This document shows, one piece after another, positions 1 through 46,215 of a stretch of 46,215 bases of DNA (positions are counted from its first letter, which is position 1; each line of letters begins with the position of its first letter). The DNA lies in assembly GCA_001785115.1 (NCBI GenBank), contig MFSU01000057.1, positions 2,930 through 49,144 of the forward strand, read 5' to 3'. The position numbers were made by a program, and so were the translations under genes. Source of the DNA: Candidatus Muproteobacteria bacterium RBG_16_65_34 (lineage in GTDB: Bacteria; Pseudomonadota; Gammaproteobacteria; Acidiferrobacterales; Sulfurifustaceae). The notes beneath the pieces were generated by a model, which was not told the DNA's origin, searched no databases, and worked only from the letters and a program-made list of their open reading frames with translations.

Positions 1-426
1 GCGCAAATTCCCAACATCGTCGGCATCAAGGAAGCGACCGGCAATATGGAGCGCGCGCGCGAAATCCTGCGCCGCTGCGGGGAGCGGATCGATCTCTACT
101 CGGGCGATGACGCCACCGCCCTCGACTGCATCCTGCTCGGCGGCAAGGGCGATATCTCGGTCACGGCCAACGTCGCGCCCCGGCTCATGCACGAGATGTG
201 CAAGCTCGCGCGCGCGGGCAGGGAGCAGGAGGCGCGCGCGATCAACGACCGCCTCATGGGGCTGCACCAGAATCTTTTTGTCGAAGCCAATCCGATCCCG
301 GTGAAGTGGGCGCTCAAGGAGATGGGGTTGATCGCAGGAGGCATCCGGCTTCCGCTCACGCCGCTTTCGGCCAAGCATCACGACACGGTGCGGCAAGCGC
401 TGCGCACCGCGGGCGCGATTTCGTAA
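1..426 (+). CDS. dapA: 4-hydroxy-tetrahydrodipicolinate synthase, C-terminal part
   Basis: This is the 3' part of DapA, which condenses pyruvate with aspartate semialdehyde in lysine and diaminopimelate synthesis. The reading frame is open from base 1, so the gene starts outside the window. The sequence begins just before the motif GIKEATGN, whose Lys (codon at 28-30) is the Schiff-base lysine of the family. It continues with [20 protein letters not shown], then SVTANVAP, and the conserved [14 protein letters not shown] near the end. About 141 residues are visible, roughly half of the usual 290. It is followed after 29 bases by bamC in the same direction, the classical gammaproteobacterial dapA-bamC order. 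Confidence 0.95.
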
Positions 427-455
427 ATTTGTCGTTCAAGAGGTCAGACATTCCC

Positions 456-1592
456 ATGAAGCTCAAGCCAGCCGGCGCGATCGCGCTTTGCCTGCTCACG
501 GCCGCCGCCCTCGGCGCCTGCCAGACGATCGCGGAGAAGCGCAAAGTCGATTACCGATCCACCAAGACCCTGCCGCCCCTCGACGTGCCGTCGGACCTTT
601 CGGCGCCGCCCCAGATCCCCAACCCGGCGGCGGAAGTCACGCCCGCGGGCCGGGCCACCTACTCGGAGTTCGCGGCGGAGAAAAAGCAGCAGCCCGCGGG
701 CGCGTCCAAGCCCGCGGTGCTGCCCGAGTACCCGAATCTGCGCCTCGAGCGCGACGGCCAGGCGCGCTGGCTGGTGGTCAAGGCCACGCCCGAGGAGGTG
801 TTTCCCAAGGCACGCGAGTTCCTGCTCGACACCGGCCTTCTGATCGACAAGGAGAATCCCGCAACCGGTGTCATCGAGACCGATTGGGCGGAGAACCGCG
901 CCAACGTCGCCTCGCAGAAGGTCCTCGCCAAGTGGTTGGCGAGTTTTTACTCCACCGGCATGCGCGACAAATATCGCGTCCGCCTGGAGCGCGCCGCAGA
1001 GCCGGGCGCCACGGAAGTTTATATAAGCCATCGCGGCATGGAGGAGGCGGCCGCAGACGGGTCGACCGGGGGGCAACCGAACACATACTGGCGACCGCGG
1101 GCGAGCGATCCCGAGCTCGAGGTGGAGATGCTGCGGCTGCTCATGACGCACCTTGGGGTTCCGGAGGAGAAGGCCACCGCGGCGGTGGCACCGGTGGCAC
1201 CGGCGGTGCAACAGCCTCTGCCCGAGCGCGCGCGGCTTGCGCGCGGCGACGCCAGCGCGCTCTTGAGCCTTCAGGACAGCCTCGACCGCGCCTGGCGGCG
1301 CGTGGGGCTTTCGCTCGACCGGCTCGGCTTCACGGTCGAGGACCGCGATCGCTCCAAGGGCATCTATTACGTTCGCTACATCGACCCGGACAAGCAGCAG
1401 AAGAGCCCGGGCGTTCTCGCGCGCGTGTTCAGCGGGGACGATAAGAAAAAAACGGGTGACGAGCGGTACCGGATTCAGCTCACGGCGGTCGAGGCGGGCA
1501 CGGCAGTGGCGGTGCTCGACCGCGACGGCGCGCCCGAGCGCGGCCCGACCGGTGAGCGGATTCTCGGTCTGCTCTATGAGCAGTTGAAGTGA
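456..1592 (+). CDS. bamC: Outer membrane assembly lipoprotein BamC (NlpB)
   Basis: BamC is an accessory lipoprotein of the Bam complex that folds beta-barrels into the outer membrane. The ATG at 456 gives a lipoprotein signal peptide with lipobox LGAC, Cys about residue 22. An unstructured stretch with VDYRSTKTLPPLDVPSDLS follows, the conserved BamD-binding segment of BamC. Two helix-grip domains come next (about residues 100-225 and 265-375), separated by an Ala/Pro-rich linker. The product is 378 residues, slightly longer than E. coli BamC. It is probably co-transcribed with dapA. A longer in-frame start at 198 would overlap dapA and lose the signal peptide, so I rejected it. The TGA stop is embedded in the first unit of a heptamer repeat. 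Confidence 0.9.
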   Translation: MKLKPAGAIALCLLTAAALGACQTIAEKRKVDYRSTKTLPPLDVPSDLSAPPQIPNPAAEVTPAGRATYSEFAAEKKQQPAGASKPAVLPEYPNLRLERDGQARWLVVKATPEEVFPKAREFLLDTGLLIDKENPATGVIETDWAENRANVASQKVLAKWLASFYSTGMRDKYRVRLERAAEPGATEVYISHRGMEEAAADGSTGGQPNTYWRPRASDPELEVEMLRLLMTHLGVPEEKATAAVAPVAPAVQQPLPERARLARGDASALLSLQDSLDRAWRRVGLSLDRLGFTVEDRDRSKGIYYVRYIDPDKQQKSPGVLARVFSGDDKKKTGDERYRIQLTAVEAGTAVAVLDRDGAPERGPTGERILGLLYEQLK

Positions 1593-1657
1593 GGACTGAG
1601 GACTGAGGACTGAGGACTGAGGACTGAGGACTGAGGACTGAGGACTGAGGACTGAGG
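1591..1657 (+). repeat. Tandem heptamer repeat (GAGGACT), about 9.6 copies
   Basis: Nine perfect copies of GAGGACT plus GAGG run without interruption from the bamC stop codon onward. The same heptamer in reverse-complement orientation forms the array at 7081-7174. The unit length is not a multiple of three and nothing is translated from it. Confidence 0.97.
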
Positions 1658-1770
1658 TTTACGGATCACCGATTACCGATCACGACTCACGAGGAGTGAG
1701 GCGTAAAACTCGAAACTCGAAACCTGAAACCCGCTTTTGGCCCCTCACCCCTCACACCTCACCCCTCACG
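1658..1770. repeat. Low-complexity inverted CTCAC/GTGAG tract
   Basis: This tract follows the heptamer array. It contains ACGGATCACCGATTACCGAT, CTCGAAACTCGAAAC and a CCCCTCACCCCTCACACCTC run that mirrors GAGGAGTGAGGCG upstream. It occupies the space where the promoter, ribosome site and start codon of the next gene should be. Confidence 0.6.
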
Positions 1771-2564
1771 CCGCCGCCGCGCGGCTGCGGTTCGCGCTCC
1801 TCGGCAGCGGTAGCCGCGGCAATGCCGCCGTCGTTGAATGCGGGGACACGCGGATTCTGCTCGATTGCGGGTTCTCGGCGCGGGAAACCCTGGTGCGCCT
1901 CGGCCGGCTGGGACGCGACGGCGCGGGGTTCGCCGCGATTCTGATCACGCACGAACACAGCGATCACGCCGCGGGCGCGGCGGTTTGCGCGCGCCGCCTC
2001 CGGGCGCCGGTATGGATGACGCCCGGCACGTTCTCCGCACTCGGTTCCGATACGGATGGGTTGGCGGACGTGCGTCTGTTCGACCCGAACGAGGCGTTCG
2101 TCATCGGCGACATCGAGGTACGCCCGTTTCCGGTGCCGCACGATGCGCGCGAGCCGAGCCAGTTCGTTTTTTCCGACGGCCGGGCGCGCCTCGGGTTTCT
2201 CACCGACATCGGCGAGGCGACCGCGGAGGTCGAGGCGATGCTCGACGGCTGCGATGCGCTCGTGCTCGAGTGCAATCACGACCCCGGACTGCTGCGCGAC
2301 GGGCCTTATCCTTATCCCTTGAAGCAGCGCATCGCCGGAGGCCAGGGGCATCTCGCGAACCAGGCGGCGGCCGAGCTCCTCGCGCGTCTCGACACCTCGC
2401 GGCTCAGGCACCTCGTCGCGGCGCATTTGAGCCAGACGAACAACCGGCCGGAGCTTGTGCGCGCGGCGCTTGCGCGCCGGCTCGGCTGCGATCCGGACTG
2501 GGTGCAGGTGGCGGACCAGCAGCGGGGTCTTTCCTGGGTCGATTGTCGCGTGGGCGGGAATTGA
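1737..2564 (+). CDS. MBL-fold metallo-hydrolase, YycJ/WalJ type
   Basis: This is a metallo-beta-lactamase-fold hydrolase. The N-terminal strand reads LRFALLGSGSRGNAAVVE, typical of YycJ/WalJ proteins. The zinc motif THEHSDH follows (about residues 71-77), then a conserved GFLTDIGE block, LECNHD and AAHLSQTNN. The substrate is unknown; family members are thought to be nucleases or phosphodiesterases. The start is uncertain. A stop lies at 1725-1727, and the only usual start before the conserved domain is TTG at 1737, which falls inside the CCCCTCAC repeat. The first 17 residues (PHPSHLTPHAAAA) look repeat-derived. CTG at 1785 would give a start more like the relatives. purL follows within 20 bases, so the two are probably one operon. 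Confidence 0.85.
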   Translation: MAPHPSHLTPHAAAARLRFALLGSGSRGNAAVVECGDTRILLDCGFSARETLVRLGRLGRDGAGFAAILITHEHSDHAAGAAVCARRLRAPVWMTPGTFSALGSDTDGLADVRLFDPNEAFVIGDIEVRPFPVPHDAREPSQFVFSDGRARLGFLTDIGEATAEVEAMLDGCDALVLECNHDPGLLRDGPYPYPLKQRIAGGQGHLANQAAAELLARLDTSRLRHLVAAHLSQTNNRPELVRAALARRLGCDPDWVQVADQQRGLSWVDCRVGGN

Positions 2565-2580
2565 ATAGAGTGTGCGCACG

Positions 2581-5500
2581 ATGGCGAGCGGCAAACCCGA
2601 ATTCCTCCCTAAGCCCGAGTCTCCGGCCTTGACGATCGTGCGGCTTGCCGGCGCGCCGGCCCTGTCGGCGTTCCGGCGCGAGCGGCTGCTCGCGGCGATG
2701 CGCGAGCGGGTGCCGACGCTCATCGAGACCCACGCCCGGTACTGGCATTTTGCGGCGCTGTCCGGACCGCTCGCCCCCGGGGAGCGCACCGTGCTCGAGC
2801 GGCTGCTTGCCTGCGGCCCCCGGGCGGATGCCGACGCGCCGGTCGCGGAGGGCGAGCCGCTGCTCGTGATCCCGCGGTTCGGCACGATCTCGCCCTGGTC
2901 CACCAAGGCCACCGACATCGCGCGCCACTGCGGGCTCGACAAGGTCAAGCGCCTGGAGCGCGGCGTGGCCTGGAACTTCGTAAAGCGCGACGCCGGCGCG
3001 CTTGCCGCCGCCGAGCGCGAGGCGCTCGCGCCGCTCATCCACGACCGCATGACCGAGAATGTGCTGCCCGGTTTCGCGCCGGTGCAGGGGCTTTTCCGCG
3101 AGGCGACCCCCGCGGCGCTGAAGGTCGTGGATGTGCTCGGCGGGGGGCGTGCCGCGCTCGAGCTCGCCAACCGCGACTTGGGGCTCGCGCTCTCGAATGA
3201 CGAGATCGATTACCTCCTCGAAAACTTCATGCGTCTTGGGCGCAATCCCACGGACGTCGAGATCGTGATGTTCGCGCAGGCCAACTCCGAGCACTGCCGG
3301 CACAAGATCTTCAACGCCGATTGGGTCATCGACGGCAAACGCCAGGCGCACTCGCTCTTCGACATGATCCGCGAGACCCATGCGCGCAACCCCAAGGGCA
3401 CGCTCGTCGCCTATTCCGACAACGCCGCGGTCATCGAGGGCGGGCGCATCGGGCGCTTCTTCCCCGATCCCGCCACCGGCGTCTACGGCTACCGCGAGGA
3501 CGCCACCCATATCCTTATAAAGGTCGAGACCCACAACCACCCGACGGCGATCTCGCCCTACCCGGGCGCGGCCACCGGCTCGGGCGGCGAGATCCGCGAC
3601 GAGGGCGCGACCGGGCAGGGCGCGAAACCCAAGGCCGGCATCACCGGCTTTTCCGTCTCGAACCTGCGCATCCCGGGCGCGGTGCAGCCCTGGGAGCGCG
3701 ACTTCGGCAAGCCCGAGCGCATCGAGAGCGCGTTGAAAATCATGCTCGAGGGCCCGATCGGGGGCGCGGCGTTCAACAACGAGTTCGGCCGGCCCAATAT
3801 CGGCGGTTATTTCCGTGCCTTCGAGCTGGAGGTCGCGGGCGAGGTCCGCGGCTATCACAAGCCCATCATGCTCGCGGGCGGAGTCGGCGCCATCCGCGCG
3901 GCGCACGTCCACAAGCGCGCGATTCCCGCCGGCGCGGCGATCGTCGTGCTCGGCGGCCCGGCGATGCTCATCGGCCTGGGCGGCGGTGCGGCCTCGAGCA
4001 TGGCGACCGGCACCAGTCACGAGGAGCTCGATTTCGCCTCGGTGCAGCGCGCCAATCCCGAGATGCAGCGCCGCTGCCAGGAAGTGATCGACCGCTGCTG
4101 GGCGCTCGGTGCGGACAATCCCGTTCTCTCGATCCATGACGTCGGCGCGGGCGGCCTTTCGAACGCGCTGCCGGAGCTGGTGCACGGTGCCGGGCGCGGC
4201 GCGCGCTTCGAGCTGCGCGCCATCCCGAACGACCAGCCCGGTATGTCGCCCATGGAGATCTGGTGCAACGAGGCGCAGGAGCGCTATGTGCTCGCCGTGG
4301 ACCGCGCGCGGCTCGAGCTTTTTCGCGCGCTGTGCGCGCGCGAGCGCTGTCCCTACGCCGTGGTCGGCGAGGCGACGGAGGAGCCGCACCTGACGTTGAG
4401 CGATAGCCACTTTGCGCAGACCACGGCGGCACCGGACGCGGTGCTGGCCGAGCGCATGCGCCGGCCGATCGATCTCGATCTTTCGATGGTGCTGGGCAAG
4501 CCGCCGAAGATGCTGCGCAGCGTCAAGCACGCAAAGCGCAAGCTCCCGGCGTTCAAGACCCGCGGCCTCGACATCAAGGAGGCCGCCTACCGCGTGCTCC
4601 GGTTGCCCACCGTGGGCGACAAGACCTTCCTCGTGACCATCGGCGATCGCACGGTGGGCGGATTGGTGTGCCGCGACCAGATGGTGGGACCGTGGCAGGT
4701 GCCGGTTGCCGACGTCGCCGTAACGGCCTCGAGCTATGAAGGCTACACGGGCGAGGCCATGGCCCTGGGTGAGCGCGCGCCGCTCGCGCTCATCAATGCG
4801 CCGGCCTCGGGGCGCATGGCGATTGGCGAGGCGCTCACCAACATCGCCGCCGCGCGCGTCCAGAAGTTGCCGGACGTGAAGCTCTCCGCGAACTGGATGG
4901 CGGCGGCGGGCCACCCGGGCGAGGATGCGGCGCTCTACGACACGGTGAAGGCGGTCGCGCTCGAGCTCTGCCCGGCGCTCGGGGTCTCGATCCCGGTGGG
5001 CAAGGACTCGATGTCCATGAAGACCGTCTGGCGCGACGCCGAAGGCCGAAGCCGCGAGGTCGTCGCGCCGCTCTCGCTCATCGTGACGGCGGTCGCGCCG
5101 GTGACGGATGTGCGCAAGACGCTCACGCCGCAGCTTCGTCTCGACAAGGGCGAGACCGATCTCGTTCTGGTCGATCTCGGCAAGGGCAGGAACCGGCTCG
5201 GCGGCTCGGCCCTGGCGCAGGTCTACGGCGCGATCGGCAACGAGGCGCCCGATGTGGACGACCCGCGGGTGTTGCGACTCTTCTTCCATGTCATCCAGGC
5301 GCTCAACGAGCTCGGGTTTGCGCTCGCCTACCACGACCGCTCGGACGGCGGGCTCTTCGCCACACTGTGCGAGATGGCCTTCGCCGGGCACACGGGCCTG
5401 CGCATCGACCTCACGGCGCTCGGGCGCGACCCGGTCGCGGCGCTCTTCAACGAGGAACTGGGCGCGGTGCTGCAGGTGCCGCACGCGCGTCTGGGCGGCA

Positions 5501-6573
5501 TTCTCGGCGCGCTCAAGGAGGCGGGGCTCGCGCGCCACACGCATGTGATCGGCACGACCACCGACGACGGCCTCATCAGCTTTACGCGCGACAACAAGAC
5601 CGTGTTCATGGATTCGCGCGTGAACCTGCACCGCGCCTGGTCCGAGACCACCGTCCGCATGCAGTCGCTGCGCGACAACCCCGAGTGCGCGCGCGAGGAG
5701 TATGACCGGTTGCTGGACATCGAGGACCCGGGGCTCAATCCACACCTTACCTTCGATCCCTCCGAGAAGATCGCGGCGCCCTACATCGCGCGCGGCGCGC
5801 GCCCGCGCATCGCCATCCTGCGCGAGCAGGGCGTGAACGGCCAGGTGGAGATGGCCGCCGCCTTCGACCGCGCGGGCTTCGCGGCCGTCGATATCACCAT
5901 GAGCGACATCATCGAGGGGCGCGCATCGCTCGCAGACTACAAGGGTTTCGCCGCCTGCGGCGGCTTCTCCTACGGCGATGTGCTTGGCGCGGGCGAGGGC
6001 TGGGCGAAGTCGATTCTGTTCAATTCGCGGGCGCGCGACGAGTTCGCGGAGTTCTTCGGCCGTAAGGACAGTTTCGCCCTGGGTGTCTGCAACGGTTGCC
6101 AGATGATGTCGAACCTGCATGAGATCGTCCCCGGCGCGGAGCTCTGGCCGCATTTCGTGCGCAACAGCTCCGAGCAGTTCGAGGCGCGCGTGTGTCTGGT
6201 GCAGATCCCGCAGAATCCTTCGATCTTCCTCAGGGACATGAACGGCTCGATGCTCCCCATCGCCGTGGCCCACGGCGAGGGTCGCGCCGAGTTCCGCGAG
6301 AGCACGCACGCGCAGCAGGCGATCCTCGACAAGCTCGTGACGCTGTGCTTCGTCGACAACCGCGGCGAACTGACCCAGACCTACCCCGGCAACCCGAACG
6401 GATCGCTCTACGGCATCGCCGGACTCACCACGCCCGACGGGCGCTTCACCGTCATGATGCCGCACCCGGAGCGCGTGGTCCGCACCGTGGCGAATTCCTG
6501 GCATCCCGACGACTGGGGCGAGGACGCTCCATGGATGCGCATGTTCCGCAATGCGCGGGTGTGGGTGGGATAA
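2581..6573 (+). CDS. purL: Phosphoribosylformylglycinamidine synthase (large PurL)
   Basis: This is the proteobacterial single-chain FGAM synthase, converting FGAR plus glutamine and ATP to FGAM in purine synthesis. In order it has the N-terminal PurS-like domain, the linker, two AIRS-type synthetase halves (first with [20 protein letters not shown] and [20 protein letters not shown]), and a C-terminal class I glutamine amidotransferase. The amidotransferase carries nucleophile motif GVCNGCQMM and [10 protein letters not shown]. Length is about 1330 residues, normal for the family. ATG 2581 is preferred; GTG 2572 is in frame and equally possible because neither has a strong Shine-Dalgarno. 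It lies directly downstream of the metallo-hydrolase gene. Confidence 0.97.
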
Positions 6574-6677
6574 CTACAGGGACGAGGGGCGAGGGGCGAG
6601 GTACGAGTCGCGAGTCATTTAGGACGAAAAAGGGGCGGGAGTCGAATGGCACTTACTTAAGCGGTTACATATTCATC

Positions 6678-6805
6678 GTAGGGTGGGTTAGGCACGTAGT
6701 TTGTGCCGTAACCCACCGGCTGTGCCGCCAGGCACTCATTGAAAAGGCGTTGTGTTGCTGCGCAACGCCTGGTGGGTTACGCAAAAAAACGCTAACCCAC
6801 CCTAC
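6678..6805. mobile_element. MITE-like nested palindrome with 13-bp terminal inverted repeats
   Basis: The ends GTAGGGTGGGTTA (6678-6690) and TAACCCACCCTAC (6793-6805) are perfect inverted repeats. Inside are a GGCAC/GTGCC hairpin, TAACCCACC paired with GGTGGGTTA (6771-6779), and a hairpin AGGCGTT/CAACGCC around 6746-6769. There is no coding capacity. The whole 128 bp can fold into a multi-armed structure, as expected for a non-autonomous palindromic element. It sits between purL and an HTH gene. Confidence 0.75.
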
Positions 6806-6863
6806 ATTTTGCTTAAGTCTATTCGTGGGAACAGAGTCGCGATAACCCAATTCCGGTTTCGAC

Positions 6864-7082
6864 GTGGCAAAAAAACCGAAAATCACCGATTTGCTGACGC
6901 TCGCCCAGGCGGCCAAGGCCTATGGCTATTCGAGCGACTACCTGCGCCGCCTTGCCGAGAAGGGCCGGCTCAAGGCCGACAAGCTCGGCAGTCAGTGGCT
7001 GACCACCTCCGGCGATGTCGAGGCCTTCCTCGTCAGCCGCGAGAAGCGCGGCGTCTACAAGAAGCGCACCAAGCGTCCTTAG
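6864..7082 (+). CDS. Small excisionase-type helix-turn-helix DNA-binding protein
   Basis: The product has 72 residues and starts at GTG 6864. The core LTLAQAAKAYGYSSDYLRRL, followed by AEKGRLKADKLGSQWLTTSGDVEAFL, is a winged MerR/excisionase-like fold. It has the helix-turn-helix, a short wing containing the conserved W, and a terminal helix. The tail is very basic (EKRGVYKKRTKRP). Such proteins bend or mark DNA, often in mobile elements. No integrase is nearby, so a role in excision is not supported and a transcriptional role is equally likely. The TAG stop forms the start of the heptamer array that follows. Confidence 0.75.
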   Translation: MAKKPKITDLLTLAQAAKAYGYSSDYLRRLAEKGRLKADKLGSQWLTTSGDVEAFLVSREKRGVYKKRTKRP

Positions 7083-7174
7083 TCCTCAGTCCTCAGTCCT
7101 CAGTCCTCAGTCCTCAGTCCTCAGTCCTCAGTCCTCAGTCCTCAGTCCTCAGTCCTCAGTCCTCAGTCCTCAGT
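7081..7174 (-). repeat. Tandem heptamer repeat (AGTCCTC), about 13.4 copies
   Basis: This is an uninterrupted array of AGTCCTC, the reverse complement of the array after bamC at 1591-1657. It begins at the stop codon of the upstream HTH gene. The two arrays form long inverted repeats 5.4 kb apart, flanking the metallo-hydrolase, purL and the HTH gene. Confidence 0.97.
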
Positions 7175-7218
7175 CTCACTGCCCGCGTTCGGCGGCATCC
7201 CTTAAAATCGTTCGGGTC

Positions 7219-7247
7219 TTTACAATAGCACGACATCGTGCTAAATA
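7219..7247 (+). promoter_or_regulatory. Putative promoter with palindromic operator in its spacer
   Basis: TTTACA (7219-7224) and TAAATA (7242-7247) are 17 bp apart, ideal for a sigma-70 promoter, although the -10 is weak. The spacer is filled by a perfect palindrome, TAGCACGA-CA-TCGTGCTA (7226-7243). A repressor bound there would block polymerase. The nearest candidate regulator is the XRE-family protein encoded downstream at 7438, which suggests autoregulation. This would leave a leader of about 185 bases with no recognised gene. Confidence 0.5.
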
Positions 7248-7437
7248 TGCTGCGTGCGGGAACGGCCGTCGCCTGTGAAATAGTTTGGGAGACGGGCGCT
7301 TCGGCCGTGATTGTATTGCCTTCTTCGTCCGCACCATGCCGTTTGCAGCAGATGCGATGCAATTTGAGATGAATATGCTGCAAGACGCGCAGGATCTTCT
7401 GTAGACGTTCCTATCCGCAGCGATTGGAATAAGGCGT

Positions 7438-7719
7438 ATGGTGAGGAGAGCAAGGGATCGGCTCGCGCAGAAGCTGCGCATGCTCCGAACGATGCGCGAC
7501 TGGACCCAGGAGGATCTGGCGGCGGCGAGCGGTCTGCACCGCACCTATATCAGCCTGGTCGAGCGGGCCGAGTGCAATATCAGCCTGGATAACCTCGAGA
7601 AGCTCGCGGATGCCTTCGGGCAAAGCGTCACGGACTTGCTCGGGGCCACCGAGCCCGCGCGCTTCGACGAGCACCTGCTCGCGAAGCTCTTGAAATCCAT
7701 CAAAAGAAGGGAGTCTTAG
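7438..7719 (+). CDS. XRE-family helix-turn-helix transcriptional regulator
   Basis: The 93-residue protein has a single Cro/C1-type HTH covering about residues 10-66. It contains LRMLRTMRDWTQEDLAAASG, then LHRTYISLVERAECNISLDN, then LEKLADAFGQSVTDLL. The C-terminal tail is short and basic, with no metabolite-binding domain, as in small plasmid- or phage-type repressors. The ATG at 7438 has AAGG just upstream. The next gene, a CsrA-like protein, begins two bases after the stop, so the pair is surely one transcript. A perfect palindrome in a promoter-like sequence upstream (7226-7243) is a candidate binding site. Confidence 0.85.
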   Translation: MVRRARDRLAQKLRMLRTMRDWTQEDLAAASGLHRTYISLVERAECNISLDNLEKLADAFGQSVTDLLGATEPARFDEHLLAKLLKSIKRRES

Positions 7720-7721
7720 CC

Positions 7722-8003
7722 ATGCTCATTCTTACCCGCAAACCCGGCCAGTTGCTCACGATTGGGCCGGATCTATCGCTGGACCCCGCCACGCCCGCTC
7801 ATGAGCTTTTCCTCGACGGCCCGATCGTGTTGCTGGTCGCCGGCGTCCGCGGTTCTGTGGTCAAGCTCGGCATCCGTGCGCATCCGCGCCTGACGATCCT
7901 GCGCGAGGAGTTGCTGCCGGGCTGCGATACGGTCCCGGCGCAGCTTATCGGCGTAACCCCGCTTGGCTGGCCGGTCTTTCCACCCATCGGCCCGCGTGAG
8001 TAG
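7722..8003 (+). CDS. Enlarged CsrA-like RNA-binding protein
   Basis: The start MLILTRKPGQLLTIG matches the first strand and turn of CsrA. The block LLVAGVRGSVVKLGIRAHPR followed by LTILREEL matches strands 2-5. The RNA-contacting Leu4 and the Arg of the REE motif (here R61, equivalent to CsrA R44) are present. Unlike the usual 55-65 residue CsrA, this protein has 93 residues. About 16 extra residues (around 16-35) lie between strands 1 and 2, and about 28 Pro/Gly-rich residues follow the REEL motif. It lacks the usual amphipathic C-terminal helix. By homology it would bind GGA in mRNA leaders, but the insertion may change its partner. It is coupled to the XRE gene two bases upstream. Family membership is clear; function is inferred. 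Confidence 0.8.
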   Translation: MLILTRKPGQLLTIGPDLSLDPATPAHELFLDGPIVLLVAGVRGSVVKLGIRAHPRLTILREELLPGCDTVPAQLIGVTPLGWPVFPPIGPRE

Positions 8004-8172
8004 AGCGGCCATTCCCCCAGGCGAGACCGGTCGGTTAAGCGATCCGCCGGTTGGCGCATGATTCGGGAGGCGGTTCTTTGATGTTTTGGCATGAAATTGC
8101 GAGCTTCGGTGCCCGGGATCGGCAAAAAACACGAGTTTAATAACTTTCGGGCCTTGCCTGCGTGGACTAAAA

Positions 8173-8187
8173 TGGCATGATAAGTGC
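8173..8187 (+). promoter_or_regulatory. Candidate sigma-54 promoter for the transglycosylase gene
   Basis: TGGCATG-ATAA-GTGC resembles the -24/-12 consensus TGGCACG-N4-TTGC with correct GG-GC spacing, and lies 45 bases before the ATG at 8232. Two consensus positions differ, so this is weak. Confidence 0.25.
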
Positions 8188-8231
8188 AACCAAAACAAGG
8201 CAGGAAAATCTGCCGCATCAGGGGATAGGGG

Positions 8232-8858
8232 ATGTCCATCCAGCCGGTATCCGGGAAATGTCTCATGGTGGCCGGTCTGTTCGCGTTCCTTGCCAGCGGC
8301 ACGGCACAGGCCGAGCGCATGTTCGTCTACGAGCTTCCGGACGGCACGCGCATGATTACGGACCACGCCCTCGATAACAAGCACTACCGGCTTGTGCGCG
8401 TCGGCGAAACCGCCAAGGGCATGGGACAGCTCGTGGCGAGTCGCAGCAGCCAGTTCTTCCGCTCCGATTCCTCGGCCTACGACCATATCATCCGCAAGCT
8501 GGCCGCCCGGCACGAGGTGGACTTCGCGCTGGTCAAGGCGATCATGCATGTCGAGTCGGCCTTCAATCCCTATGCGGCCTCCGACAAGGGCGCGGTGGGC
8601 CTGATGCAGGTCTTACCGGAAACCGCCAAGCGCTACGGCGTCGAGAATGTTTACGATCCCGAGGAGAACATCCGGGCGGGTGTCCGATACCTTAAATTTC
8701 TGCTGGAGCTGTTCGACCACAAGAATCATCTGGCGATCGCGGCCTACAACGCCGGCGAGAACGCCGTGCTGCGGCACGGGGGAATCCCGCCATACACGGA
8801 GACCCAGCTCTTCGTGCGCAAGGTGCTGCGCTATAAGCGCCAGTACGCGAAGTCCTAA
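8232..8858 (+). CDS. Secreted lytic transglycosylase (SLT domain)
   Basis: This 208-residue periplasmic protein cleaves the MurNAc-GlcNAc bond of peptidoglycan. A signal peptide ends near ASGTAQA (residue 27). A short DUF4124-like segment follows (YELPDGTRMITD), then a Slt family 1 domain from about residue 83. Its signatures are IMHVESAFNPYAAS with the catalytic Glu near residue 108, KGAVGLMQVLPETAKRYG, and AIAAYNAGENAV. It is complete for the small MltE/Slt-like group. It is probably its own transcription unit; the 228 bases upstream include a weak sigma-54-like sequence and no other gene. Confidence 0.93.
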   Translation: MSIQPVSGKCLMVAGLFAFLASGTAQAERMFVYELPDGTRMITDHALDNKHYRLVRVGETAKGMGQLVASRSSQFFRSDSSAYDHIIRKLAARHEVDFALVKAIMHVESAFNPYAASDKGAVGLMQVLPETAKRYGVENVYDPEENIRAGVRYLKFLLELFDHKNHLAIAAYNAGENAVLRHGGIPPYTETQLFVRKVLRYKRQYAKS

Positions 8859-8882
8859 ATAAGAACCCCTGACAAAAGAAAG

Positions 8883-8979
8883 ACTCAACGCCGAGACGCC
8901 AAGGCGCAAAGGGAAATCAGCAAAGAAATCCGTGTTTTTGATCCCGAATTCCTTTGCGTCTTTGCGCCTTCGCGTTGAG
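8883..8979. repeat. Imperfect inverted repeat of the CGCCAAGGCGCAAAGG family
   Basis: Left arm CTCAACGCCGAGACGCCAAG... (8883-8912) is an imperfect inverse of the right arm (8951-8979), which contains CCTTTGCGTCTTTGCG. A related element lies between nirB and nasA (43033-43112). It could form a large hairpin downstream of the transglycosylase gene. Confidence 0.7.
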
Positions 8980-9130
8980 TTGTTGAGGTTCTTCGAGCGC
9001 CTCTATTTGCCTGCCGCATTCATTCTTTAGTATCCTCGGTTCCTGACCGAACCCAGCGCACCGACCCTGTGAAGCGCAGGGATTTGGCCGGCGTAGCGTG
9101 CCGGAGTGACGACCTCCGCGAGCCATCTTC

Positions 9131-9433
9131 GTGAGCGAGAAAAAAGCGAGCCCCGCCGAAACCAAGGAATACCGCGTCCTGCGCGCCATGAAGACGGTGC
9201 TGACGGATGTGATCCAGGACACGACCACCAAGCCCGGGTTGAAGCACCCACTGTCGGATCGCACCATCGAGGGCATCCGCCAGTGCCTGATGCTCATCGC
9301 CGCGCGCGAGCGCGAGCTTGCCGAGGAGGCGGGCGTGCCCACGAACGAGCGCCCGTACTACGCCGACGAGCCGCCCAAGAGCGTGGCGGTGCCGATCGAG
9401 GACATCAAGCGTGGGAAAAAGAAAGAAGAATAG
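9131..9433 (+). CDS. Conserved hypothetical protein, 100 residues
   Basis: The small soluble protein starts at GTG 9131. A helical core VLRAMKTVLTDVIQDTTTKP, then LKHPLSDRTIEGIRQCLMLI, then ARERELAEEAG is followed by a tail with two acidic Pro-rich stretches and the Lys-rich end RGKKKEE. It has no signal peptide or membrane segment. The LKHPLSD..T.EGI...L motif is one I associate with short conserved gammaproteobacterial proteins, sometimes labelled segregation/condensation-related. I cannot confirm a function. The TAG stop lies inside the left arm of a perfect inverted repeat, and the gene converges on the VWA gene at 9569. Confidence 0.65.
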   Translation: MSEKKASPAETKEYRVLRAMKTVLTDVIQDTTTKPGLKHPLSDRTIEGIRQCLMLIAARERELAEEAGVPTNERPYYADEPPKSVAVPIEDIKRGKKKEE

Positions 9434-9563
9434 ACAGGATTAACAGGATTTCTCAGGATTAACAGGATTAAAGCTAAAAGACTCTAGCCTTCAAGATTCA
9501 AAATTGATTTTTTTATGTTGTGAATCCTGTTAATCCTGAGAAATCCTGTTAATCCTGTCTATT
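9429..9563. repeat. Perfect 41-bp inverted repeat of the ACAGGATTAACAGGATT family
   Basis: Bases 9429-9469 and 9523-9563 are exact reverse complements, separated by 53 AT-rich bases. Each arm holds ACAGGATTAACAGGATT-type units joined by TCTC. It lies between convergent genes (9131 + and 9569 -), overlaps the stop of the first and could act as a bidirectional terminator. The same units recur at 10800-10879 and 11321-11390. Confidence 0.92.
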
Positions 9564-9568
9564 ATTGT

Positions 9569-10780
9569 TCAGTTCAACTGAATCCGCTGCCCCCACGGCA
9601 CTTTGGATTTGCCCTTGACCAGCCAGATCACCGGATAGGCCGGCTCCTGTTTGGGGAACTCGCCCTCGGCGTCGGTGAAGTAGAGCAGCAGGTCGGGCTG
9701 CCGGTCCTGGCGTTGCACCCACTCGAAGACCGGCGTAAAGCGCGTGCCGCCGCCGCCCTGAAAGCGGCTGGGTAAGGCCAGGTCTTCCCACGGTTCGTAG
9801 ATCCACGGACCGTCCGCGGCCAGGCGCTCGTCGCAGGCGTGCAGTGTGATGCGCGCGCCCGCATGGCCCTTGATCGCGTTGATCTCGCTCACGAACTCGC
9901 GCATCTCGTTATCCGAGATGGAGCCGCTGGTGTCGAGCGCCACCACGAGGTCGATCGTGCTCGAGCGCAGTCCGGGAAGGATCGCCGCGCCCTCGCGCCG
10001 CGAGGGGCGGGTGAAGCTGTAATCGTTGCGCGCGGCCGCGCTCATATAGCGCGCGAGCAGCGCGCGCCAGGGCAGTTGCGGCTGGAGCAGATGATCGACC
10101 AGCCGCGCCATCGAGCCACCGAGTTTGCCCGCCCGCATGGCCTGTTGCGCGGCGCCGGCGAGGCGCTGCTGCCACTGGATGCGCAGGGACTCGCGCTCGG
10201 CGGCGGAAAGCGGCTGCGGCTGCGGCGCACCGTCGCCCGCGTCCGGCTGCGTCCGGCCCTCGCCGTTCTCATCTTGCCGATCCCGCCCGCCGCCTCCCCC
10301 GGAGGATTTCCGGTTGCCCTGCGCTCGCTCGCCCTCGTCGTATAGATGCTGATCCAGAGTTGCTTCGCTCGGGTTCTCCTGGATGTGGGGATATATCTCC
10401 TCCGCCGCCATGTCCTTGAAGGCATCCAGGGTGAGCGCGCCCGGTGGCGGCGTGAGCCCATCGGCGAGGAGCAGCAGGTTCACGGCGAAATCGCAGGCAA
10501 TGTCCCAGCGGCGCTTGTTACGGTGCTCGCGGCGCGCGAAGTGCGCGAGCGCGCAGTGCAGCGCCTCGTGCGCGAGCATGAACTTGGTCTGTTCGAGGCT
10601 GAGCGAATCGATGTAGGCGCGGTTGTAATAGACCGCGCGCGCGTCGGTCGCGGTGGCCGCGCACCACTTCGGGTCCGCCTCCGTGAGCGGCAGACGCATC
10701 ACGAGCGCGCCGAGGAACGGCTTGTCGATGATGAGCCAGGCCCGCGCGGCGGTGAGCTTTTTTTCGACAATATCGTCCAT
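9569..10780 (-). CDS. VWA-like protein with N-terminal putative metallopeptidase domain (DUF2201)
   Basis: This 403-residue partner of the MoxR ATPase encoded upstream has two parts. Residues about 1-130 are the DUF2201 N-terminal domain with a zinc-protease-like HEALHCALAH (HExxH at 71-75). A charged Gly/Gln-rich linker (about 140-195) follows, then a VWA-like domain whose metal site begins LVVALDTSGSISDNEM and includes FQGGGGTRFTPVFEW. MoxR/VWA pairs act as chaperone-like machines that remodel or insert cofactors into partner proteins; the client here is unknown. The ATG at 10780 lacks a clear Shine-Dalgarno. The usual adjacency to moxR is broken by a GxxExxY gene and repeats. Confidence 0.88.
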   Translation of the reverse strand: MDDIVEKKLTAARAWLIIDKPFLGALVMRLPLTEADPKWCAATATDARAVYYNRAYIDSLSLEQTKFMLAHEALHCALAHFARREHRNKRRWDIACDFAVNLLLLADGLTPPPGALTLDAFKDMAAEEIYPHIQENPSEATLDQHLYDEGERAQGNRKSSGGGGGRDRQDENGEGRTQPDAGDGAPQPQPLSAAERESLRIQWQQRLAGAAQQAMRAGKLGGSMARLVDHLLQPQLPWRALLARYMSAAARNDYSFTRPSRREGAAILPGLRSSTIDLVVALDTSGSISDNEMREFVSEINAIKGHAGARITLHACDERLAADGPWIYEPWEDLALPSRFQGGGGTRFTPVFEWVQRQDRQPDLLLYFTDAEGEFPKQEPAYPVIWLVKGKSKVPWGQRIQLN

Positions 10781-10799
10781 GAGAGGTAAAGAAGAAGGG

Positions 10800-10879
10800 A
10801 ATAGACAGGATTAACAGGATTTAGGCAAAATCAAGAGAATGGACAGGATTAACAGGATTTCTCAGGATTAACAGGATTA
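10800..10879 (+). repeat. ACAGGATTAACAGGATT repeat cluster, right of GxxExxY gene stop
   Basis: Two blocks (10800-10822 and 10838-10879) of the ATAGACAGGATTAACAGGAT family, direct to each other. They are in inverse orientation to the block at 11321-11390, so together they bracket the GxxExxY gene. Confidence 0.88.
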
Positions 10880-11299
10880 AGTCTCGGAGCTGTCAACTGA
10901 AGAGACAGTTGCGCCTGTGCCCCTGCGGTATTCTCTGAACTTGCGTCTTACCGTCACGCTTTTGCCGAAGTTAAAAAGCAGCCCGGTGTTGAGCCCTGTC
11001 GCTGCGAGATAGTTGACGAGCTGGAGTTCGTGTTCGGGCGCCAGCGTTTGCGCAGCTTTCAGCTCGCAAATGATCCGGTCCTCCACCAGCAGATCGGCAA
11101 AATACTCTCCGACCTGTTTGGCCTCATATAAAACGCCGATTGGCGCCTGCTGCCTTGTCTTGAGGCCAAGCTTTTCCAGCTCGATCAACATCGCATTCTC
11201 ATAGACCTTCTCAAGAAACCCCATGCCAAGCTGTTGGTGAACCTTGAATGCGCACGCGATGATTCGCTCGGTAAGCTCCTTGTCTTCCAGTTCAGTCAT
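10877..11299 (-). CDS. GxxExxY family protein
   Basis: The 140-residue protein shows the family signature GMGFLEKVYENAM (GxxExxY) after TERIIACAFKVHQQL. A PDDEXK-like core follows: YFADLLVEDRIICELKA, then EHELQLVNYLAATGLNTGLL and LLFNFGKSVTVRRKFR. Relatives are found in 23S rRNA intervening sequences and as solitary genes, and their function is unknown; the D...ExK pattern hints at a nuclease-like fold. ATG 11299 is preceded by AGAGGG. A TTG start at 11335 would read through repeat DNA and is rejected. The gene is bracketed by inverted AGGATTAACAGG repeats and splits the moxR-VWA pair, which suggests later insertion. Confidence 0.88.
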   Translation of the reverse strand: MTELEDKELTERIIACAFKVHQQLGMGFLEKVYENAMLIELEKLGLKTRQQAPIGVLYEAKQVGEYFADLLVEDRIICELKAAQTLAPEHELQLVNYLAATGLNTGLLFNFGKSVTVRRKFREYRRGTGATVSSVDSSET

Positions 11300-11320
11300 G
11301 CACAATCCCTCTTTGCCGAG

Positions 11321-11390
11321 ATTTAATCCTGCCAATCCTTAATCCTGTTAATCCTGAGAAATCCTGTTAATCCTGTTAATCCTGTCTATT
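11321..11390 (-). repeat. TTAATCCTGTTAATCCTG repeat cluster, left of moxR stop
   Basis: About four AATCCTGTTAATCCTG-type units lie between the GxxExxY start and the moxR stop. They are in inverse orientation to the 10800-10879 cluster. The moxR TAG stop is two bases beyond it. Confidence 0.88.
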
Positions 11391-11391
11391 C

Positions 11392-12468
11392 CTATTTCGC
11401 TTTTGCGCTCGGCTCCTTGCGCCACATATCGAAGATCATGACATCGGCGACGCTCTTGGCCCAGGTGGAGAACTGCGGCAGGCCGAATATCTTGTCGCCG
11501 ACGGCGCGCTGCATGTCGGACACAAGCATCACGCCCATCTCGCGGCTTGGGAAGCGATTGGCGTAGTCCAGGATGTGGCCGTAGACTTTCGCCTCTTCCG
11601 GAGCGCCCTTGGCGCGAATGGCGCGCCCGACGAGCGCCGAGGCCACGGCGTATTGCAGATCGGTCTCCTTCGGCACCAGCGCATCGGCCCCGCTCACGAT
11701 TGCGTCTATGTCCGGCAGGTTGTCGAGGTTATCGACGAAGGCCTTGAGTTCGATACCCGCCGCCGGCCCCACGCAGGCCTGGAGCGCGCCAAGGAGCAGA
11801 TCGCCCTCGGCGTCGAACTTCTGCAACGCGCGGTGCGCGTACTCCCACGAGCGCGGGGAGGGGAAGGCAAGCGGGTTGTGCGCCGGATCGAAATCGAAGA
11901 GCAGCTCCGGGCGAAAACGCAGAAACGCGACGATGCGCTCGTCGATCCCGTGGGCGTAGGCCCAGCTCGCCCAGTCGTCGAGGTTGGTTTCGACCTCGAA
12001 GTGCGAGAAGCGGTTGGCGAGCGGCGCGGGCATCGAGTAGGTGACGCCGCGGTCGCCCTGGCGGTTGCCGGCGGCGAAGATCGCCCAGCCCGGCGGTACC
12101 TCGTAGGCGCCGAGTCGGCGGTCGAGGATCAACTGATACGCCGCGGCGGAAACGGTCGGCGCGGCCGAGGTGATCTCATCGAGGAACAGGATGCCCTCGT
12201 AGCCGTGGCGCATGGTATCCGGCAGCATCGCCGGCACGGCCCACTCCACAATTTCGCCGGCGCGGAACGGGATGCCGCGCAGGTCGGTCGGCTCCATCTG
12301 CGAGAGCCGGATGTCGATCATCGGCACTTTACGTTTGGCGGCGACCTGCGCCACCATCTGCGATTTGCCCACGCCCGGTGGCCCCCAGAGCATCACCGGC
12401 GTGTGGCTCCCTTGGGCGGTGGCGCGAAATTCACGGTCGAGAATGGCGAGGATCAGCGCTGGACGCAT
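11392..12468 (-). CDS. MoxR-family AAA+ ATPase
   Basis: The 358-residue ATPase has Walker A GPPGVGKS (residues 29-36), Walker B GILFLDEI, sensor-1 AAGNRQGDRG, an ANRFSHFEV arginine-finger region and a C-terminal lid. It is of the MoxR type that pairs with VWA proteins; the VWA/DUF2201 protein at 9569-10780 is the evident partner. Together they likely remodel a client complex using ATP. The ATG at 12468 is preceded by GGGAGA. The gene is divergent from the receiver-like gene at 12635, with about 165 bases between them for promoters. Confidence 0.93.
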   Translation of the reverse strand: MRPALILAILDREFRATAQGSHTPVMLWGPPGVGKSQMVAQVAAKRKVPMIDIRLSQMEPTDLRGIPFRAGEIVEWAVPAMLPDTMRHGYEGILFLDEITSAAPTVSAAAYQLILDRRLGAYEVPPGWAIFAAGNRQGDRGVTYSMPAPLANRFSHFEVETNLDDWASWAYAHGIDERIVAFLRFRPELLFDFDPAHNPLAFPSPRSWEYAHRALQKFDAEGDLLLGALQACVGPAAGIELKAFVDNLDNLPDIDAIVSGADALVPKETDLQYAVASALVGRAIRAKGAPEEAKVYGHILDYANRFPSREMGVMLVSDMQRAVGDKIFGLPQFSTWAKSVADVMIFDMWRKEPSAKAK

Positions 12469-12634
12469 ACGGTCTCCCGGAATGGATACGGCTGGATTGA
12501 AGAGAATTGTAGCATCGTCCGATGCCGGGCTGAATTTTCAGCATTTTCGGTCATCGCGCGAGCGCATGCCGGCATTGCGTGCAGAGGCCGGGGCGTCTTG
12601 TCGGCGTCGACGAATCGGCCTATGTTGTGCCTCC

Positions 12635-12946
12635 ATGAAGATTCTCCTGTTGTGCGACGACCTCATGAGCCGCGTGCGCATCGAGTCGGCCTGGAAAAAG
12701 GCGGGCGCGGAGATGCTCAAGAAAGACGGCGCACAGCCGCCGGACCTGATCGTGCTCGACCTCACCGCGCGCGAGGCGTTGGCGCAGATCGAGCGCCTGC
12801 GCGCGGCGCACCCCGGCGTGGACATCCTCGCCTTCGGCCCGCATGTGGACGCCGATGCCTTCCGGCAGGCCAAAGAGGCTGGTGCGACCGAGCTGGTCGC
12901 GCGTGGGGCGGTGGTGCAGCGGGTGCTCGCTAGGTTCAAGACGTAG
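12635..12946 (+). CDS. Degenerate receiver-domain-like protein
   Basis: The 103-residue protein begins MKILLLCDDLMSRVRIESAW. The pattern LLLCDD...DLIVLDLT...VDILAFGPHVDADAFRQAKE...AGATELVARG looks like the CheY fold. It has the acidic pair (DD), a central Asp (VLDLT), a Pro instead of Thr/Ser region (FGP) and no Lys before the last strand (LVARG). The lysine of true receivers seems absent, so phosphotransfer is doubtful. Similar short proteins occur in proteobacteria as stand-alone pseudo-receivers. Partner unknown. It is transcribed away from moxR. Confidence 0.65.
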   Translation: MKILLLCDDLMSRVRIESAWKKAGAEMLKKDGAQPPDLIVLDLTAREALAQIERLRAAHPGVDILAFGPHVDADAFRQAKEAGATELVARGAVVQRVLARFKT

Positions 12947-13348
12947 GCACCGCTCGCCCGTGGTCCTCGCCACCGCGCACATGCCGCCCAATTCCAGCAG
13001 CGGCTTGCGCCGTTCCGGTACCTGATCGCCGTGGAGCGCGGCGATGGAAGCTTCGAGTTGCAGCTCAAATAAAACCCCGCGGGAATCCGGCGCCGGCCGT
13101 GGGAAATTGTTCGCCTTATGTGGGTCAGCGCACAGTGCGCCTCGGGCGCAAGGGCTATAGATGTATTGTCGATAGGTGGCCTCACGGCCGGTTGATCCAG
13201 CTTTGGCTTGGGAATACCTGCATTGAGATTTCGCTATCGTCCTGAAGGAAGAATCCCGACGCCGGAACCCCGGTGCAGTGCACCGGATTACACGCCCGCC
13301 GGGGATTGTGCCTTGTCCCCCTGAAAAACCTACGAAAGGAAACGCGCC
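12947..13348. other. Intergenic region with operator-like palindrome
   Basis: No gene is visible in these 402 bases. A perfect palindrome CCGGTGCA-G-TGCACCGG lies at 13270-13286, about 60 bases before the start of the ice-binding-fold gene, and could be a regulatory site or RNA hairpin. GAAAGGA (13334-13340) is the ribosome site for the gene at 13349. Confidence 0.4.
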
Positions 13349-14236
13349 ATGAATGATCTTCAGAAGTACCTCTCTACGTGTTTGCTTGCGACGGCCGCGC
13401 TGCTTGGCGGCGCCTCCCCGGCATTCGCCGCCGACGCACCATCGCTGGGTGCGGCATCGGAATTCGCGGTCCTGGGTGGCACGAATGTAACCTGTACCAC
13501 CGGCTCCGTGGTCACCGGAGACGTAGGCGTCTCCCCCGGCAGCGCTGTTCCGTTCACAAATACTGGCTGCACGATCGCGGGGGCGACGCCCCCTGAGACC
13601 GATGCGGCCGCGGCTCAGGCGCGCACTGACTTCCTCAGCGCCTACGCTGCGCTCCAGCTCCAGTCCACGTCTTGCACCGCGGTGTGGGGCGACCTTGCCG
13701 GTCAGAATCTTGCGCCCGGTGTCTACTGTCTCGACGCGGTAGCCAAGGCAGGCACGCTGACGCTCACGGGACCATCGGACGGGGTCTGGATTTTCCTCGT
13801 CTATGGTGCGCTCACGGGCACCGACTTCGCGGTGGTCATGGACGGCGGCGGGCAGCCGTGCAACGTGTTCTGGGCGCCGAGCACTGCCGCGACCATGACG
13901 ACTTCGGCGTTCAAAGGAAACATCCTCGCGGGTGACGCCATCGGCGGGTCCATCACCTTGACCGGTGGAACCCTGGCCGGCCGAGCCTTGGCGAACGTCG
14001 CCGTGACGATGACTGGCGCCAGCGTCATCGGCTGTGACGCGCTGTCGGACTCCCCGTCCTGCAAGGGCAAGAAACACCATGGGCACGATAAAGAGCACAA
14101 AAAATGCAACCAGGGCGTGGGCAACGGGCCCGAGGGCTGCGATCCGGGCAACTCGAACCAGGGCAACCCCTCCCGTTCGAACGATGAGCACCGCGGCACG
14201 CCGGGCGACCCGGGCCGCAGGGGCGGTAACAAGTAA
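13349..14236 (+). CDS. Secreted ice-binding-fold (DUF3494) protein with conserved Gly/Asn-rich tail
   Basis: The 295-residue exported protein has a signal peptide ending near SPAFA (about residue 27). The DUF3494 beta-helix covers about residues 30-230: LGAASEFAVLGGTNVTCTTG, SVVTGDVGVSPGSAV, LAPGVYCLDAVAKAGTLTL, GVWIFLVYGALT, NVFWAPSTAATMTTSAFKGN, and ASVIGCDAL. Some members of this family bind ice; others are adhesins, so activity is not proven. The tail after a basic KGKKHHGHDKEHKK run carries GNGPEGCDPGNSN and GTPGDPGRRGGNK. I have seen this pattern at the end of many unrelated secreted proteobacterial proteins. Unlike its two relatives in this window it has a standard signal peptide, not a lipobox. 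A terminator follows. Confidence 0.9.
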   Translation: MNDLQKYLSTCLLATAALLGGASPAFAADAPSLGAASEFAVLGGTNVTCTTGSVVTGDVGVSPGSAVPFTNTGCTIAGATPPETDAAAAQARTDFLSAYAALQLQSTSCTAVWGDLAGQNLAPGVYCLDAVAKAGTLTLTGPSDGVWIFLVYGALTGTDFAVVMDGGGQPCNVFWAPSTAATMTTSAFKGNILAGDAIGGSITLTGGTLAGRALANVAVTMTGASVIGCDALSDSPSCKGKKHHGHDKEHKKCNQGVGNGPEGCDPGNSNQGNPSRSNDEHRGTPGDPGRRGGNK

Positions 14237-14256
14237 GCCTGCATTCGCGAAGAATG

Positions 14257-14280
14257 GAAAGGACCCGCGAGGGTCCTTTT
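14257..14280 (+). terminator. Rho-independent terminator after ice-binding-fold gene
   Basis: The stem AAAGGACCC/GGGTCCTTTT has a GCGA loop and ends in T-run TTTT, 20 bases after the stop codon. Confidence 0.9.
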
Positions 14281-14333
14281 GGCGCCTTGTGTGCTATTCC
14301 GTTGATATACTCCCCGCAAGTAAGAATAATGGT

Positions 14334-14711
14334 TTATCCGGGTTTTGCGTGGGTAACTGGATACAGTTGTAGCCCGCCGCAGTGGAAGAAGATGGCGGTC
14401 TTGAAGTTCTCGAAACTTCGGAAGCCGTAGGCGGCCTTCTTGATCGTCTGGATCTTGGAGTTGATCCCTTCTGTCACGACATTCGTAATCCGGTGGGTGA
14501 AGTAGTTCAGTACGTTGTACAGCTTCTGTTGGATGTTCTTCGCGGTCTTGATCACCGATTTGAGGTGCGAGTGTGTGGCCCAGCGATACCAGAGCTTCCT
14601 GGGCGAGGGCCTCTTCCCCGGCCCCGGCGTCGTCGAGGCGCGTCTGCTGCTGCGCACCGCCAGCCACTGACCCGTAACGGTGTCCACTAAATTGGGGCCG
14701 GATCCGTACAC
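14334..14711 (-). pseudogene. ISL3-family transposase, C-terminal remnant
   Basis: About 80 residues (14358-14597) match the end of ISL3-type DDE transposases: LWYRWATHSHLKSVIKTAK, then NVLNYFTHRITNVVTEGINS, KIQTIKKAAYGFRSFENFK and TAIFFHCGGLQLYP. The preceding residues do not match the family and the catalytic N-terminal two thirds is missing. The flanking sequence GGTGTCCACTAAATTGGGGC (from about 14680) may be another element's end. No intact terminal repeats were identified. This is a decayed insertion upstream of the AsmA gene. Confidence 0.85.
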
Positions 14712-14759
14712 GAATCCGGGGGAATATCGGCGAGCGTCCCGGGCGGGAAGGAGGGATGA

Positions 14760-16187
14760 GTGTCGAGATCATTGAAACGAATCCTCTTCGCCATCGGCGG
14801 GCTCATCGGGCTCCTGGTCCTCGTCGCGGTCGCCGTGCGTCTATTCGTGGACGCCAGCGCCTACAAGCCCCGGTTGGAGGCGGCCGCCTCTGAAGCCTTG
14901 GGCATGGAGGTCCGCGTCGGCGGCCGGCTGGGGATCGGATTCCTCCCGGGTTTGCACGTCACGCTGGAGGACGTGCACATCCGTAACCGGGGCGCGGACG
15001 TCGCTGCCGCGAACGAGGCCAGGCTTGGGATCGATCTGCTTCCTCTGCTCCAGGGCCAAGTTCGGATCGGGACGATCGCGCTGAAACACCCCAGGATATC
15101 CATCGAGCGTGACCGTGACGGCAAGTTCAATGTCGAGAAGCCGGAGGCGGCGGCGGGAGCGTTACCCGTCCTGGACCTGGCGAAAGTTTCCCTGTCGGAC
15201 GGGACTCTCCGTTACGCGGACCAACTATCCGGGGACGAATTCGAGGCCGGGGCTTGCCGCCTGGACGTGCGCCGCCTGCGGTTTGCGGGCGGGGGAAGCC
15301 CGGACCTCATGAAAAACCTTTCCTTCACGGCGGAGCTCGCCTGCGGGGAGGGCCGGAGAAATGACTTCACGGTCTCCGATCTGAAGCTCTCGGCCGCCGG
15401 GAAGAACGGGGTATTCGATCTCAAGCCGGCGACGATGCGCGTCTTCGGTGGGCAGGGTTCGGGGAGCATTCGGGCGGATCTTGCCGGCGTCGTCCCCCTT
15501 TATCGCATCCGTTACGCCCTGTCGCAGTTCCAGATCGAGGAGTTCTTCAAGACCCTGTCGCCGCAGAGGGTCGCTAAGGGGTCAATGAATTTCTCCGCGA
15601 ACCTGTCGATGCAGGGAGAGACCGTGAACGAGATGAGGCAGACCGTGGAGGGGCAGATATCGCTGCGGGGCGAGAACCTCACGCTCAACGGACACGATCT
15701 CGACCGGGAGATCTCCCGGTTCGAATCCAGTCAGAAATTCAACCTCGTGGACGTGGGCGCCTTCTTCTTTGCCGGGCCGGTCGGCCTGGCGGTCACCAAA
15801 GGGTACAACTTTGCCAGTATCTTGCAGGGCTCGGGCGGCCGCAGCGAGATCCGGACGCTCGTTTCCGACTGGAAGGTCGAGCGCGGCGTGGCGCAGGCGC
15901 AGGACGTGGCCATGGCGACCAACGAGAACCGGATCGCCCTCCAGGGCGGCCTCGATTTCGTCAACGAGCAGTTCAATCACGTGACCGTGGCTGTGATCGA
16001 CGCCCGGGGCTGCGCCAAGGTGCGGCAAAAAATACGCGGCAGCTTCCGCAAACCGGTGGTGGAGAAGCCGAACATCCTCACGTCCCTCACCGGGCCGGCA
16101 CGTGAGCTGCTCAAGAAGGGGCGGGACCTCTTTCCCGGCGGAGAGTGTGAAGTGTTTTACGCCGGCTCGGTGGCGCCGCCGAAATGA
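14760..16187 (+). CDS. AsmA family protein
   Basis: The 475-residue envelope protein has one N-terminal membrane helix (about residues 7-29, ILFAIGGLIGLLVLVAVAV). The AsmA/TamB-like chain follows: DASAYKPRLEAAASEALGME, GRLGIGFLPGLHVTLEDVHI, PRISIERDRDGKFNVE and a C-terminal ALQGGLDFVNEQFNHVTVAV repeat. AsmA-like proteins are thought to bridge inner and outer membranes and carry phospholipid. The GTG start at 14760 has a strong GGAAGGAGG upstream; the ATG at 14756 is in another frame. It is shorter than E. coli AsmA (617) but collinear from end to end. Confidence 0.88.
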   Translation: MSRSLKRILFAIGGLIGLLVLVAVAVRLFVDASAYKPRLEAAASEALGMEVRVGGRLGIGFLPGLHVTLEDVHIRNRGADVAAANEARLGIDLLPLLQGQVRIGTIALKHPRISIERDRDGKFNVEKPEAAAGALPVLDLAKVSLSDGTLRYADQLSGDEFEAGACRLDVRRLRFAGGGSPDLMKNLSFTAELACGEGRRNDFTVSDLKLSAAGKNGVFDLKPATMRVFGGQGSGSIRADLAGVVPLYRIRYALSQFQIEEFFKTLSPQRVAKGSMNFSANLSMQGETVNEMRQTVEGQISLRGENLTLNGHDLDREISRFESSQKFNLVDVGAFFFAGPVGLAVTKGYNFASILQGSGGRSEIRTLVSDWKVERGVAQAQDVAMATNENRIALQGGLDFVNEQFNHVTVAVIDARGCAKVRQKIRGSFRKPVVEKPNILTSLTGPARELLKKGRDLFPGGECEVFYAGSVAPPK

Positions 16188-16230
16188 ATGGATTGCAACG
16201 GAACTGGCGACCCGGCGCCACGGCCGGTGC

Positions 16231-17523
16231 TCAGGCCGAGGGGATGTCGGTGCGCGGGTCGCGCGTCAGCAGCAGATGAAATACCGAGGAGTCGATCGGC
16301 ACCAGCGGCCGTACGCGCTCATCGATCCAGATTGAGACGCGATCGCCGTACGGGGCGAGACGCTTGAGCAGGCGCTCGAGCTGGCGCCGCTGATCCGCGC
16401 GCAGTGCTTCGACGTGCAGTGTCACGGTGGCGGCGGAGCGGCGCAGCATGTTCTCCAGGCGGCGCGCGGCGCGCGTGAAGAACACGCGACCGACGTATCC
16501 GCGCAGCCAGATCTGCAAATGGGCGCCGCCCTCGCCGATGCGGCCGCTGATTTCGACCACACCGCGACGCACGTCGGCCGCACACAGTCTGTGCAGCATC
16601 GCGCTGGTGCGCTGAGCCAGACGCCGCTCCCGGTTGCGGTCGGTCAGGAAGTGGCGCTGGATGTAGTCGCGCATGGCCAGCCCCGCGATCCAGTCCGCGA
16701 GCACCTGCGGCCAGGCGCGCGGCGGCGCAACAGTCAGGGTGCGCAGGAAGTGGAACAGCCGTATCGGCCCGCCGGTGAGCAGAGCGCGTGTGAACAGCCG
16801 GCGTACGATCGTCAGGCGCTCATGCAGCGGATACTTCCCATGGTAGACGGGATTTCGGAGATAGCGGATTTTGTTGCCGATGCGTCGGGCGATGCCGTGG
16901 TCGCTGAACAGGCGCCGGTACAACGCCTGGTAATTCTGCACCATGGCCTCATAGTCCATGCGTTTCGGGACGATGTTAGCGCCCGGCTTGGTGTTGTCGC
17001 CGTGTTCGGCGCCGGCGATCAACCGCCCCTCCTGCCGGAGGCGTTCATAGAGCGGCGTGCGCGGCAGCGCCGTGAGCAGGCCGACCATGGAAACCTGGAT
17101 GCCGGCCTCGGTGATGAAGCGGTACTGTTTGTCGAAGCTGTCGAGCGTATCGTTGTCGAAACCGATAATGAACCCCGCCAGCACGTCCACGCCGTGGGCG
17201 TAGAGGGTACGGACTGCGGTCAGCATATCGCGGCCGGTGTTCTGGGTCTTGAGCGTTTCCTTCAGACTGTCTTCATCCGCCGACTCGATGCCGATGAACA
17301 CCCAGGCGAAATTCGCGGCCTGAAACAACTGCAACAGCTCGGCGTCATCCGCCAGGTTGATCGACACTTCGGTGCCGAACTGGAAGGTGTAGCGGTGGCG
17401 GCGCTGGTAATCGGCGAGATAACGCAGCAGTGCTTTCGCCAGTTTTTTGTTGCCGATCAGGTTATCGTCCACGAAGAAGATGTTGTGGATGTCCCGGGCA
17501 CGCAGCCGATCGAACTCGCGGCC
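16231..17523 (-). pseudogene. B12-binding/radical SAM protein lacking its N-terminus
   Basis: The visible protein begins in mid-domain at GREFDRLRARDIHNIFFVDD (from 17523) directly after an in-frame TGA. Relatives have about 200 further residues with a cobalamin-binding domain and the CxxxCxxC cluster motif. What remains is the rest of the SAM barrel (GTEVSINLADDAELLQLFQA, VFIGIESADEDSLKETLKTQ, GVDVLAGFIIGFDNDT) and the C-terminal DUF4070-like region. Without the iron-sulfur cysteines it cannot be a working radical SAM enzyme. A GTG at 17472 could start a 413-residue product, but this is more likely a 5'-deleted gene. The junction at 17524 adjoins unrelated sequence. Confidence 0.8.
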
Positions 17524-17550
17524 TCAACTCGCAGGAGCGGAACCGGTGCA

Positions 17551-17572
17551 CCGCCCGGATTATTCCGGGCGG
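17551..17572 (-). terminator. Hairpin downstream of PA2779-family gene
   Basis: CCGCCCGG-ATTATT-CCGGGCGG is a perfect 8-bp stem 40 bases past the stop at 17612. It has no T-run, so its role as a terminator is probable, not certain. Confidence 0.5.
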
Positions 17573-17611
17573 CTTGAGCGCCAATCGTTCGACAAATGCC
17601 AAGTACCGCGG

Positions 17612-18016
17612 TTAACGGTTATGTTTGACGAACGGGAAGATGTCAGTCAAGCCCAGGAGGTCGGTGATCAGCAGCACGAGGAAGATAAATACGAGCGCAC
17701 CGACGAAGCTATCGCCGCCGGCCGGAAGCTGATCCATATTAGTCGCCAGGGTCTGCATTTCTTCATCCGTCAGGTTGTCCACGCGCGCCTGAACCTGCGC
17801 GGGGTCCACGCCGCGGGCCAGGAGCTGGGCCTGCACGTCGTCACGGTTGAACGCGTTGTGCAGACGCTCGCGGTTTTGCTGCGCCTGTGCGGCGTTGACC
17901 ACCGCCTCGGTGCCGATCATGCCGGCGTGCGCCGCGGGTAAATACAGGTTCAGCGCAAGCAGACTGAGGACGACCAGGTGGCTGACGGGTTTGGTGAGGC
18001 GGCGAAATATTTCCAT
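17612..18016 (-). CDS. PA2779 family protein
   Basis: The 134-residue envelope protein has a signal peptide (SHLVVLSLLALNLYLPAAHA). A helical part follows with ERLHNAFNRDDVQAQLLARG, DPAQVQARVDNLTDEEMQTL and a C-terminal hydrophobic helix GALVFIFLVLLITDLLGLTD ending FPFVKHNR. This is the family pattern. Function is unknown; members often lie beside BON, CsbD and Crp-like genes as here. AAGGAG precedes the ATG at 18016. It is the last gene of the leftward csbD-BON-PA2779 group. Confidence 0.88.
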   Translation of the reverse strand: MEIFRRLTKPVSHLVVLSLLALNLYLPAAHAGMIGTEAVVNAAQAQQNRERLHNAFNRDDVQAQLLARGVDPAQVQARVDNLTDEEMQTLATNMDQLPAGGDSFVGALVFIFLVLLITDLLGLTDIFPFVKHNR

Positions 18017-18057
18017 TTGAGAACTCCTTGTTTATCGCTTTAGGTCGTAACTTGGCC

Positions 18058-18140
18058 CTACTTCTTGATGCTCATTTCGTTGCCGACGCTCGTCACGCCA
18101 TTCACTTTAGTCTGGCTGTCGGCAAAGCCGCTGAGCGGGG
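18058..18140 (-). pseudogene. BON-domain protein, C-terminal remnant
   Basis: Reading leftward, the sequence encodes PLSGFADSQTKVNGVTSVGN followed by EMSIKK and a TAG at 18058-18060. This aligns with the end of the intact BON protein just upstream (QLSGFVRS...GGVTSVKNDMRLK), but with about 15 internal residues missing and no start. It is probably the residue of a tandem duplication. Confidence 0.6.
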
Positions 18141-18228
18141 CTGCACCTATTAGGGCGCGCGTGCACGCTGCCGCAACATTCTCCCGGGCTGCCGCAGGTA
18201 CCGCAGCAGCAGCGCTGCGCGGCGGGAA

Positions 18229-18540
18229 TCACTTCAGCCGCATGTCATTCTTGACGGACGTCACGCCGCCGACGCCGCGCGCAATCTCGACTGCCTTGTC
18301 CATGTCGGCCCGAGACCTCACGAAGCCGCTCAATTGCACTACGCCCTTGAAGGTTTCGACGTTGATTTCGGCGACTTTCAGCGAAGGCTCGTTGAAGATC
18401 GCCGCTTTCACTTTAGTCGTGATGACGGAATCGTCGACGTACTCCCCCGTTCCCTCCTTCTGCGGCGTGGACGCGCAACCCAGCATGGACACCAGCAGGA
18501 CGGCGAGGAAAAAGGCGGAAAAATGCTTGTGTTGTTGCAT
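18229..18540 (-). CDS. BON-domain lipoprotein
   Basis: The 103-residue exported lipoprotein has lipobox LGCA (VSMLGCASTPQ). It carries one BON domain: DDSVITTKVKAAIFNEPSLK, VAEINVETFKGVVQLSGFV, then MDKAVEIARGVGGVTSVKND. BON domains bind phospholipid or bridge envelope layers (OsmY, DolP). ATG 18540 is chosen because GGAGAA lies 10 bases upstream; an in-frame ATG at 18555 has none. It is part of the leftward group after csbD. A paralogue lies at 30529-30918. Confidence 0.9.
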   Translation of the reverse strand: MQQHKHFSAFFLAVLLVSMLGCASTPQKEGTGEYVDDSVITTKVKAAIFNEPSLKVAEINVETFKGVVQLSGFVRSRADMDKAVEIARGVGGVTSVKNDMRLK

Positions 18541-18608
18541 GGCTGAATTCTCCATAAGAACGCGAAACCAAACTCCGTTGACCTAGATGCCTCTGAAGGC
18601 TGTGATCC

Positions 18609-18833
18609 TTACCGCCTCGAGAGGTCCCGCCAGTTGCGGTTGCGACTCATGAAATCCTCGATTTGGCGGTCGGCTTCCTGTTTCGAGATGCCGCGCCGCT
18701 CCTGGATCCTGCCGGCGAGCCGATCGCGCGTGCCGGCGGCCACCGCGTGCGGATCATCCGTGAGCGTGCCCCACTGTTCCTTCACCTTCCCGCTGAACTG
18801 CTTGCAGATGCCGTGAAAACGATCCCGGTTCAT
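18609..18833 (-). CDS. CsbD family stress protein
   Basis: The 74-residue soluble, highly charged protein begins MNRDRFHGICKQFSGKVKEQ. The family continues with WGTLTDDPHAVAAGTRDRLA and GRIQERRGISKQEADRQIED. CsbD proteins are strongly induced by envelope, osmotic or stationary-phase stress; the molecular role is unknown. It is the first gene of the leftward group (csbD, BON, BON remnant, PA2779). A Crp-type site with a -10 hexamer lies about 40-85 bases upstream. Confidence 0.93.
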   Translation of the reverse strand: MNRDRFHGICKQFSGKVKEQWGTLTDDPHAVAAGTRDRLAGRIQERRGISKQEADRQIEDFMSRNRNWRDLSRR

Positions 18834-18874
18834 GTCGATCCGACCCCTTCCTGCGCCATTCGTTCGATGTGCGA

Positions 18875-18917
18875 ATTGTGTTCCCTCTGAAATCTGCGTT
18901 CTGTTCGTTGGCGTACA
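18875..18917 (-). promoter_or_regulatory. Crp-like operator/promoter A (csbD group)
   Basis: The palindrome TGTTCG-TTGG-CGTACA (18902-18917; reads TGTACGCCAACGAACA leftward) is followed leftward by CACAAT (18880-18875) starting 37 bases from the palindrome's first base. If CACAAT is the -10, transcription starts near 18868 and the palindrome centre is at -41.5. The 16-bp TGT-N10-ACA layout equals that of Crp sites. The gene at 19020 diverges from the same region, so the site could serve both. Confidence 0.55.
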
Positions 18918-19019
18918 TACGGCGCATGACTTTTGAACTAGGCTCGCATGCGCCGCGGGGCTGCAAGAGGTCGCGGCGATACGGTCATCTCCTCAGAGGC
19001 TCGAAACGATCGGTCCAGC

Positions 19020-19754
19020 ATGCACGCACCGCACACTCCAAAGCAGAACCATCTTCTCGCCGCACTGCCGGCAGCGGACTACGAGCGCCTGCTGCCCCAT
19101 CTGGAACAAACTCCATTGGAGCTCGGCTGGGCGCTCTACGAATCGGGCGGTGAGCAGGGCCATGTGTATTTCCCCACCACCAGCATCGTGTCCCTGCTCT
19201 GCATCATGCAGGACGGATCCTCGGCGGAGATCGCAGTCGTAGGCAACGAGGGCCTGGTCGGCATCGCCCTGTTCATGGGCGGCGAAAGCACCACGGGCCG
19301 CGCGGTGGTGCAGAGCGCGGGCTACGGCTATCGGCTCAGAGCAAGCGTGCTGAAAACCGAATTCGGCCAGGGCGGGGCGCTGCAGCATCTGCTGCTGCGC
19401 TACACGCAGGCGCTGATCACGCAGATGGCGCAGACCGCGGTGTGCAACCGGCGCCATTCGGTGGAGCAGCAGCTGTGCCGCTGGCTGCTCTTGAGCCTGG
19501 ACCGGCTGTCCTCGATCGAGCTGACCATGACCCAGGAGCTGATTGCCAACATGCTGGGCGTGCGCCGCGAGGGCGTGACCGAGGCTGCCGGCCACCTGCA
19601 GGCGGCGGGGTTGATCCATTACAGCCGCGGCAAGATCACCGTGCTGGACCGTCCGAAGCTGGAAGCACGGGTCTGCGAGTGTTATGCCGTGGTCAAACGG
19701 GAATCCGATCGCTTGCTTTCCCGCGAGACTGCGATCGTTGACCCGCTTTCGTGA
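19020..19754 (+). CDS. Crp/Fnr-like transcriptional regulator (paralogue 1)
   Basis: The 244-residue regulator has a cyclic-nucleotide-binding-type beta-roll (LELGWALYESGGEQGHVYFP; SAEIAVVGNEGLVGIALFMG), a dimerisation helix (RYTQALITQMAQTAVCNRRH) and a winged HTH (ELTMTQELIANMLGVRREGV). The phosphate cassette of cAMP-binding members (FGE...RS) is replaced by NEG...GRAVVQ, so a different ligand or none is likely. Recognition-helix residues RREGV keep the Arg-Glu pair used by Crp. ATG 19020 gives the same N-terminus as the paralogues (PKQNHLLAALP). It overlaps the next Crp-like gene by four bases (GTGA). Confidence 0.9.
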   Translation: MHAPHTPKQNHLLAALPAADYERLLPHLEQTPLELGWALYESGGEQGHVYFPTTSIVSLLCIMQDGSSAEIAVVGNEGLVGIALFMGGESTTGRAVVQSAGYGYRLRASVLKTEFGQGGALQHLLLRYTQALITQMAQTAVCNRRHSVEQQLCRWLLLSLDRLSSIELTMTQELIANMLGVRREGVTEAAGHLQAAGLIHYSRGKITVLDRPKLEARVCECYAVVKRESDRLLSRETAIVDPLS

Positions 19755-20608
19755 TCGAGACCGTGCTCAATCCTCTCCTCGTGCCGCCTGTCGGGCCTCC
19801 GACGACGCAATCGAACCGGGAGAGGGCAGGGCAAGTCGCGCGCCGAGCATCAATTGAGAACAGCCGGCTCGCCGCCGTCCCTCGCAAGGAGTATCGGCGT
19901 CTGCTCGCCGGGCTCGAACCGGTCACTTTGACCTTCGGCGAGGTGCTCTACGAGCCAGGGGAGACGATTCGCCATGTCTACTTTCCCGGTTCCTCCCTGG
20001 TGTCGTTGCTGACGCTGGTGGACGGCCACCTGACCCTGGAAACCGGCCTGATCGGCCGCGAGGGCATGGTCGGCATTCCTCTGGTGCTGGGACACAATGT
20101 GTCGTCGGTGCGCGCCCTGGTGCAAGGGACCGGGACGGCCATGCGGATGGCGGCGGCGCGCTTCAGCAAGGAATTCCGACTCAGCCTGGCGTTGCAGCAA
20201 GAGCTGTACCGCTACACCCATACATTGATGGCCCAGATCGCGCAAACCGCGGCGTGCAATCGCTTTCACGTGGTCGAGATGCGCCTCGCCCGCTGGCTGC
20301 TGATGACCCACGACCGCGTAAAGTCGGATCAATTCCACATGACGCATGAATTCCTCGGGCACATGCTGGGGGTGCGGCGGGTCGGCGTCACCAAGGCCGC
20401 CCATGCGCTGCAGCAGCGCAAGCTGATCGGTTACAGCCGCGGCGACATCACCGTCCTCGACCGCAGAGGCCTCGAAGCAGCGGCGTGCCAATGCTACGAC
20501 GTCGTCAAGGACATGCACGACGGCGCGCCGGCCGGGCATGCAGTGCGCAAGATGCGGATTTCCGCATGCCTCACCGCTCAAATCCGCTCTGTACGCCGGC
20601 ACACATAA
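19751..20608 (+). CDS. Crp/Fnr-like transcriptional regulator (paralogue 2)
   Basis: The 285-residue regulator starts at a GTG overlapping the stop of paralogue 1, so translation is coupled. It has the same layout: beta-roll (TLTFGEVLYEPGETIRHVYF, GLIGREGMVGIPLVLG), dimer helix (RYTHTLMAQIAQTAACNRFH) and HTH (HMTHEFLGHMLGVRRVGVTK). It differs from the other three by about 35 extra N-terminal residues and a basic C-terminal tail. RRVGV replaces the RREGV/I of the others, so DNA specificity may differ. Two regulators made from one message could form heterodimers; that is inference. Confidence 0.88.
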   Translation: MIETVLNPLLVPPVGPPTTQSNRERAGQVARRASIENSRLAAVPRKEYRRLLAGLEPVTLTFGEVLYEPGETIRHVYFPGSSLVSLLTLVDGHLTLETGLIGREGMVGIPLVLGHNVSSVRALVQGTGTAMRMAAARFSKEFRLSLALQQELYRYTHTLMAQIAQTAACNRFHVVEMRLARWLLMTHDRVKSDQFHMTHEFLGHMLGVRRVGVTKAAHALQQRKLIGYSRGDITVLDRRGLEAAACQCYDVVKDMHDGAPAGHAVRKMRISACLTAQIRSVRRHT

Positions 20609-20639
20609 ACCGCGATATTCGCGCGCGTTACCACTGGCG

Positions 20640-20735
20640 CTACTTGCCTTTGCCGACCGGATTGTCGATCAGGCCGCCGACTGCGGTACCGCCGACCGTA
20701 CTGAACGTGCTGCCGCCGATCGCGATGGTGGTCAT
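20640..20735 (-). pseudogene. Glycine-zipper protein, C-terminal remnant
   Basis: Reading leftward, 31 codons give TIAIGGSTFSTVGGTAVGGL followed by IDNPVGKGK and TAG. The G..GG.AVGGLI.N..GKG pattern is that of glycine-zipper/OsmB-like envelope proteins. No signal sequence remains, so this is most likely a 5'-truncated fragment. Confidence 0.4.
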
Positions 20736-20807
20736 CCTGCTCAGACCGATCAGCGGGCGAAATCCTGTGTGACGATTTCGCCGGGCGGGCCTGTTGGCCG
20801 GAGGCGG

Positions 20808-21551
20808 TTATCGGACGACAGCAGCAATGCCCTGGCGGTAGCGCACATCGGACAGCAGGCGGTTCAATTCCTTCTTGACCACGGCGTAGCACTCGCACGC
20901 GCGGATCTCCAGTCCGGACCGATCAAGCACGGTAATGTGGCCACGGCGGTAGCGAATAAAACCGGCGTGCTGCAATTTCCCGGCGGCCTCCGTAATGCCT
21001 TCCCGGCGCACGCCGAGCATGCTGGCGACCAACTCCTGTGTCATGACCAACTCACGCGAGGGGATGCGATCGAGGGTCAACAATAGCCAGCGGCACATCT
21101 GCTGCTCCACCGAATGGTGCCGGTTGCAGGCCGCGGTCTGTGCCAGTTGTGTGATCAGCGCCTGGGTGTAGCGCAGCAACAAACGCTGCATCAAGCCGGC
21201 GCGATTGAATTCCTGCTTCAGCAAGCGGCGCTCCAGCCGGTAAGCGTGGCCCGCGGTCTGTACCACGGCCGAGCTTGGCGTGGTATCCCCTCCCATGAAC
21301 AGCGAAATACCGACTACGCCTTCATTGCCCACCCCCGCGGCTTCGGCCGATGCGCCAGACTCCATGACATAGTGCAGCGACACGATGGCGGTGGTGGGGA
21401 AATAGCCGTGCTGCAACTGTCCGCCGGGTTCGTAGAGGATTTCACCGAGCGGCATCGGGACCAGTTCCAGATGCGCGGCCAAGCGCTCGAATTCCGCCGT
21501 GGGTAGGGCGGCGAGAAGATGGTTTTGATTCGGACTATGGGGTGATGACAT
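20808..21551 (-). CDS. Crp/Fnr-like transcriptional regulator (paralogue 3)
   Basis: The 247-residue regulator is collinear with paralogue 1: PNQNHLLAALPTAEFERL, beta-roll GEILYEPGGQLQHGYFPTTA, NEGVVGISLFMGGDTT, dimer helix RYTQALITQLAQTAACNRHH and HTH LVMTQELVASMLGVRREGIT. The degenerate nucleotide pocket is as in paralogue 1. It lies 24 bases downstream of the response regulator, reading the same way, so it is probably the output of the kinase-regulator pair upstream or at least co-expressed with it. Confidence 0.9.
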   Translation of the reverse strand: MSSPHSPNQNHLLAALPTAEFERLAAHLELVPMPLGEILYEPGGQLQHGYFPTTAIVSLHYVMESGASAEAAGVGNEGVVGISLFMGGDTTPSSAVVQTAGHAYRLERRLLKQEFNRAGLMQRLLLRYTQALITQLAQTAACNRHHSVEQQMCRWLLLTLDRIPSRELVMTQELVASMLGVRREGITEAAGKLQHAGFIRYRRGHITVLDRSGLEIRACECYAVVKKELNRLLSDVRYRQGIAAVVR

Positions 21552-21575
21552 CGCTGACCGTCAGGATCCGGCATT

Positions 21576-22400
21576 CTATTTTTTTGCAGTGGTTTCCACG
21601 CCGATTCCGCGGTAACCGATGAAGCGGGACGACTGGTTAAACATCGGCTCCCCGCTCACCCGGAACTGTTGCTGCGAGCCATCGGCATTGACGCGGCTGA
21701 AGGCGAAATCCAGGAATGGCTGCCGGGCTGCAATCTTTGCCTGAAGCACTTCCCGCTCCGCCTCATTCCAGCCAGTCATCCCGCCATCGCTTGTTTCACC
21801 CACAAAGGCGTCGACCCGGATTCCGAGCATCTCCAGGACCGGGCCGGATACCTTGGTGAAGCTCCCGTTCTCGTCCTGTTCCCAATACCAGTCGGAGGCC
21901 AGCTCGGTGAGGCTGCGATAGCGGGCTTCGCTCTCGCGCAGCTCGGCGGTCCGTTCCTGCACCGTCTGCTCCAGCACCTTGTTGTAATCCTCGAGTTTTT
22001 TGTACAGCAGCCGCACTTCCAGCATGTTGTGGATGCGCGTCTTGACTTCGACCAGATCGAACGGCTTGCTGATGAAATCCTTTGCACCGGCTTGCAGCGC
22101 GCGCAGCTTGTGGCCGGGCTGGGCGGTGAGCACGATGACCGGAAGGTAGCCGTCCGCGTCGTTTGTCTTGAGGCCTGCCATCACCTCGAATCCATCCATG
22201 CCGGGCATCTGCAGGTCGAGCAGGATCAGGTCGTAGCGGTTTTTGCGATGCAGCGCGCAGACCTCCTGCGGATTCATGGTCGAGGCAACGCAGGCGTAGC
22301 CGGCCTCACTCAGCAATTGCTCGAGCAGACTGACATTGGACTGCTGATCGTCAACAATCAGGATGCTGGCGTTAAGAATGCCGGGTGTACTGACCATCAT
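21576..22400 (-). CDS. Response regulator with C-terminal PAS domain
   Basis: The 274-residue protein has a receiver domain (residues about 12-128) with acidic pair VDD, phospho-acceptor Asp near 62 (LILLDLQMPGMDG), Thr (VLTAQ) and Lys 112 (FISKPF). A coiled coil follows (LYKKLEDYNKVLEQTVQERT), then a PAS domain (about 150-265; ELASDWYWEQDENGSFTKVS). There is no DNA-binding or enzymatic output domain, so it works through protein contacts. The start overlaps the stop of the kinase gene (ATGATG/TGA), giving translational coupling. Confidence 0.92.
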   Translation of the reverse strand: MMVSTPGILNASILIVDDQQSNVSLLEQLLSEAGYACVASTMNPQEVCALHRKNRYDLILLDLQMPGMDGFEVMAGLKTNDADGYLPVIVLTAQPGHKLRALQAGAKDFISKPFDLVEVKTRIHNMLEVRLLYKKLEDYNKVLEQTVQERTAELRESEARYRSLTELASDWYWEQDENGSFTKVSGPVLEMLGIRVDAFVGETSDGGMTGWNEAEREVLQAKIAARQPFLDFAFSRVNADGSQQQFRVSGEPMFNQSSRFIGYRGIGVETTAKK

Positions 22401-24103
22401 GCCTTTTCCTCTTTATTTGCGCGGGCCGATTGCGGTTTCGCAAATTTCAGTGCCACGTCCAGCGTATCCATGAACTGGTTGACCTTGATCGGTTTGGTGA
22501 GATAACGGAAGAATCCCGCCTCCAGGCCTTTCTCGATATCGCGGGGTATGGCATTGGCACTGAGCGCAACCACCGGGATGTGCGCTGTTGCCGGATCTGC
22601 GCGCAGGATTTTCAGCGCTTGGATACCGCTGATGCCAGGCAAATTGATGTCCATCAGGATGACATCCGGGCGGGCGGCGCGCGCAATCTCGATGCCGCGA
22701 TCGCCGTCCGCCGCACTCAGCAAGCGGATATCGGGCCGGCGCGCGATGAGATCCTGGACCAGCATCAGATTAGCGGGGTTGTCCTCGACATAGAGCAGGG
22801 TGCGCAACTGCGCGTCGGCTTGAACTTGCGCCTGGGCGACAGCCGTGGGTTCGGCTGTGGCAGGTTGTGGTTCAGCCGTCAGGTTCAGTTCGATCCAGAA
22901 CACACTGCCCACACCGACAGTGCTTTTCACGCCTATGACGCCCCCCATCAATTCGACCAGCCGCTTGCTCATCATCAGGCCGATGCCGGTGCCTTCCTCG
23001 ATGCCGGCCTCTTTTCCGAGACGATTGAACGGCTGGAAAAGCTGCGTCAGCTTATCCGGAGTCAAGCCTTCGCCGGTGTCCTTGACACTGATGCGAATGC
23101 GTTCCGCGGTGCTCGTGGTGCAATCCACGACGACCGTTCCGCCCACCTTGTTGTATTTGACCGCGTTGGAAAGAAGGTTGATCAGAACCTGCTTTACCCG
23201 TGTCCGGTCGGCTTTGACAAAGTACCGGATTTCGAACTGGGGAAAGGTCACGCGGATGCCGCGCTTTTGCGCCTGCGGTTCGATCATGTCCTGGCATTCG
23301 TGCATGACTTCGGCCAGCGATATCGGTTCCGGCGACAGCGACAGCTTCCCGGACTCGATCAGCGCGAGATCGAGGATTTCGTTGATCAGTTCCAGCAGGT
23401 ACCACCCCGCCTGGAGAATCTGATCGATGCTTCGCTTCTGGGAGGGCGTTGGCAGCGGCGAACCGGATTCCATGAGTTGGGCAAAACCGAGGATTGCACT
23501 GAGCGGCGTGCGCAGCTCGTGGCTCATGCTGGACAGGAAATCCGATTTCGCGAGGTTGGCTTTTTCCGCAACGGCCATGGCCTTGTGCAGTTCCAATTCG
23601 ACCTGCTTGCGCACGGAATTGTCGGCGCCGATCAGCAGGTATCCGAGGATATCGCCATAATCATCGCGCAGCGCCGTGATTGACACGATTGCCGGAAAGC
23701 GGCTGCCGTCCTTGCGGATATAGGTCAATTCATAGCTGTCCTCGATCCCGCGCGACGCTTTGAAAGCCAACGCCTCGAAGCCCGGAGAAATGGGGGTTGC
23801 GAGTTCGAGGCTCAGTGCCTGGGCGCGCGCCATCACTTCCTGTGGATCATGGATGTCGCTGGGGTTGATCTTGTTCACGACTTCGGCGGCCAGATAGCCC
23901 AGCATGCGCTCGGCGCCGACATTGAATAATTGGATGATGCCTTTCTCGTCGGTGGCGATAATCGAGAAATTGGCGCTGGTGAGGATCGCGTTCTGCAAGG
24001 CCCCGGTTTTAAGCAAGGCCTCCTGGCGTCGGACCTCGGTGATGCCTTCCGCCGTGCCAGCGGCGGGGTTGAGAATGGCGGGATCGCGGGTTTTTTTGGA
24101 CAT
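22397..24103 (-). CDS. PAS-containing hybrid sensor histidine kinase/response regulator
   Basis: The 568-residue protein has no membrane helix. A PAS domain covers about residues 35-165 (SANFSIIATDEKGIIQLFNV). HisKA follows with phospho-His in FLSSMSHELRTPLSAILGFA, then the HATPase (N box QVLINLLSNAVKYN, G boxes VKDTGEGL and EEGTGIGLMMSKRLVE). An Ala/Gln/Pro linker leads to a C-terminal receiver (YVEDNPANLMLVQDL; Asp in VILMDINLPGISG). This is a cytoplasmic sensor. It is first in an apparent operon with the PAS response regulator and Crp-like paralogue 3. The signal sensed is unknown. Confidence 0.94.
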   Translation of the reverse strand: MSKKTRDPAILNPAAGTAEGITEVRRQEALLKTGALQNAILTSANFSIIATDEKGIIQLFNVGAERMLGYLAAEVVNKINPSDIHDPQEVMARAQALSLELATPISPGFEALAFKASRGIEDSYELTYIRKDGSRFPAIVSITALRDDYGDILGYLLIGADNSVRKQVELELHKAMAVAEKANLAKSDFLSSMSHELRTPLSAILGFAQLMESGSPLPTPSQKRSIDQILQAGWYLLELINEILDLALIESGKLSLSPEPISLAEVMHECQDMIEPQAQKRGIRVTFPQFEIRYFVKADRTRVKQVLINLLSNAVKYNKVGGTVVVDCTTSTAERIRISVKDTGEGLTPDKLTQLFQPFNRLGKEAGIEEGTGIGLMMSKRLVELMGGVIGVKSTVGVGSVFWIELNLTAEPQPATAEPTAVAQAQVQADAQLRTLLYVEDNPANLMLVQDLIARRPDIRLLSAADGDRGIEIARAARPDVILMDINLPGISGIQALKILRADPATAHIPVVALSANAIPRDIEKGLEAGFFRYLTKPIKVNQFMDTLDVALKFAKPQSARANKEEKA

Positions 24104-24349
24104 GGCCGGCGTTAGTTAAAGCGCGAATTAGTCTGGCGGATCGCGTGGCCGAAGGTGCGGGCAGCACCTCACCTATTTATACACCCATCCACCCATCCCG
24201 CACACAAAAAAATGCATGCTTTTGCTTGCAGGCGTCGGGGGGCGGGGCGTGGGGGGTAAGTTGAGTCCGTGGATGAATTTTGAGCAGATACTGACCCGAC
24301 CGGCAAATAGTGCACGTTGTTTTCTCCCTCTCCCTCCGGGGAGCGGGCG

Positions 24350-24550
24350 CTGAAGGGCCAGGATACCCTGGCGACGCTCGAACCGGTGAGCGAGATCGCC
24401 GCGCGGGCGAAAGCCACCTGGGCGCGGCTGATCCAGTCCATGAAGCCGATCCGCTCGAATGTCCGAAGCGCCGAAGCGTAAAGAGCGGACCGATGGGTGT
24501 GATTGCCCTGATCGACGATCCGGGAGTCATCCGGCGCATCCTTGAGCAGC
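24350..24550 (+). pseudogene. IS91-type transposase remnant, frameshifted
   Basis: One frame reads GQDTLATLEPVSEIAARAKA then TWARLIQ. After a frame change, the next continues VHEADPLECPK...SGPMGVIALIDDPGVIRRIL. Together these match the C-terminal cysteine-rich end of IS91-like transposases (ATWARLI..VYEADPLECPKCKGPM.VIALIDDP.VIRRILEH). The second Cys of the CPKC motif is lost. The rest of the 811-base space between the kinase gene and 24916 holds a poly-G/A-rich stretch (24200-24270) with no gene, and promoter B near 24752. Confidence 0.7.
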
Positions 24551-24751
24551 GTGTTGGCGATCGGCTCCCGGATCATAGAGTGACAAGAAAGCTCGTCTCG
24601 AGAGCGCCTTTTTCCTTGGCACGGAAATGATAACCGTCTGTTTTGTATGGCGGCCCGCGCCACAGAGCCGCTCGCCTGCGGCGGTGCTGCTGCCCAGCGG
24701 CGTTCGTCGTGGTCCGCTGTATGCATACGAGCGCACAAATCGTCCCGCGTA

Positions 24752-24794
24752 TGTACGCCACCGCACAGAAGCTCTTGCGGTGGACGGTAATACT
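24752..24794 (+). promoter_or_regulatory. Crp-like operator/promoter B (Ig-like/DUF3494 lipoprotein)
   Basis: The palindrome TGTACG-CCAC-CGCACA (24752-24767) is followed by AATACT (24789-24794) starting 37 bases from its first base, exactly as in sites A and C. The predicted start near 24801 gives a 115-base leader to the ATG at 24916. The bases just after the palindrome (GAAGCTCTTGCGG) also resemble site C (GAACATCTTGCGA). Confidence 0.6.
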
Positions 24795-24915
24795 GGAAAC
24801 TCTGAAGCTCCGCGCGAAAGCGATTGTGCAGAACGTCAGCGTACGCGCCGACAATGGGTCGGTCGATTACATCGATGGTTTTCTGGATCAGATCAAAGCC
24901 AAAGAGGGGAAGCAA

Positions 24916-26859
24916 ATGAACAACAGATTCGAACGCGTTACTAAGCCACTGATGTGGTCCATGGCATTACTGCTGGTCGCTTTTGTGGCGGGATGTAGTG
25001 GTAGAGGAAACGATCCAATCTTGGGCGGAATCGGAGTCGGTGCTGGACTCGCGCCCACGGTGACTTCCACGGTCCCCGCGAACGCCGCCACGGGTGTGCA
25101 GATCAATAGGAGAATCACCGCAACATTCAGTGAGTCGACGATGGACGCTGCAACGATCACTGCGGCATCCTTTAAGGTGACCGGGCCGCTGGCAACTGCC
25201 GTACCGGGAGCAGTCATCTACGCCGGACAAACGGCGGTCTTTACACCAACCAGCGTTCTTGCGGCCAGTAGCTTATATACCGCAACGGTCACCACGGTGG
25301 TGAAAAACCAGGCAGGCATTGCAATGCTGGCAAATCACGTCTGGAGCTTTACAACTGGCCTGACGTCTGACACCACCGCACCCAAATTGATTTCCGTTGG
25401 TGCTGCTGATGGTGCGACCGACCTGCCCATCAACAGAGACGCCACTGCAACCTTCAGTGAGCCGATGCTTCCTTCAACGCTCGTCTCTCCAGCAACCAAT
25501 TTTACGGTGTGTGCAGCTGGAACTGGCGTCGCACCCGTAGCTTGTGCATCTCCCAACATAACAGGCGTAGTGACCTACCTTGGCAACACGGCAACTTTTA
25601 ACCCGGACGTCGATCTCTCACCCAGTACCTGGTATACCTTAAATATCACGACGGGAGCCATGGACCTGACTGGTGTTAATGCATTGGTACCCGGACTTAT
25701 CCCGAATCCATGGAGCTGGAAGACCGCCGCCACGCCAGAAAGCACCGCACCCACCGTGACCTTCACCAACCCTGCTGATCTTGCAACGCTTGTCCCTGTT
25801 GACAGAACAATCAATGCAACCTTCAGTGAGGCAATGAGTCAGGCAACGATGGTCACCGCGAACTTTACGGTGCATGAGACAGCAACGCCCCTAAATGTCG
25901 TAGCAGGAACGGTCGCCTACGATGCGGCGAACAACATTGCGAGCTTTTTACCACAGACCAGTCTGACGCCCGACACGGACTATACGGTTACGGTTAGCAA
26001 CGGGGCCAAAGACCTGGCAGGCAATGCACTGGTTGTGCCGGCAGTGGGTGGGCTACCGAAACCGAATCCATGGACATTTAGAACAGCACCCGCATCCGTT
26101 CCGCCGGTGGCTCTCGCAATTAACCTTGGAAGCGCCGCTTCTTACGGGATTGCAGCGCGGGCTGGAATGACCTCAAGCGGTGTTACCGTGGTTAATGGGG
26201 ATATAGCGTTGTATCCACTTGCGACCTGTACGGATTCCACTTCCACCGTTGGTGGCGGTGCGGCCGGAAACTGCACAGGTTTTACGGACTGGGCTGATAG
26301 CGCGGGAATGACCGTGAACGGGTCAATATACTGGGCCGGCGGACCCGACGACCTTATCGCGCAACAGGTCACGAACGACTTGAATACCGCGTGGATTCAG
26401 GGCAAGAACAAGATAGATACTTTCGCTGCAGATTCCCTCGGCGGTCAACTAGGCGGGGTAGGGCCAGTCGGGAAAACCATCGTGCCTGGCGTATATACCG
26501 AAAATGTTCTTAACCTGGCGACCGGTTGGGTTGCCACGTTCGACGCCAACGATGATCCGAATGCTGTCTTCATCATTAGGGTAACTACCTCTTTTAGCGA
26601 CTCGGGCATTCTTGCAACTCCGAGCGAGATTAAACTGGCAAGAGGCGCCCAAGCCAAAAACATCTGGTTTGTGATCGGTAGTGCGGCAAGCATCGGAACG
26701 GGAACAATCTGGAATGGAAACATACTGGCCGGTGGGACTATCACGATCTCAGGCGGCTCAACGGTGACGGGCAGGTTGTTGGCGGGTGCGGCCGGAGCAG
26801 GCGCGTTTACAATGACCACCACCGCTCCCGCTGCTATCACCATTAACGTACCTGAGTAA
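24916..26859 (+). CDS. Lipoprotein with three Ig-like (Big_5) domains and a DUF3494 ice-binding-fold domain
   Basis: The 647-residue surface lipoprotein has signal/lipobox LLLVAFVAGC (Cys about residue 24). Three SbsA-type Ig-like repeats follow, each with P-A-N/D-ATGV...ITATFSE and TLTP/YT.TVT...KD..G motifs, at about 45-150, 155-275 and 280-395. The C-terminal DUF3494 domain is at about 405-645 (INLGSAASYGIAARAGMTSS, TIVPGVYTENVLNLATGW, AVFIIRVTTSFSDSG, QAKNIWFVIGSAASIGTGTI). The fold suggests an adhesin or ice-binding display on a stalk. The N-terminus MNNRFERVTKPL resembles that of the gene at 29503. A frame start at 24643 is rejected because it runs through the promoter and hides the signal peptide. 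GC content is visibly lower than in the core genes. Confidence 0.9.
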   Translation: MNNRFERVTKPLMWSMALLLVAFVAGCSGRGNDPILGGIGVGAGLAPTVTSTVPANAATGVQINRRITATFSESTMDAATITAASFKVTGPLATAVPGAVIYAGQTAVFTPTSVLAASSLYTATVTTVVKNQAGIAMLANHVWSFTTGLTSDTTAPKLISVGAADGATDLPINRDATATFSEPMLPSTLVSPATNFTVCAAGTGVAPVACASPNITGVVTYLGNTATFNPDVDLSPSTWYTLNITTGAMDLTGVNALVPGLIPNPWSWKTAATPESTAPTVTFTNPADLATLVPVDRTINATFSEAMSQATMVTANFTVHETATPLNVVAGTVAYDAANNIASFLPQTSLTPDTDYTVTVSNGAKDLAGNALVVPAVGGLPKPNPWTFRTAPASVPPVALAINLGSAASYGIAARAGMTSSGVTVVNGDIALYPLATCTDSTSTVGGGAAGNCTGFTDWADSAGMTVNGSIYWAGGPDDLIAQQVTNDLNTAWIQGKNKIDTFAADSLGGQLGGVGPVGKTIVPGVYTENVLNLATGWVATFDANDDPNAVFIIRVTTSFSDSGILATPSEIKLARGAQAKNIWFVIGSAASIGTGTIWNGNILAGGTITISGGSTVTGRLLAGAAGAGAFTMTTTAPAAITINVPE

Positions 26860-27004
26860 GACATAAAGTATTCGGTGTGAACGCAGGACAAGTTACATCA
26901 GGAAATACCGGAAGCTCCCCCCTTCAAGGGGGAGCCAACCGCAAGCTAGTGATTTTAACTTGGGTGTACTCGATGAGTTGCCCCAGGTTATTTTGGAGAA
27001 GAAC

Positions 27005-28486
27005 ATGAAGAGAATAGCTAAAGCCGTAGGCACGCTGGGTCTTGTGGGATTCGCTGCGATGAGCGGCCAATTTGCAGTGGCGGATGATTCAGGCTGGGTC
27101 GGTGGGTTGAGCGTCGGCCAATCGACAGCGAATATCGACGACGCGGGGATCGCCGCCCAGCTGCTGGGATCAGGCCTTACCACGACCTCGATGACCGATG
27201 ACCACCGCGACACCGGCTATAAGGTTTTTGGCGGGTACCGGTTCAACAGGTATTTTGCTCTCGAAGCCGGCTATTTCAATTTGGGACAGTTCGGTTTTAC
27301 GTCGACAACGACCCCGGCGGGAACCTTGACCGGGGAGATCAAGCTCCAGGGTTTGAATCTCGACGCCGTCGGCATTCTGCCCCTTGCCGAAAGCTTTTCT
27401 GTGTTTGGCCGGGTCGGATGGAACTACGCTGAAGCCAGAGACAATTTCACCAACACCGGAGCCGTCGCCGTGCCGACGGATCCCAACCCCAGCAAGCGCG
27501 ATACGAACTACAAGCTCGGCCTGGGGCTTCAGTACAATTTCACCGAATCTCTCGGAATGCGCGCCGAGGTGGAACGCTACCGGATCAACGATGCCGTCGG
27601 CAACAGAGGCGACATCGATCTTGTCTCGGTCGGCCTGGTCGTTCGGTTCGGCGGAGACAAGCCGGCCCCCGCACCGAGAGCGGCGACGCCGCCCCCACGC
27701 GTTGCGGCAGCACCGGTGCGGGTCATCGTGCCGGTCCGGGCGCAGAAGCAGTACTGCAGCGTACTCGACCTCGCGTACGAGATTGACCGGGACGAGATTC
27801 AGCGCGATGACAAGGAGAAGCTCGGTGTGGTGGCAACCTTCCTGAAGAAATACCCCGACACCACGGCGTTGATCGAGGGTCACACCGATAATGTCGGGAC
27901 GGCTGAGATTAATATGCAACTGTCGCGGCGCCGGGCGCAGAGCGTGGTGAGCTTCCTGGTGCAAGACTACAAGATCGATCCCTCCCGGCTGATGGCAGTG
28001 GGGTACGGAGAAGAGCGCCCGATCGCGGACAATCGCACCGAGGAAGGGAAGCGGGCGAACCGGCGTGTCAATGCTGTCATCGCGTGCGCGTCGGATTTCG
28101 AAGGGCTCAAGGTGGTCGCCGCCAGGACCACCATGGCCGTGGAAATCGAGTTCGACCCGTACAAGCACGAGATTAAACCGGAGTACCGTGACGAACTTCG
28201 CAAGGTGGCGAATTTCATGAAAGCGAATCCCTCCGTCACCGCCACGGTGGAAGGACACGCCGGCAAATACCTCGGCGCCAAGGAGATAACCCCCGAGGTG
28301 TCGATGGAAGTCTCCCAGCAACGCGCTACGGCCGTGGTGAATTACCTGGTGGATAACCTGGGTGTCGCTCGTTCGAAACTTTCCACAGCGGCATTCGGCC
28401 AGACCCGTCGTGTCGACTACGGCACCACCCTGGAGGGGCAGCAGGAAAACCGCAGGATCAACATCCTCTACAACTACGTCAAATAG
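27005..28486 (+). CDS. OmpA-family outer membrane protein with two C-terminal OmpA domains
   Basis: The 493-residue protein has a signal peptide ending SGQFAVA. An eight-strand beta-barrel covers about residues 25-215 (GYKVFGGYRFNRYFALEAGY; final strand LVSVGLVVRFG). A Pro/Ala linker follows, then two OmpA_C domains in tandem. The first (about 250-365) has LIEGHTDNVGTAEINMQLSR and KRANRRVNAVI with the peptidoglycan-binding Asp and Arg. The second (about 375-493) has VEGHAGKYLGAKEI and GQQENRRINI, lacking the TDN Asp. It anchors outer membrane to peptidoglycan. ATG 27005 follows GGAGAAGAAC. A terminator lies just downstream. Confidence 0.92.
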   Translation: MKRIAKAVGTLGLVGFAAMSGQFAVADDSGWVGGLSVGQSTANIDDAGIAAQLLGSGLTTTSMTDDHRDTGYKVFGGYRFNRYFALEAGYFNLGQFGFTSTTTPAGTLTGEIKLQGLNLDAVGILPLAESFSVFGRVGWNYAEARDNFTNTGAVAVPTDPNPSKRDTNYKLGLGLQYNFTESLGMRAEVERYRINDAVGNRGDIDLVSVGLVVRFGGDKPAPAPRAATPPPRVAAAPVRVIVPVRAQKQYCSVLDLAYEIDRDEIQRDDKEKLGVVATFLKKYPDTTALIEGHTDNVGTAEINMQLSRRRAQSVVSFLVQDYKIDPSRLMAVGYGEERPIADNRTEEGKRANRRVNAVIACASDFEGLKVVAARTTMAVEIEFDPYKHEIKPEYRDELRKVANFMKANPSVTATVEGHAGKYLGAKEITPEVSMEVSQQRATAVVNYLVDNLGVARSKLSTAAFGQTRRVDYGTTLEGQQENRRINILYNYVK

Positions 28487-28496
28487 CGGCAGAACC

Positions 28497-28522
28497 GGGC
28501 TTCGGCGCTTTTGCCGAAGCCC
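28497..28522 (+). terminator. Terminator after ompA-like gene
   Basis: GGGCTTCGGC-GCTTTT-GCCGAAGCCC is a perfect 10-bp stem 11 bases after the stop. Confidence 0.8.
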
Positions 28523-28909
28523 TCTGTTCGCCGTTCGCCGGATACGCCGTCATCCGTCGTACATTCGGCAAATGCCACGCAAGTCGCCCCAGTTTAGTGA
28601 CCAGAAAGGCGGTATGCGATCGGGTGGAAGATTTGAAACCCGTTGGCGAGTTGCTCGGCGAGTAGCGTCGCGTTTCGGTCTAATAAAGCAACTCTGGCTC
28701 TTTGGCCGCCTGTACTCGGTGCGACCTGCCGCGTTAATCATTGTGGATGGAAAACGGAGCCGGAGCGATGAGAGGTTGATCACCCGGCCTGATTCGCCTC
28801 ACGATATGAAATCATGCGCTGCCGGTCTTCATCCCAGAGGCTGGACTGGAAGCACTCCACGATTTCCCGCGGCGCCAGCGATGTGGTCACCGGCGACTGA
28901 AGGTCGGGG
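28523..28909. other. Gene-free region between ompA-like gene and DUF3494 remnant
   Basis: I see no gene, promoter of note or repeat in these 387 bases. The last 100 bases may be decayed coding sequence of the DUF3494 gene that follows (GDVVTG-like residues in broken frames). Confidence 0.4.
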
Positions 28910-29298
28910 ATGGCCGCCATGGCCTCGGGCAGGAAGCCACCGGCAAATCCGATTGCGGTCGGAGCAGGATTCACTATCACCCTCGACGCCCAGGGCAACG
29001 CGGATGCGGTCTTCATCTTCCAGATGGACAGCGCCATCACGACCGGAACCAACAGCATAGTTGTTCTGGCCAACGGCGCGCAGGCCAAGAACGTGCGGTG
29101 GAAGGCCGGCAGTGCAGCGACTCTTGGCGTGAGTTCTATCTTCAAGGGAACCGTAATTGCCAATGGAGCGGCAGTCCAGGTGTTTGGCCGCACACCTTGG
29201 AGCGGACGCCGGTGGAAGGCAGACTGTTTTCATCCGCTGCCGCGGCTAACGTGGATGCGTTTGCAACTGTTACTGTGCCCATGAAGCATTGGTTGTGA
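28910..29298 (+). pseudogene. DUF3494 ice-binding-fold protein, truncated and frameshifted
   Basis: The first frame encodes FTITLDAQGNADAVFIFQMD, TNSIVVLANGAQAKNVRWKA and SSIFKGTVIANGAAVQVFG, the second half of a DUF3494 domain. Near 29190-29205 the frame shifts, and the domain end VEGRLFSSAAAANVDAFATV followed by TVPMKHWL continues in another frame to the stop at 29298. The N-terminal half and signal peptide are missing. A terminator follows, showing this was once a real gene end. Confidence 0.8.
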
Positions 29299-29310
29299 AA
29301 CCAGGACAAG

Positions 29311-29334
29311 AAGGCCGTCGCGAGACGGCCTTTT
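29311..29334 (+). terminator. Terminator after DUF3494 remnant
   Basis: AAGGCCGTC-GCGA-GACGGCCTTTT is a strong stem with a GCGA loop and T-run, similar in design to the terminator at 14257-14280. Confidence 0.9.
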
Positions 29335-29347
29335 CCTTTCCGGGTTA

Positions 29348-29390
29348 TGTACGTAAACGCACAGAACATCTTGCGACGGAGGGGGATAAT
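29348..29390 (+). promoter_or_regulatory. Crp-like operator/promoter C (DUF3494-BON-sll1863-lapA group)
   Basis: The palindrome TGTACG-TAAA-CGCACA (29348-29363) is followed by GATAAT (29385-29390), a good -10, starting 37 bases from its first base. The predicted start is near 29397, palindrome centre -41.5, leader about 106 bases. No proper -35 hexamer is present, as expected for an activator-dependent class II promoter. Confidence 0.65.
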
Positions 29391-29502
29391 CGCCTTACGA
29401 TGCTCGGCGCCAAAACCTACGGTGCCGTACGCAGGGATCCGCGGCCACAATGAATCAGCCGCGCACCGAAGCCTTTCGGGGTCCCCTGATCAGGAGAAAC
29501 AC

Positions 29503-30345
29503 ATGAACAGATTCGAAAGCTTTTTCAAACCACTTAACACGTTGCTCATGGCGTTGCTGGCGGCCGCTTTCGTAGCTGGATGCGGCGGTGGTGGCGGTGG
29601 CGGCTCAGGCTCAACGGGAGTCTGCACGGCATCGGCCACGGACTGTGTGTCTCTTGGTGCGGCCGGAGACCTTGGAGCGGCCGGCGGTTATGCGATTCTG
29701 GCAAAAGATGGGGTCTCAACCGTTCCAAGCTCCGTAGTGATTGGAAATGTTGGATTGAGTCCAGCCGCCAGGACTTTCTTAACTGGATGGTCAGAAACAG
29801 CCGCACCGGACGCCTCGGATACCTATTCGACATCCGCTCAAGTGGTCGCACCTTTCAAGCTATACGCAGCCGACTATGCGCCTCCTACTCCCACTAATCT
29901 CACTACGGCCGTACTCAGCATGCAAGCTGCGTACACCGACGCCGCTGGACGGACGGCTACATCTGCTGCGACTACCAACGTGGGTGCCGGAACGCTTACC
30001 AGTTTAACCCTCGCCCCTGGCGTCTACGAATGGGGTTCCAATGTGACGATACCAACGGATCTTACTCTCAATGGCAGCGCAACCGATGTCTGGATCTTCA
30101 AGGTGGCGGGAACTCTCGACATGGCCGCTGCCAAGAACGTTATCCTAGCCGGTGGCGCACTGCCCCAGAACATTTTCTGGCAGGTCTCCGATGTTGTGAC
30201 CATTGGAGCGAACACGCACTTTGAGGGAATTATACTGGGTCAGACAGCGATCGCGTTTGGGAATCTCGCATCGATCAACGGCAGGCTGCTGGCGCAGACT
30301 GCCGTCACTCTTGATGCGACGACGGTTACACAGCCAGCCCCGTAA
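29503..30345 (+). CDS. DUF3494 ice-binding-fold lipoprotein
   Basis: The 280-residue protein has lipobox AFVAGC followed by a Gly run, so it is probably outer-membrane anchored. The DUF3494 domain fills residues about 48-278: SLGAAGDLGAAGGYAILAKD, SVVIGNVGLSPAA, LTLAPGVYEWGSNVTIPTDL, DVWIFKVAGTLDM, NIFWQVSDVVTIGANTHFEG, INGRLLAQTAVTLDATTV. All expected blocks are present. ATG 29503 follows CAGGAGA. The start MNRFESFFKPL resembles the gene at 24916. It is the first gene of a probable operon with BON, sll1863-type and LapA genes. Confidence 0.9.
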   Translation: MNRFESFFKPLNTLLMALLAAAFVAGCGGGGGGGSGSTGVCTASATDCVSLGAAGDLGAAGGYAILAKDGVSTVPSSVVIGNVGLSPAARTFLTGWSETAAPDASDTYSTSAQVVAPFKLYAADYAPPTPTNLTTAVLSMQAAYTDAAGRTATSAATTNVGAGTLTSLTLAPGVYEWGSNVTIPTDLTLNGSATDVWIFKVAGTLDMAAAKNVILAGGALPQNIFWQVSDVVTIGANTHFEGIILGQTAIAFGNLASINGRLLAQTAVTLDATTVTQPAP

Positions 30346-30389
30346 GGACGCAAGGAGCGCCATGGCTGGAACTCAGGAGACGGCAATCA

Positions 30390-30488
30390 ATGGATTCGTT
30401 CCTGTTTTCCGGCGTCTTCGATCTGCCGTGGTGGGGTTACGGCGTGGTGGCGCTGATGTTGGGGAGAACTCAGGGTCGGATCCCGTGA
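30390..30488 (+). pseudogene. Acyl-CoA desaturase, N-terminal remnant
   Basis: ATG 30390 opens MDSFLFSGVFDLPWWGYGVV then ALMLG before divergent residues and TGA at 30486. This matches the first transmembrane segment of proteobacterial acyl-CoA/fatty acid desaturases (FDLPWWGY..V.LALTH). The histidine-box catalytic region is absent, so only a stub of about 25 residues remains. Confidence 0.55.
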
Positions 30489-30528
30489 CGAAACCTGTGT
30501 ATGCGAAGGAAATGGAAGGAGAGCCGAA

Positions 30529-30918
30529 ATGAACGTTTTAGAGAATTTCAAATTAATCGGTATTTCGATGCTATTCGTTGTTGGGCTTGCCGCATGCGAC
30601 AAGCCGGGGCCGGCGGAGACCGCAGGTAAAAAGATAGACCAGACGGCCGATAAAGCCCGTGAAAAACTGGGCGAGCAAGGCGCGAAAACCGGTGTGGCCA
30701 TCGACGATGCTGCGATTACGGCCAAGGTCAAAGCCGCCATTTTTGCCGAGCCCGGTCTCAAGACGCTGCAAATCAGTGTCGACACCGTAAATGGCGTGGT
30801 GACATTAAGCGGATCGGTCGATTCGCGGTCGAGTCGCGACAGGGCCAAAGCCCTGGCGGGCGCAGTGGCTGGCGTAAAAGAGGTTGAAAACCGGCTGGCG
30901 CTAAAGTCGACCCGATGA
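30529..30918 (+). CDS. BON-domain lipoprotein (second copy)
   Basis: The 129-residue lipoprotein has lipobox VGLAAC. A charged helical linker (GKKIDQTADKAREKLGEQGA) is followed by one BON domain (DDAAITAKVKAAIFAEPGLK, LQISVDTVNGVVTLSGSVDS, AGVKEVENRLAL). It is a longer paralogue of the BON protein at 18229. GGAAGGAGA precedes the ATG. It lies in the rightward group between the DUF3494 gene and an sll1863-type gene; probably an envelope-stress protein. Confidence 0.9.
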   Translation: MNVLENFKLIGISMLFVVGLAACDKPGPAETAGKKIDQTADKAREKLGEQGAKTGVAIDDAAITAKVKAAIFAEPGLKTLQISVDTVNGVVTLSGSVDSRSSRDRAKALAGAVAGVKEVENRLALKSTR

Positions 30919-30953
30919 GCTTGAGTTGTCGCTAACCATTAAAGGAGTAAATC

Positions 30954-31241
30954 ATGGAAATTCAAGACGCATATAAACAAAAAATGGCGGCGCAACTGAA
31001 GGAATGGAGCGCCCAAATTAATTTATGGGAAGCCAAGGTGGAGAACGCAGGGGCTGACATGAAGGTCAAGCGTGCCGAGGCACTTCATGAGTTGCGTGCC
31101 AAACAGCGTGCGGCGTCTGAAAAAATGAAGGAACTGGAGAAGGCCAGTGGCGAGGCATGGGAACAGGTCAAAGCAACTGCTGACAAAATCTGGGAGGACC
31201 TTAAGGCCGGCGTAGCTGCCGCCCATTCCAAATTCAAGTGA
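30954..31241 (+). CDS. sll1863-family stress response protein (coiled coil)
   Basis: The 95-residue protein is almost entirely alpha-helical and charged: AYKQKMAAQLKEWSAQINLW, EAKVENAGADMKVKRAEALH, then EKMKELEKASGEAWEQVKAT and KIWEDLKAGVAAAHSKFK. It has no signal peptide. The W.A.I..WEAK...A.AD.K pattern is typical of the sll1863-type stress family, whose mechanism is unknown. AAAGGAG lies just before the ATG. It is between the BON and LapA genes. Confidence 0.8.
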   Translation: MEIQDAYKQKMAAQLKEWSAQINLWEAKVENAGADMKVKRAEALHELRAKQRAASEKMKELEKASGEAWEQVKATADKIWEDLKAGVAAAHSKFK

Positions 31242-31318
31242 AGTATTGGCGGGTGGACGCTGCCCAGACCGTCTGCAACCTCAGAAGCTTTTAACAGTCC
31301 GTTTGAGAGGCTTGAAAG

Positions 31319-31543
31319 ATGAATTTAAAATTAACACTGATACTTATTCTCTCAAGCCTGGCGGTGATATTTATCGCTCAAAATGTCGCTGTCGTTGAGA
31401 TTGGCTTTCTATTGTGGAGAGCCTCAATGTCGAGTGCGTTGTTGATATTTTTCACATTGACGATTGGATTTCTTTTAGGTTGGTTCTTACATAGTTACCT
31501 TTTGCATCGGAAATCCAAGGGTGAGTCGGTACATTTACGTTGA
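31319..31543 (+). CDS. LapA-domain membrane protein
   Basis: The 74-residue protein has two transmembrane helices (LTLILILSSLAVIFIAQNVA and SALLIFFTLTIGFLLGWFLH) and a short basic cytoplasmic tail. This is the LapA/YciS-like pattern (IAQN...V.I.FLLW....S.ALL...T...GFLLGW). LapA in E. coli takes part in LPS assembly control with LapB, but stand-alone LapA-domain proteins like this are unassigned. AT-rich codons differ from the core genes. It is the last gene of the rightward group. Confidence 0.85.
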   Translation: MNLKLTLILILSSLAVIFIAQNVAVVEIGFLLWRASMSSALLIFFTLTIGFLLGWFLHSYLLHRKSKGESVHLR

Positions 31544-31552
31544 GCTAAACCC

Positions 31553-31589
31553 AATACTGTTTGCCCGGCAACCTGGCAAAAACAGTATT
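31553..31589. terminator. Hairpin between convergent lapA-type and Crp-like genes
   Basis: AATACTGTTTGCC pairs with GGCAAAAACAGTATT (two unpaired bases) around a short CGGCAACCT loop. It ends 10 bases from the Crp-like gene's stop and could terminate both strands. Confidence 0.65.
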
Positions 31590-31598
31590 TGCATGTCG

Positions 31599-32453
31599 CT
31601 ACGATATTGCACCATGAGCGTACTCGGTAGTGCTTGAGAAGAAGTACCGGGCGTTGACATGTCGGCGTGCTTCATTAGGTAACAGCCGTGTAGTCGTGTT
31701 CGCCCGCCGCGCTGGAAGCACGGTCAGAGTTGCTGTGGGGGGGGGCAGCAAGCGGTCGTACTCCTTTTTTACCACCGCGTAGCACTCGCACACCCGCCTT
31801 TCCAGTTTGGGACGATCCACTACAGTGATGTGGCCGCGTCTGTAACCAATCACTCCGTCCTTTTGCAGCTTGCCGACAGCCTCGGTCACGCCCTCGCGGC
31901 GCACCCCCAGCATGTTGGCAATCAGCTCCTGGGTCATGGTCAGTTCGTTCGAGGACAGCCGGTCCAGGCTCAAGAGCAGCCAGCGGCACAGCTGCTGCTC
32001 GACCGCATGGTGGCGGTTGCACACCGCGGTCTGCGCCATCTGCGTGTAGCGCAGCAGCAGACGCTGCAGGTCCCCGCCCTGGCTGAATTCGGCCTTCAGG
32101 ACGCTTGCTCTGAGCCGGTAGCCGTAGCCCGCGCTCTGCACCACCGCGCGGCTCGGGGTGGTTTCGCCGCCCATGAACAGCGCGATGCCCAGCACGCCCT
32201 CGTTGCCCACGACCGCGATCTCCGCCGAGGATCCGTCCTCCATGACGTAGAGCAGGGACACGATGCTCGTGGTGGGGAAATACACATATCCCTGCTGACC
32301 GCCGGATTCGTAGAGAGCCTTGCCGAGTTCCAACGGAACCAGCTCCAGATGGGGCAGCAGGCGCTCGCAGTCCGCGTCCGGCAGTGCGGCGAGAAGATGG
32401 TTCTGCCGGGGCGATCGCCGTGCGGACAAAGATGGGTTCTTAGCCATCGGCAT
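31599..32453 (-). CDS. Crp/Fnr-like transcriptional regulator (paralogue 4) with shortened dimer helix
   Basis: The 284-residue regulator is very close to paralogue 1: RQNHLLAALPDADCERLLPH, YVYFPTTSIVSLLYVMEDGS, NEGVLGIALFMGGETT and HTH ELTMTQELIANMLGVRREGV. The dimerisation helix reads LLLRYTQMAQTAVCNRHH. Five residues (ALITQ) present in paralogues 1 and 3 are missing, an in-frame 15-base deletion between short CGCAG repeats. The C-terminal about 40 residues (after YDRLL) are unrelated to the others. Function may be altered. A perfect TGTGCG-N4-CGCACA site lies 53 bases upstream. Confidence 0.88.
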   Translation of the reverse strand: MPMAKNPSLSARRSPRQNHLLAALPDADCERLLPHLELVPLELGKALYESGGQQGYVYFPTTSIVSLLYVMEDGSSAEIAVVGNEGVLGIALFMGGETTPSRAVVQSAGYGYRLRASVLKAEFSQGGDLQRLLLRYTQMAQTAVCNRHHAVEQQLCRWLLLSLDRLSSNELTMTQELIANMLGVRREGVTEAVGKLQKDGVIGYRRGHITVVDRPKLERRVCECYAVVKKEYDRLLPPPTATLTVLPARRANTTTRLLPNEARRHVNARYFFSSTTEYAHGAIS

Positions 32454-32793
32454 GGATCATGTCGAATAGTGTTTCGATTTCGCATCGAGCAGATGGTACT
32501 TCTTGTGTGCGATAGCGCACATAGTGCTTTCGGGACAAGCAGGCTGCAGGAATGATTTGCACCACCACACCCTTAGAAACGCCGGTTGAATGTCCGCGGG
32601 ATAACGGATCAGAATCGCCAGTTCTTGATTTGACCGGCCGTATGCCGTTGACGCAGGCACTCCGGGTGCGCTCAGTCGTGCGCGTTCGAGGAGGAGGATG
32701 AGGCTGCCTCGCCGCTCGCCGCGTTTCTTGGCGCATGGCACGATGCGGCGAGCCGAGCGCAGGGCACGCGGGGGAGGCCCCGCCGGGACACTG
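32454..32793. other. Intergenic region upstream of paralogue 4
   Basis: These 340 bases contain operator D (32506-32521) and nothing else I can recognise. A GGCGGGG-CCT-CCCCGC-type stem near 32770-32786 could end the leftward permease gene. Confidence 0.35.
32506..32521 (-). promoter_or_regulatory. Crp-like operator D
   Basis: TGTGCG-ATAG-CGCACA has perfect 6-bp arms and belongs to the same TGTRCG-N4-CGYACA class as sites A-C. It is 53 bases from the start of Crp-like paralogue 4. No convincing -10 hexamer lies at the class II distance, so it may mediate autoregulation instead. Confidence 0.55.
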
Positions 32794-33888
32794 CTAAGCG
32801 CCGGGGGTTCCAGTTTCCTCGTGCGACCGGGCGATCCAGAGCTGCACCAGCGTAAGCCCGACTGCAAGGACCGGCGGGCCAATGAAGATGCCGATGAAAC
32901 CGAAAGCGAACACGCCGCCGAATACGCCGAGCACAATCAGAAGCAGAGGCAAGTCGCTGCTGCGGCTGATGAGATACGGTTTGACAAAATTGTCGATGCT
33001 GCTGATCGCCAACAAACCCCACAGGGCCATGAAAACCGCCCAGCCTATTTGTCCCTGGGAGACAAGCCACAGGGTGGCCCCGCCCCACACCAGCGGCGGC
33101 CCGATCGGAAGGATGGAGAGAAAGAAAGTCGCCACCGCAAGCAAAAAGGGCGCGGGAACGCCGGCGATGAGAAAGCCGACCAAGGCGAGGACCGCCTGCG
33201 CCAGCGCCGTCCCGAAGATGCCGTGCACGACCCCGGTCACGGTGTTATGGATCGTTTGCAGCAACTCGCGGCCCAGCCCGCCAGCGAGTCTATTCAGCGC
33301 TTTGCGAAGGGCCAGTGCCAGCGCTTCGCCGTCGCGGTAGAAAAAGAAGCTGATGAACATCGCAAGCGCCAGTTGCAGCAAGTCTTGGCCTACGGTCTTG
33401 CCCGCGCCAACCAGAAAGTTGCGCGCGGGCTCCAGCAAACCTTGCGACTGCGCGGCCAGGCTCTCGCTGCTGGAGACCAAGCGTTGCCAATAGTCCGCGA
33501 GCATTTCTCCCACCGTCGGGATCTTTCGTAACCATGCGGGTGGCTGAATGGGGTCTCTTCCCAGCGCTGCTTTGCCCGCCTCGACCATGGCCGTTACGTT
33601 GTCCGCGAGGCTCACGGCCAACAACACGGAGGGACCGATCACCAGCGCGATCAGCAGCAGCGTCATTACCAGCGCCGCGAGCGTGGACCGGCCCCGCAAC
33701 GCTTTTCGCAGGCGCACATACAGCGGCCAGGTTGCAGAGCACACCACGGCAGAAAACAAGATGGCGGGAATGAACGGATAGAGAACCAGGTAACTGCCAA
33801 CGACGACGATGACCACCGCGGCCAGCTGTGCGTATTGGTGCAGGCGGTGTTCCGCGGGTTTGGGTGTCTCGTTCATTGGGCCGGTCAT
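32794..33888 (-). CDS. AI-2E family transporter (PerM-like permease)
   Basis: The 364-residue membrane protein of the AI-2E/YdiK type has paired N-terminal helices (YAQLAAVVIVVVGSYLVLYP, FIPAILFSAVVC), a cytoplasmic or periplasmic helical region (PTVGEMLADYWQRL), and a C-terminal bundle. The bundle includes FISFFFYRDGEALALALRKA, AQAVLALVGFLIAGVPAP, the conserved FFLSILPIGPPLVWGGATLW, NFVKPYLISRSSDLPLLL and GFIGIFIGPPVLAVG. The substrate is unsure; some members are Na+/H+ antiporters. The gene reads leftward, with ATG at 33888 or the internal Met at 33876. Confidence 0.92.
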   Translation of the reverse strand: MTGPMNETPKPAEHRLHQYAQLAAVVIVVVGSYLVLYPFIPAILFSAVVCSATWPLYVRLRKALRGRSTLAALVMTLLLIALVIGPSVLLAVSLADNVTAMVEAGKAALGRDPIQPPAWLRKIPTVGEMLADYWQRLVSSSESLAAQSQGLLEPARNFLVGAGKTVGQDLLQLALAMFISFFFYRDGEALALALRKALNRLAGGLGRELLQTIHNTVTGVVHGIFGTALAQAVLALVGFLIAGVPAPFLLAVATFFLSILPIGPPLVWGGATLWLVSQGQIGWAVFMALWGLLAISSIDNFVKPYLISRSSDLPLLLIVLGVFGGVFAFGFIGIFIGPPVLAVGLTLVQLWIARSHEETGTPGA

Positions 33889-34044
33889 CGCGGGATTATA
33901 GGCAGTAGAAGGGGTGGAGGAAATAGAAGGGAAACAGAGGGGGAATAGAATTCATGCCGCCGCAATAATCCGGCATCGGTGGGTAAGTCCTGCCTTACCT
34001 GATCGGCGCGATAGACGACGAAGCCCGCGGAACCACACGGCAAG

Positions 34045-34419
34045 ATGAGATACGACCCACACAAAACACCCGATGCGAAGGCGTGGCTCGCGTTGGACGA
34101 AGGCGAGCGGATCGAGCTCATTGCCGAGTATCACCGACAGACGGGAGTGGAACTCCCGAACGCGCAACTGCATGCCGCGATTCACACCGTTGTAGAAAAC
34201 CAACTGGCCGAGGGGCTTGAGGTCGCGCAGGAGGCGCTGGCGCGCCTCAGGGCCGAGGGGCTGGACCGGCATGACGCGATCCACGCTATCGGTTCGGTGG
34301 CGGCCGAGCACATGTGGATGCTGTTGCGAGAGAAACCGAAGGCGCCGGATCCGAATGCGCTGTACGCCCAGGCATTACGGTCTTTGACGGCAAGGAGTTG
34401 GATGGAAGGCGGCGGTTAG
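34045..34419 (+). CDS. Conserved hypothetical protein with LHAAIH/HDAIHAIG motifs
   Basis: The 124-residue soluble helical protein begins MRYDPHKTPDAKAWLALDEG. The middle ERIELIAEYHRQTGVELPNA is followed by LHAAIHTVVENQLAEGLEVA and LRAEGLDRHDAIHAIGSVAA, then EHMW. The spaced His residues (LHxxxH, RHDAxH) recall the DUF1841 pattern, but I am not sure it belongs there. No neighbour suggests a role: the permease diverges from it upstream and the ABC exporter converges downstream. Confidence 0.75.
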   Translation: MRYDPHKTPDAKAWLALDEGERIELIAEYHRQTGVELPNAQLHAAIHTVVENQLAEGLEVAQEALARLRAEGLDRHDAIHAIGSVAAEHMWMLLREKPKAPDPNALYAQALRSLTARSWMEGGG

Positions 34420-34443
34420 TCGAGTGCCGCGCCGAACGTAACA

Positions 34444-36264
34444 TTACCCCGCCGTTAACCCATTCCCCACCGCCATCTTCGGTTGTTCCTGTTCCTCCTG
34501 GAGTTGCAGCGCCCAGAGATGGGCGTAGATGCCGTTGCGGGCGAGGAGTTCGGCGTGGGTGCCGCGTTCGACGATGCGGCCGTGCTCCATGACGAGGATC
34601 TGCTCGGCGTCGAGGATGGTGGAAAGCCGGTGCGCGATGACGAGGGTGGTGTGGTTGGCGGCGAGGTCCTTCAGCTCCGCCTGAATCGCCTTCTCGGTTT
34701 TGGAGTCGAGGGCCGAGGTGGCCTCGTCGAAGACGAGAATCGGCGGGTTCTTCAGGAGCGTGCGGGCGATGGCGACACGCTGCTTTTCGCCCCCGGAGAG
34801 CTTCAGGCCCCGCTCGCCCACGAGGGTGTCGTACTTATCCGGAAGCGATTCCACGAACTGATGAATATGCGCGGCCTTGGCCGCCTGAATCACTTCGGCG
34901 TGCACGGCGTCGGGGTGGCCGTAGGCGATGTTGTAGTAGATCGTGTCGTTGAAGAGCACCGTGTCCTGCGGCACGATGCCGATGGCGCGCCGCAGGCTCT
35001 TTTGGGTCACGTCGCGGATGTCGCGGCCGTCAATCAGGATGCGCCCGCCGGTCACGTCGTAAAACCGGAACAGCAGGCGCGAGAGCGTGGATTTGCCCGC
35101 GCCGCTCGCGCCCACCACCGCGACCTTGTGTCCCGCGGGGATATCGAAGCTCACCTCGTGCAGGATCGGGCGCCGGCTGTCGTAGCTGAAGGCGACGTGC
35201 TCAAAGCGGATATGGCCGCGGGTCACCAGCAGGTCCGGCGCGCCGGGCTTGTCGCGCACCTCCTCGTGCTGCTCGAGCAGCCCGAACATGCGCTCCATGT
35301 CGGCGAGCGAATGGCGGATCTCGCGGTAGACGAAGCCGAGGAAATGCAGCGGCATGTAGAGCTGGAGCAGGAAGGCGTTCACGAGCACGAGATCGCCCAA
35401 AGTCATCGTTCGCTGCTGCACATGCCAACCCGCGAGCAGCATCAGGAGCGTCACCCCGACGGCGATGATAAAACCCTGGCCGGCGTTGAGCACCGAGAGC
35501 GAGGTCTGATTGCGGACCGCGGCCTTTTCCCAGTGTTGCAGCGTGTCGTCGTAGCGCCGCGCCTCGTAGGATTCGTTGCCGAAGTATTTCACCGTCTCGT
35601 AGTTCAGGAGGCTGTCGATCGCGCGCGTGTTGGCCTTCGAGTCCATCTCGTTCATGCTGCGCCGGAAGATCATGCGCCATTCGGTGATGAGGAGCGTGTA
35701 GATCACGTACACCACGAGTGTCGCGAGCGTGATGACGGCGAACCAGGGATCGTACTTTACGAAAAGGATCGCGGCGACGAAGGCGATCTCGATCAGGGTC
35801 GGCAGGATGTTGAACAGCATGAAGTTGAGGAGAAACCGGATGCCCGCCGTGCCGCGCTCGATGTCGCGCGACACCCCGCCCATTTGGCGCTCGAGGTGAA
35901 AATGCAGCGAAAGTCTGTGCAGGTGCTCGAAGACCTGGAGCGCGACGCGCCGGATCGAGCGTTGCGTGACCTTGGCGAACACCGCATCGCGCAGCTCGCC
36001 GAAGAGCGAGTTCCCGAGGCGCAGCAGACCGTAGGCGACGAACAGGAATATCGGCAGCGCGAGCATCGCCTGCGGCGTGTCGAAGGCGTCGACGATCTCC
36101 TTGAGGACGAGCGGAACCGCGACGTTCGAGACCTTCGCCGCCGCGAGAAAGACGAGCGCCAGGATCACCCGCCCGCGGAACTCCCACAGGTAGGGCAGCA
36201 GGCTCTTGATGGTTTGCCAGTCGCTGCGGCGCGGAGGCGGCTGGCCGTAGTGTGTGAGGCGCAC
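34444..36264 (-). CDS. ATM1-type ABC exporter (fused permease-ATPase)
   Basis: The 606-residue half-transporter has an N-terminal membrane domain with six helices (VILALVFLAAAKVSNVAVPL; LATLVVYVIYTLLI) and the ATM1/HMT1 signature stretch NYETVKYFGNESYEARRYDD. The C-terminal ATPase has Walker A VGASGAGKST, Q-loop IVPQDTVLFND, ABC signature LSGGEKQRVAIARTLL, Walker B ILVFDEATSALD and H-loop IAHRL. Bacterial ATM1 proteins export glutathione-related compounds and give metal tolerance; the exact cargo is unknown. It stands alone and is read leftward, with ATG 36264. Confidence 0.94.
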   Translation of the reverse strand: MRLTHYGQPPPRRSDWQTIKSLLPYLWEFRGRVILALVFLAAAKVSNVAVPLVLKEIVDAFDTPQAMLALPIFLFVAYGLLRLGNSLFGELRDAVFAKVTQRSIRRVALQVFEHLHRLSLHFHLERQMGGVSRDIERGTAGIRFLLNFMLFNILPTLIEIAFVAAILFVKYDPWFAVITLATLVVYVIYTLLITEWRMIFRRSMNEMDSKANTRAIDSLLNYETVKYFGNESYEARRYDDTLQHWEKAAVRNQTSLSVLNAGQGFIIAVGVTLLMLLAGWHVQQRTMTLGDLVLVNAFLLQLYMPLHFLGFVYREIRHSLADMERMFGLLEQHEEVRDKPGAPDLLVTRGHIRFEHVAFSYDSRRPILHEVSFDIPAGHKVAVVGASGAGKSTLSRLLFRFYDVTGGRILIDGRDIRDVTQKSLRRAIGIVPQDTVLFNDTIYYNIAYGHPDAVHAEVIQAAKAAHIHQFVESLPDKYDTLVGERGLKLSGGEKQRVAIARTLLKNPPILVFDEATSALDSKTEKAIQAELKDLAANHTTLVIAHRLSTILDAEQILVMEHGRIVERGTHAELLARNGIYAHLWALQLQEEQEQPKMAVGNGLTAG

Positions 36265-36322
36265 GGTTACGAGCCTTACTGAGCAGGACGGTTAGTAGTG
36301 TGCACGGTAGTAGCCGTTGGAT

Positions 36323-36408
36323 CCCTTCTCCCTCCGGGAGAAGGGCAGGATGAGGGGAGTGTTACGGCTATTATCCCTTCACCCCAACCCTCTCCCGGAG
36401 GGAGAGGG
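36323..36408. repeat. Pair of CCCTCTCCCGGAGGGAGAGGG-type palindromes
   Basis: Perfect or near-perfect palindromes lie at 36323-36345 (CCCTTCTCCCTCCGGGAGAA) and 36388-36408 (CCCTCTCCCGGAGGGAGAGG). They are separated by GGATGAGGGGAG and CTTCACCCCAACC, which are themselves inversely related. This is a widespread proteobacterial intergenic repeat type. Confidence 0.75.
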
Positions 36409-37136
36409 GAAAAAACAAAGTGCACTATCTGCCAGTCGGATCATTGATCTGTCGGACGACACTATAACCGATAGGGATGTCATTTAGAATCTCTCTAGCC
36501 GGATGCCGACAACTTCCCTCCGGGCTTCGGGACTCGCTACATCCCCGCGGCGCGCCCGTGGGCGCGCTGAAGTCCACCCGATCTTGCCAGAGGCCGGAGC
36601 GTCAGCCCCGCACCGCTGCCTTGTGCCCTCGCTGCGCCGCGCTCAGGCCTGTGGCCCCCCATGGGCCAGGCGGCGCAGGGTCGCGGTTCCTTACTTAGCA
36701 GGTCACTGCAAAAACGATTTGTCACACCGGCGAAAGCCGGTGTCCCGGAGTTAAACGCAATGTTTTCATTTACTTCCTGGATTCCGGCCTTCGCCGGAAT
36801 GACGGATTTTGGTGGTTTCGTGAGTTTTTCAGCAACCTGCCATAGAAATCGAGCGAGCAGCGTAACCGCCGGGTCGTGCCCCGGTGCGAGGACGCACGCG
36901 CGACCGACTCAAGCCATCCCGGGATCCTCCACCGACGCTCCGGCATCTGCGCGCAAGGGCGCCTCATGAACGTCGGTTTGTCATCGGATACCGGATCGTC
37001 GACCGGCGGCGTCCATCCTGTACGGGCTGGTTTTCCGCACCACGATCGTTCAGGCACGCGCGACCATTCCCCGCCGCGGTGCGGGCGCCGCAGGCGCAGT
37101 GTGTGCACTCCATTGCTTTCATTGAAAATTTCTCTC
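36409..37136. other. Long gene-free region upstream of narK
   Basis: No convincing gene is seen. Reading frames here are short, Arg/Pro-rich and unrelated to families I know. The region contains REP-like hairpins at 36724-36800 and leads into the sigma-54 promoter at 37137. NtrC-type enhancer sites might be expected here; I did not find a clear GCAC-N5/6-GTGC pair. Confidence 0.4.
36724..36800. repeat. REP-like double hairpin (ATTCCGGC-CTTC-GCCGGAAT)
   Basis: Two related hairpins are ACACCGGC-GAAA-GCCGGTGT (36724-36743) and ATTCCGGC-CTTC-GCCGGAAT (36781-36800), with ACTTCCTGG before the second and GACGG after. This matches a common proteobacterial REP type with inverted twin stems. Confidence 0.8.
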
Positions 37137-37151
37137 TGGCACGGCGATTGC
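37137..37151 (+). promoter_or_regulatory. Sigma-54 (-24/-12) promoter of the nitrate cluster
   Basis: TGGCACG-GCGA-TTGC followed by T is a full match to the RpoN consensus. The predicted start near 37163 gives a leader of about 70 bases to narK. It implies NtrC-type nitrogen control of the nitrate assimilation genes. Confidence 0.8.
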
Positions 37152-37158
37152 TCTTGTG

Positions 37159-37189
37159 CGGACGATGCCGGCGCGCTGCGGTGCGTCCG
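37159..37189 (+). promoter_or_regulatory. Leader hairpin before narK
   Basis: CGGACG (37159-37164) pairs with CGTCCG (37184-37189), with an inner CCG/CGG. It lies at the start of the predicted sigma-54 transcript. It could be an antitermination hairpin as in NasR/NasT-controlled leaders, but the typical hexaloop is not evident. Confidence 0.3.
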
Positions 37190-37233
37190 GTTTCGTTCCT
37201 CACAGGGACAAGCGGATTGCGGGAGAGACCGAT

Positions 37234-38508
37234 ATGGACTGGCGGGAATTCAGGCAGGCGGGACACTGGCCGACGCTGTTGTCGGCGTTTCTGTATTTCG
37301 ATGTGAGCTTCATGGTCTGGGTCGTGTTCGGGCCGTTGTCGCTCTATCTGAGCCAGGACCTGGGACTGACGATCGAAGAGAAATTCAGCGTCGTCGCCGT
37401 CCCGATCCTCGCCGGGGCGATTCTGCGCGTGCCGCTCGGCGTGCTCGCCGATTATCTGGGGCCGAAGCGCACCGGCAGTTTCGCACAGCTCGCCGTGATC
37501 GCGGGCATGGCCTGGGCGTGGCTGTTCGGGTTGCATTCGAAGCTCGAAGTCGAGTTGCTCGGCGTGGTGCTCGGGCTCGCCGGCGCGAGTTTCGCGGTGG
37601 CGCTGCCGCAGGCCTCGCGCTGGTATCCGCCGCGGTACCAGGGTGTCGTCATGGGCATCGCCGGCGCCGGCAACATGGGCGTGGTGCTGGATGCGATGTT
37701 CGTGCCGTGGATGGCGGAACACTGGGGCTGGCAGGCGGTGTTCGGCGCGCTGCTGATCCCGCTCGTGATTGTGCTCGCGATCTATCTCGCCCTGGCTAAG
37801 GACGCGCCGGAACAGCGCGCCAAAGTGTCGCTCGCGCGCTACGCCACGGTGCTCGGCGACCGCGATACCTGGTGGTTCATGTTCTTCTACTCCATCACCT
37901 TCGGCGGCTTCGTCGGGCTCGGCAACGCGCTGCCGCTCTATTTCACCGACTGGTACCACACCTCCGGCATCGCCGCGGGCATGATGGCGGCGCTGGTGGT
38001 GCTCGCGGGTTCGATGGCGCGGCCGCTGGGCGGAATACTGGCCGACCGTTTCGGTGGCATCCGCACGCTGCAGGTGCTGTTCGTGATCGTGGCCGGCGCG
38101 TATCTCACGGTCGCGTTCCTGCCGCAGGGCCCGGCGCCGGCGGCGGCCGCCACGGCAAAGGTCGCCGGCTGGGCGCTGGACGAGCTGCCCGGCAGCGCGT
38201 GGCTCGCTGTGGCCGTGTTCTTCCTCGGCGCCACCGCGCTCGGCATGGGCAACGGTTCGGTGTTCCAGCTCGTGCCGCTGCGCTTTCGCAACGAGATCGG
38301 CGTCATGACCGGGCTCGTCGGCGCCGCCGGCGGCATCGGCGGGTTTGTTCTCGCCAAGGCGCTCGGCATCTCCAAGGGTATGACGGGCGGATTCTTTGCG
38401 GGCTTTTCGCTGTTCGCGGGGCTCGCGGCGATCGGCCTGGTCGGGTTGATCGCGGTGAAGACACGCTGGCGCACGACCTGGGGCGCGGTGTCCGGCGCGC
38501 AGGTGTAA
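37234..38508 (+). CDS. NarK/NasA-type nitrate/nitrite MFS transporter
   Basis: The 424-residue protein has 12 predicted membrane helices. Nitrate-porter signatures are present: VFGPLSLYLSQDLGLTIEEK, RVPLGVLADYLGPKRTGSFA, GLAGASFAVALPQASRWYPP, GIAGAGNMGVVLDAMFVPWM, FFYSITFGGFVGLGNALPLY and LRFRNEIGVMTGLVGAAGGI, matching the G-rich NNP motif region. It imports nitrate for assimilation (nirB and nasA follow). ATG 37234 follows GGGAGAG; an upstream GTG at 37156 would begin inside the sigma-54 promoter transcript start and is rejected. First gene after the RpoN promoter. Confidence 0.93.
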   Translation: MDWREFRQAGHWPTLLSAFLYFDVSFMVWVVFGPLSLYLSQDLGLTIEEKFSVVAVPILAGAILRVPLGVLADYLGPKRTGSFAQLAVIAGMAWAWLFGLHSKLEVELLGVVLGLAGASFAVALPQASRWYPPRYQGVVMGIAGAGNMGVVLDAMFVPWMAEHWGWQAVFGALLIPLVIVLAIYLALAKDAPEQRAKVSLARYATVLGDRDTWWFMFFYSITFGGFVGLGNALPLYFTDWYHTSGIAAGMMAALVVLAGSMARPLGGILADRFGGIRTLQVLFVIVAGAYLTVAFLPQGPAPAAAATAKVAGWALDELPGSAWLAVAVFFLGATALGMGNGSVFQLVPLRFRNEIGVMTGLVGAAGGIGGFVLAKALGISKGMTGGFFAGFSLFAGLAAIGLVGLIAVKTRWRTTWGAVSGAQV

Positions 38509-38557
38509 CGTGCGCTTGTCTGGGTCCGGTCGCGTCGTTAGTCCTAAAAACGGCGTT

Positions 38558-38691
38558 TAACCGCAGATAAACGCAGATGAACGCAAATGAATCATGCCAA
38601 TGATGCACCGAAGCCATTCACCCTTTCGGTGGGCCGGCGAACACAGGCGGCGCTTTGTATATCCGCGTTTATCTGCGTTCATCTGCGGTTA
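38558..38691. repeat. Inverted repeat of the AACCGCAGATAAACGCAGAT family
   Basis: The left arm (38558-38590) starts TAACCGCAGATAAACGCAGA and the right arm (38664-38691) ends ATCTGCGTTCATCTGCGGTT. They are inverse with small differences. The element separates narK from the kinase/phosphatase gene and may carry or replace regulatory sequence for the latter. Confidence 0.8.
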
Positions 38692-38721
38692 CTGCTTTTT
38701 CTAGGTCAATCTCTGCGTGGA

Positions 38722-40410
38722 ATGAGCGCCGAAACTCTGCAAGTCGGCGTCGCGTTCGCCAGTGAGCGCGGCAAACGCGAGCGTAACGACGACTTCGCCG
38801 CCGTGCGCGAAAGCGAGGGGGGCGCGCGCACCGTCGTCGCCGCGATCGCCGATGGCGTGAGCGGCGCCGGCGGCCGCTACGCCGCCGAGACCGTGGTGCG
38901 CGGTTTCTGCGACGGCCTGTTGAGCGAGCCGGCCACGCTCGGTATCGACCGCGCCGGGGTGCGCGTGCTGACGGCGCTCAATCGCTGGGTCCACGCACAG
39001 GGCCGGCAGGACGAGCGGCTTCGGGGCATGGCCACCACGTTCAGCGCGCTGGTGCTGCGCGGGCGCCGCGCGCATCTGCTGCACGTCGGCGATACCCGCA
39101 TCTACCGCCTGCGCGCGGGCGAGTTGCAGTGCCTCACGCGCGACCATACCCACAACCACCCCGACATGCGGCACGTGCTCTACCGCGCGGTCGGGCTCGA
39201 AGACACGATCCGCGCCGATTATGCCGCCCACGACCTCAAAGCCCATGATCGCTTCCTGCTGTGTTGCGACGGCGTGCACGCGGCGCTGCCGGATGTGCGG
39301 CTGAAACAGTGGCTGGCCGAACGCGCCGCCCCGGAAGAGGCGGCGCGGCGCATCGCCGATGCCGCGCTCGCGGCCGGCAGCCGCGACAACGTGACCGCGC
39401 TGGTGCTCGACGTGCTGGCGGTGCCCGCGGCCGAGCGGCTCGATCTGGAGGCGGCGGTGGCGGAGCTGCCGATCCTCGACCTGCCGAAGGTCGGTGAGGT
39501 CGTCGACGGCTTCCGGTTGCACGAGGTCGTCTCGGACGGCCGCTACAGCCGCCTGTTCCGCGCCGAGGATACGCAGGCCGGGCGCGAGGTGATCCTGAAA
39601 TTCCCTCATCCGCGCGTGGCGGCGGAAAGCGCCTACCGGCGCGCGTTTGTGCGCGAGGCGTGGGTGGCCTCGCAGGTGCGCAGCCCCTTCGTCGGCGAGA
39701 TCGTCGAGCTCGCGCCGGGGCGCCAGAGCCGGCTCTATTCGGTCATGCCGTATTACGCGGGCCAGACGCTGGAGGCGCGCCTCAAGCGCCCGCCGCCCGT
39801 GTCGCTCGAAGAGGGCGTGCGCATCGGCATCGGTCTCGGCAAGGCGGTGTATGCGCTCAATCGCCGGCACATCGTTCATCGCGACATCAAGCCGGACAAC
39901 GTCATCCTCGGCGCGGGCGGCGCGCTGCGGCTGGTGGATCTCGGCGTGGCGCGCCTGCCGGGACTGGAGGAGTCGGTGGGCGAGGATATCCCCGGCACGC
40001 CCAGTTACATGGCACCGGAATTGTTCGCCGGGCAGGCGGGCGATGAGCGTTCCGATGTGTATGCGCTCGGCGTGACGCTCTATCGCCTGTTCTCGGGCGG
40101 TGCGTACCCGTACGGCGAGGTCGAGGCGTTTTCCACGCCGCGCTTCACCCGGCGCACATCGCTCACGCGCCACCGGCCGGACCTGCCGGCATGGCTCGAC
40201 GGCGTGCTCGCGCGCGCGACGGCCGTCGATGCCGACGCGCGCTATGGCGATGCCATGGAGCTGGCGCTGGAGCTCGAACACAACCTCGCCCACGGCCCGC
40301 GCGTGGTGGCGGCGCGTACTTCCCTTTACGACTACAATCCGCTGCGTTTCTGGCAGGTCGTTTCGGCGCTGTTGCTCATCGTGCTGCTGATCCTGCTGTT
40401 CATGCGCTGA
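38722..40410 (+). CDS. Bifunctional PP2C-type phosphatase/Ser-Thr protein kinase, membrane-anchored
   Basis: The 562-residue fusion has a PP2C domain at residues about 5-230: KRERNDDFAAVRE, VAAIADGVSGAGGRYAAE, HLLHVGDTRIYRLRAGEL, LLCCDGVHAAL, SRDNVTALVLDV. The kinase domain at about 260-520 has EVILKFPHP (ATP Lys), catalytic loop IVHRDIKPDNVIL, metal motif DLG in place of DFG, and GTPSYMAPELFAG. One C-terminal membrane helix (VVSALLLIVLLILLFM) ends the chain. Such fusions regularly accompany nirB/nasA in proteobacteria and probably tune nitrate assimilation, but targets are unknown. ATG 38722 is chosen over an upstream start at 38587 that would translate repeat DNA. Confidence 0.93.
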   Translation: MSAETLQVGVAFASERGKRERNDDFAAVRESEGGARTVVAAIADGVSGAGGRYAAETVVRGFCDGLLSEPATLGIDRAGVRVLTALNRWVHAQGRQDERLRGMATTFSALVLRGRRAHLLHVGDTRIYRLRAGELQCLTRDHTHNHPDMRHVLYRAVGLEDTIRADYAAHDLKAHDRFLLCCDGVHAALPDVRLKQWLAERAAPEEAARRIADAALAAGSRDNVTALVLDVLAVPAAERLDLEAAVAELPILDLPKVGEVVDGFRLHEVVSDGRYSRLFRAEDTQAGREVILKFPHPRVAAESAYRRAFVREAWVASQVRSPFVGEIVELAPGRQSRLYSVMPYYAGQTLEARLKRPPPVSLEEGVRIGIGLGKAVYALNRRHIVHRDIKPDNVILGAGGALRLVDLGVARLPGLEESVGEDIPGTPSYMAPELFAGQAGDERSDVYALGVTLYRLFSGGAYPYGEVEAFSTPRFTRRTSLTRHRPDLPAWLDGVLARATAVDADARYGDAMELALELEHNLAHGPRVVAARTSLYDYNPLRFWQVVSALLLIVLLILLFMR

Positions 40411-40588
40411 ACCGGCACTCGCCCGCGCGTTGTGCATCGCCCGCGCCGCGCGCACCGTCATGGCGCAACCCGCAGCGTACGCTCCCGGCTGTTCTGCGCT
40501 TTTGCCTTGTTTTTCAGGGTTTGCGCGTGTGGCACAGCGTTTGCTCTAAGCAAAGCGAGGCCCATCCACACGTCATGGAGAGACAAGC

Positions 40589-43024
40589 GTGAAAGAGAAG
40601 TTGGTCGTCGTCGGTAACGGCATGGCGGGCATCCGCGCGGTCGAGGAGCTGCTCAAGCTCGCGCCGGAAAAGTACGCGATCACCGTCTTCGGCGCCGAGC
40701 CGCGCCCGAACTACAACCGCATCCTGCTGTCGCCGGTGCTGGCCGGCGAGAAGAAGTTTGCCGACATCGTGCTGAACGACGATGGTTGGTATGCGGCGAA
40801 TCGAATCCACCTGCACAAGGGCACGCCGGTGGTGCGGGTCGACCGCCTGAAGCGCACGGTCGTCGCTGCCGACGGCACCGAGGCGGCCTACGATCGCCTG
40901 ATTCTCGCGACCGGCTCGAACCCGGTCGTGATTCCGCTGCCGGGCAAGGACCTCGACGGCGTCGTGACCTTCCGCGACATGCACGACATCGAGCGCATGC
41001 TGGCGGCCGCCGAACACCGCAAGCACGCGATCGTGATCGGCGGCGGCCTGCTCGGGCTCGAGGCCGCCAACGGGCTGATGAAGCAGGGCATGACGGTGAC
41101 GGTCGTGCATCTGCTCGACACGCTCATGGAACGGCAGCTCGACAAACCCGCGGCCGCGCTGCTCAGGCGCTCGCTCGAAGAACGCGGGCTCACCTTCCTG
41201 ATGCCGGCCCAGACCGAGGCGATCCTGGGCGATGAGCGCGTGCGCGCGGTGCGCTTCAAGGATGGCACCGAGATCGCCGCCGACCTCGTGGTGATGGCGG
41301 TCGGCATCCGCCCCAACCTCGCGCTCGCCCGGGACGCCGGCATCCACTGCGATCGCGGCATCGTGGTGAACGACACGATGCAGACCTACGACCCGCGCGT
41401 CTACGCCGTCGGCGAGTGCGTGCAGCACCGCGGCCGGACCTACGGCCTGGTGGCGCCGCTGTTCGAGCAGGCCAAGGTCTGCGCCAATCACCTGGCCGAG
41501 CTCGGGTTCGCGCGCTACGAGGGCTCGGTGACCTCGACCAAGCTCAAGGTCACGGGCATCGACCTGTTCTCGGCCGGCGAGTTTCAGGGCGGCGAGGGCT
41601 GGGAGGAAATCGTGCTCAAGGACGCCGGCCGCGGCGTCTACAAGAAGGTCGTGCTCAGGGACGACCGCGTGCAGGGTGCGGTGATGTACGGCGACACCCT
41701 GGACGGCCCATGGTACTTCCAGCTCATGCGCGACGGCACCGATGTCGCGAACCTGCGCGACAAGCTGCTCTTCGGTCAGGGGCATCTGGGCGACGCCGGC
41801 CACGGCGACATCAGGGCGCGCGTCTCGTCGCTGCCGGATGACGCCGAAATCTGCGGCTGCAACGGCGTGTGCAAGGGCACGATCGTCAGGGCCATCGCCG
41901 ACAAGAAGCTGTTCACGCTCGAAGAGGTGCGCGCGCACACCAAGGCGTCGAGCTCCTGCGGCTCGTGCACCGGGCTCGTCGAGGCGCTGCTCGCCTCGAC
42001 CCTCGGCGACTACTCGACCGCGACGAAGAAGAAACCGCTGTGCGGCTGTACCGACCACAGCCACGACGAGATCCGTGCGGCCATCCGCGACCGGAAGCTG
42101 AAGGACATGCGCGCGGTCATGGATATGTGCGCGTGGAAGACGCCGGACGGCTGCCACAAGTGCCGTCCCGCGCTCAACTTCTATCTGCTCGTCGCGTGGC
42201 CGGGCGAGTACGCGGACGACAGCCAGTCGCGTTTCATCAACGAGCGCGTGCACGCCAACATCCAGAAGGACGGCACCTATTCGGTCGTGCCGCGCATCTG
42301 GGGCGGCGAAACCACGCCGGCCGAGCTGCGGGCGCTGGCCGAGATCGCCGAGAAGTACGCGGTGCCGACGGTGCACATCACGGGCGGCCAGCGCATAGAC
42401 TTCCTCGGCATCCCGAAGGAAACGCTCCCGGCGATGTGGGGCGACCTGAGCCGCGCCGGGTTCGTGTCCGGCCACGCCTACGGCAAGGCGATCCGCACGG
42501 TGAAGACCTGCGTCGGCAAGACCTGGTGCCGCTTCGGCACCCAGGATTCCACCACGCTGGGCATCGAGCTGGAAAAGGCGACCTGGGGTTCGTGGACGCC
42601 GCACAAGTTCAAACTCGCCGTCTCCGGCTGCCCGCGCAACTGCGCCGAGGCGACCATCAAGGACTTCGGCGTCGTGTGTGTGGACTCGGGCTACGAGCTG
42701 CACGTCGGCGGCAACGGCGGCGTCAAGGTGCGCGCGACCGATTTTCTGTGCCGCGTGAAGACGCCGGAAGCGGTGCTCGAGCACTGCGCCGCGTTCCTGC
42801 AGGTCTATCGCGAGGAGGCGCATTACCTCGAGCGCACCGCGCCGTGGGTGGAGCGTGTCGGGCTCGCGTACGTGAAGCAGCGCGTGGTGGAAGACCAAGC
42901 CGGGCGCAAGGAACTGGCCGGGCGCTTCCGGGCCTCGCAGCGGTTCGCGCAAATCGACCCGTGGGCGGCGCGTGCCGGGGGCGCCGATCGCCACGAGTTC
43001 ATTCCGCTCAAGGTGGTGGGGTGA
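40589..43024 (+). CDS. nirB: Assimilatory nitrite reductase [NAD(P)H] large subunit
   Basis: The 811-residue NirB reduces nitrite to ammonium. The N-terminal FAD/NAD(P)H domains are at 1-310 (VVVGNGMAGIRAVEELLKLA; IVIGGGLLGLEAANGLMKQG; YAVGECVQHR). Two BFD-type [2Fe-2S] regions follow (CGCNGVCKGT...SSCGSCTG about 425-470; LCGCTDHSHDEIR...DGCHKCRPALNFY about 490-535). The siroheme/[4Fe-4S] part has CVGKTWCRFG and SGCPRNCAEATIKDFG. All cofactor cysteines are present. GTG 40589 is preceded by GGAGAG; a five-codon ATG frame (40574-40591) ends on it. No nirD follows, unlike most nirB operons. Confidence 0.96.
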   Translation: MKEKLVVVGNGMAGIRAVEELLKLAPEKYAITVFGAEPRPNYNRILLSPVLAGEKKFADIVLNDDGWYAANRIHLHKGTPVVRVDRLKRTVVAADGTEAAYDRLILATGSNPVVIPLPGKDLDGVVTFRDMHDIERMLAAAEHRKHAIVIGGGLLGLEAANGLMKQGMTVTVVHLLDTLMERQLDKPAAALLRRSLEERGLTFLMPAQTEAILGDERVRAVRFKDGTEIAADLVVMAVGIRPNLALARDAGIHCDRGIVVNDTMQTYDPRVYAVGECVQHRGRTYGLVAPLFEQAKVCANHLAELGFARYEGSVTSTKLKVTGIDLFSAGEFQGGEGWEEIVLKDAGRGVYKKVVLRDDRVQGAVMYGDTLDGPWYFQLMRDGTDVANLRDKLLFGQGHLGDAGHGDIRARVSSLPDDAEICGCNGVCKGTIVRAIADKKLFTLEEVRAHTKASSSCGSCTGLVEALLASTLGDYSTATKKKPLCGCTDHSHDEIRAAIRDRKLKDMRAVMDMCAWKTPDGCHKCRPALNFYLLVAWPGEYADDSQSRFINERVHANIQKDGTYSVVPRIWGGETTPAELRALAEIAEKYAVPTVHITGGQRIDFLGIPKETLPAMWGDLSRAGFVSGHAYGKAIRTVKTCVGKTWCRFGTQDSTTLGIELEKATWGSWTPHKFKLAVSGCPRNCAEATIKDFGVVCVDSGYELHVGGNGGVKVRATDFLCRVKTPEAVLEHCAAFLQVYREEAHYLERTAPWVERVGLAYVKQRVVEDQAGRKELAGRFRASQRFAQIDPWAARAGGADRHEFIPLKVVG

Positions 43025-43032
43025 ATGGTTGT

Positions 43033-43112
43033 GAACCGCCGAGACCCGAGGACCCCAAGAAAAGCGAATTGTTGGAAATAATTCCTTGGCGCTCTTGGCG
43101 TCTTGGCGGTTC
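43033..43112. repeat. Inverted repeat between nirB and nasA (CGCCAAGACGCCAAGAGCGCC family)
   Basis: GAACCGCCGAGACCCGAGGA (43033 on) is inverse to the right arm ending CTTGGCGTCTTGGCGGTTC (43112). The element occupies most of the 105-base gap between two genes that should be co-transcribed. It is related to the element at 8883-8979. Confidence 0.75.
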
Positions 43113-43129
43113 ATGAGTCCTACATATAG

Positions 43130-45823
43130 ATGACCGACACCGAAACCCGCACCACCTGCCCCTACTGCGGCGTTGGCTGCGGCGTGCTGGCGCGCGTGGA
43201 GTCGGACGGCGGCGTGAGCGTGCGCGGCGATCCGGAGCATCCGGCCAATCTGGGACGGCTGTGTTCCAAGGGCTCCGCGCTCGGCGACACGTTCGATTCG
43301 TCGTCGCGCCTGCTCCATCCTTTGGTGCACGGGCAACGCGCGACCTGGGATGCGGCGCTCGGCCTCGTCGCCGGCCGGCTGCGCGCGGTGCTCGATCGCC
43401 ACGGCCCGGAGGCGGTGGCGTTCTACGTTTCCGGCCAGTTGCTCACCGAGGACTATTACGTCGCCAACAAACTGATGAAGGGCTTTATCGGCGGCGCCAA
43501 CATCGACACCAACTCGCGGCTGTGCATGGCCTCGGCGGTCGCGGGCCACAAGCGCGCCTTCGGCACCGACACCGTGCCCGGCTGTTATGAAGACATCGAG
43601 CGCGCCAAGCTCGTGGTGCTGGTCGGATCGAACGCCGCCTGGTGCCATCCGGTGCTGTACCAGCGGCTGGTGCAGGCGAAGAAAGACCACCCGGAGCTGC
43701 GCGTGGTGCTGATCGACCCGCGCCGCACGGCCAGCGCCGACATCGCGGACGCGCATCTCGCCCTGCGGCCCGGCACCGACGCGGTGCTGTTCAACGGCCT
43801 GCTGGTGCACCTCGCCGATCACGACGAAACCAACCCGTTGTTCGTCGAGCCGCACACCGAGGGGCTGGACGACGCGCTGGCGTGCGCGCGCGCCGGCAGC
43901 CCGGACATCGAGGGCGTCGCCCGCGCCTGCGGCCTCGGGCCCGCGCAGGTGGCGGAGTTCTTCGCGCTGTTCGCGCGCACCGAGCGCGTGGTGACGCTGT
44001 TCTCGCAGGGCGTGAACCAGTCTTCCAGCGGCACCGACAAGGTGAACAGCATCATCAACTGTCATCTGCTTACCGGCCGCATCGGCCGCCCCGGCATGGG
44101 GCCGTTCTCGCTCACCGGCCAGCCGAACGCGATGGGCGGGCGCGAGGTCGGCGGGCTCGCCAACCAGCTGGCCGCACATTTCGAGCTCGATTTCCCGGCG
44201 CACCGCGCGCTGGTGCAGGAGTTCTGGCGCGCCCCGACCATCGCCAGCCGCCCGGGCCTCAAGGCGGTGGATCTTTTCCGCGCGGTGGAGGCGGGTGGGA
44301 TCAAGGTGCTGTGGATCATGGCCACCAACCCGGCCGTGAGCCTGCCGGATTCCGCGCAGGCGCGGCGCGCGCTGGAGCAATGCGAGCTGGTGATCGTCTC
44401 CGACTGCGTGCGCCACACCGACACCACGCGGTACGCCCACGTGCTGCTGCCCGCGCTCGGCTGGGGCGAGAAGGACGGCACCGTGACGAACTCGGAGCGA
44501 CGCATCTCGCGCCAACGCGCGTTCCTGCCGCCGCCGGGCGAGGCGCGGCCGGACTGGTGGATGGTGTGCGAGGTCGCAAAGCGCCTCGGCTTCGAGCGGG
44601 CGTTCGATTACGCAAACGCCGCGGCCATCTTCCGCGAGCACGCCGCGCTGTCGGCGGTCGCTAATGGCGGCACGCGCGCCTTCGATCTCTCCGGCCTCGC
44701 GGACCTGAGCGATGAGGCGTACGCCGCGCTCGCGCCGCTGCAATGGCCGGTGACGGCGCGCCAGTCGAAAGGCACCGCGCGCCTGTTCGGCGACGGCGGA
44801 TTCTTTACCGCCAGCGGCCGCGGCCGCTTCGTCGCCGTCACGCCGCGCCCGCCGGCGCACGCGACCAACAAAGATTTTCCGCTCGCGCTCAACACCGGCC
44901 GCGTGCGCGATCACTGGCACACGCTCACCCGCACCGGCCTCTCCGCGCGCCTGTCGGCGCACACCCACGAGCCGTATGTCGAGATCCACCCGGACGACGC
45001 CCGCCCGCTCGGGCTCGCCGAGGGTACGCTCGCGCGCATCGAGTCGGTCTGGGGCCGGGCGAGCGCACGCGTGCGCGTGGCGGACTCCGTCCGCCCCGGC
45101 ACCGTGTTCGCACCGATGCACTGGAACGACCAGTTCACGAACGCCGGCTGCATCGGCCGCGCGGTGAATCCCGCGACCGATCCCATCTCCGGCGAGCCCG
45201 AATTCAAGCACACGCCGGTGCGTCTCGTGCCCCAGAAGCCGGCGTGGTATGGATTCCTGCTGTCGCGCCGCCGGCTGAACGCGGGCGGCGCGTCGTACTG
45301 GGCGATGGCGCGCGGCCGGGGCCTGTGGCGCTACGAGCTCGCCGGCGACGACCTGCCGCAAGACTGGGCCGCGGCCGCGCGCGCGGCGCTGTGCGCGCAC
45401 GACGAAAAAGTCGAGTGGATCGAGTACTTCGACACCGCCGTGCGCCGCTACCGCGCCGCGCGGCTCACGGACGGGCAACTCGAAAGCTGCATCTTCATCG
45501 GCCCCGACCCGCAACTGCCGCCGCGCGAATGGCTCGCGGGCCTGTTTGCGCTGAACCAGCTCGACGCACCGACCCGGGCGGGCCTCCTTACCGGTACGCC
45601 ACCCAAGGGCGCGCCGGACGCGGGCCGCCCGATCTGTGCCTGCTTCGGCGTGGGCGAAAAGACGCTGCGCGCGGCGATCGCCGGCGGTTGTGCGAGCGTC
45701 GAGGCGATCGGCGCGCGCCTCAAGGCGGGCACCCACTGCGGCTCCTGCGTCCCGGAGATCAAGGCGCTCCTCGCCCGGGACGGCGGGGCGAAAGGTGAAA
45801 GTCGAATCGCCTTTCGGCGATGA
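43130..45823 (+). CDS. nasA: Assimilatory nitrate reductase catalytic subunit
   Basis: This 897-residue molybdopterin (bis-MGD) enzyme reduces nitrate to nitrite. The N-terminal [4Fe-4S] motif is CPYCGVGCGVLARVE with a later Cys in GRLCSKGSAL. The Mo-binding core includes NIDTNSRLCMASAVAGHKRA, then GSNAAWCHPVLYQR, GQPNAMGGREVGGLANQL and WIMATNPAVSLPD. The C-terminal dinucleotide-binding domain has ALNTGRVRDHWHTLTRTGLS. The last 60 residues are a BFD-like [2Fe-2S] domain (CACFGVGEKTLRAAI...HCGSCVPEIKALLA), as in NasA enzymes that take electrons from a NAD(P)H-linked partner. ATG 43130 lacks a good ribosome site, perhaps because of the upstream repeat. Confidence 0.95.
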   Translation: MTDTETRTTCPYCGVGCGVLARVESDGGVSVRGDPEHPANLGRLCSKGSALGDTFDSSSRLLHPLVHGQRATWDAALGLVAGRLRAVLDRHGPEAVAFYVSGQLLTEDYYVANKLMKGFIGGANIDTNSRLCMASAVAGHKRAFGTDTVPGCYEDIERAKLVVLVGSNAAWCHPVLYQRLVQAKKDHPELRVVLIDPRRTASADIADAHLALRPGTDAVLFNGLLVHLADHDETNPLFVEPHTEGLDDALACARAGSPDIEGVARACGLGPAQVAEFFALFARTERVVTLFSQGVNQSSSGTDKVNSIINCHLLTGRIGRPGMGPFSLTGQPNAMGGREVGGLANQLAAHFELDFPAHRALVQEFWRAPTIASRPGLKAVDLFRAVEAGGIKVLWIMATNPAVSLPDSAQARRALEQCELVIVSDCVRHTDTTRYAHVLLPALGWGEKDGTVTNSERRISRQRAFLPPPGEARPDWWMVCEVAKRLGFERAFDYANAAAIFREHAALSAVANGGTRAFDLSGLADLSDEAYAALAPLQWPVTARQSKGTARLFGDGGFFTASGRGRFVAVTPRPPAHATNKDFPLALNTGRVRDHWHTLTRTGLSARLSAHTHEPYVEIHPDDARPLGLAEGTLARIESVWGRASARVRVADSVRPGTVFAPMHWNDQFTNAGCIGRAVNPATDPISGEPEFKHTPVRLVPQKPAWYGFLLSRRRLNAGGASYWAMARGRGLWRYELAGDDLPQDWAAAARAALCAHDEKVEWIEYFDTAVRRYRAARLTDGQLESCIFIGPDPQLPPREWLAGLFALNQLDAPTRAGLLTGTPPKGAPDAGRPICACFGVGEKTLRAAIAGGCASVEAIGARLKAGTHCGSCVPEIKALLARDGGAKGESRIAFRR

Positions 45824-45837
45824 TTGAACGGCTACTT

Positions 45838-46215
45838 GTGGGTGGCTGACCCACGGCAGGTGTCTTTCTTTTGCGCGGCCAAAAGAAAGGCACCAAAGAA
45901 AAGGCCGCCCCGGAGCCGCCGACCCCCTCCTGCGCTTCTCGCAAGAATCGGCGCTCGCCTAACTCGCCGGGCGCAGACTACGCGCCTCGGGCTCGAACAG
46001 GAGGCGAGCGACACCCCCGATTCTTGCTGCGATGCTCGGCGGCGTCTACGGGGACCCGAAAACAACACCCATTTGGCCCTGCCGTTCACAGATGTCTCAG
46101 ACCAGCAGATCCTACCCATACAGCACGGCCAAATGGGTTTTGTTCCCATCCCCGTCGGAGCGAGCCGAGCAGCGCAGTGCCGCCGGGGGTAGTACGCGAG
46201 CACTGTTCGAGCCCG
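45838..46215. repeat. Composite palindromic repeat region at window end
   Basis: Noncoding. A hairpin CTTTCTTTTG-CGCGGC-CAAAAGAAAG lies at 45864-45889. ACCCATTTGGCC (46067-46078) is inverse to GGCCAAATGGGT (46127-46138). CGGGCTCGAACA (about 45988-45999) is inverse to TGTTCGAGCCCG (46204-46215, cut by the window end). The nested inverted arms over about 230 bases suggest a structured interspersed element. The first hairpin may terminate nasA. Confidence 0.6.

What the first reader, a model, noticed from the sequence alone, without database searches (positions are those of the whole stretch)
7438..8003. XRE regulator paired with an enlarged CsrA-like protein
The CsrA-like protein keeps MLILTR and the REE Arg but carries about 16 extra residues after strand 1 and a Pro-rich tail of about 28 residues. 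It starts two bases after a small XRE repressor-type gene. CsrA relatives are seldom co-transcribed with a Cro/C1-type regulator. The pair could couple transcriptional and post-transcriptional control, or be an addiction- or phage-derived module.
Basis: partly seen in the sequence, partly recalled or inferred. Interest (0 to 1): 0.65.

Follow-up and report, generated by a model that had tools for sequence, protein, structure and literature searches.

The report
Three-gene regulator cassette with RsmN-type CsrA
Next to a purine-synthesis gene, this bacterium carries a small conserved control cassette in which two DNA-binding proteins sit in front of an RNA-binding protein of the rare Pseudomonas RsmN type; it looks like a chromosomal switch that links control of transcription to control of translation, not a phage or toxin module.

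Summary
An XRE gene (7438-7719) and a CsrA-like gene (7722-8003) are 2 bp apart. The extra ~16-18 residues lie between strands 2 and 3, not after strand 1. The predicted fold matches only P. aeruginosa RsmN/RsmF among solved structures, and the RsmN signature residues are kept. The Pro-rich tail belongs to this species and is predicted disordered.

The pairing is not chance. It recurs in 17 of 57 genomes of the order (Acidiferrobacterales), against 0 of 74 CsrA loci elsewhere. In the window's family a third gene belongs to it, a small HTH_17 protein (6864-7082). All three genes are present together in 8 of 20 genomes, absent together in 12, and lie at a fixed chromosomal site.

The 7226 palindrome lies between a -35 and a -10 element. 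It occurs once per genome, and its sequence class follows the HTH_17 type, so HTH_17 is its likeliest binder. A second promoter, conserved in four families at near-exact distance from the XRE start codon, predicts a leaderless mRNA.

Best reading: a vertically inherited transcription/post-transcription switch built on an RsmN-type protein. No plasmid, phage or toxin link was found. Functions are inferred; no experiment was available.

The parts
6864..7082 (+). HTH_17 (excisionase/MerR-like) small DNA-binding protein, 72 aa, GTG start
   Evidence: HTH_17 E=9.4e-8, TIGR01764 excise; orthologue upstream of XRE in all 8 family genomes that carry the pair; HTH_17-XRE fusion gene in G008 (L238:3747-4223)
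7075..7175 (.). tandem array of a 7-bp unit GTCCTCA (14.4 copies) between HTH_17 and the promoter; seen only in this genome
   Evidence: Tandem Repeats Finder; absent from the homologous loci read
7219..7247 (+). putative promoter P1: TTTACA (7219-7224), 17-bp spacer, TAAATA (7242-7247)
   Evidence: read from sequence; same layout in orthologues, e.g. TTGATA-17-TATTAT in G005 and TTGACA-17-TATTTT in G039; not found by the stricter promoter scan
7226..7243 (.). palindromic operator TAGCACGACATCGTGCTA inside the P1 spacer
   Evidence: exactly one copy in each of 6 genomes of 57, always here
7402..7430 (+). putative promoter P2: TAGACG (7402-7407), 17-bp spacer, TGGAAT (7425-7430); the -10 ends 7 nt before the XRE start codon, so the mRNA is predicted to be leaderless
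   Evidence: T[ACG]GAC near -37 in 18 of 19 loci from four families, shuffled mean 0.5; pattern nearly unique per genome
7438..7719 (+). XRE (Cro/C1-type) regulator, 93 aa
   Evidence: HTH_3 E=1.7e-13; relatives at E<=1e-12 in 18 of 57 genomes of the order
7706..7713 (+). Shine-Dalgarno-like GAAGGGAG of the CsrA-like gene, inside the XRE 3' end
   Evidence: sequence and comparison of 14 junctions
7722..8003 (+). RsmN/RsmF-type CsrA-like RNA-binding protein, 93 aa, with beta2-beta3 insertion and a species-specific Pro-rich tail
   Evidence: Pfam CsrA E=8.2e-11; PDB profile search best hits RsmF/RsmN; AF2 model and Foldseek

Best explanation
This is a chromosomal, apparently vertically inherited regulatory cassette of the Acidiferrobacterales: HTH_17 gene - operator/promoter P1 - promoter P2 - XRE - RsmN-type CsrA. 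Shown by sequence: gene order, co-occurrence, the conserved palindrome in the P1 spacer, the conserved P2 element at near-fixed distance from the XRE start, the predicted RsmN fold and the conserved RNA-contact Arg. Inferred: (1) HTH_17 binds the palindrome and controls P1. (2) XRE is made from a leaderless mRNA at P2 and represses or tunes P2 through the near-palindromic CTGTMGACRG that overlaps its -35. (3) The CsrA-like protein is made from the same mRNA, its ribosome site lying in the end of the XRE gene, folds as an RsmN-type non-swapped dimer and binds GGA-containing RNAs, so that a transcriptional decision by the two DNA-binding proteins becomes a post-transcriptional programme. P1 transcripts carry a ~190-nt leader with little or no ribosome site for XRE, so P1 may mainly raise the CsrA-like protein while P2 makes both.
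For: Predicted fold matches only RsmN/RsmF in the PDB (4kji_A E=7.4e-4, TM 0.80 by target; next non-RsmN hit E=2.7). Profile search gives 4K59/4KJI at E=7.2e-12 and 9e-12 through the insertion. R6 and R61 are invariant and E63, I35, P34 nearly so in 30 members, matching RsmN Arg8, Arg62, Glu64 and its Gly-Ile motif (PMC3791407). Pair in 17 genomes against 0 of 74 control loci. HTH_17, XRE and CsrA-like together in 8 of 20 family genomes and absent together in 12; flanks kept at sites without the cassette. Palindrome only at this locus. Operator class follows HTH_17 class: AATAGCACG type in seven loci, AATATCC type in G005, G039 and G020-C49, TTCCCAC type in G020-C92; loci without HTH_17 lack a comparable palindrome. 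HTH_17-XRE fusion in G008. P2 in 18 of 19 loci.
Against: No expression, binding or genetic data. GGA motifs in the P1 leader are not significantly enriched (29 against 22.4 +/- 3.7, 5.6% of shuffles reach it; ANGGA 5 against 5.2), so autoregulation through the leader is unproven. In the window the P1 -10 (TAAATA) and the P2 -10 (TGGAAT) are weak and the promoter scan reports nothing. The window has AAGG just before the XRE start, so leaderless translation is not certain. The G009 operator has a degraded half-site. The operator-HTH_17 match rests on about a dozen, partly related loci, and the P1/P2 hexamers were assigned by eye. XRE binding to the palindrome is not excluded.
Confidence: 0.6

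Rival explanations
1. XRE alone is the repressor of both promoters: it binds the 7226 palindrome, and HTH_17 has another job.
For: XRE proteins typically bind short palindromes near their own promoter; its profile resembles HipB and restriction-control-protein families; G005 and G039 share both the XRE recognition segment GLDRSYVSSIER and the AATATCC operator.
Against: XRE loci without HTH_17 (f6, f4, G020-C24, G020-C92a) have no comparable palindrome, while a palindromic promoter follows HTH_17 genes even where the XRE is of another subtype (G020-C49, G020-C92b).
Confidence: 0.25
2. The pair is a remnant or cargo of a mobile element (prophage, ICE or genomic island), as for the Legionella lvrR-lvrC genes, serving that element's excision or transfer.
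For: CsrA homologues are frequent on mobile elements (PMC7366521); Legionella lvrRABC pairs a repressor-like gene with a CsrA gene and regulates island excision (PMC3864950); HTH_17 resembles excisionases; G020 and G008 carry many XRE or CsrA copies.
Against: Fixed chromosomal site between housekeeping genes in the family; no plasmid or phage match; no mobility gene was recognised in the immediate flanks read.
Confidence: 0.15
3. Toxin-antitoxin-like addiction module in which XRE is the antitoxin and the CsrA-like protein is the toxic partner.
For: XRE followed at 0-15 bp by a small gene is a usual layout; XRE profile similarity to HipB-type antitoxins; some XRE paralogues in G020 are followed by BrnT-like proteins.
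Against: The partner is an intact RNA-binding regulator with conserved Arg, not a nuclease or kinase; the cassette is cleanly absent from 12 of 20 family genomes; no toxin family hit.
Confidence: 0.05
4. The CsrA-like protein is an ordinary CsrA paralogue that drifted beside an unrelated XRE gene.
For: Elsewhere in the class, insertion-type CsrA genes mostly lack an XRE neighbour.
Against: Adjacency in four families of the order, joint absence, HTH_17-XRE fusion, and further XRE-CsrA neighbourhoods with other CsrA types in G008.
Confidence: 0.05

Closest known systems
RsmN/RsmF of Pseudomonas aeruginosa (PDB 4KJI, 4KRW, 4K59)
   Same: ~16-residue helix insertion between beta2 and beta3, no C-terminal helix, Arg62/Arg8/Glu64 equivalents, Gly-(Pro)-Ile after the insertion, best sequence and fold match
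   Different: rsmN lies antisense between PA5183 and PA5184 (PMC3791407) and no XRE/HTH_17 partner is described there; here it is the last gene of an XRE pair, about 33% identical, and this species adds a Pro-rich tail
Canonical CsrA/RsmA
   Same: MLILTR start, GGA-RNA contact Arg, CsrA Pfam domain; this genome also has a canonical csrA (C36)
   Different: no insertion, domain-swapped dimer, C-terminal helix, not paired with XRE
Legionella lvrRABC (repressor-like LvrR with CsrA-like LvrC) and CsrT of Legionella ICEs
   Same: a repressor-type gene in one regulatory cluster with a CsrA-family gene
   Different: four genes, SOS-type repressor domains, linked to type IV secretion on genomic islands; here a fixed chromosomal site, HTH_17 + XRE, RsmN-type protein
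Lambda cI / PRM
   Same: Cro/C1-type regulator with a promoter placed so that the mRNA starts at the AUG (general knowledge for lambda; only predicted here)
   Different: no phage genes, and the second product is an RNA-binding protein

Membership tests
RsmN/RsmF-type CsrA | about 16-residue insertion between beta2 and beta3 with helical propensity | tested here: met
   helix 26-29 between strands 13-16 and 36-43
RsmN/RsmF-type CsrA | RNA-contact Arg62 equivalent | tested here: met
   R61 invariant in 30 members
RsmN/RsmF-type CsrA | Arg8-Glu64 salt-bridge pair | tested here: met
   R6 invariant and E63 at least 90% conserved; the residues are present, the bridge itself was not measured
RsmN/RsmF-type CsrA | Gly-Ile motif after the inserted helix | tested here: inconclusive
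   here G-P-I (33-35); I35 and P34 are nearly invariant, a Pro is added
RsmN/RsmF-type CsrA | C-terminal helix of RsmA missing | tested here: met
   no confident helix after residue 64; many homologues end at 68-70 aa
RsmN/RsmF-type CsrA | fold resembles 4KJI/4K59 rather than domain-swapped CsrA | tested here: met
   Foldseek: only 4kji, 4k59, 4krw at E<0.004
RsmN/RsmF-type CsrA | non-swapped dimer that binds ANGGA RNA | not testable with these tools
   only a monomer model could be made; needs structure and binding assays
RsmN/RsmF-type CsrA | common descent with Pseudomonas RsmN | tested here: inconclusive
   45-column tree without the insertion groups RsmN and all 30 insertion-type sequences with 4 of 62 canonical ones, local support 0.91; too few columns
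XRE (Cro/C1) regulators | HTH_3 domain above curated cut-off | tested here: met
   50.8 bits, cut-off 23
Type II toxin-antitoxin module | toxin gene next to the antitoxin | tested here: not met
   neighbour is CsrA-like; no toxin family hit
Prophage / plasmid / ICE regulator | homologues on phages or plasmids | tested here: not met
   tblastn with a close family member: no match in phages or plasmids; fixed chromosomal site
Prophage / plasmid / ICE regulator | integrase, att sites or transfer genes around the cassette | not tested
   flanks were read for synteny; no systematic integrase or att search was made
Legionella lvrRABC | LvrR with SOS-type repressor/peptidase domain, linked type IV secretion genes | tested here: not met
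   XRE is 93 aa with HTH only; neighbours are purL and a lytic transglycosylase

The most novel reading that the evidence does not exclude
A three-protein genetic switch unlike any described: an excisionase-like HTH_17 protein and an XRE protein made from a leaderless mRNA control, through two dedicated operators present once per genome, an RsmN-fold RNA-binding protein, so that one promoter mainly yields the RNA regulator and the other yields regulator plus repressor, giving a choice between two translation programmes.
Probability: 0.25. Interest if true: 0.7.

Novelty: new variant of a known kind. Interest (0 to 1): 0.52.

Why it matters
The RsmN fold was described as a Pseudomonas peculiarity (PMC3791407); here it appears as a family with matches in 35 of 57 genomes of this order and 22 of 369 sampled genomes of the class. 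In this order it is tied to its own transcription regulators, which shows how an RNA regulator of the global CsrA kind can be put under dedicated local control on the chromosome, and it offers defined operators that can be tested directly. It also shows that CsrA paralogues paired with repressor genes need not be mobile-element cargo.

Tried and rejected
Phage or plasmid origin: no match in either collection. GGA enrichment in the P1 leader as evidence for CsrA autoregulation: not significant. Known RNA family at the locus: Rfam gave only sub-threshold matches elsewhere in the loci, none at the leader. A wider regulon for the palindrome: none, one site per genome. HTH_17 outside the order: no match beyond G000 and G002 in a 369-genome sample of the class. 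Defence-system reading: PADLOC hits for XRE are generic control proteins. Common descent with Pseudomonas RsmN: a short-column tree is compatible but inconclusive; an IQ-TREE run timed out. No paper on a CsrA-XRE operon was found with the terms tried. A second structure prediction and the viral fold library were not used.

Full report
WHAT IS THERE. The two genes exist at the stated coordinates, two bases apart, on the + strand. Pfam places the first in HTH_3 (50.8 bits, cut-off 23) and the second in CsrA (42.2 bits, cut-off 27). A third small gene upstream, 6864-7082, is an HTH_17/excisionase-type DNA-binding protein. The same genome also has a canonical csrA (C36) and a second insertion-type copy (C52).

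THE ENLARGED CsrA IS OF THE RsmN TYPE. An alignment of 30 relatives from this and other families shows the same insertion in all. M1, L2, R6 and R61 are invariant; I14, F30, P34, I35 and E63 are at least 90% conserved. AlphaFold gives high confidence over residues 1-60 (block means 89-95) with strands 2-6, 13-16, 36-43, 46-52, 57-60 and a helix at 26-29, so the insertion lies between beta2 and beta3. Foldseek against the PDB returns only RsmN/RsmF entries at E<0.004 (4kji, 4k59, 4krw; target TM 0.72-0.80), the next hit being at E=2.7. The profile search agrees (4k59 E=7.2e-12, 4kji E=9e-12) and aligns through the insertion, whereas canonical CsrA aligns in two pieces. The RsmN paper describes a 16-residue helical loop between strands 2 and 3, a missing C-terminal helix, Arg62 as the RNA contact, an Arg8-Glu64 salt bridge and a Gly-Ile motif (PMC3791407); the first four have equivalents here and the fifth reads Gly-Pro-Ile. 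The Pro-rich tail is peculiar to this sequence and has low confidence.

DISTRIBUTION. A profile of the family finds members in 35 of 57 genomes of the order at E<=1e-5 and in 22 of 369 sampled genomes of the class at E<=1e-10. Outside the order it mostly lacks an XRE neighbour. Within the order the XRE gene lies directly upstream in 17 genomes of four families: f1 (8 genomes), f2 (G020), f4 (G040, G044, G046) and f6 (5 genomes). In 74 CsrA loci of other taxa, none has an XRE directly upstream and one has one within 500 bp. No plasmid or phage record matches.

A CASSETTE AT A FIXED SITE. In the window's family, HTH_17, XRE and the CsrA-like gene of the pair occur together in G000, G002, G005, G007, G008, G009, G010 and G012, and are absent together from the other 12 genomes. 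The order HTH_17 - palindrome - XRE - CsrA - lytic transglycosylase is kept in nearly all, with purL upstream, directly or at a distance, in several. In genomes without the cassette the flanking genes remain: pgl and a cupin gene are followed by the transglycosylase and the small ORF 9131 in G004 and G011, and similar flanks are seen in G001 and G003. This looks like gain or loss as a unit at one chromosomal place. Some genomes in the absent group are incomplete drafts, but several are 91-99% complete. A systematic search for integrases or att sites around the cassette was not made.

TWO PROMOTERS. P1: the palindrome TAGCACGACATCGTGCTA (7226-7243) lies between TTTACA (7219-7224) and TAAATA (7242-7247). 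The pattern TAGCACG-N4-CGTGCTA occurs once in each of six genomes of the order, always here, and not at all in the other 51. Where the HTH_17 protein is of another type, the spacer palindrome differs: AATATCC...GGATATT in G005 and G039, ATATCCGGATAT in G020-C49, TTCCCAC...GTGGGAA in G020-C92. Loci with XRE but no HTH_17 lack a comparable palindrome. This makes HTH_17 the likelier binder; it is inference from about a dozen, partly related loci. A gene fusing HTH_17 with XRE in G008 (L238:3747-4223) supports joint action. P2: T[ACG]GAC lies near -37 from the XRE start codon in 18 of 19 loci, with only one or two stray copies elsewhere in the 120 nt; shuffles average 0.5 loci. A -10-like hexamer follows at 17-18 bp in most loci and ends about 7 nt before the ATG, and most loci lack a ribosome site there, which predicts a leaderless mRNA. 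The combined pattern is nearly unique: seven hits in 57 genomes, five of them XRE promoters of this type. The shuffle test does not correct for relatedness, but the element is kept in four families while its surroundings are not.

HOW IT MAY WORK. The CsrA-like gene starts 0-15 bp after, or overlaps, the XRE stop, with a ribosome site inside the XRE end in most loci, so both proteins probably come from one mRNA. The P1 transcript has a leader of about 190 nt in the window and little or no ribosome site for XRE, so it may favour the CsrA-like product. GGA motifs in that leader are not significantly enriched, so a loop through the leader is not shown. The RNA targets are unknown.

RELATION TO KNOWN SYSTEMS. 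By the features tested the CsrA-like protein belongs with RsmN/RsmF; dimer form and RNA binding could not be tested. Pairing a repressor-type gene with a CsrA gene has a precedent in Legionella lvrRABC (PMC3864950), which differs in genes, domains and mobile location. CsrA homologues on plasmids and phages are common in Pseudomonas (PMC7366521), which is why that rival was tested. No paper on an XRE-CsrA operon was found with the terms tried.

VERDICT. It is a new variant of a known kind: an RsmN-type regulator in a dedicated chromosomal cassette with two DNA-binding partners and its own operators.

Noticed in passing
L238:2621-2962; L245:3023-3535; L251:2273-2674 (G008): Proteins with two CsrA domains in tandem, next to XRE genes of the same subfamily: possible built-in CsrA dimers.
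   Followed up: no
L174:1-4144 (G002): A third insertion-type CsrA with an XRE gene 122 bp upstream lies beside DndC- and DndD/PbeC-like DNA-modification defence genes.
   Followed up: partly
L235:2860-3050, L236 and L237 (G020): Leaders of HTH_17-XRE copies without CsrA share GCATCGCCC...GGCGACT and CCCCGAG...CTCGGGG hairpins with compensating changes, then a terminator-like hairpin before XRE; no Rfam match. Possible structured RNA or small RNA.
   Followed up: partly
L235:3628-3936; L250:1792-2091 (G020): XRE paralogues followed by BrnT-like small proteins (judged from sequence only).
   Followed up: no
window 7075-7175: 14-copy tandem array of GTCCTCA at the HTH_17 stop codon, only in this genome.
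   Followed up: no
window 9434-9558: Short inverted arrays of ACAGGATTA / TGTTAATCC that mimic a microRNA hairpin in Rfam (L171:4360-4493); a spurious sub-threshold match.
   Followed up: no
L157, L173 (G002): Insertion-type CsrA divergent from an XRE gene 131 bp away, a rearranged version of the pair.
   Followed up: no

Follow-up and report, generated by a model that had tools for sequence, protein, structure and literature searches.

Candidate operators of an uncharacterised Crp/Fnr subfamily at predicted class II promoters in a Candidatus Muproteobacteria genome

Introduction

The operator of E. coli CRP, TGTGA-N6-TCACA, occupies a 16-bp TGT-N10-ACA frame and is contacted by R180 and E181 of the protein. 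At class II promoters this operator is centred at -41.5 and no -35 element is present. GlxR and M. tuberculosis CRP are cAMP-binding actinobacterial regulators, and the FNR/DNR-type proteins belong to the same superfamily. BerB/Bcam1349 is a c-di-GMP-responsive CRP/FNR protein of Burkholderia cenocepacia (PMC5552954, PMC3584217).

The window examined here is a stretch of 46,215 nucleotides from Candidatus Muproteobacteria bacterium RBG_16_65_34 (contig MFSU01000057.1, positions 2,930 to 49,144). An initial annotation had proposed that a Crp-type regulon is located here and that its promoters have class II geometry, and this proposal, made as an inference, gained support from the genome comparisons reported below.

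Results

Palindromes and promoter geometry in the window

The four palindromes of the initial annotation are all present as given. They were scored with a matrix derived from other genomes alone, as were two further sites that the initial annotation had not listed.

Operator 1: 18902..18917, - strand, TGTACGCCAACGAACA-GAA, 27.0 bits
Operator 1, -10-like elements: CACAAT, 18880-18875, - strand, towards csbD; TAGGCT, 18939-18944, + strand, towards crp1
Operator 2: 24752..24767, + strand, TGTACGCCACCGCACA-GAA, 28.1 bits
Operator 2 promoter: + strand, -10-like AATACT at 24789-24794, predicted start about 24801
Operator 3: 29348..29363, + strand, TGTACGTAAACGCACA-GAA, 26.0 bits
Operator 3 promoter: + strand, -10-like GATAAT at 29385-29390, predicted start about 29397
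Operator 4: 32506..32521, - strand, TGTGCGCTATCGCACA, 28.1 bits
Degenerate operator: 13119..13134, + strand, TGTGGGTCAGCGCACA-GT, 17.4 bits
Weaker palindrome: 20590..20605, strand not assigned, TGTACGCCGGCACACA, over the 3' end of crp2, 20.2 bits

The proposed consensus TGTRCG-N4-CGYACA is exact at 24752, 29348 and 32506; site 1 has CGAACA and is thus one arm position off. As had been noted, CACAAT, AATACT and GATAAT begin exactly 37 bases from the first base of palindromes 1 to 3, and GAA directly follows each palindrome. The claimed absence of a -35 was also borne out, and a standard sigma-70 promoter carrying a -35 was rejected at the operator sites as none was found. With starts that are predicted, an operator centre at -41.5 together with a -10 and no need for a -35 would place these promoters in class II.

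At operator 1 the class II pattern is exact on the - strand, with a predicted start near 18868, and has one mismatch on the + strand. TAGGCT, which had escaped the initial annotation, sits at +37 in this opposite direction, facing crp1. Operator 1 is predicted to be bidirectional, serving csbD one way and crp1 the other way. Its CACAAT is a weak -10, which counts against a regulon. Also missed was TATAGA at 13156-13161, which is +37 of the degenerate operator and has a DUF3494 gene (13349-14236) downstream. The spacers of sites 2 and 3 are identical at 13 of 19 bases, so these are homologous promoters and not independent of each other; an inverted repeat with a T-rich tail (29311-29339) lies directly 5' of operator 3. 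Operator 4 precedes a Crp-like gene, as claimed, lying 58 bp 5' of the start of crp4, and has no -10-like hexamer at +37. The palindrome at 20590 shows no promoter geometry, and its 20.2 bits are close to the null maximum of 20.7; it is possibly a relic or chance.

That all the operators might be chance palindromes in a GC-rich window was considered. If two mismatches are permitted the pattern is no rarity, 13 matches being found in the window where 8 are expected. However, operators 1 to 4 score 26-28 bits against a maximum of 20.7 in 20 Markov-shuffled windows. Scanning the own genome assembly (2.03 Mb, 75% complete) also went in favour of the initial annotation: the exact motif occurs three times, every copy inside the window, and the class II pattern with at most one mismatch is likewise restricted to the window, with 0 control matches.

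Crp-like paralogues

crp1: 19020..19754, + strand, Crp/Fnr-type regulator, HTH_Crp_2 1.4e-16, recognition helix VRREGVTEA
crp2: 19751..20608, + strand, divergent paralogue (E181V, R185K), HTH_Crp_2 2.7e-14
crp3: 20808..21551, - strand, last gene of a kinase-response regulator-crp operon, HTH_Crp_2 1e-12
Response regulator with PAS domain: 21576..22400, - strand, Response_reg 3.5e-28
PAS-histidine kinase with receiver domain: 22397..24103, - strand, HATPase_c 5.1e-26
crp4: 31599..32447, - strand, 80% identical to crp1, HTH_Crp_2 7.8e-16

Pfam and NCBIfam back the four Crp-like paralogues of the initial annotation. The C-terminal Crp-type HTH (HTH_Crp_2) that marks the superfamily is above cut-off in crp1 to crp4, and cNMP_binding was matched in all four, above cut-off in crp3 and below it in the other three. 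The AlphaFold2 model of crp1 (pLDDT 93.7) has a fold as in GlxR, M. tuberculosis CRP and FNR, and the predicted fold is canonical Crp/Fnr; profile and model agree on the long dimerisation helix of the superfamily and on its N-terminal beta barrel of cyclic-nucleotide-binding type. The core of the recognition helix is identical in crp1, crp3 and crp4 apart from V/I, crp2 being more distant, and equivalents of R180 and E181 are kept in most of 173 relatives. Cys142, His146, Cys219 and Cys221 are invariant in the subfamily. The crp1 and crp2 genes overlap by 4 nt, and crp4 is without 5 C-helix residues, a deletion unique among the 173 relatives. The order kinase-response regulator-crp is kept in a genome of the same family (G004). 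No operator was found at this operon in the window, although relatives have one, which counts against a regulon.

Predicted target genes in the window

PA2779/DUF6627 family protein: 17612..18016, - strand, PF20332 7.1e-37, NF033919
BON-domain lipoprotein (OsmY-like): 18229..18555, - strand, BON 6e-21
csbD: 18609..18833, - strand, CsbD 3.6e-14, first gene behind operator 1
DUF3494 lipoprotein with three Ig-like Big_5 domains: 24918..26859, + strand, Big_5 5.9e-57, Ice_binding 9.1e-26, behind operator 2
OmpA-type outer-membrane protein: 26960..28486, + strand, OmpA 6.4e-41, after the Big_5/DUF3494 lipoprotein gene
DUF3494 (ice-binding-like) lipoprotein: 29503..30345, + strand, Ice_binding 2.6e-64, behind operator 3
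BON-domain lipoprotein: 30529..30918, + strand, BON 2.8e-20
sll1863-family stress protein: 30954..31241, + strand, NF052504 6.5e-28
LapA-domain protein: 31319..31543, + strand, PF06305 4.1e-09
Further DUF3494 protein: 13349..14236, + strand, Ice_binding 9.4e-31, behind the degenerate operator at 13119

The profiles agree with the gene identities given previously for the csbD-BON-PA2779, Ig/DUF3494 lipoprotein and DUF3494-BON-sll1863-lapA groups. The start of the Big_5/DUF3494 lipoprotein gene (24918) was picked from its signal peptide, and the order DUF3494 then OmpA-type gene recurs in a relative locus (L138). A gap of 213 nt separates the BON and PA2779/DUF6627 genes of the csbD unit, and co-transcription of the PA2779 gene with csbD-BON is putative.

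Motif and geometry in other genomes

Eighty loci (1.35 Mb in total) around relatives of the window's Crp proteins formed an independent test set. They contain 76 copies of TGTNCG-N4-CGNACA, every other inner dinucleotide giving at most 2, and 63 of the 76 sites are intergenic in DNA that is 88% coding (p about 3e-45). Of 152 orientations, 55 have a -10-like hexamer beginning exactly at +37, against a background of about 7 (p about 4e-31), so class II geometry with the centre at -41.5 holds generally. GA follows the palindrome in 41 of these 55 orientations and marks the promoter direction. The full promoter pattern gave 81 matches in 33 genomes picked for carrying the Crp, where a reversed control gave 0; a class sample of 229 genomes, which offsets this choice only in part, gave 42 matches of the class II pattern against 2 for the control. 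The strict form TGTACG-N4-CGYACAGAA was found in one other genome only among 96 close relatives and is too narrow, as allowing any base at position 4 restores the family-wide signal. A chance origin was rejected by the motif counts in the 80 loci, the +37 spacing and the 81 matches to 0; given also that spacing and context are repeated across genomes, we regard it as extremely improbable.

Among the 229 class-sampled genomes the pattern is present in 16 of 22 with the Crp subfamily and 7 of 207 without it (p about 1e-14). For sites outside the own genome in Crp-positive genomes, 19 of 32 lie within 5 kb of a Crp gene and 25 of 32 within 20 kb. It counts against a regulon that 6 of the 22 Crp-positive genomes are without the strict pattern and that an upstream site of at least 18 bits is lacking at over half of the crp genes. 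The 7 genomes with the pattern and no detected Crp relative, and the response regulator adjoining crp3 as a sign that other regulators are present, would suit a motif read by something else, either an alternative sigma factor or some unrelated regulator that acts as a dimer, the Crp genes being merely targets. This is improbable: the 16-bp TGT-N10-ACA frame is that of a Crp operator, a sigma site would not be symmetric as the palindrome is, motif and Crp co-occur strongly, and the response regulator (21576..22400) showed no DNA-binding domain.

The families repeatedly downstream of sites are CsbD, BON, DUF4398/OmpA, DUF3494, sll1863 and lipid genes, and kinase/response-regulator/crp operons also recur there in other genomes. 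The enrichment expected by the initial annotation is clear for csbD (an upstream site at 11 of 30 genes, 21 genomes), and BON, DUF3494 and sll1863 genes recur. It is weaker for PA2779, with a site at about 1 in 10 genes outside the own genome. PA2779 was rejected as a general regulon member, being unsupported beyond a few genomes, although in one complete relative a BON-CsbD-PA2779 unit does follow a site. A complete genome of the same family repeats the window's layout.

Sites preceding crp genes often have neither GA nor a -10 at +37. TA follows the palindrome, in the crp direction, at 32 of 67 of them, and their -10-like hexamers are scattered, at +37 in 11 cases and around +14 to +16 and +23 to +25 in others. 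Such sites could mean that the Crp-like proteins bind the palindrome but repress at many places (site 4 and the crp-preceding sites), giving a mixed circuit and not pure activation. We consider this rather unlikely: non-crp targets have the -10 at exactly +37 in most oriented sites, fitting class II activation, and many sites on the crp side belong to a divergent activating site, of which they are the opposite face.

Discussion

The operators very probably belong to an uncharacterised Crp/Fnr subfamily that activates a self-linked regulon at class II promoters. The in silico support for this activating regulon comprises motif, spacing, orientation mark, intergenic placement, Crp co-occurrence and linkage, and recurring target families. 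Since the window sites match, in sequence and exact promoter position, those beside the same Crp family elsewhere, the gene-control circuit is probably real and widespread in beta- and gammaproteobacteria. We infer that the Crp proteins bind the operators and that binding activates. T(A/C)TGTRCG-N4-CGYACA(G/T)A would be the operator of the subfamily containing crp1, crp3, crp4 and, more distantly, crp2. A Crp dimer on the palindrome centred at -41.5 would replace the -35 element and activate sigma-70-type promoters via the class II mechanism. The predicted targets are the csbD-BON(-PA2779), DUF3494/OmpA and DUF3494-BON-sll1863-lapA units, the further DUF3494 gene, and crp1 through bidirectional operator 1; operator 4 before crp4 may confer autoregulation of either sign.

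The regulon and operator motif are apparently new to description, no earlier account of the motif being found in the literature searched, mostly outside subscription journals. If correct, the proposal supplies an operator, promoter architecture and target list for a large Crp/Fnr group named only generically in databases, and a handle on CsbD, BON, DUF3494, DUF4398, PA2779 and sll1863, genes of unknown role. The promoter pattern is specific enough (81 matches to 0) for the regulon to be predictable in any genome, and thus the stimulus of its target genes can be tested in relatives in culture, for example Undibacterium, Collimonas or Acidovorax. That the invariant Cys/His residues respond to a metal or redox signal is conjecture. 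Still tentatively, a widespread, undescribed subfamily that reads an operator code of its own and senses through Cys142/His146/Cys219/Cys221 might control, across beta- and gammaproteobacteria, a conserved regulon of envelope, matrix and desiccation-type genes, linked paralogues, including the overlapping crp1-crp2 with the changed recognition helix of crp2, sharing sites as homo- or heterodimers.

By description BerB/Bcam1349 is similar in being a Crp/Fnr protein from a proteobacterium that regulates polysaccharide and biofilm genes (PMC5552954, PMC3584217); an operator-term text search of these two papers returned no palindromic operator consensus for BerB. GlxR and M. tuberculosis CRP are the nearest solved structures by fold and among the nearest by sequence profile, at just 16-19% identity. 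FNR/DNR-type proteins share superfamily and overall fold, A. fischeri FNR being among the best structural matches (TM 0.74) and DNR being recovered by sequence search. However, the subfamily has another operator and is not FNR proper: it is without the N-terminal Fe-S cysteine cluster, the first cysteine of crp1 being residue 61, which is not conserved, and its conserved Cys/His residues sit where the C-helix ends and in a C-terminal helix. With E. coli CRP it shares the Crp fold, the winged-helix HTH, the operator frame and the -41.5 centre without a -35. It differs from CRP proper in the operator, TGTRCG-N4-CGYACA in place of TGTGA-N6-TCACA, in R185, mostly Glu here, and in the cAMP contacts, where among the 173 relatives E72 is absent (a gap), R82 is mostly Thr and S83 mostly Pro. 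Because these contact residues are replaced, cAMP is unlikely to be the signal. In further contrast to E. coli CRP, the subfamily here has several linked paralogues.

Operators and genes of the window

The four regulators of the window, confirmed as Crp-type by Pfam and NCBIfam searches, are Crp/Fnr proteins by fold and HTH:
19020-19754, +, Crp-type regulator crp1
19751-20608, +, Crp-type regulator crp2
20808-21551, -, Crp-type regulator crp3
31599-32447, -, Crp-type regulator crp4

The same searches bore out the csbD gene, two BON lipoproteins, PA2779 (DUF6627), the DUF3494-BON-sll1863-lapA unit and the Ig-like/DUF3494 lipoprotein, whose gene is followed by one for an OmpA protein. The crp3 gene closes an operon that also encodes a response regulator and a PAS-histidine kinase. 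An additional DUF3494 gene, missing from the initial annotation, was found at 13349-14236. A short minus-strand remnant at 20644-20740, resembling the end of a glycine-zipper protein, adjoins a weak palindrome at 20590.

The four palindromes (1, 18902-18917, -; 2, 24752-24767, +; 3, 29348-29363, +; 4, 32506-32521, -) lie where they had been placed. Sites 2-4 fit TGTRCG-N4-CGYACA without a mismatch, and site 1, which reads TGTACGCCAACGAACA in the csbD direction, has a single mismatch. The hexamers CACAAT, AATACT and GATAAT each start exactly 37 bases from the first base of the palindrome (+37), and GAA directly follows the palindrome in all three hexamer-bearing sites. The promoters at operators 2 and 3 are paralogous, with 13 identical bases in the 19-base spacer. 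A scan of the organism's own assembly (75% complete; 2.03 Mb in 109 contigs) found three copies of the exact motif, all of them inside the window. The 43-base promoter pattern with at most one mismatch gave four matches, again all inside the window, and none in the control. The fourth match is site 1 in the reverse direction with TAGGCT at +37 towards crp1, so operator 1 is bidirectional.

A degenerate site, TGTGGGTCAGCGCACA, lies at 13119 with TATAGA at +37, ~215 bases upstream of the additional DUF3494 gene. In the window, the stretch at 24103-24750, upstream of the kinase-regulator-crp3 operon, has no operator; one is present at the homologous operons of genomes G004, G110 and G114. Just 5' of operator 3 lies a DUF3494 gene remnant (28973-29170) covering profile positions 115-180 only. 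Directly 5' of the same operator an inverted repeat, AAGGCCGTC-GCGA-GACGGCCTT, with a T-rich tail (29311-29339), is probably the terminator of the upstream unit; the terminator scan did not report it.

The motif in other genomes

The motif was tested independently on 80 loci (1.35 Mb, mostly beta- and gammaproteobacteria) that surround genes for relatives of these Crp proteins. Among palindromes of the form TGT-N-xy-N4-yx-N-ACA, xy was CG 76 times and every other pair at most twice. By the gene calls of a simple custom script, 63 of these 76 external sites are intergenic in DNA that is 88% coding. Their 20-bp consensus is T(A/C)TGTRCG-N4-CGYACA(G/T)A, and a matrix built from them scores window sites 1-4 at 26-28 bits, against a maximum of 20.7 in 20 Markov-shuffled windows.

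The class II geometry, in which a hexamer at +37 puts the operator centre at -41.5, recurs around the external sites. Of the 152 readings (both directions at each site), 55 have NANNNT at +37, versus ~7 at other offsets. GA follows the palindrome in 41 of the 55, so the GAA seen initially marks the orientation of the putative activating face.

Across 33 genomes the class II pattern TGTNCG-N4-CGNACAGA-N20-ANNNT had 81 matches, of which the window contributes three; the reversed control had none. A sample of 229 genomes from across the class, taken irrespective of Crp, gave 42 matches versus 2 in the control; the pattern was present in 16/22 genomes with the Crp subfamily versus 7/207 without (p ~1e-14). 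Leaving out the window's own genome, the Crp-positive genomes contain 32 sites; a Crp gene is no more than 5 kb away for 19 of them and no more than 20 kb away for 25.

Genes downstream of the sites

The DNA behind 70 class II pattern sites gave 93 proteins in first positions. Their domains include receiver (9), DUF4398 (8), OmpA (6), BON (4) and CsbD (4), with two each of DUF3494, AsmA, crystallin, phospholipase D and fatty-acid desaturase. Since there are ~30 CsbD genes, across 25 genomes, in ~100,000 genes, an estimated ~0.03 would be expected among the 93 by chance. The supposed enrichment held for csbD: 11/30 genes are preceded by a site scoring 18 bits or more, mostly with GA next and a -10-like hexamer at +37. 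Several DUF3494 genes also have an upstream site, and at PA2779 genes it is rare.

A complete same-family genome has the same layout, with sites before a kinase-regulator-crp operon, BON-CsbD-PA2779, DUF3494 genes and polysaccharide-export genes, families there being assigned from N-terminal sequence. Radical-SAM-like and AsmA-like genes adjoin, as in the window. Two of its operators (locus L257, 13888; locus L256, 4439) precede polysaccharide export/chain-length genes near large synthetase-like ORFs.

The Crp-like proteins and a possible mechanism

Residue conservation was read from alignment A4 of 173 Crp relatives. The equivalent of Crp R180 is Arg in 169/173 and that of E181 is Glu in 115/173. 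At the R185 position Glu prevails, a possible reason for the altered inner arm of the operator. Contacts to cAMP are lost: E72 is absent, R82 mostly Thr and S83 mostly Pro. Cys142, His146, Cys219 and Cys221 (crp1 numbering) are conserved in 166-168/173 and form a candidate metal or redox site.

The crp2-type proteins have E181V and often R185K. The crp1 and crp2 genes overlap by 4 nt in the window (19751-19754) and in locus L019 (10735-10738), and 11/30 crp2-type genes lie closely behind an E-type crp (Glu at 181); this pairing hints that heterodimers may form. In crp4 five residues (ALITQ) of the C-helix (dimerisation helix) are missing, a deletion that none of the 172 other relatives examined has; crp4 may be inactive or altered.

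All of the evidence for the putative regulon is computational. In the most likely mechanism, the operators would be bound by dimers of at least one of the proteins crp1, crp3 and crp4, with class II activation of the units behind them. The crp genes would most likely be self-regulating; the sites before them are heterogeneous and may include repression. Candidate signals are a metal or redox cue, for which the Cys/His residues would be the sensor, and input from the crp3-linked kinase.

No description of this operator or regulon was found in the literature searched, of which coverage was incomplete, and to our knowledge the Cys/His set is not known at such positions in CRP or FNR. The confident AlphaFold2 model (pLDDT 93.7) matches GlxR, MtbCRP and FNR in fold; crp1-crp4 differ from both CRP proper and FNR proper by residues and operator.
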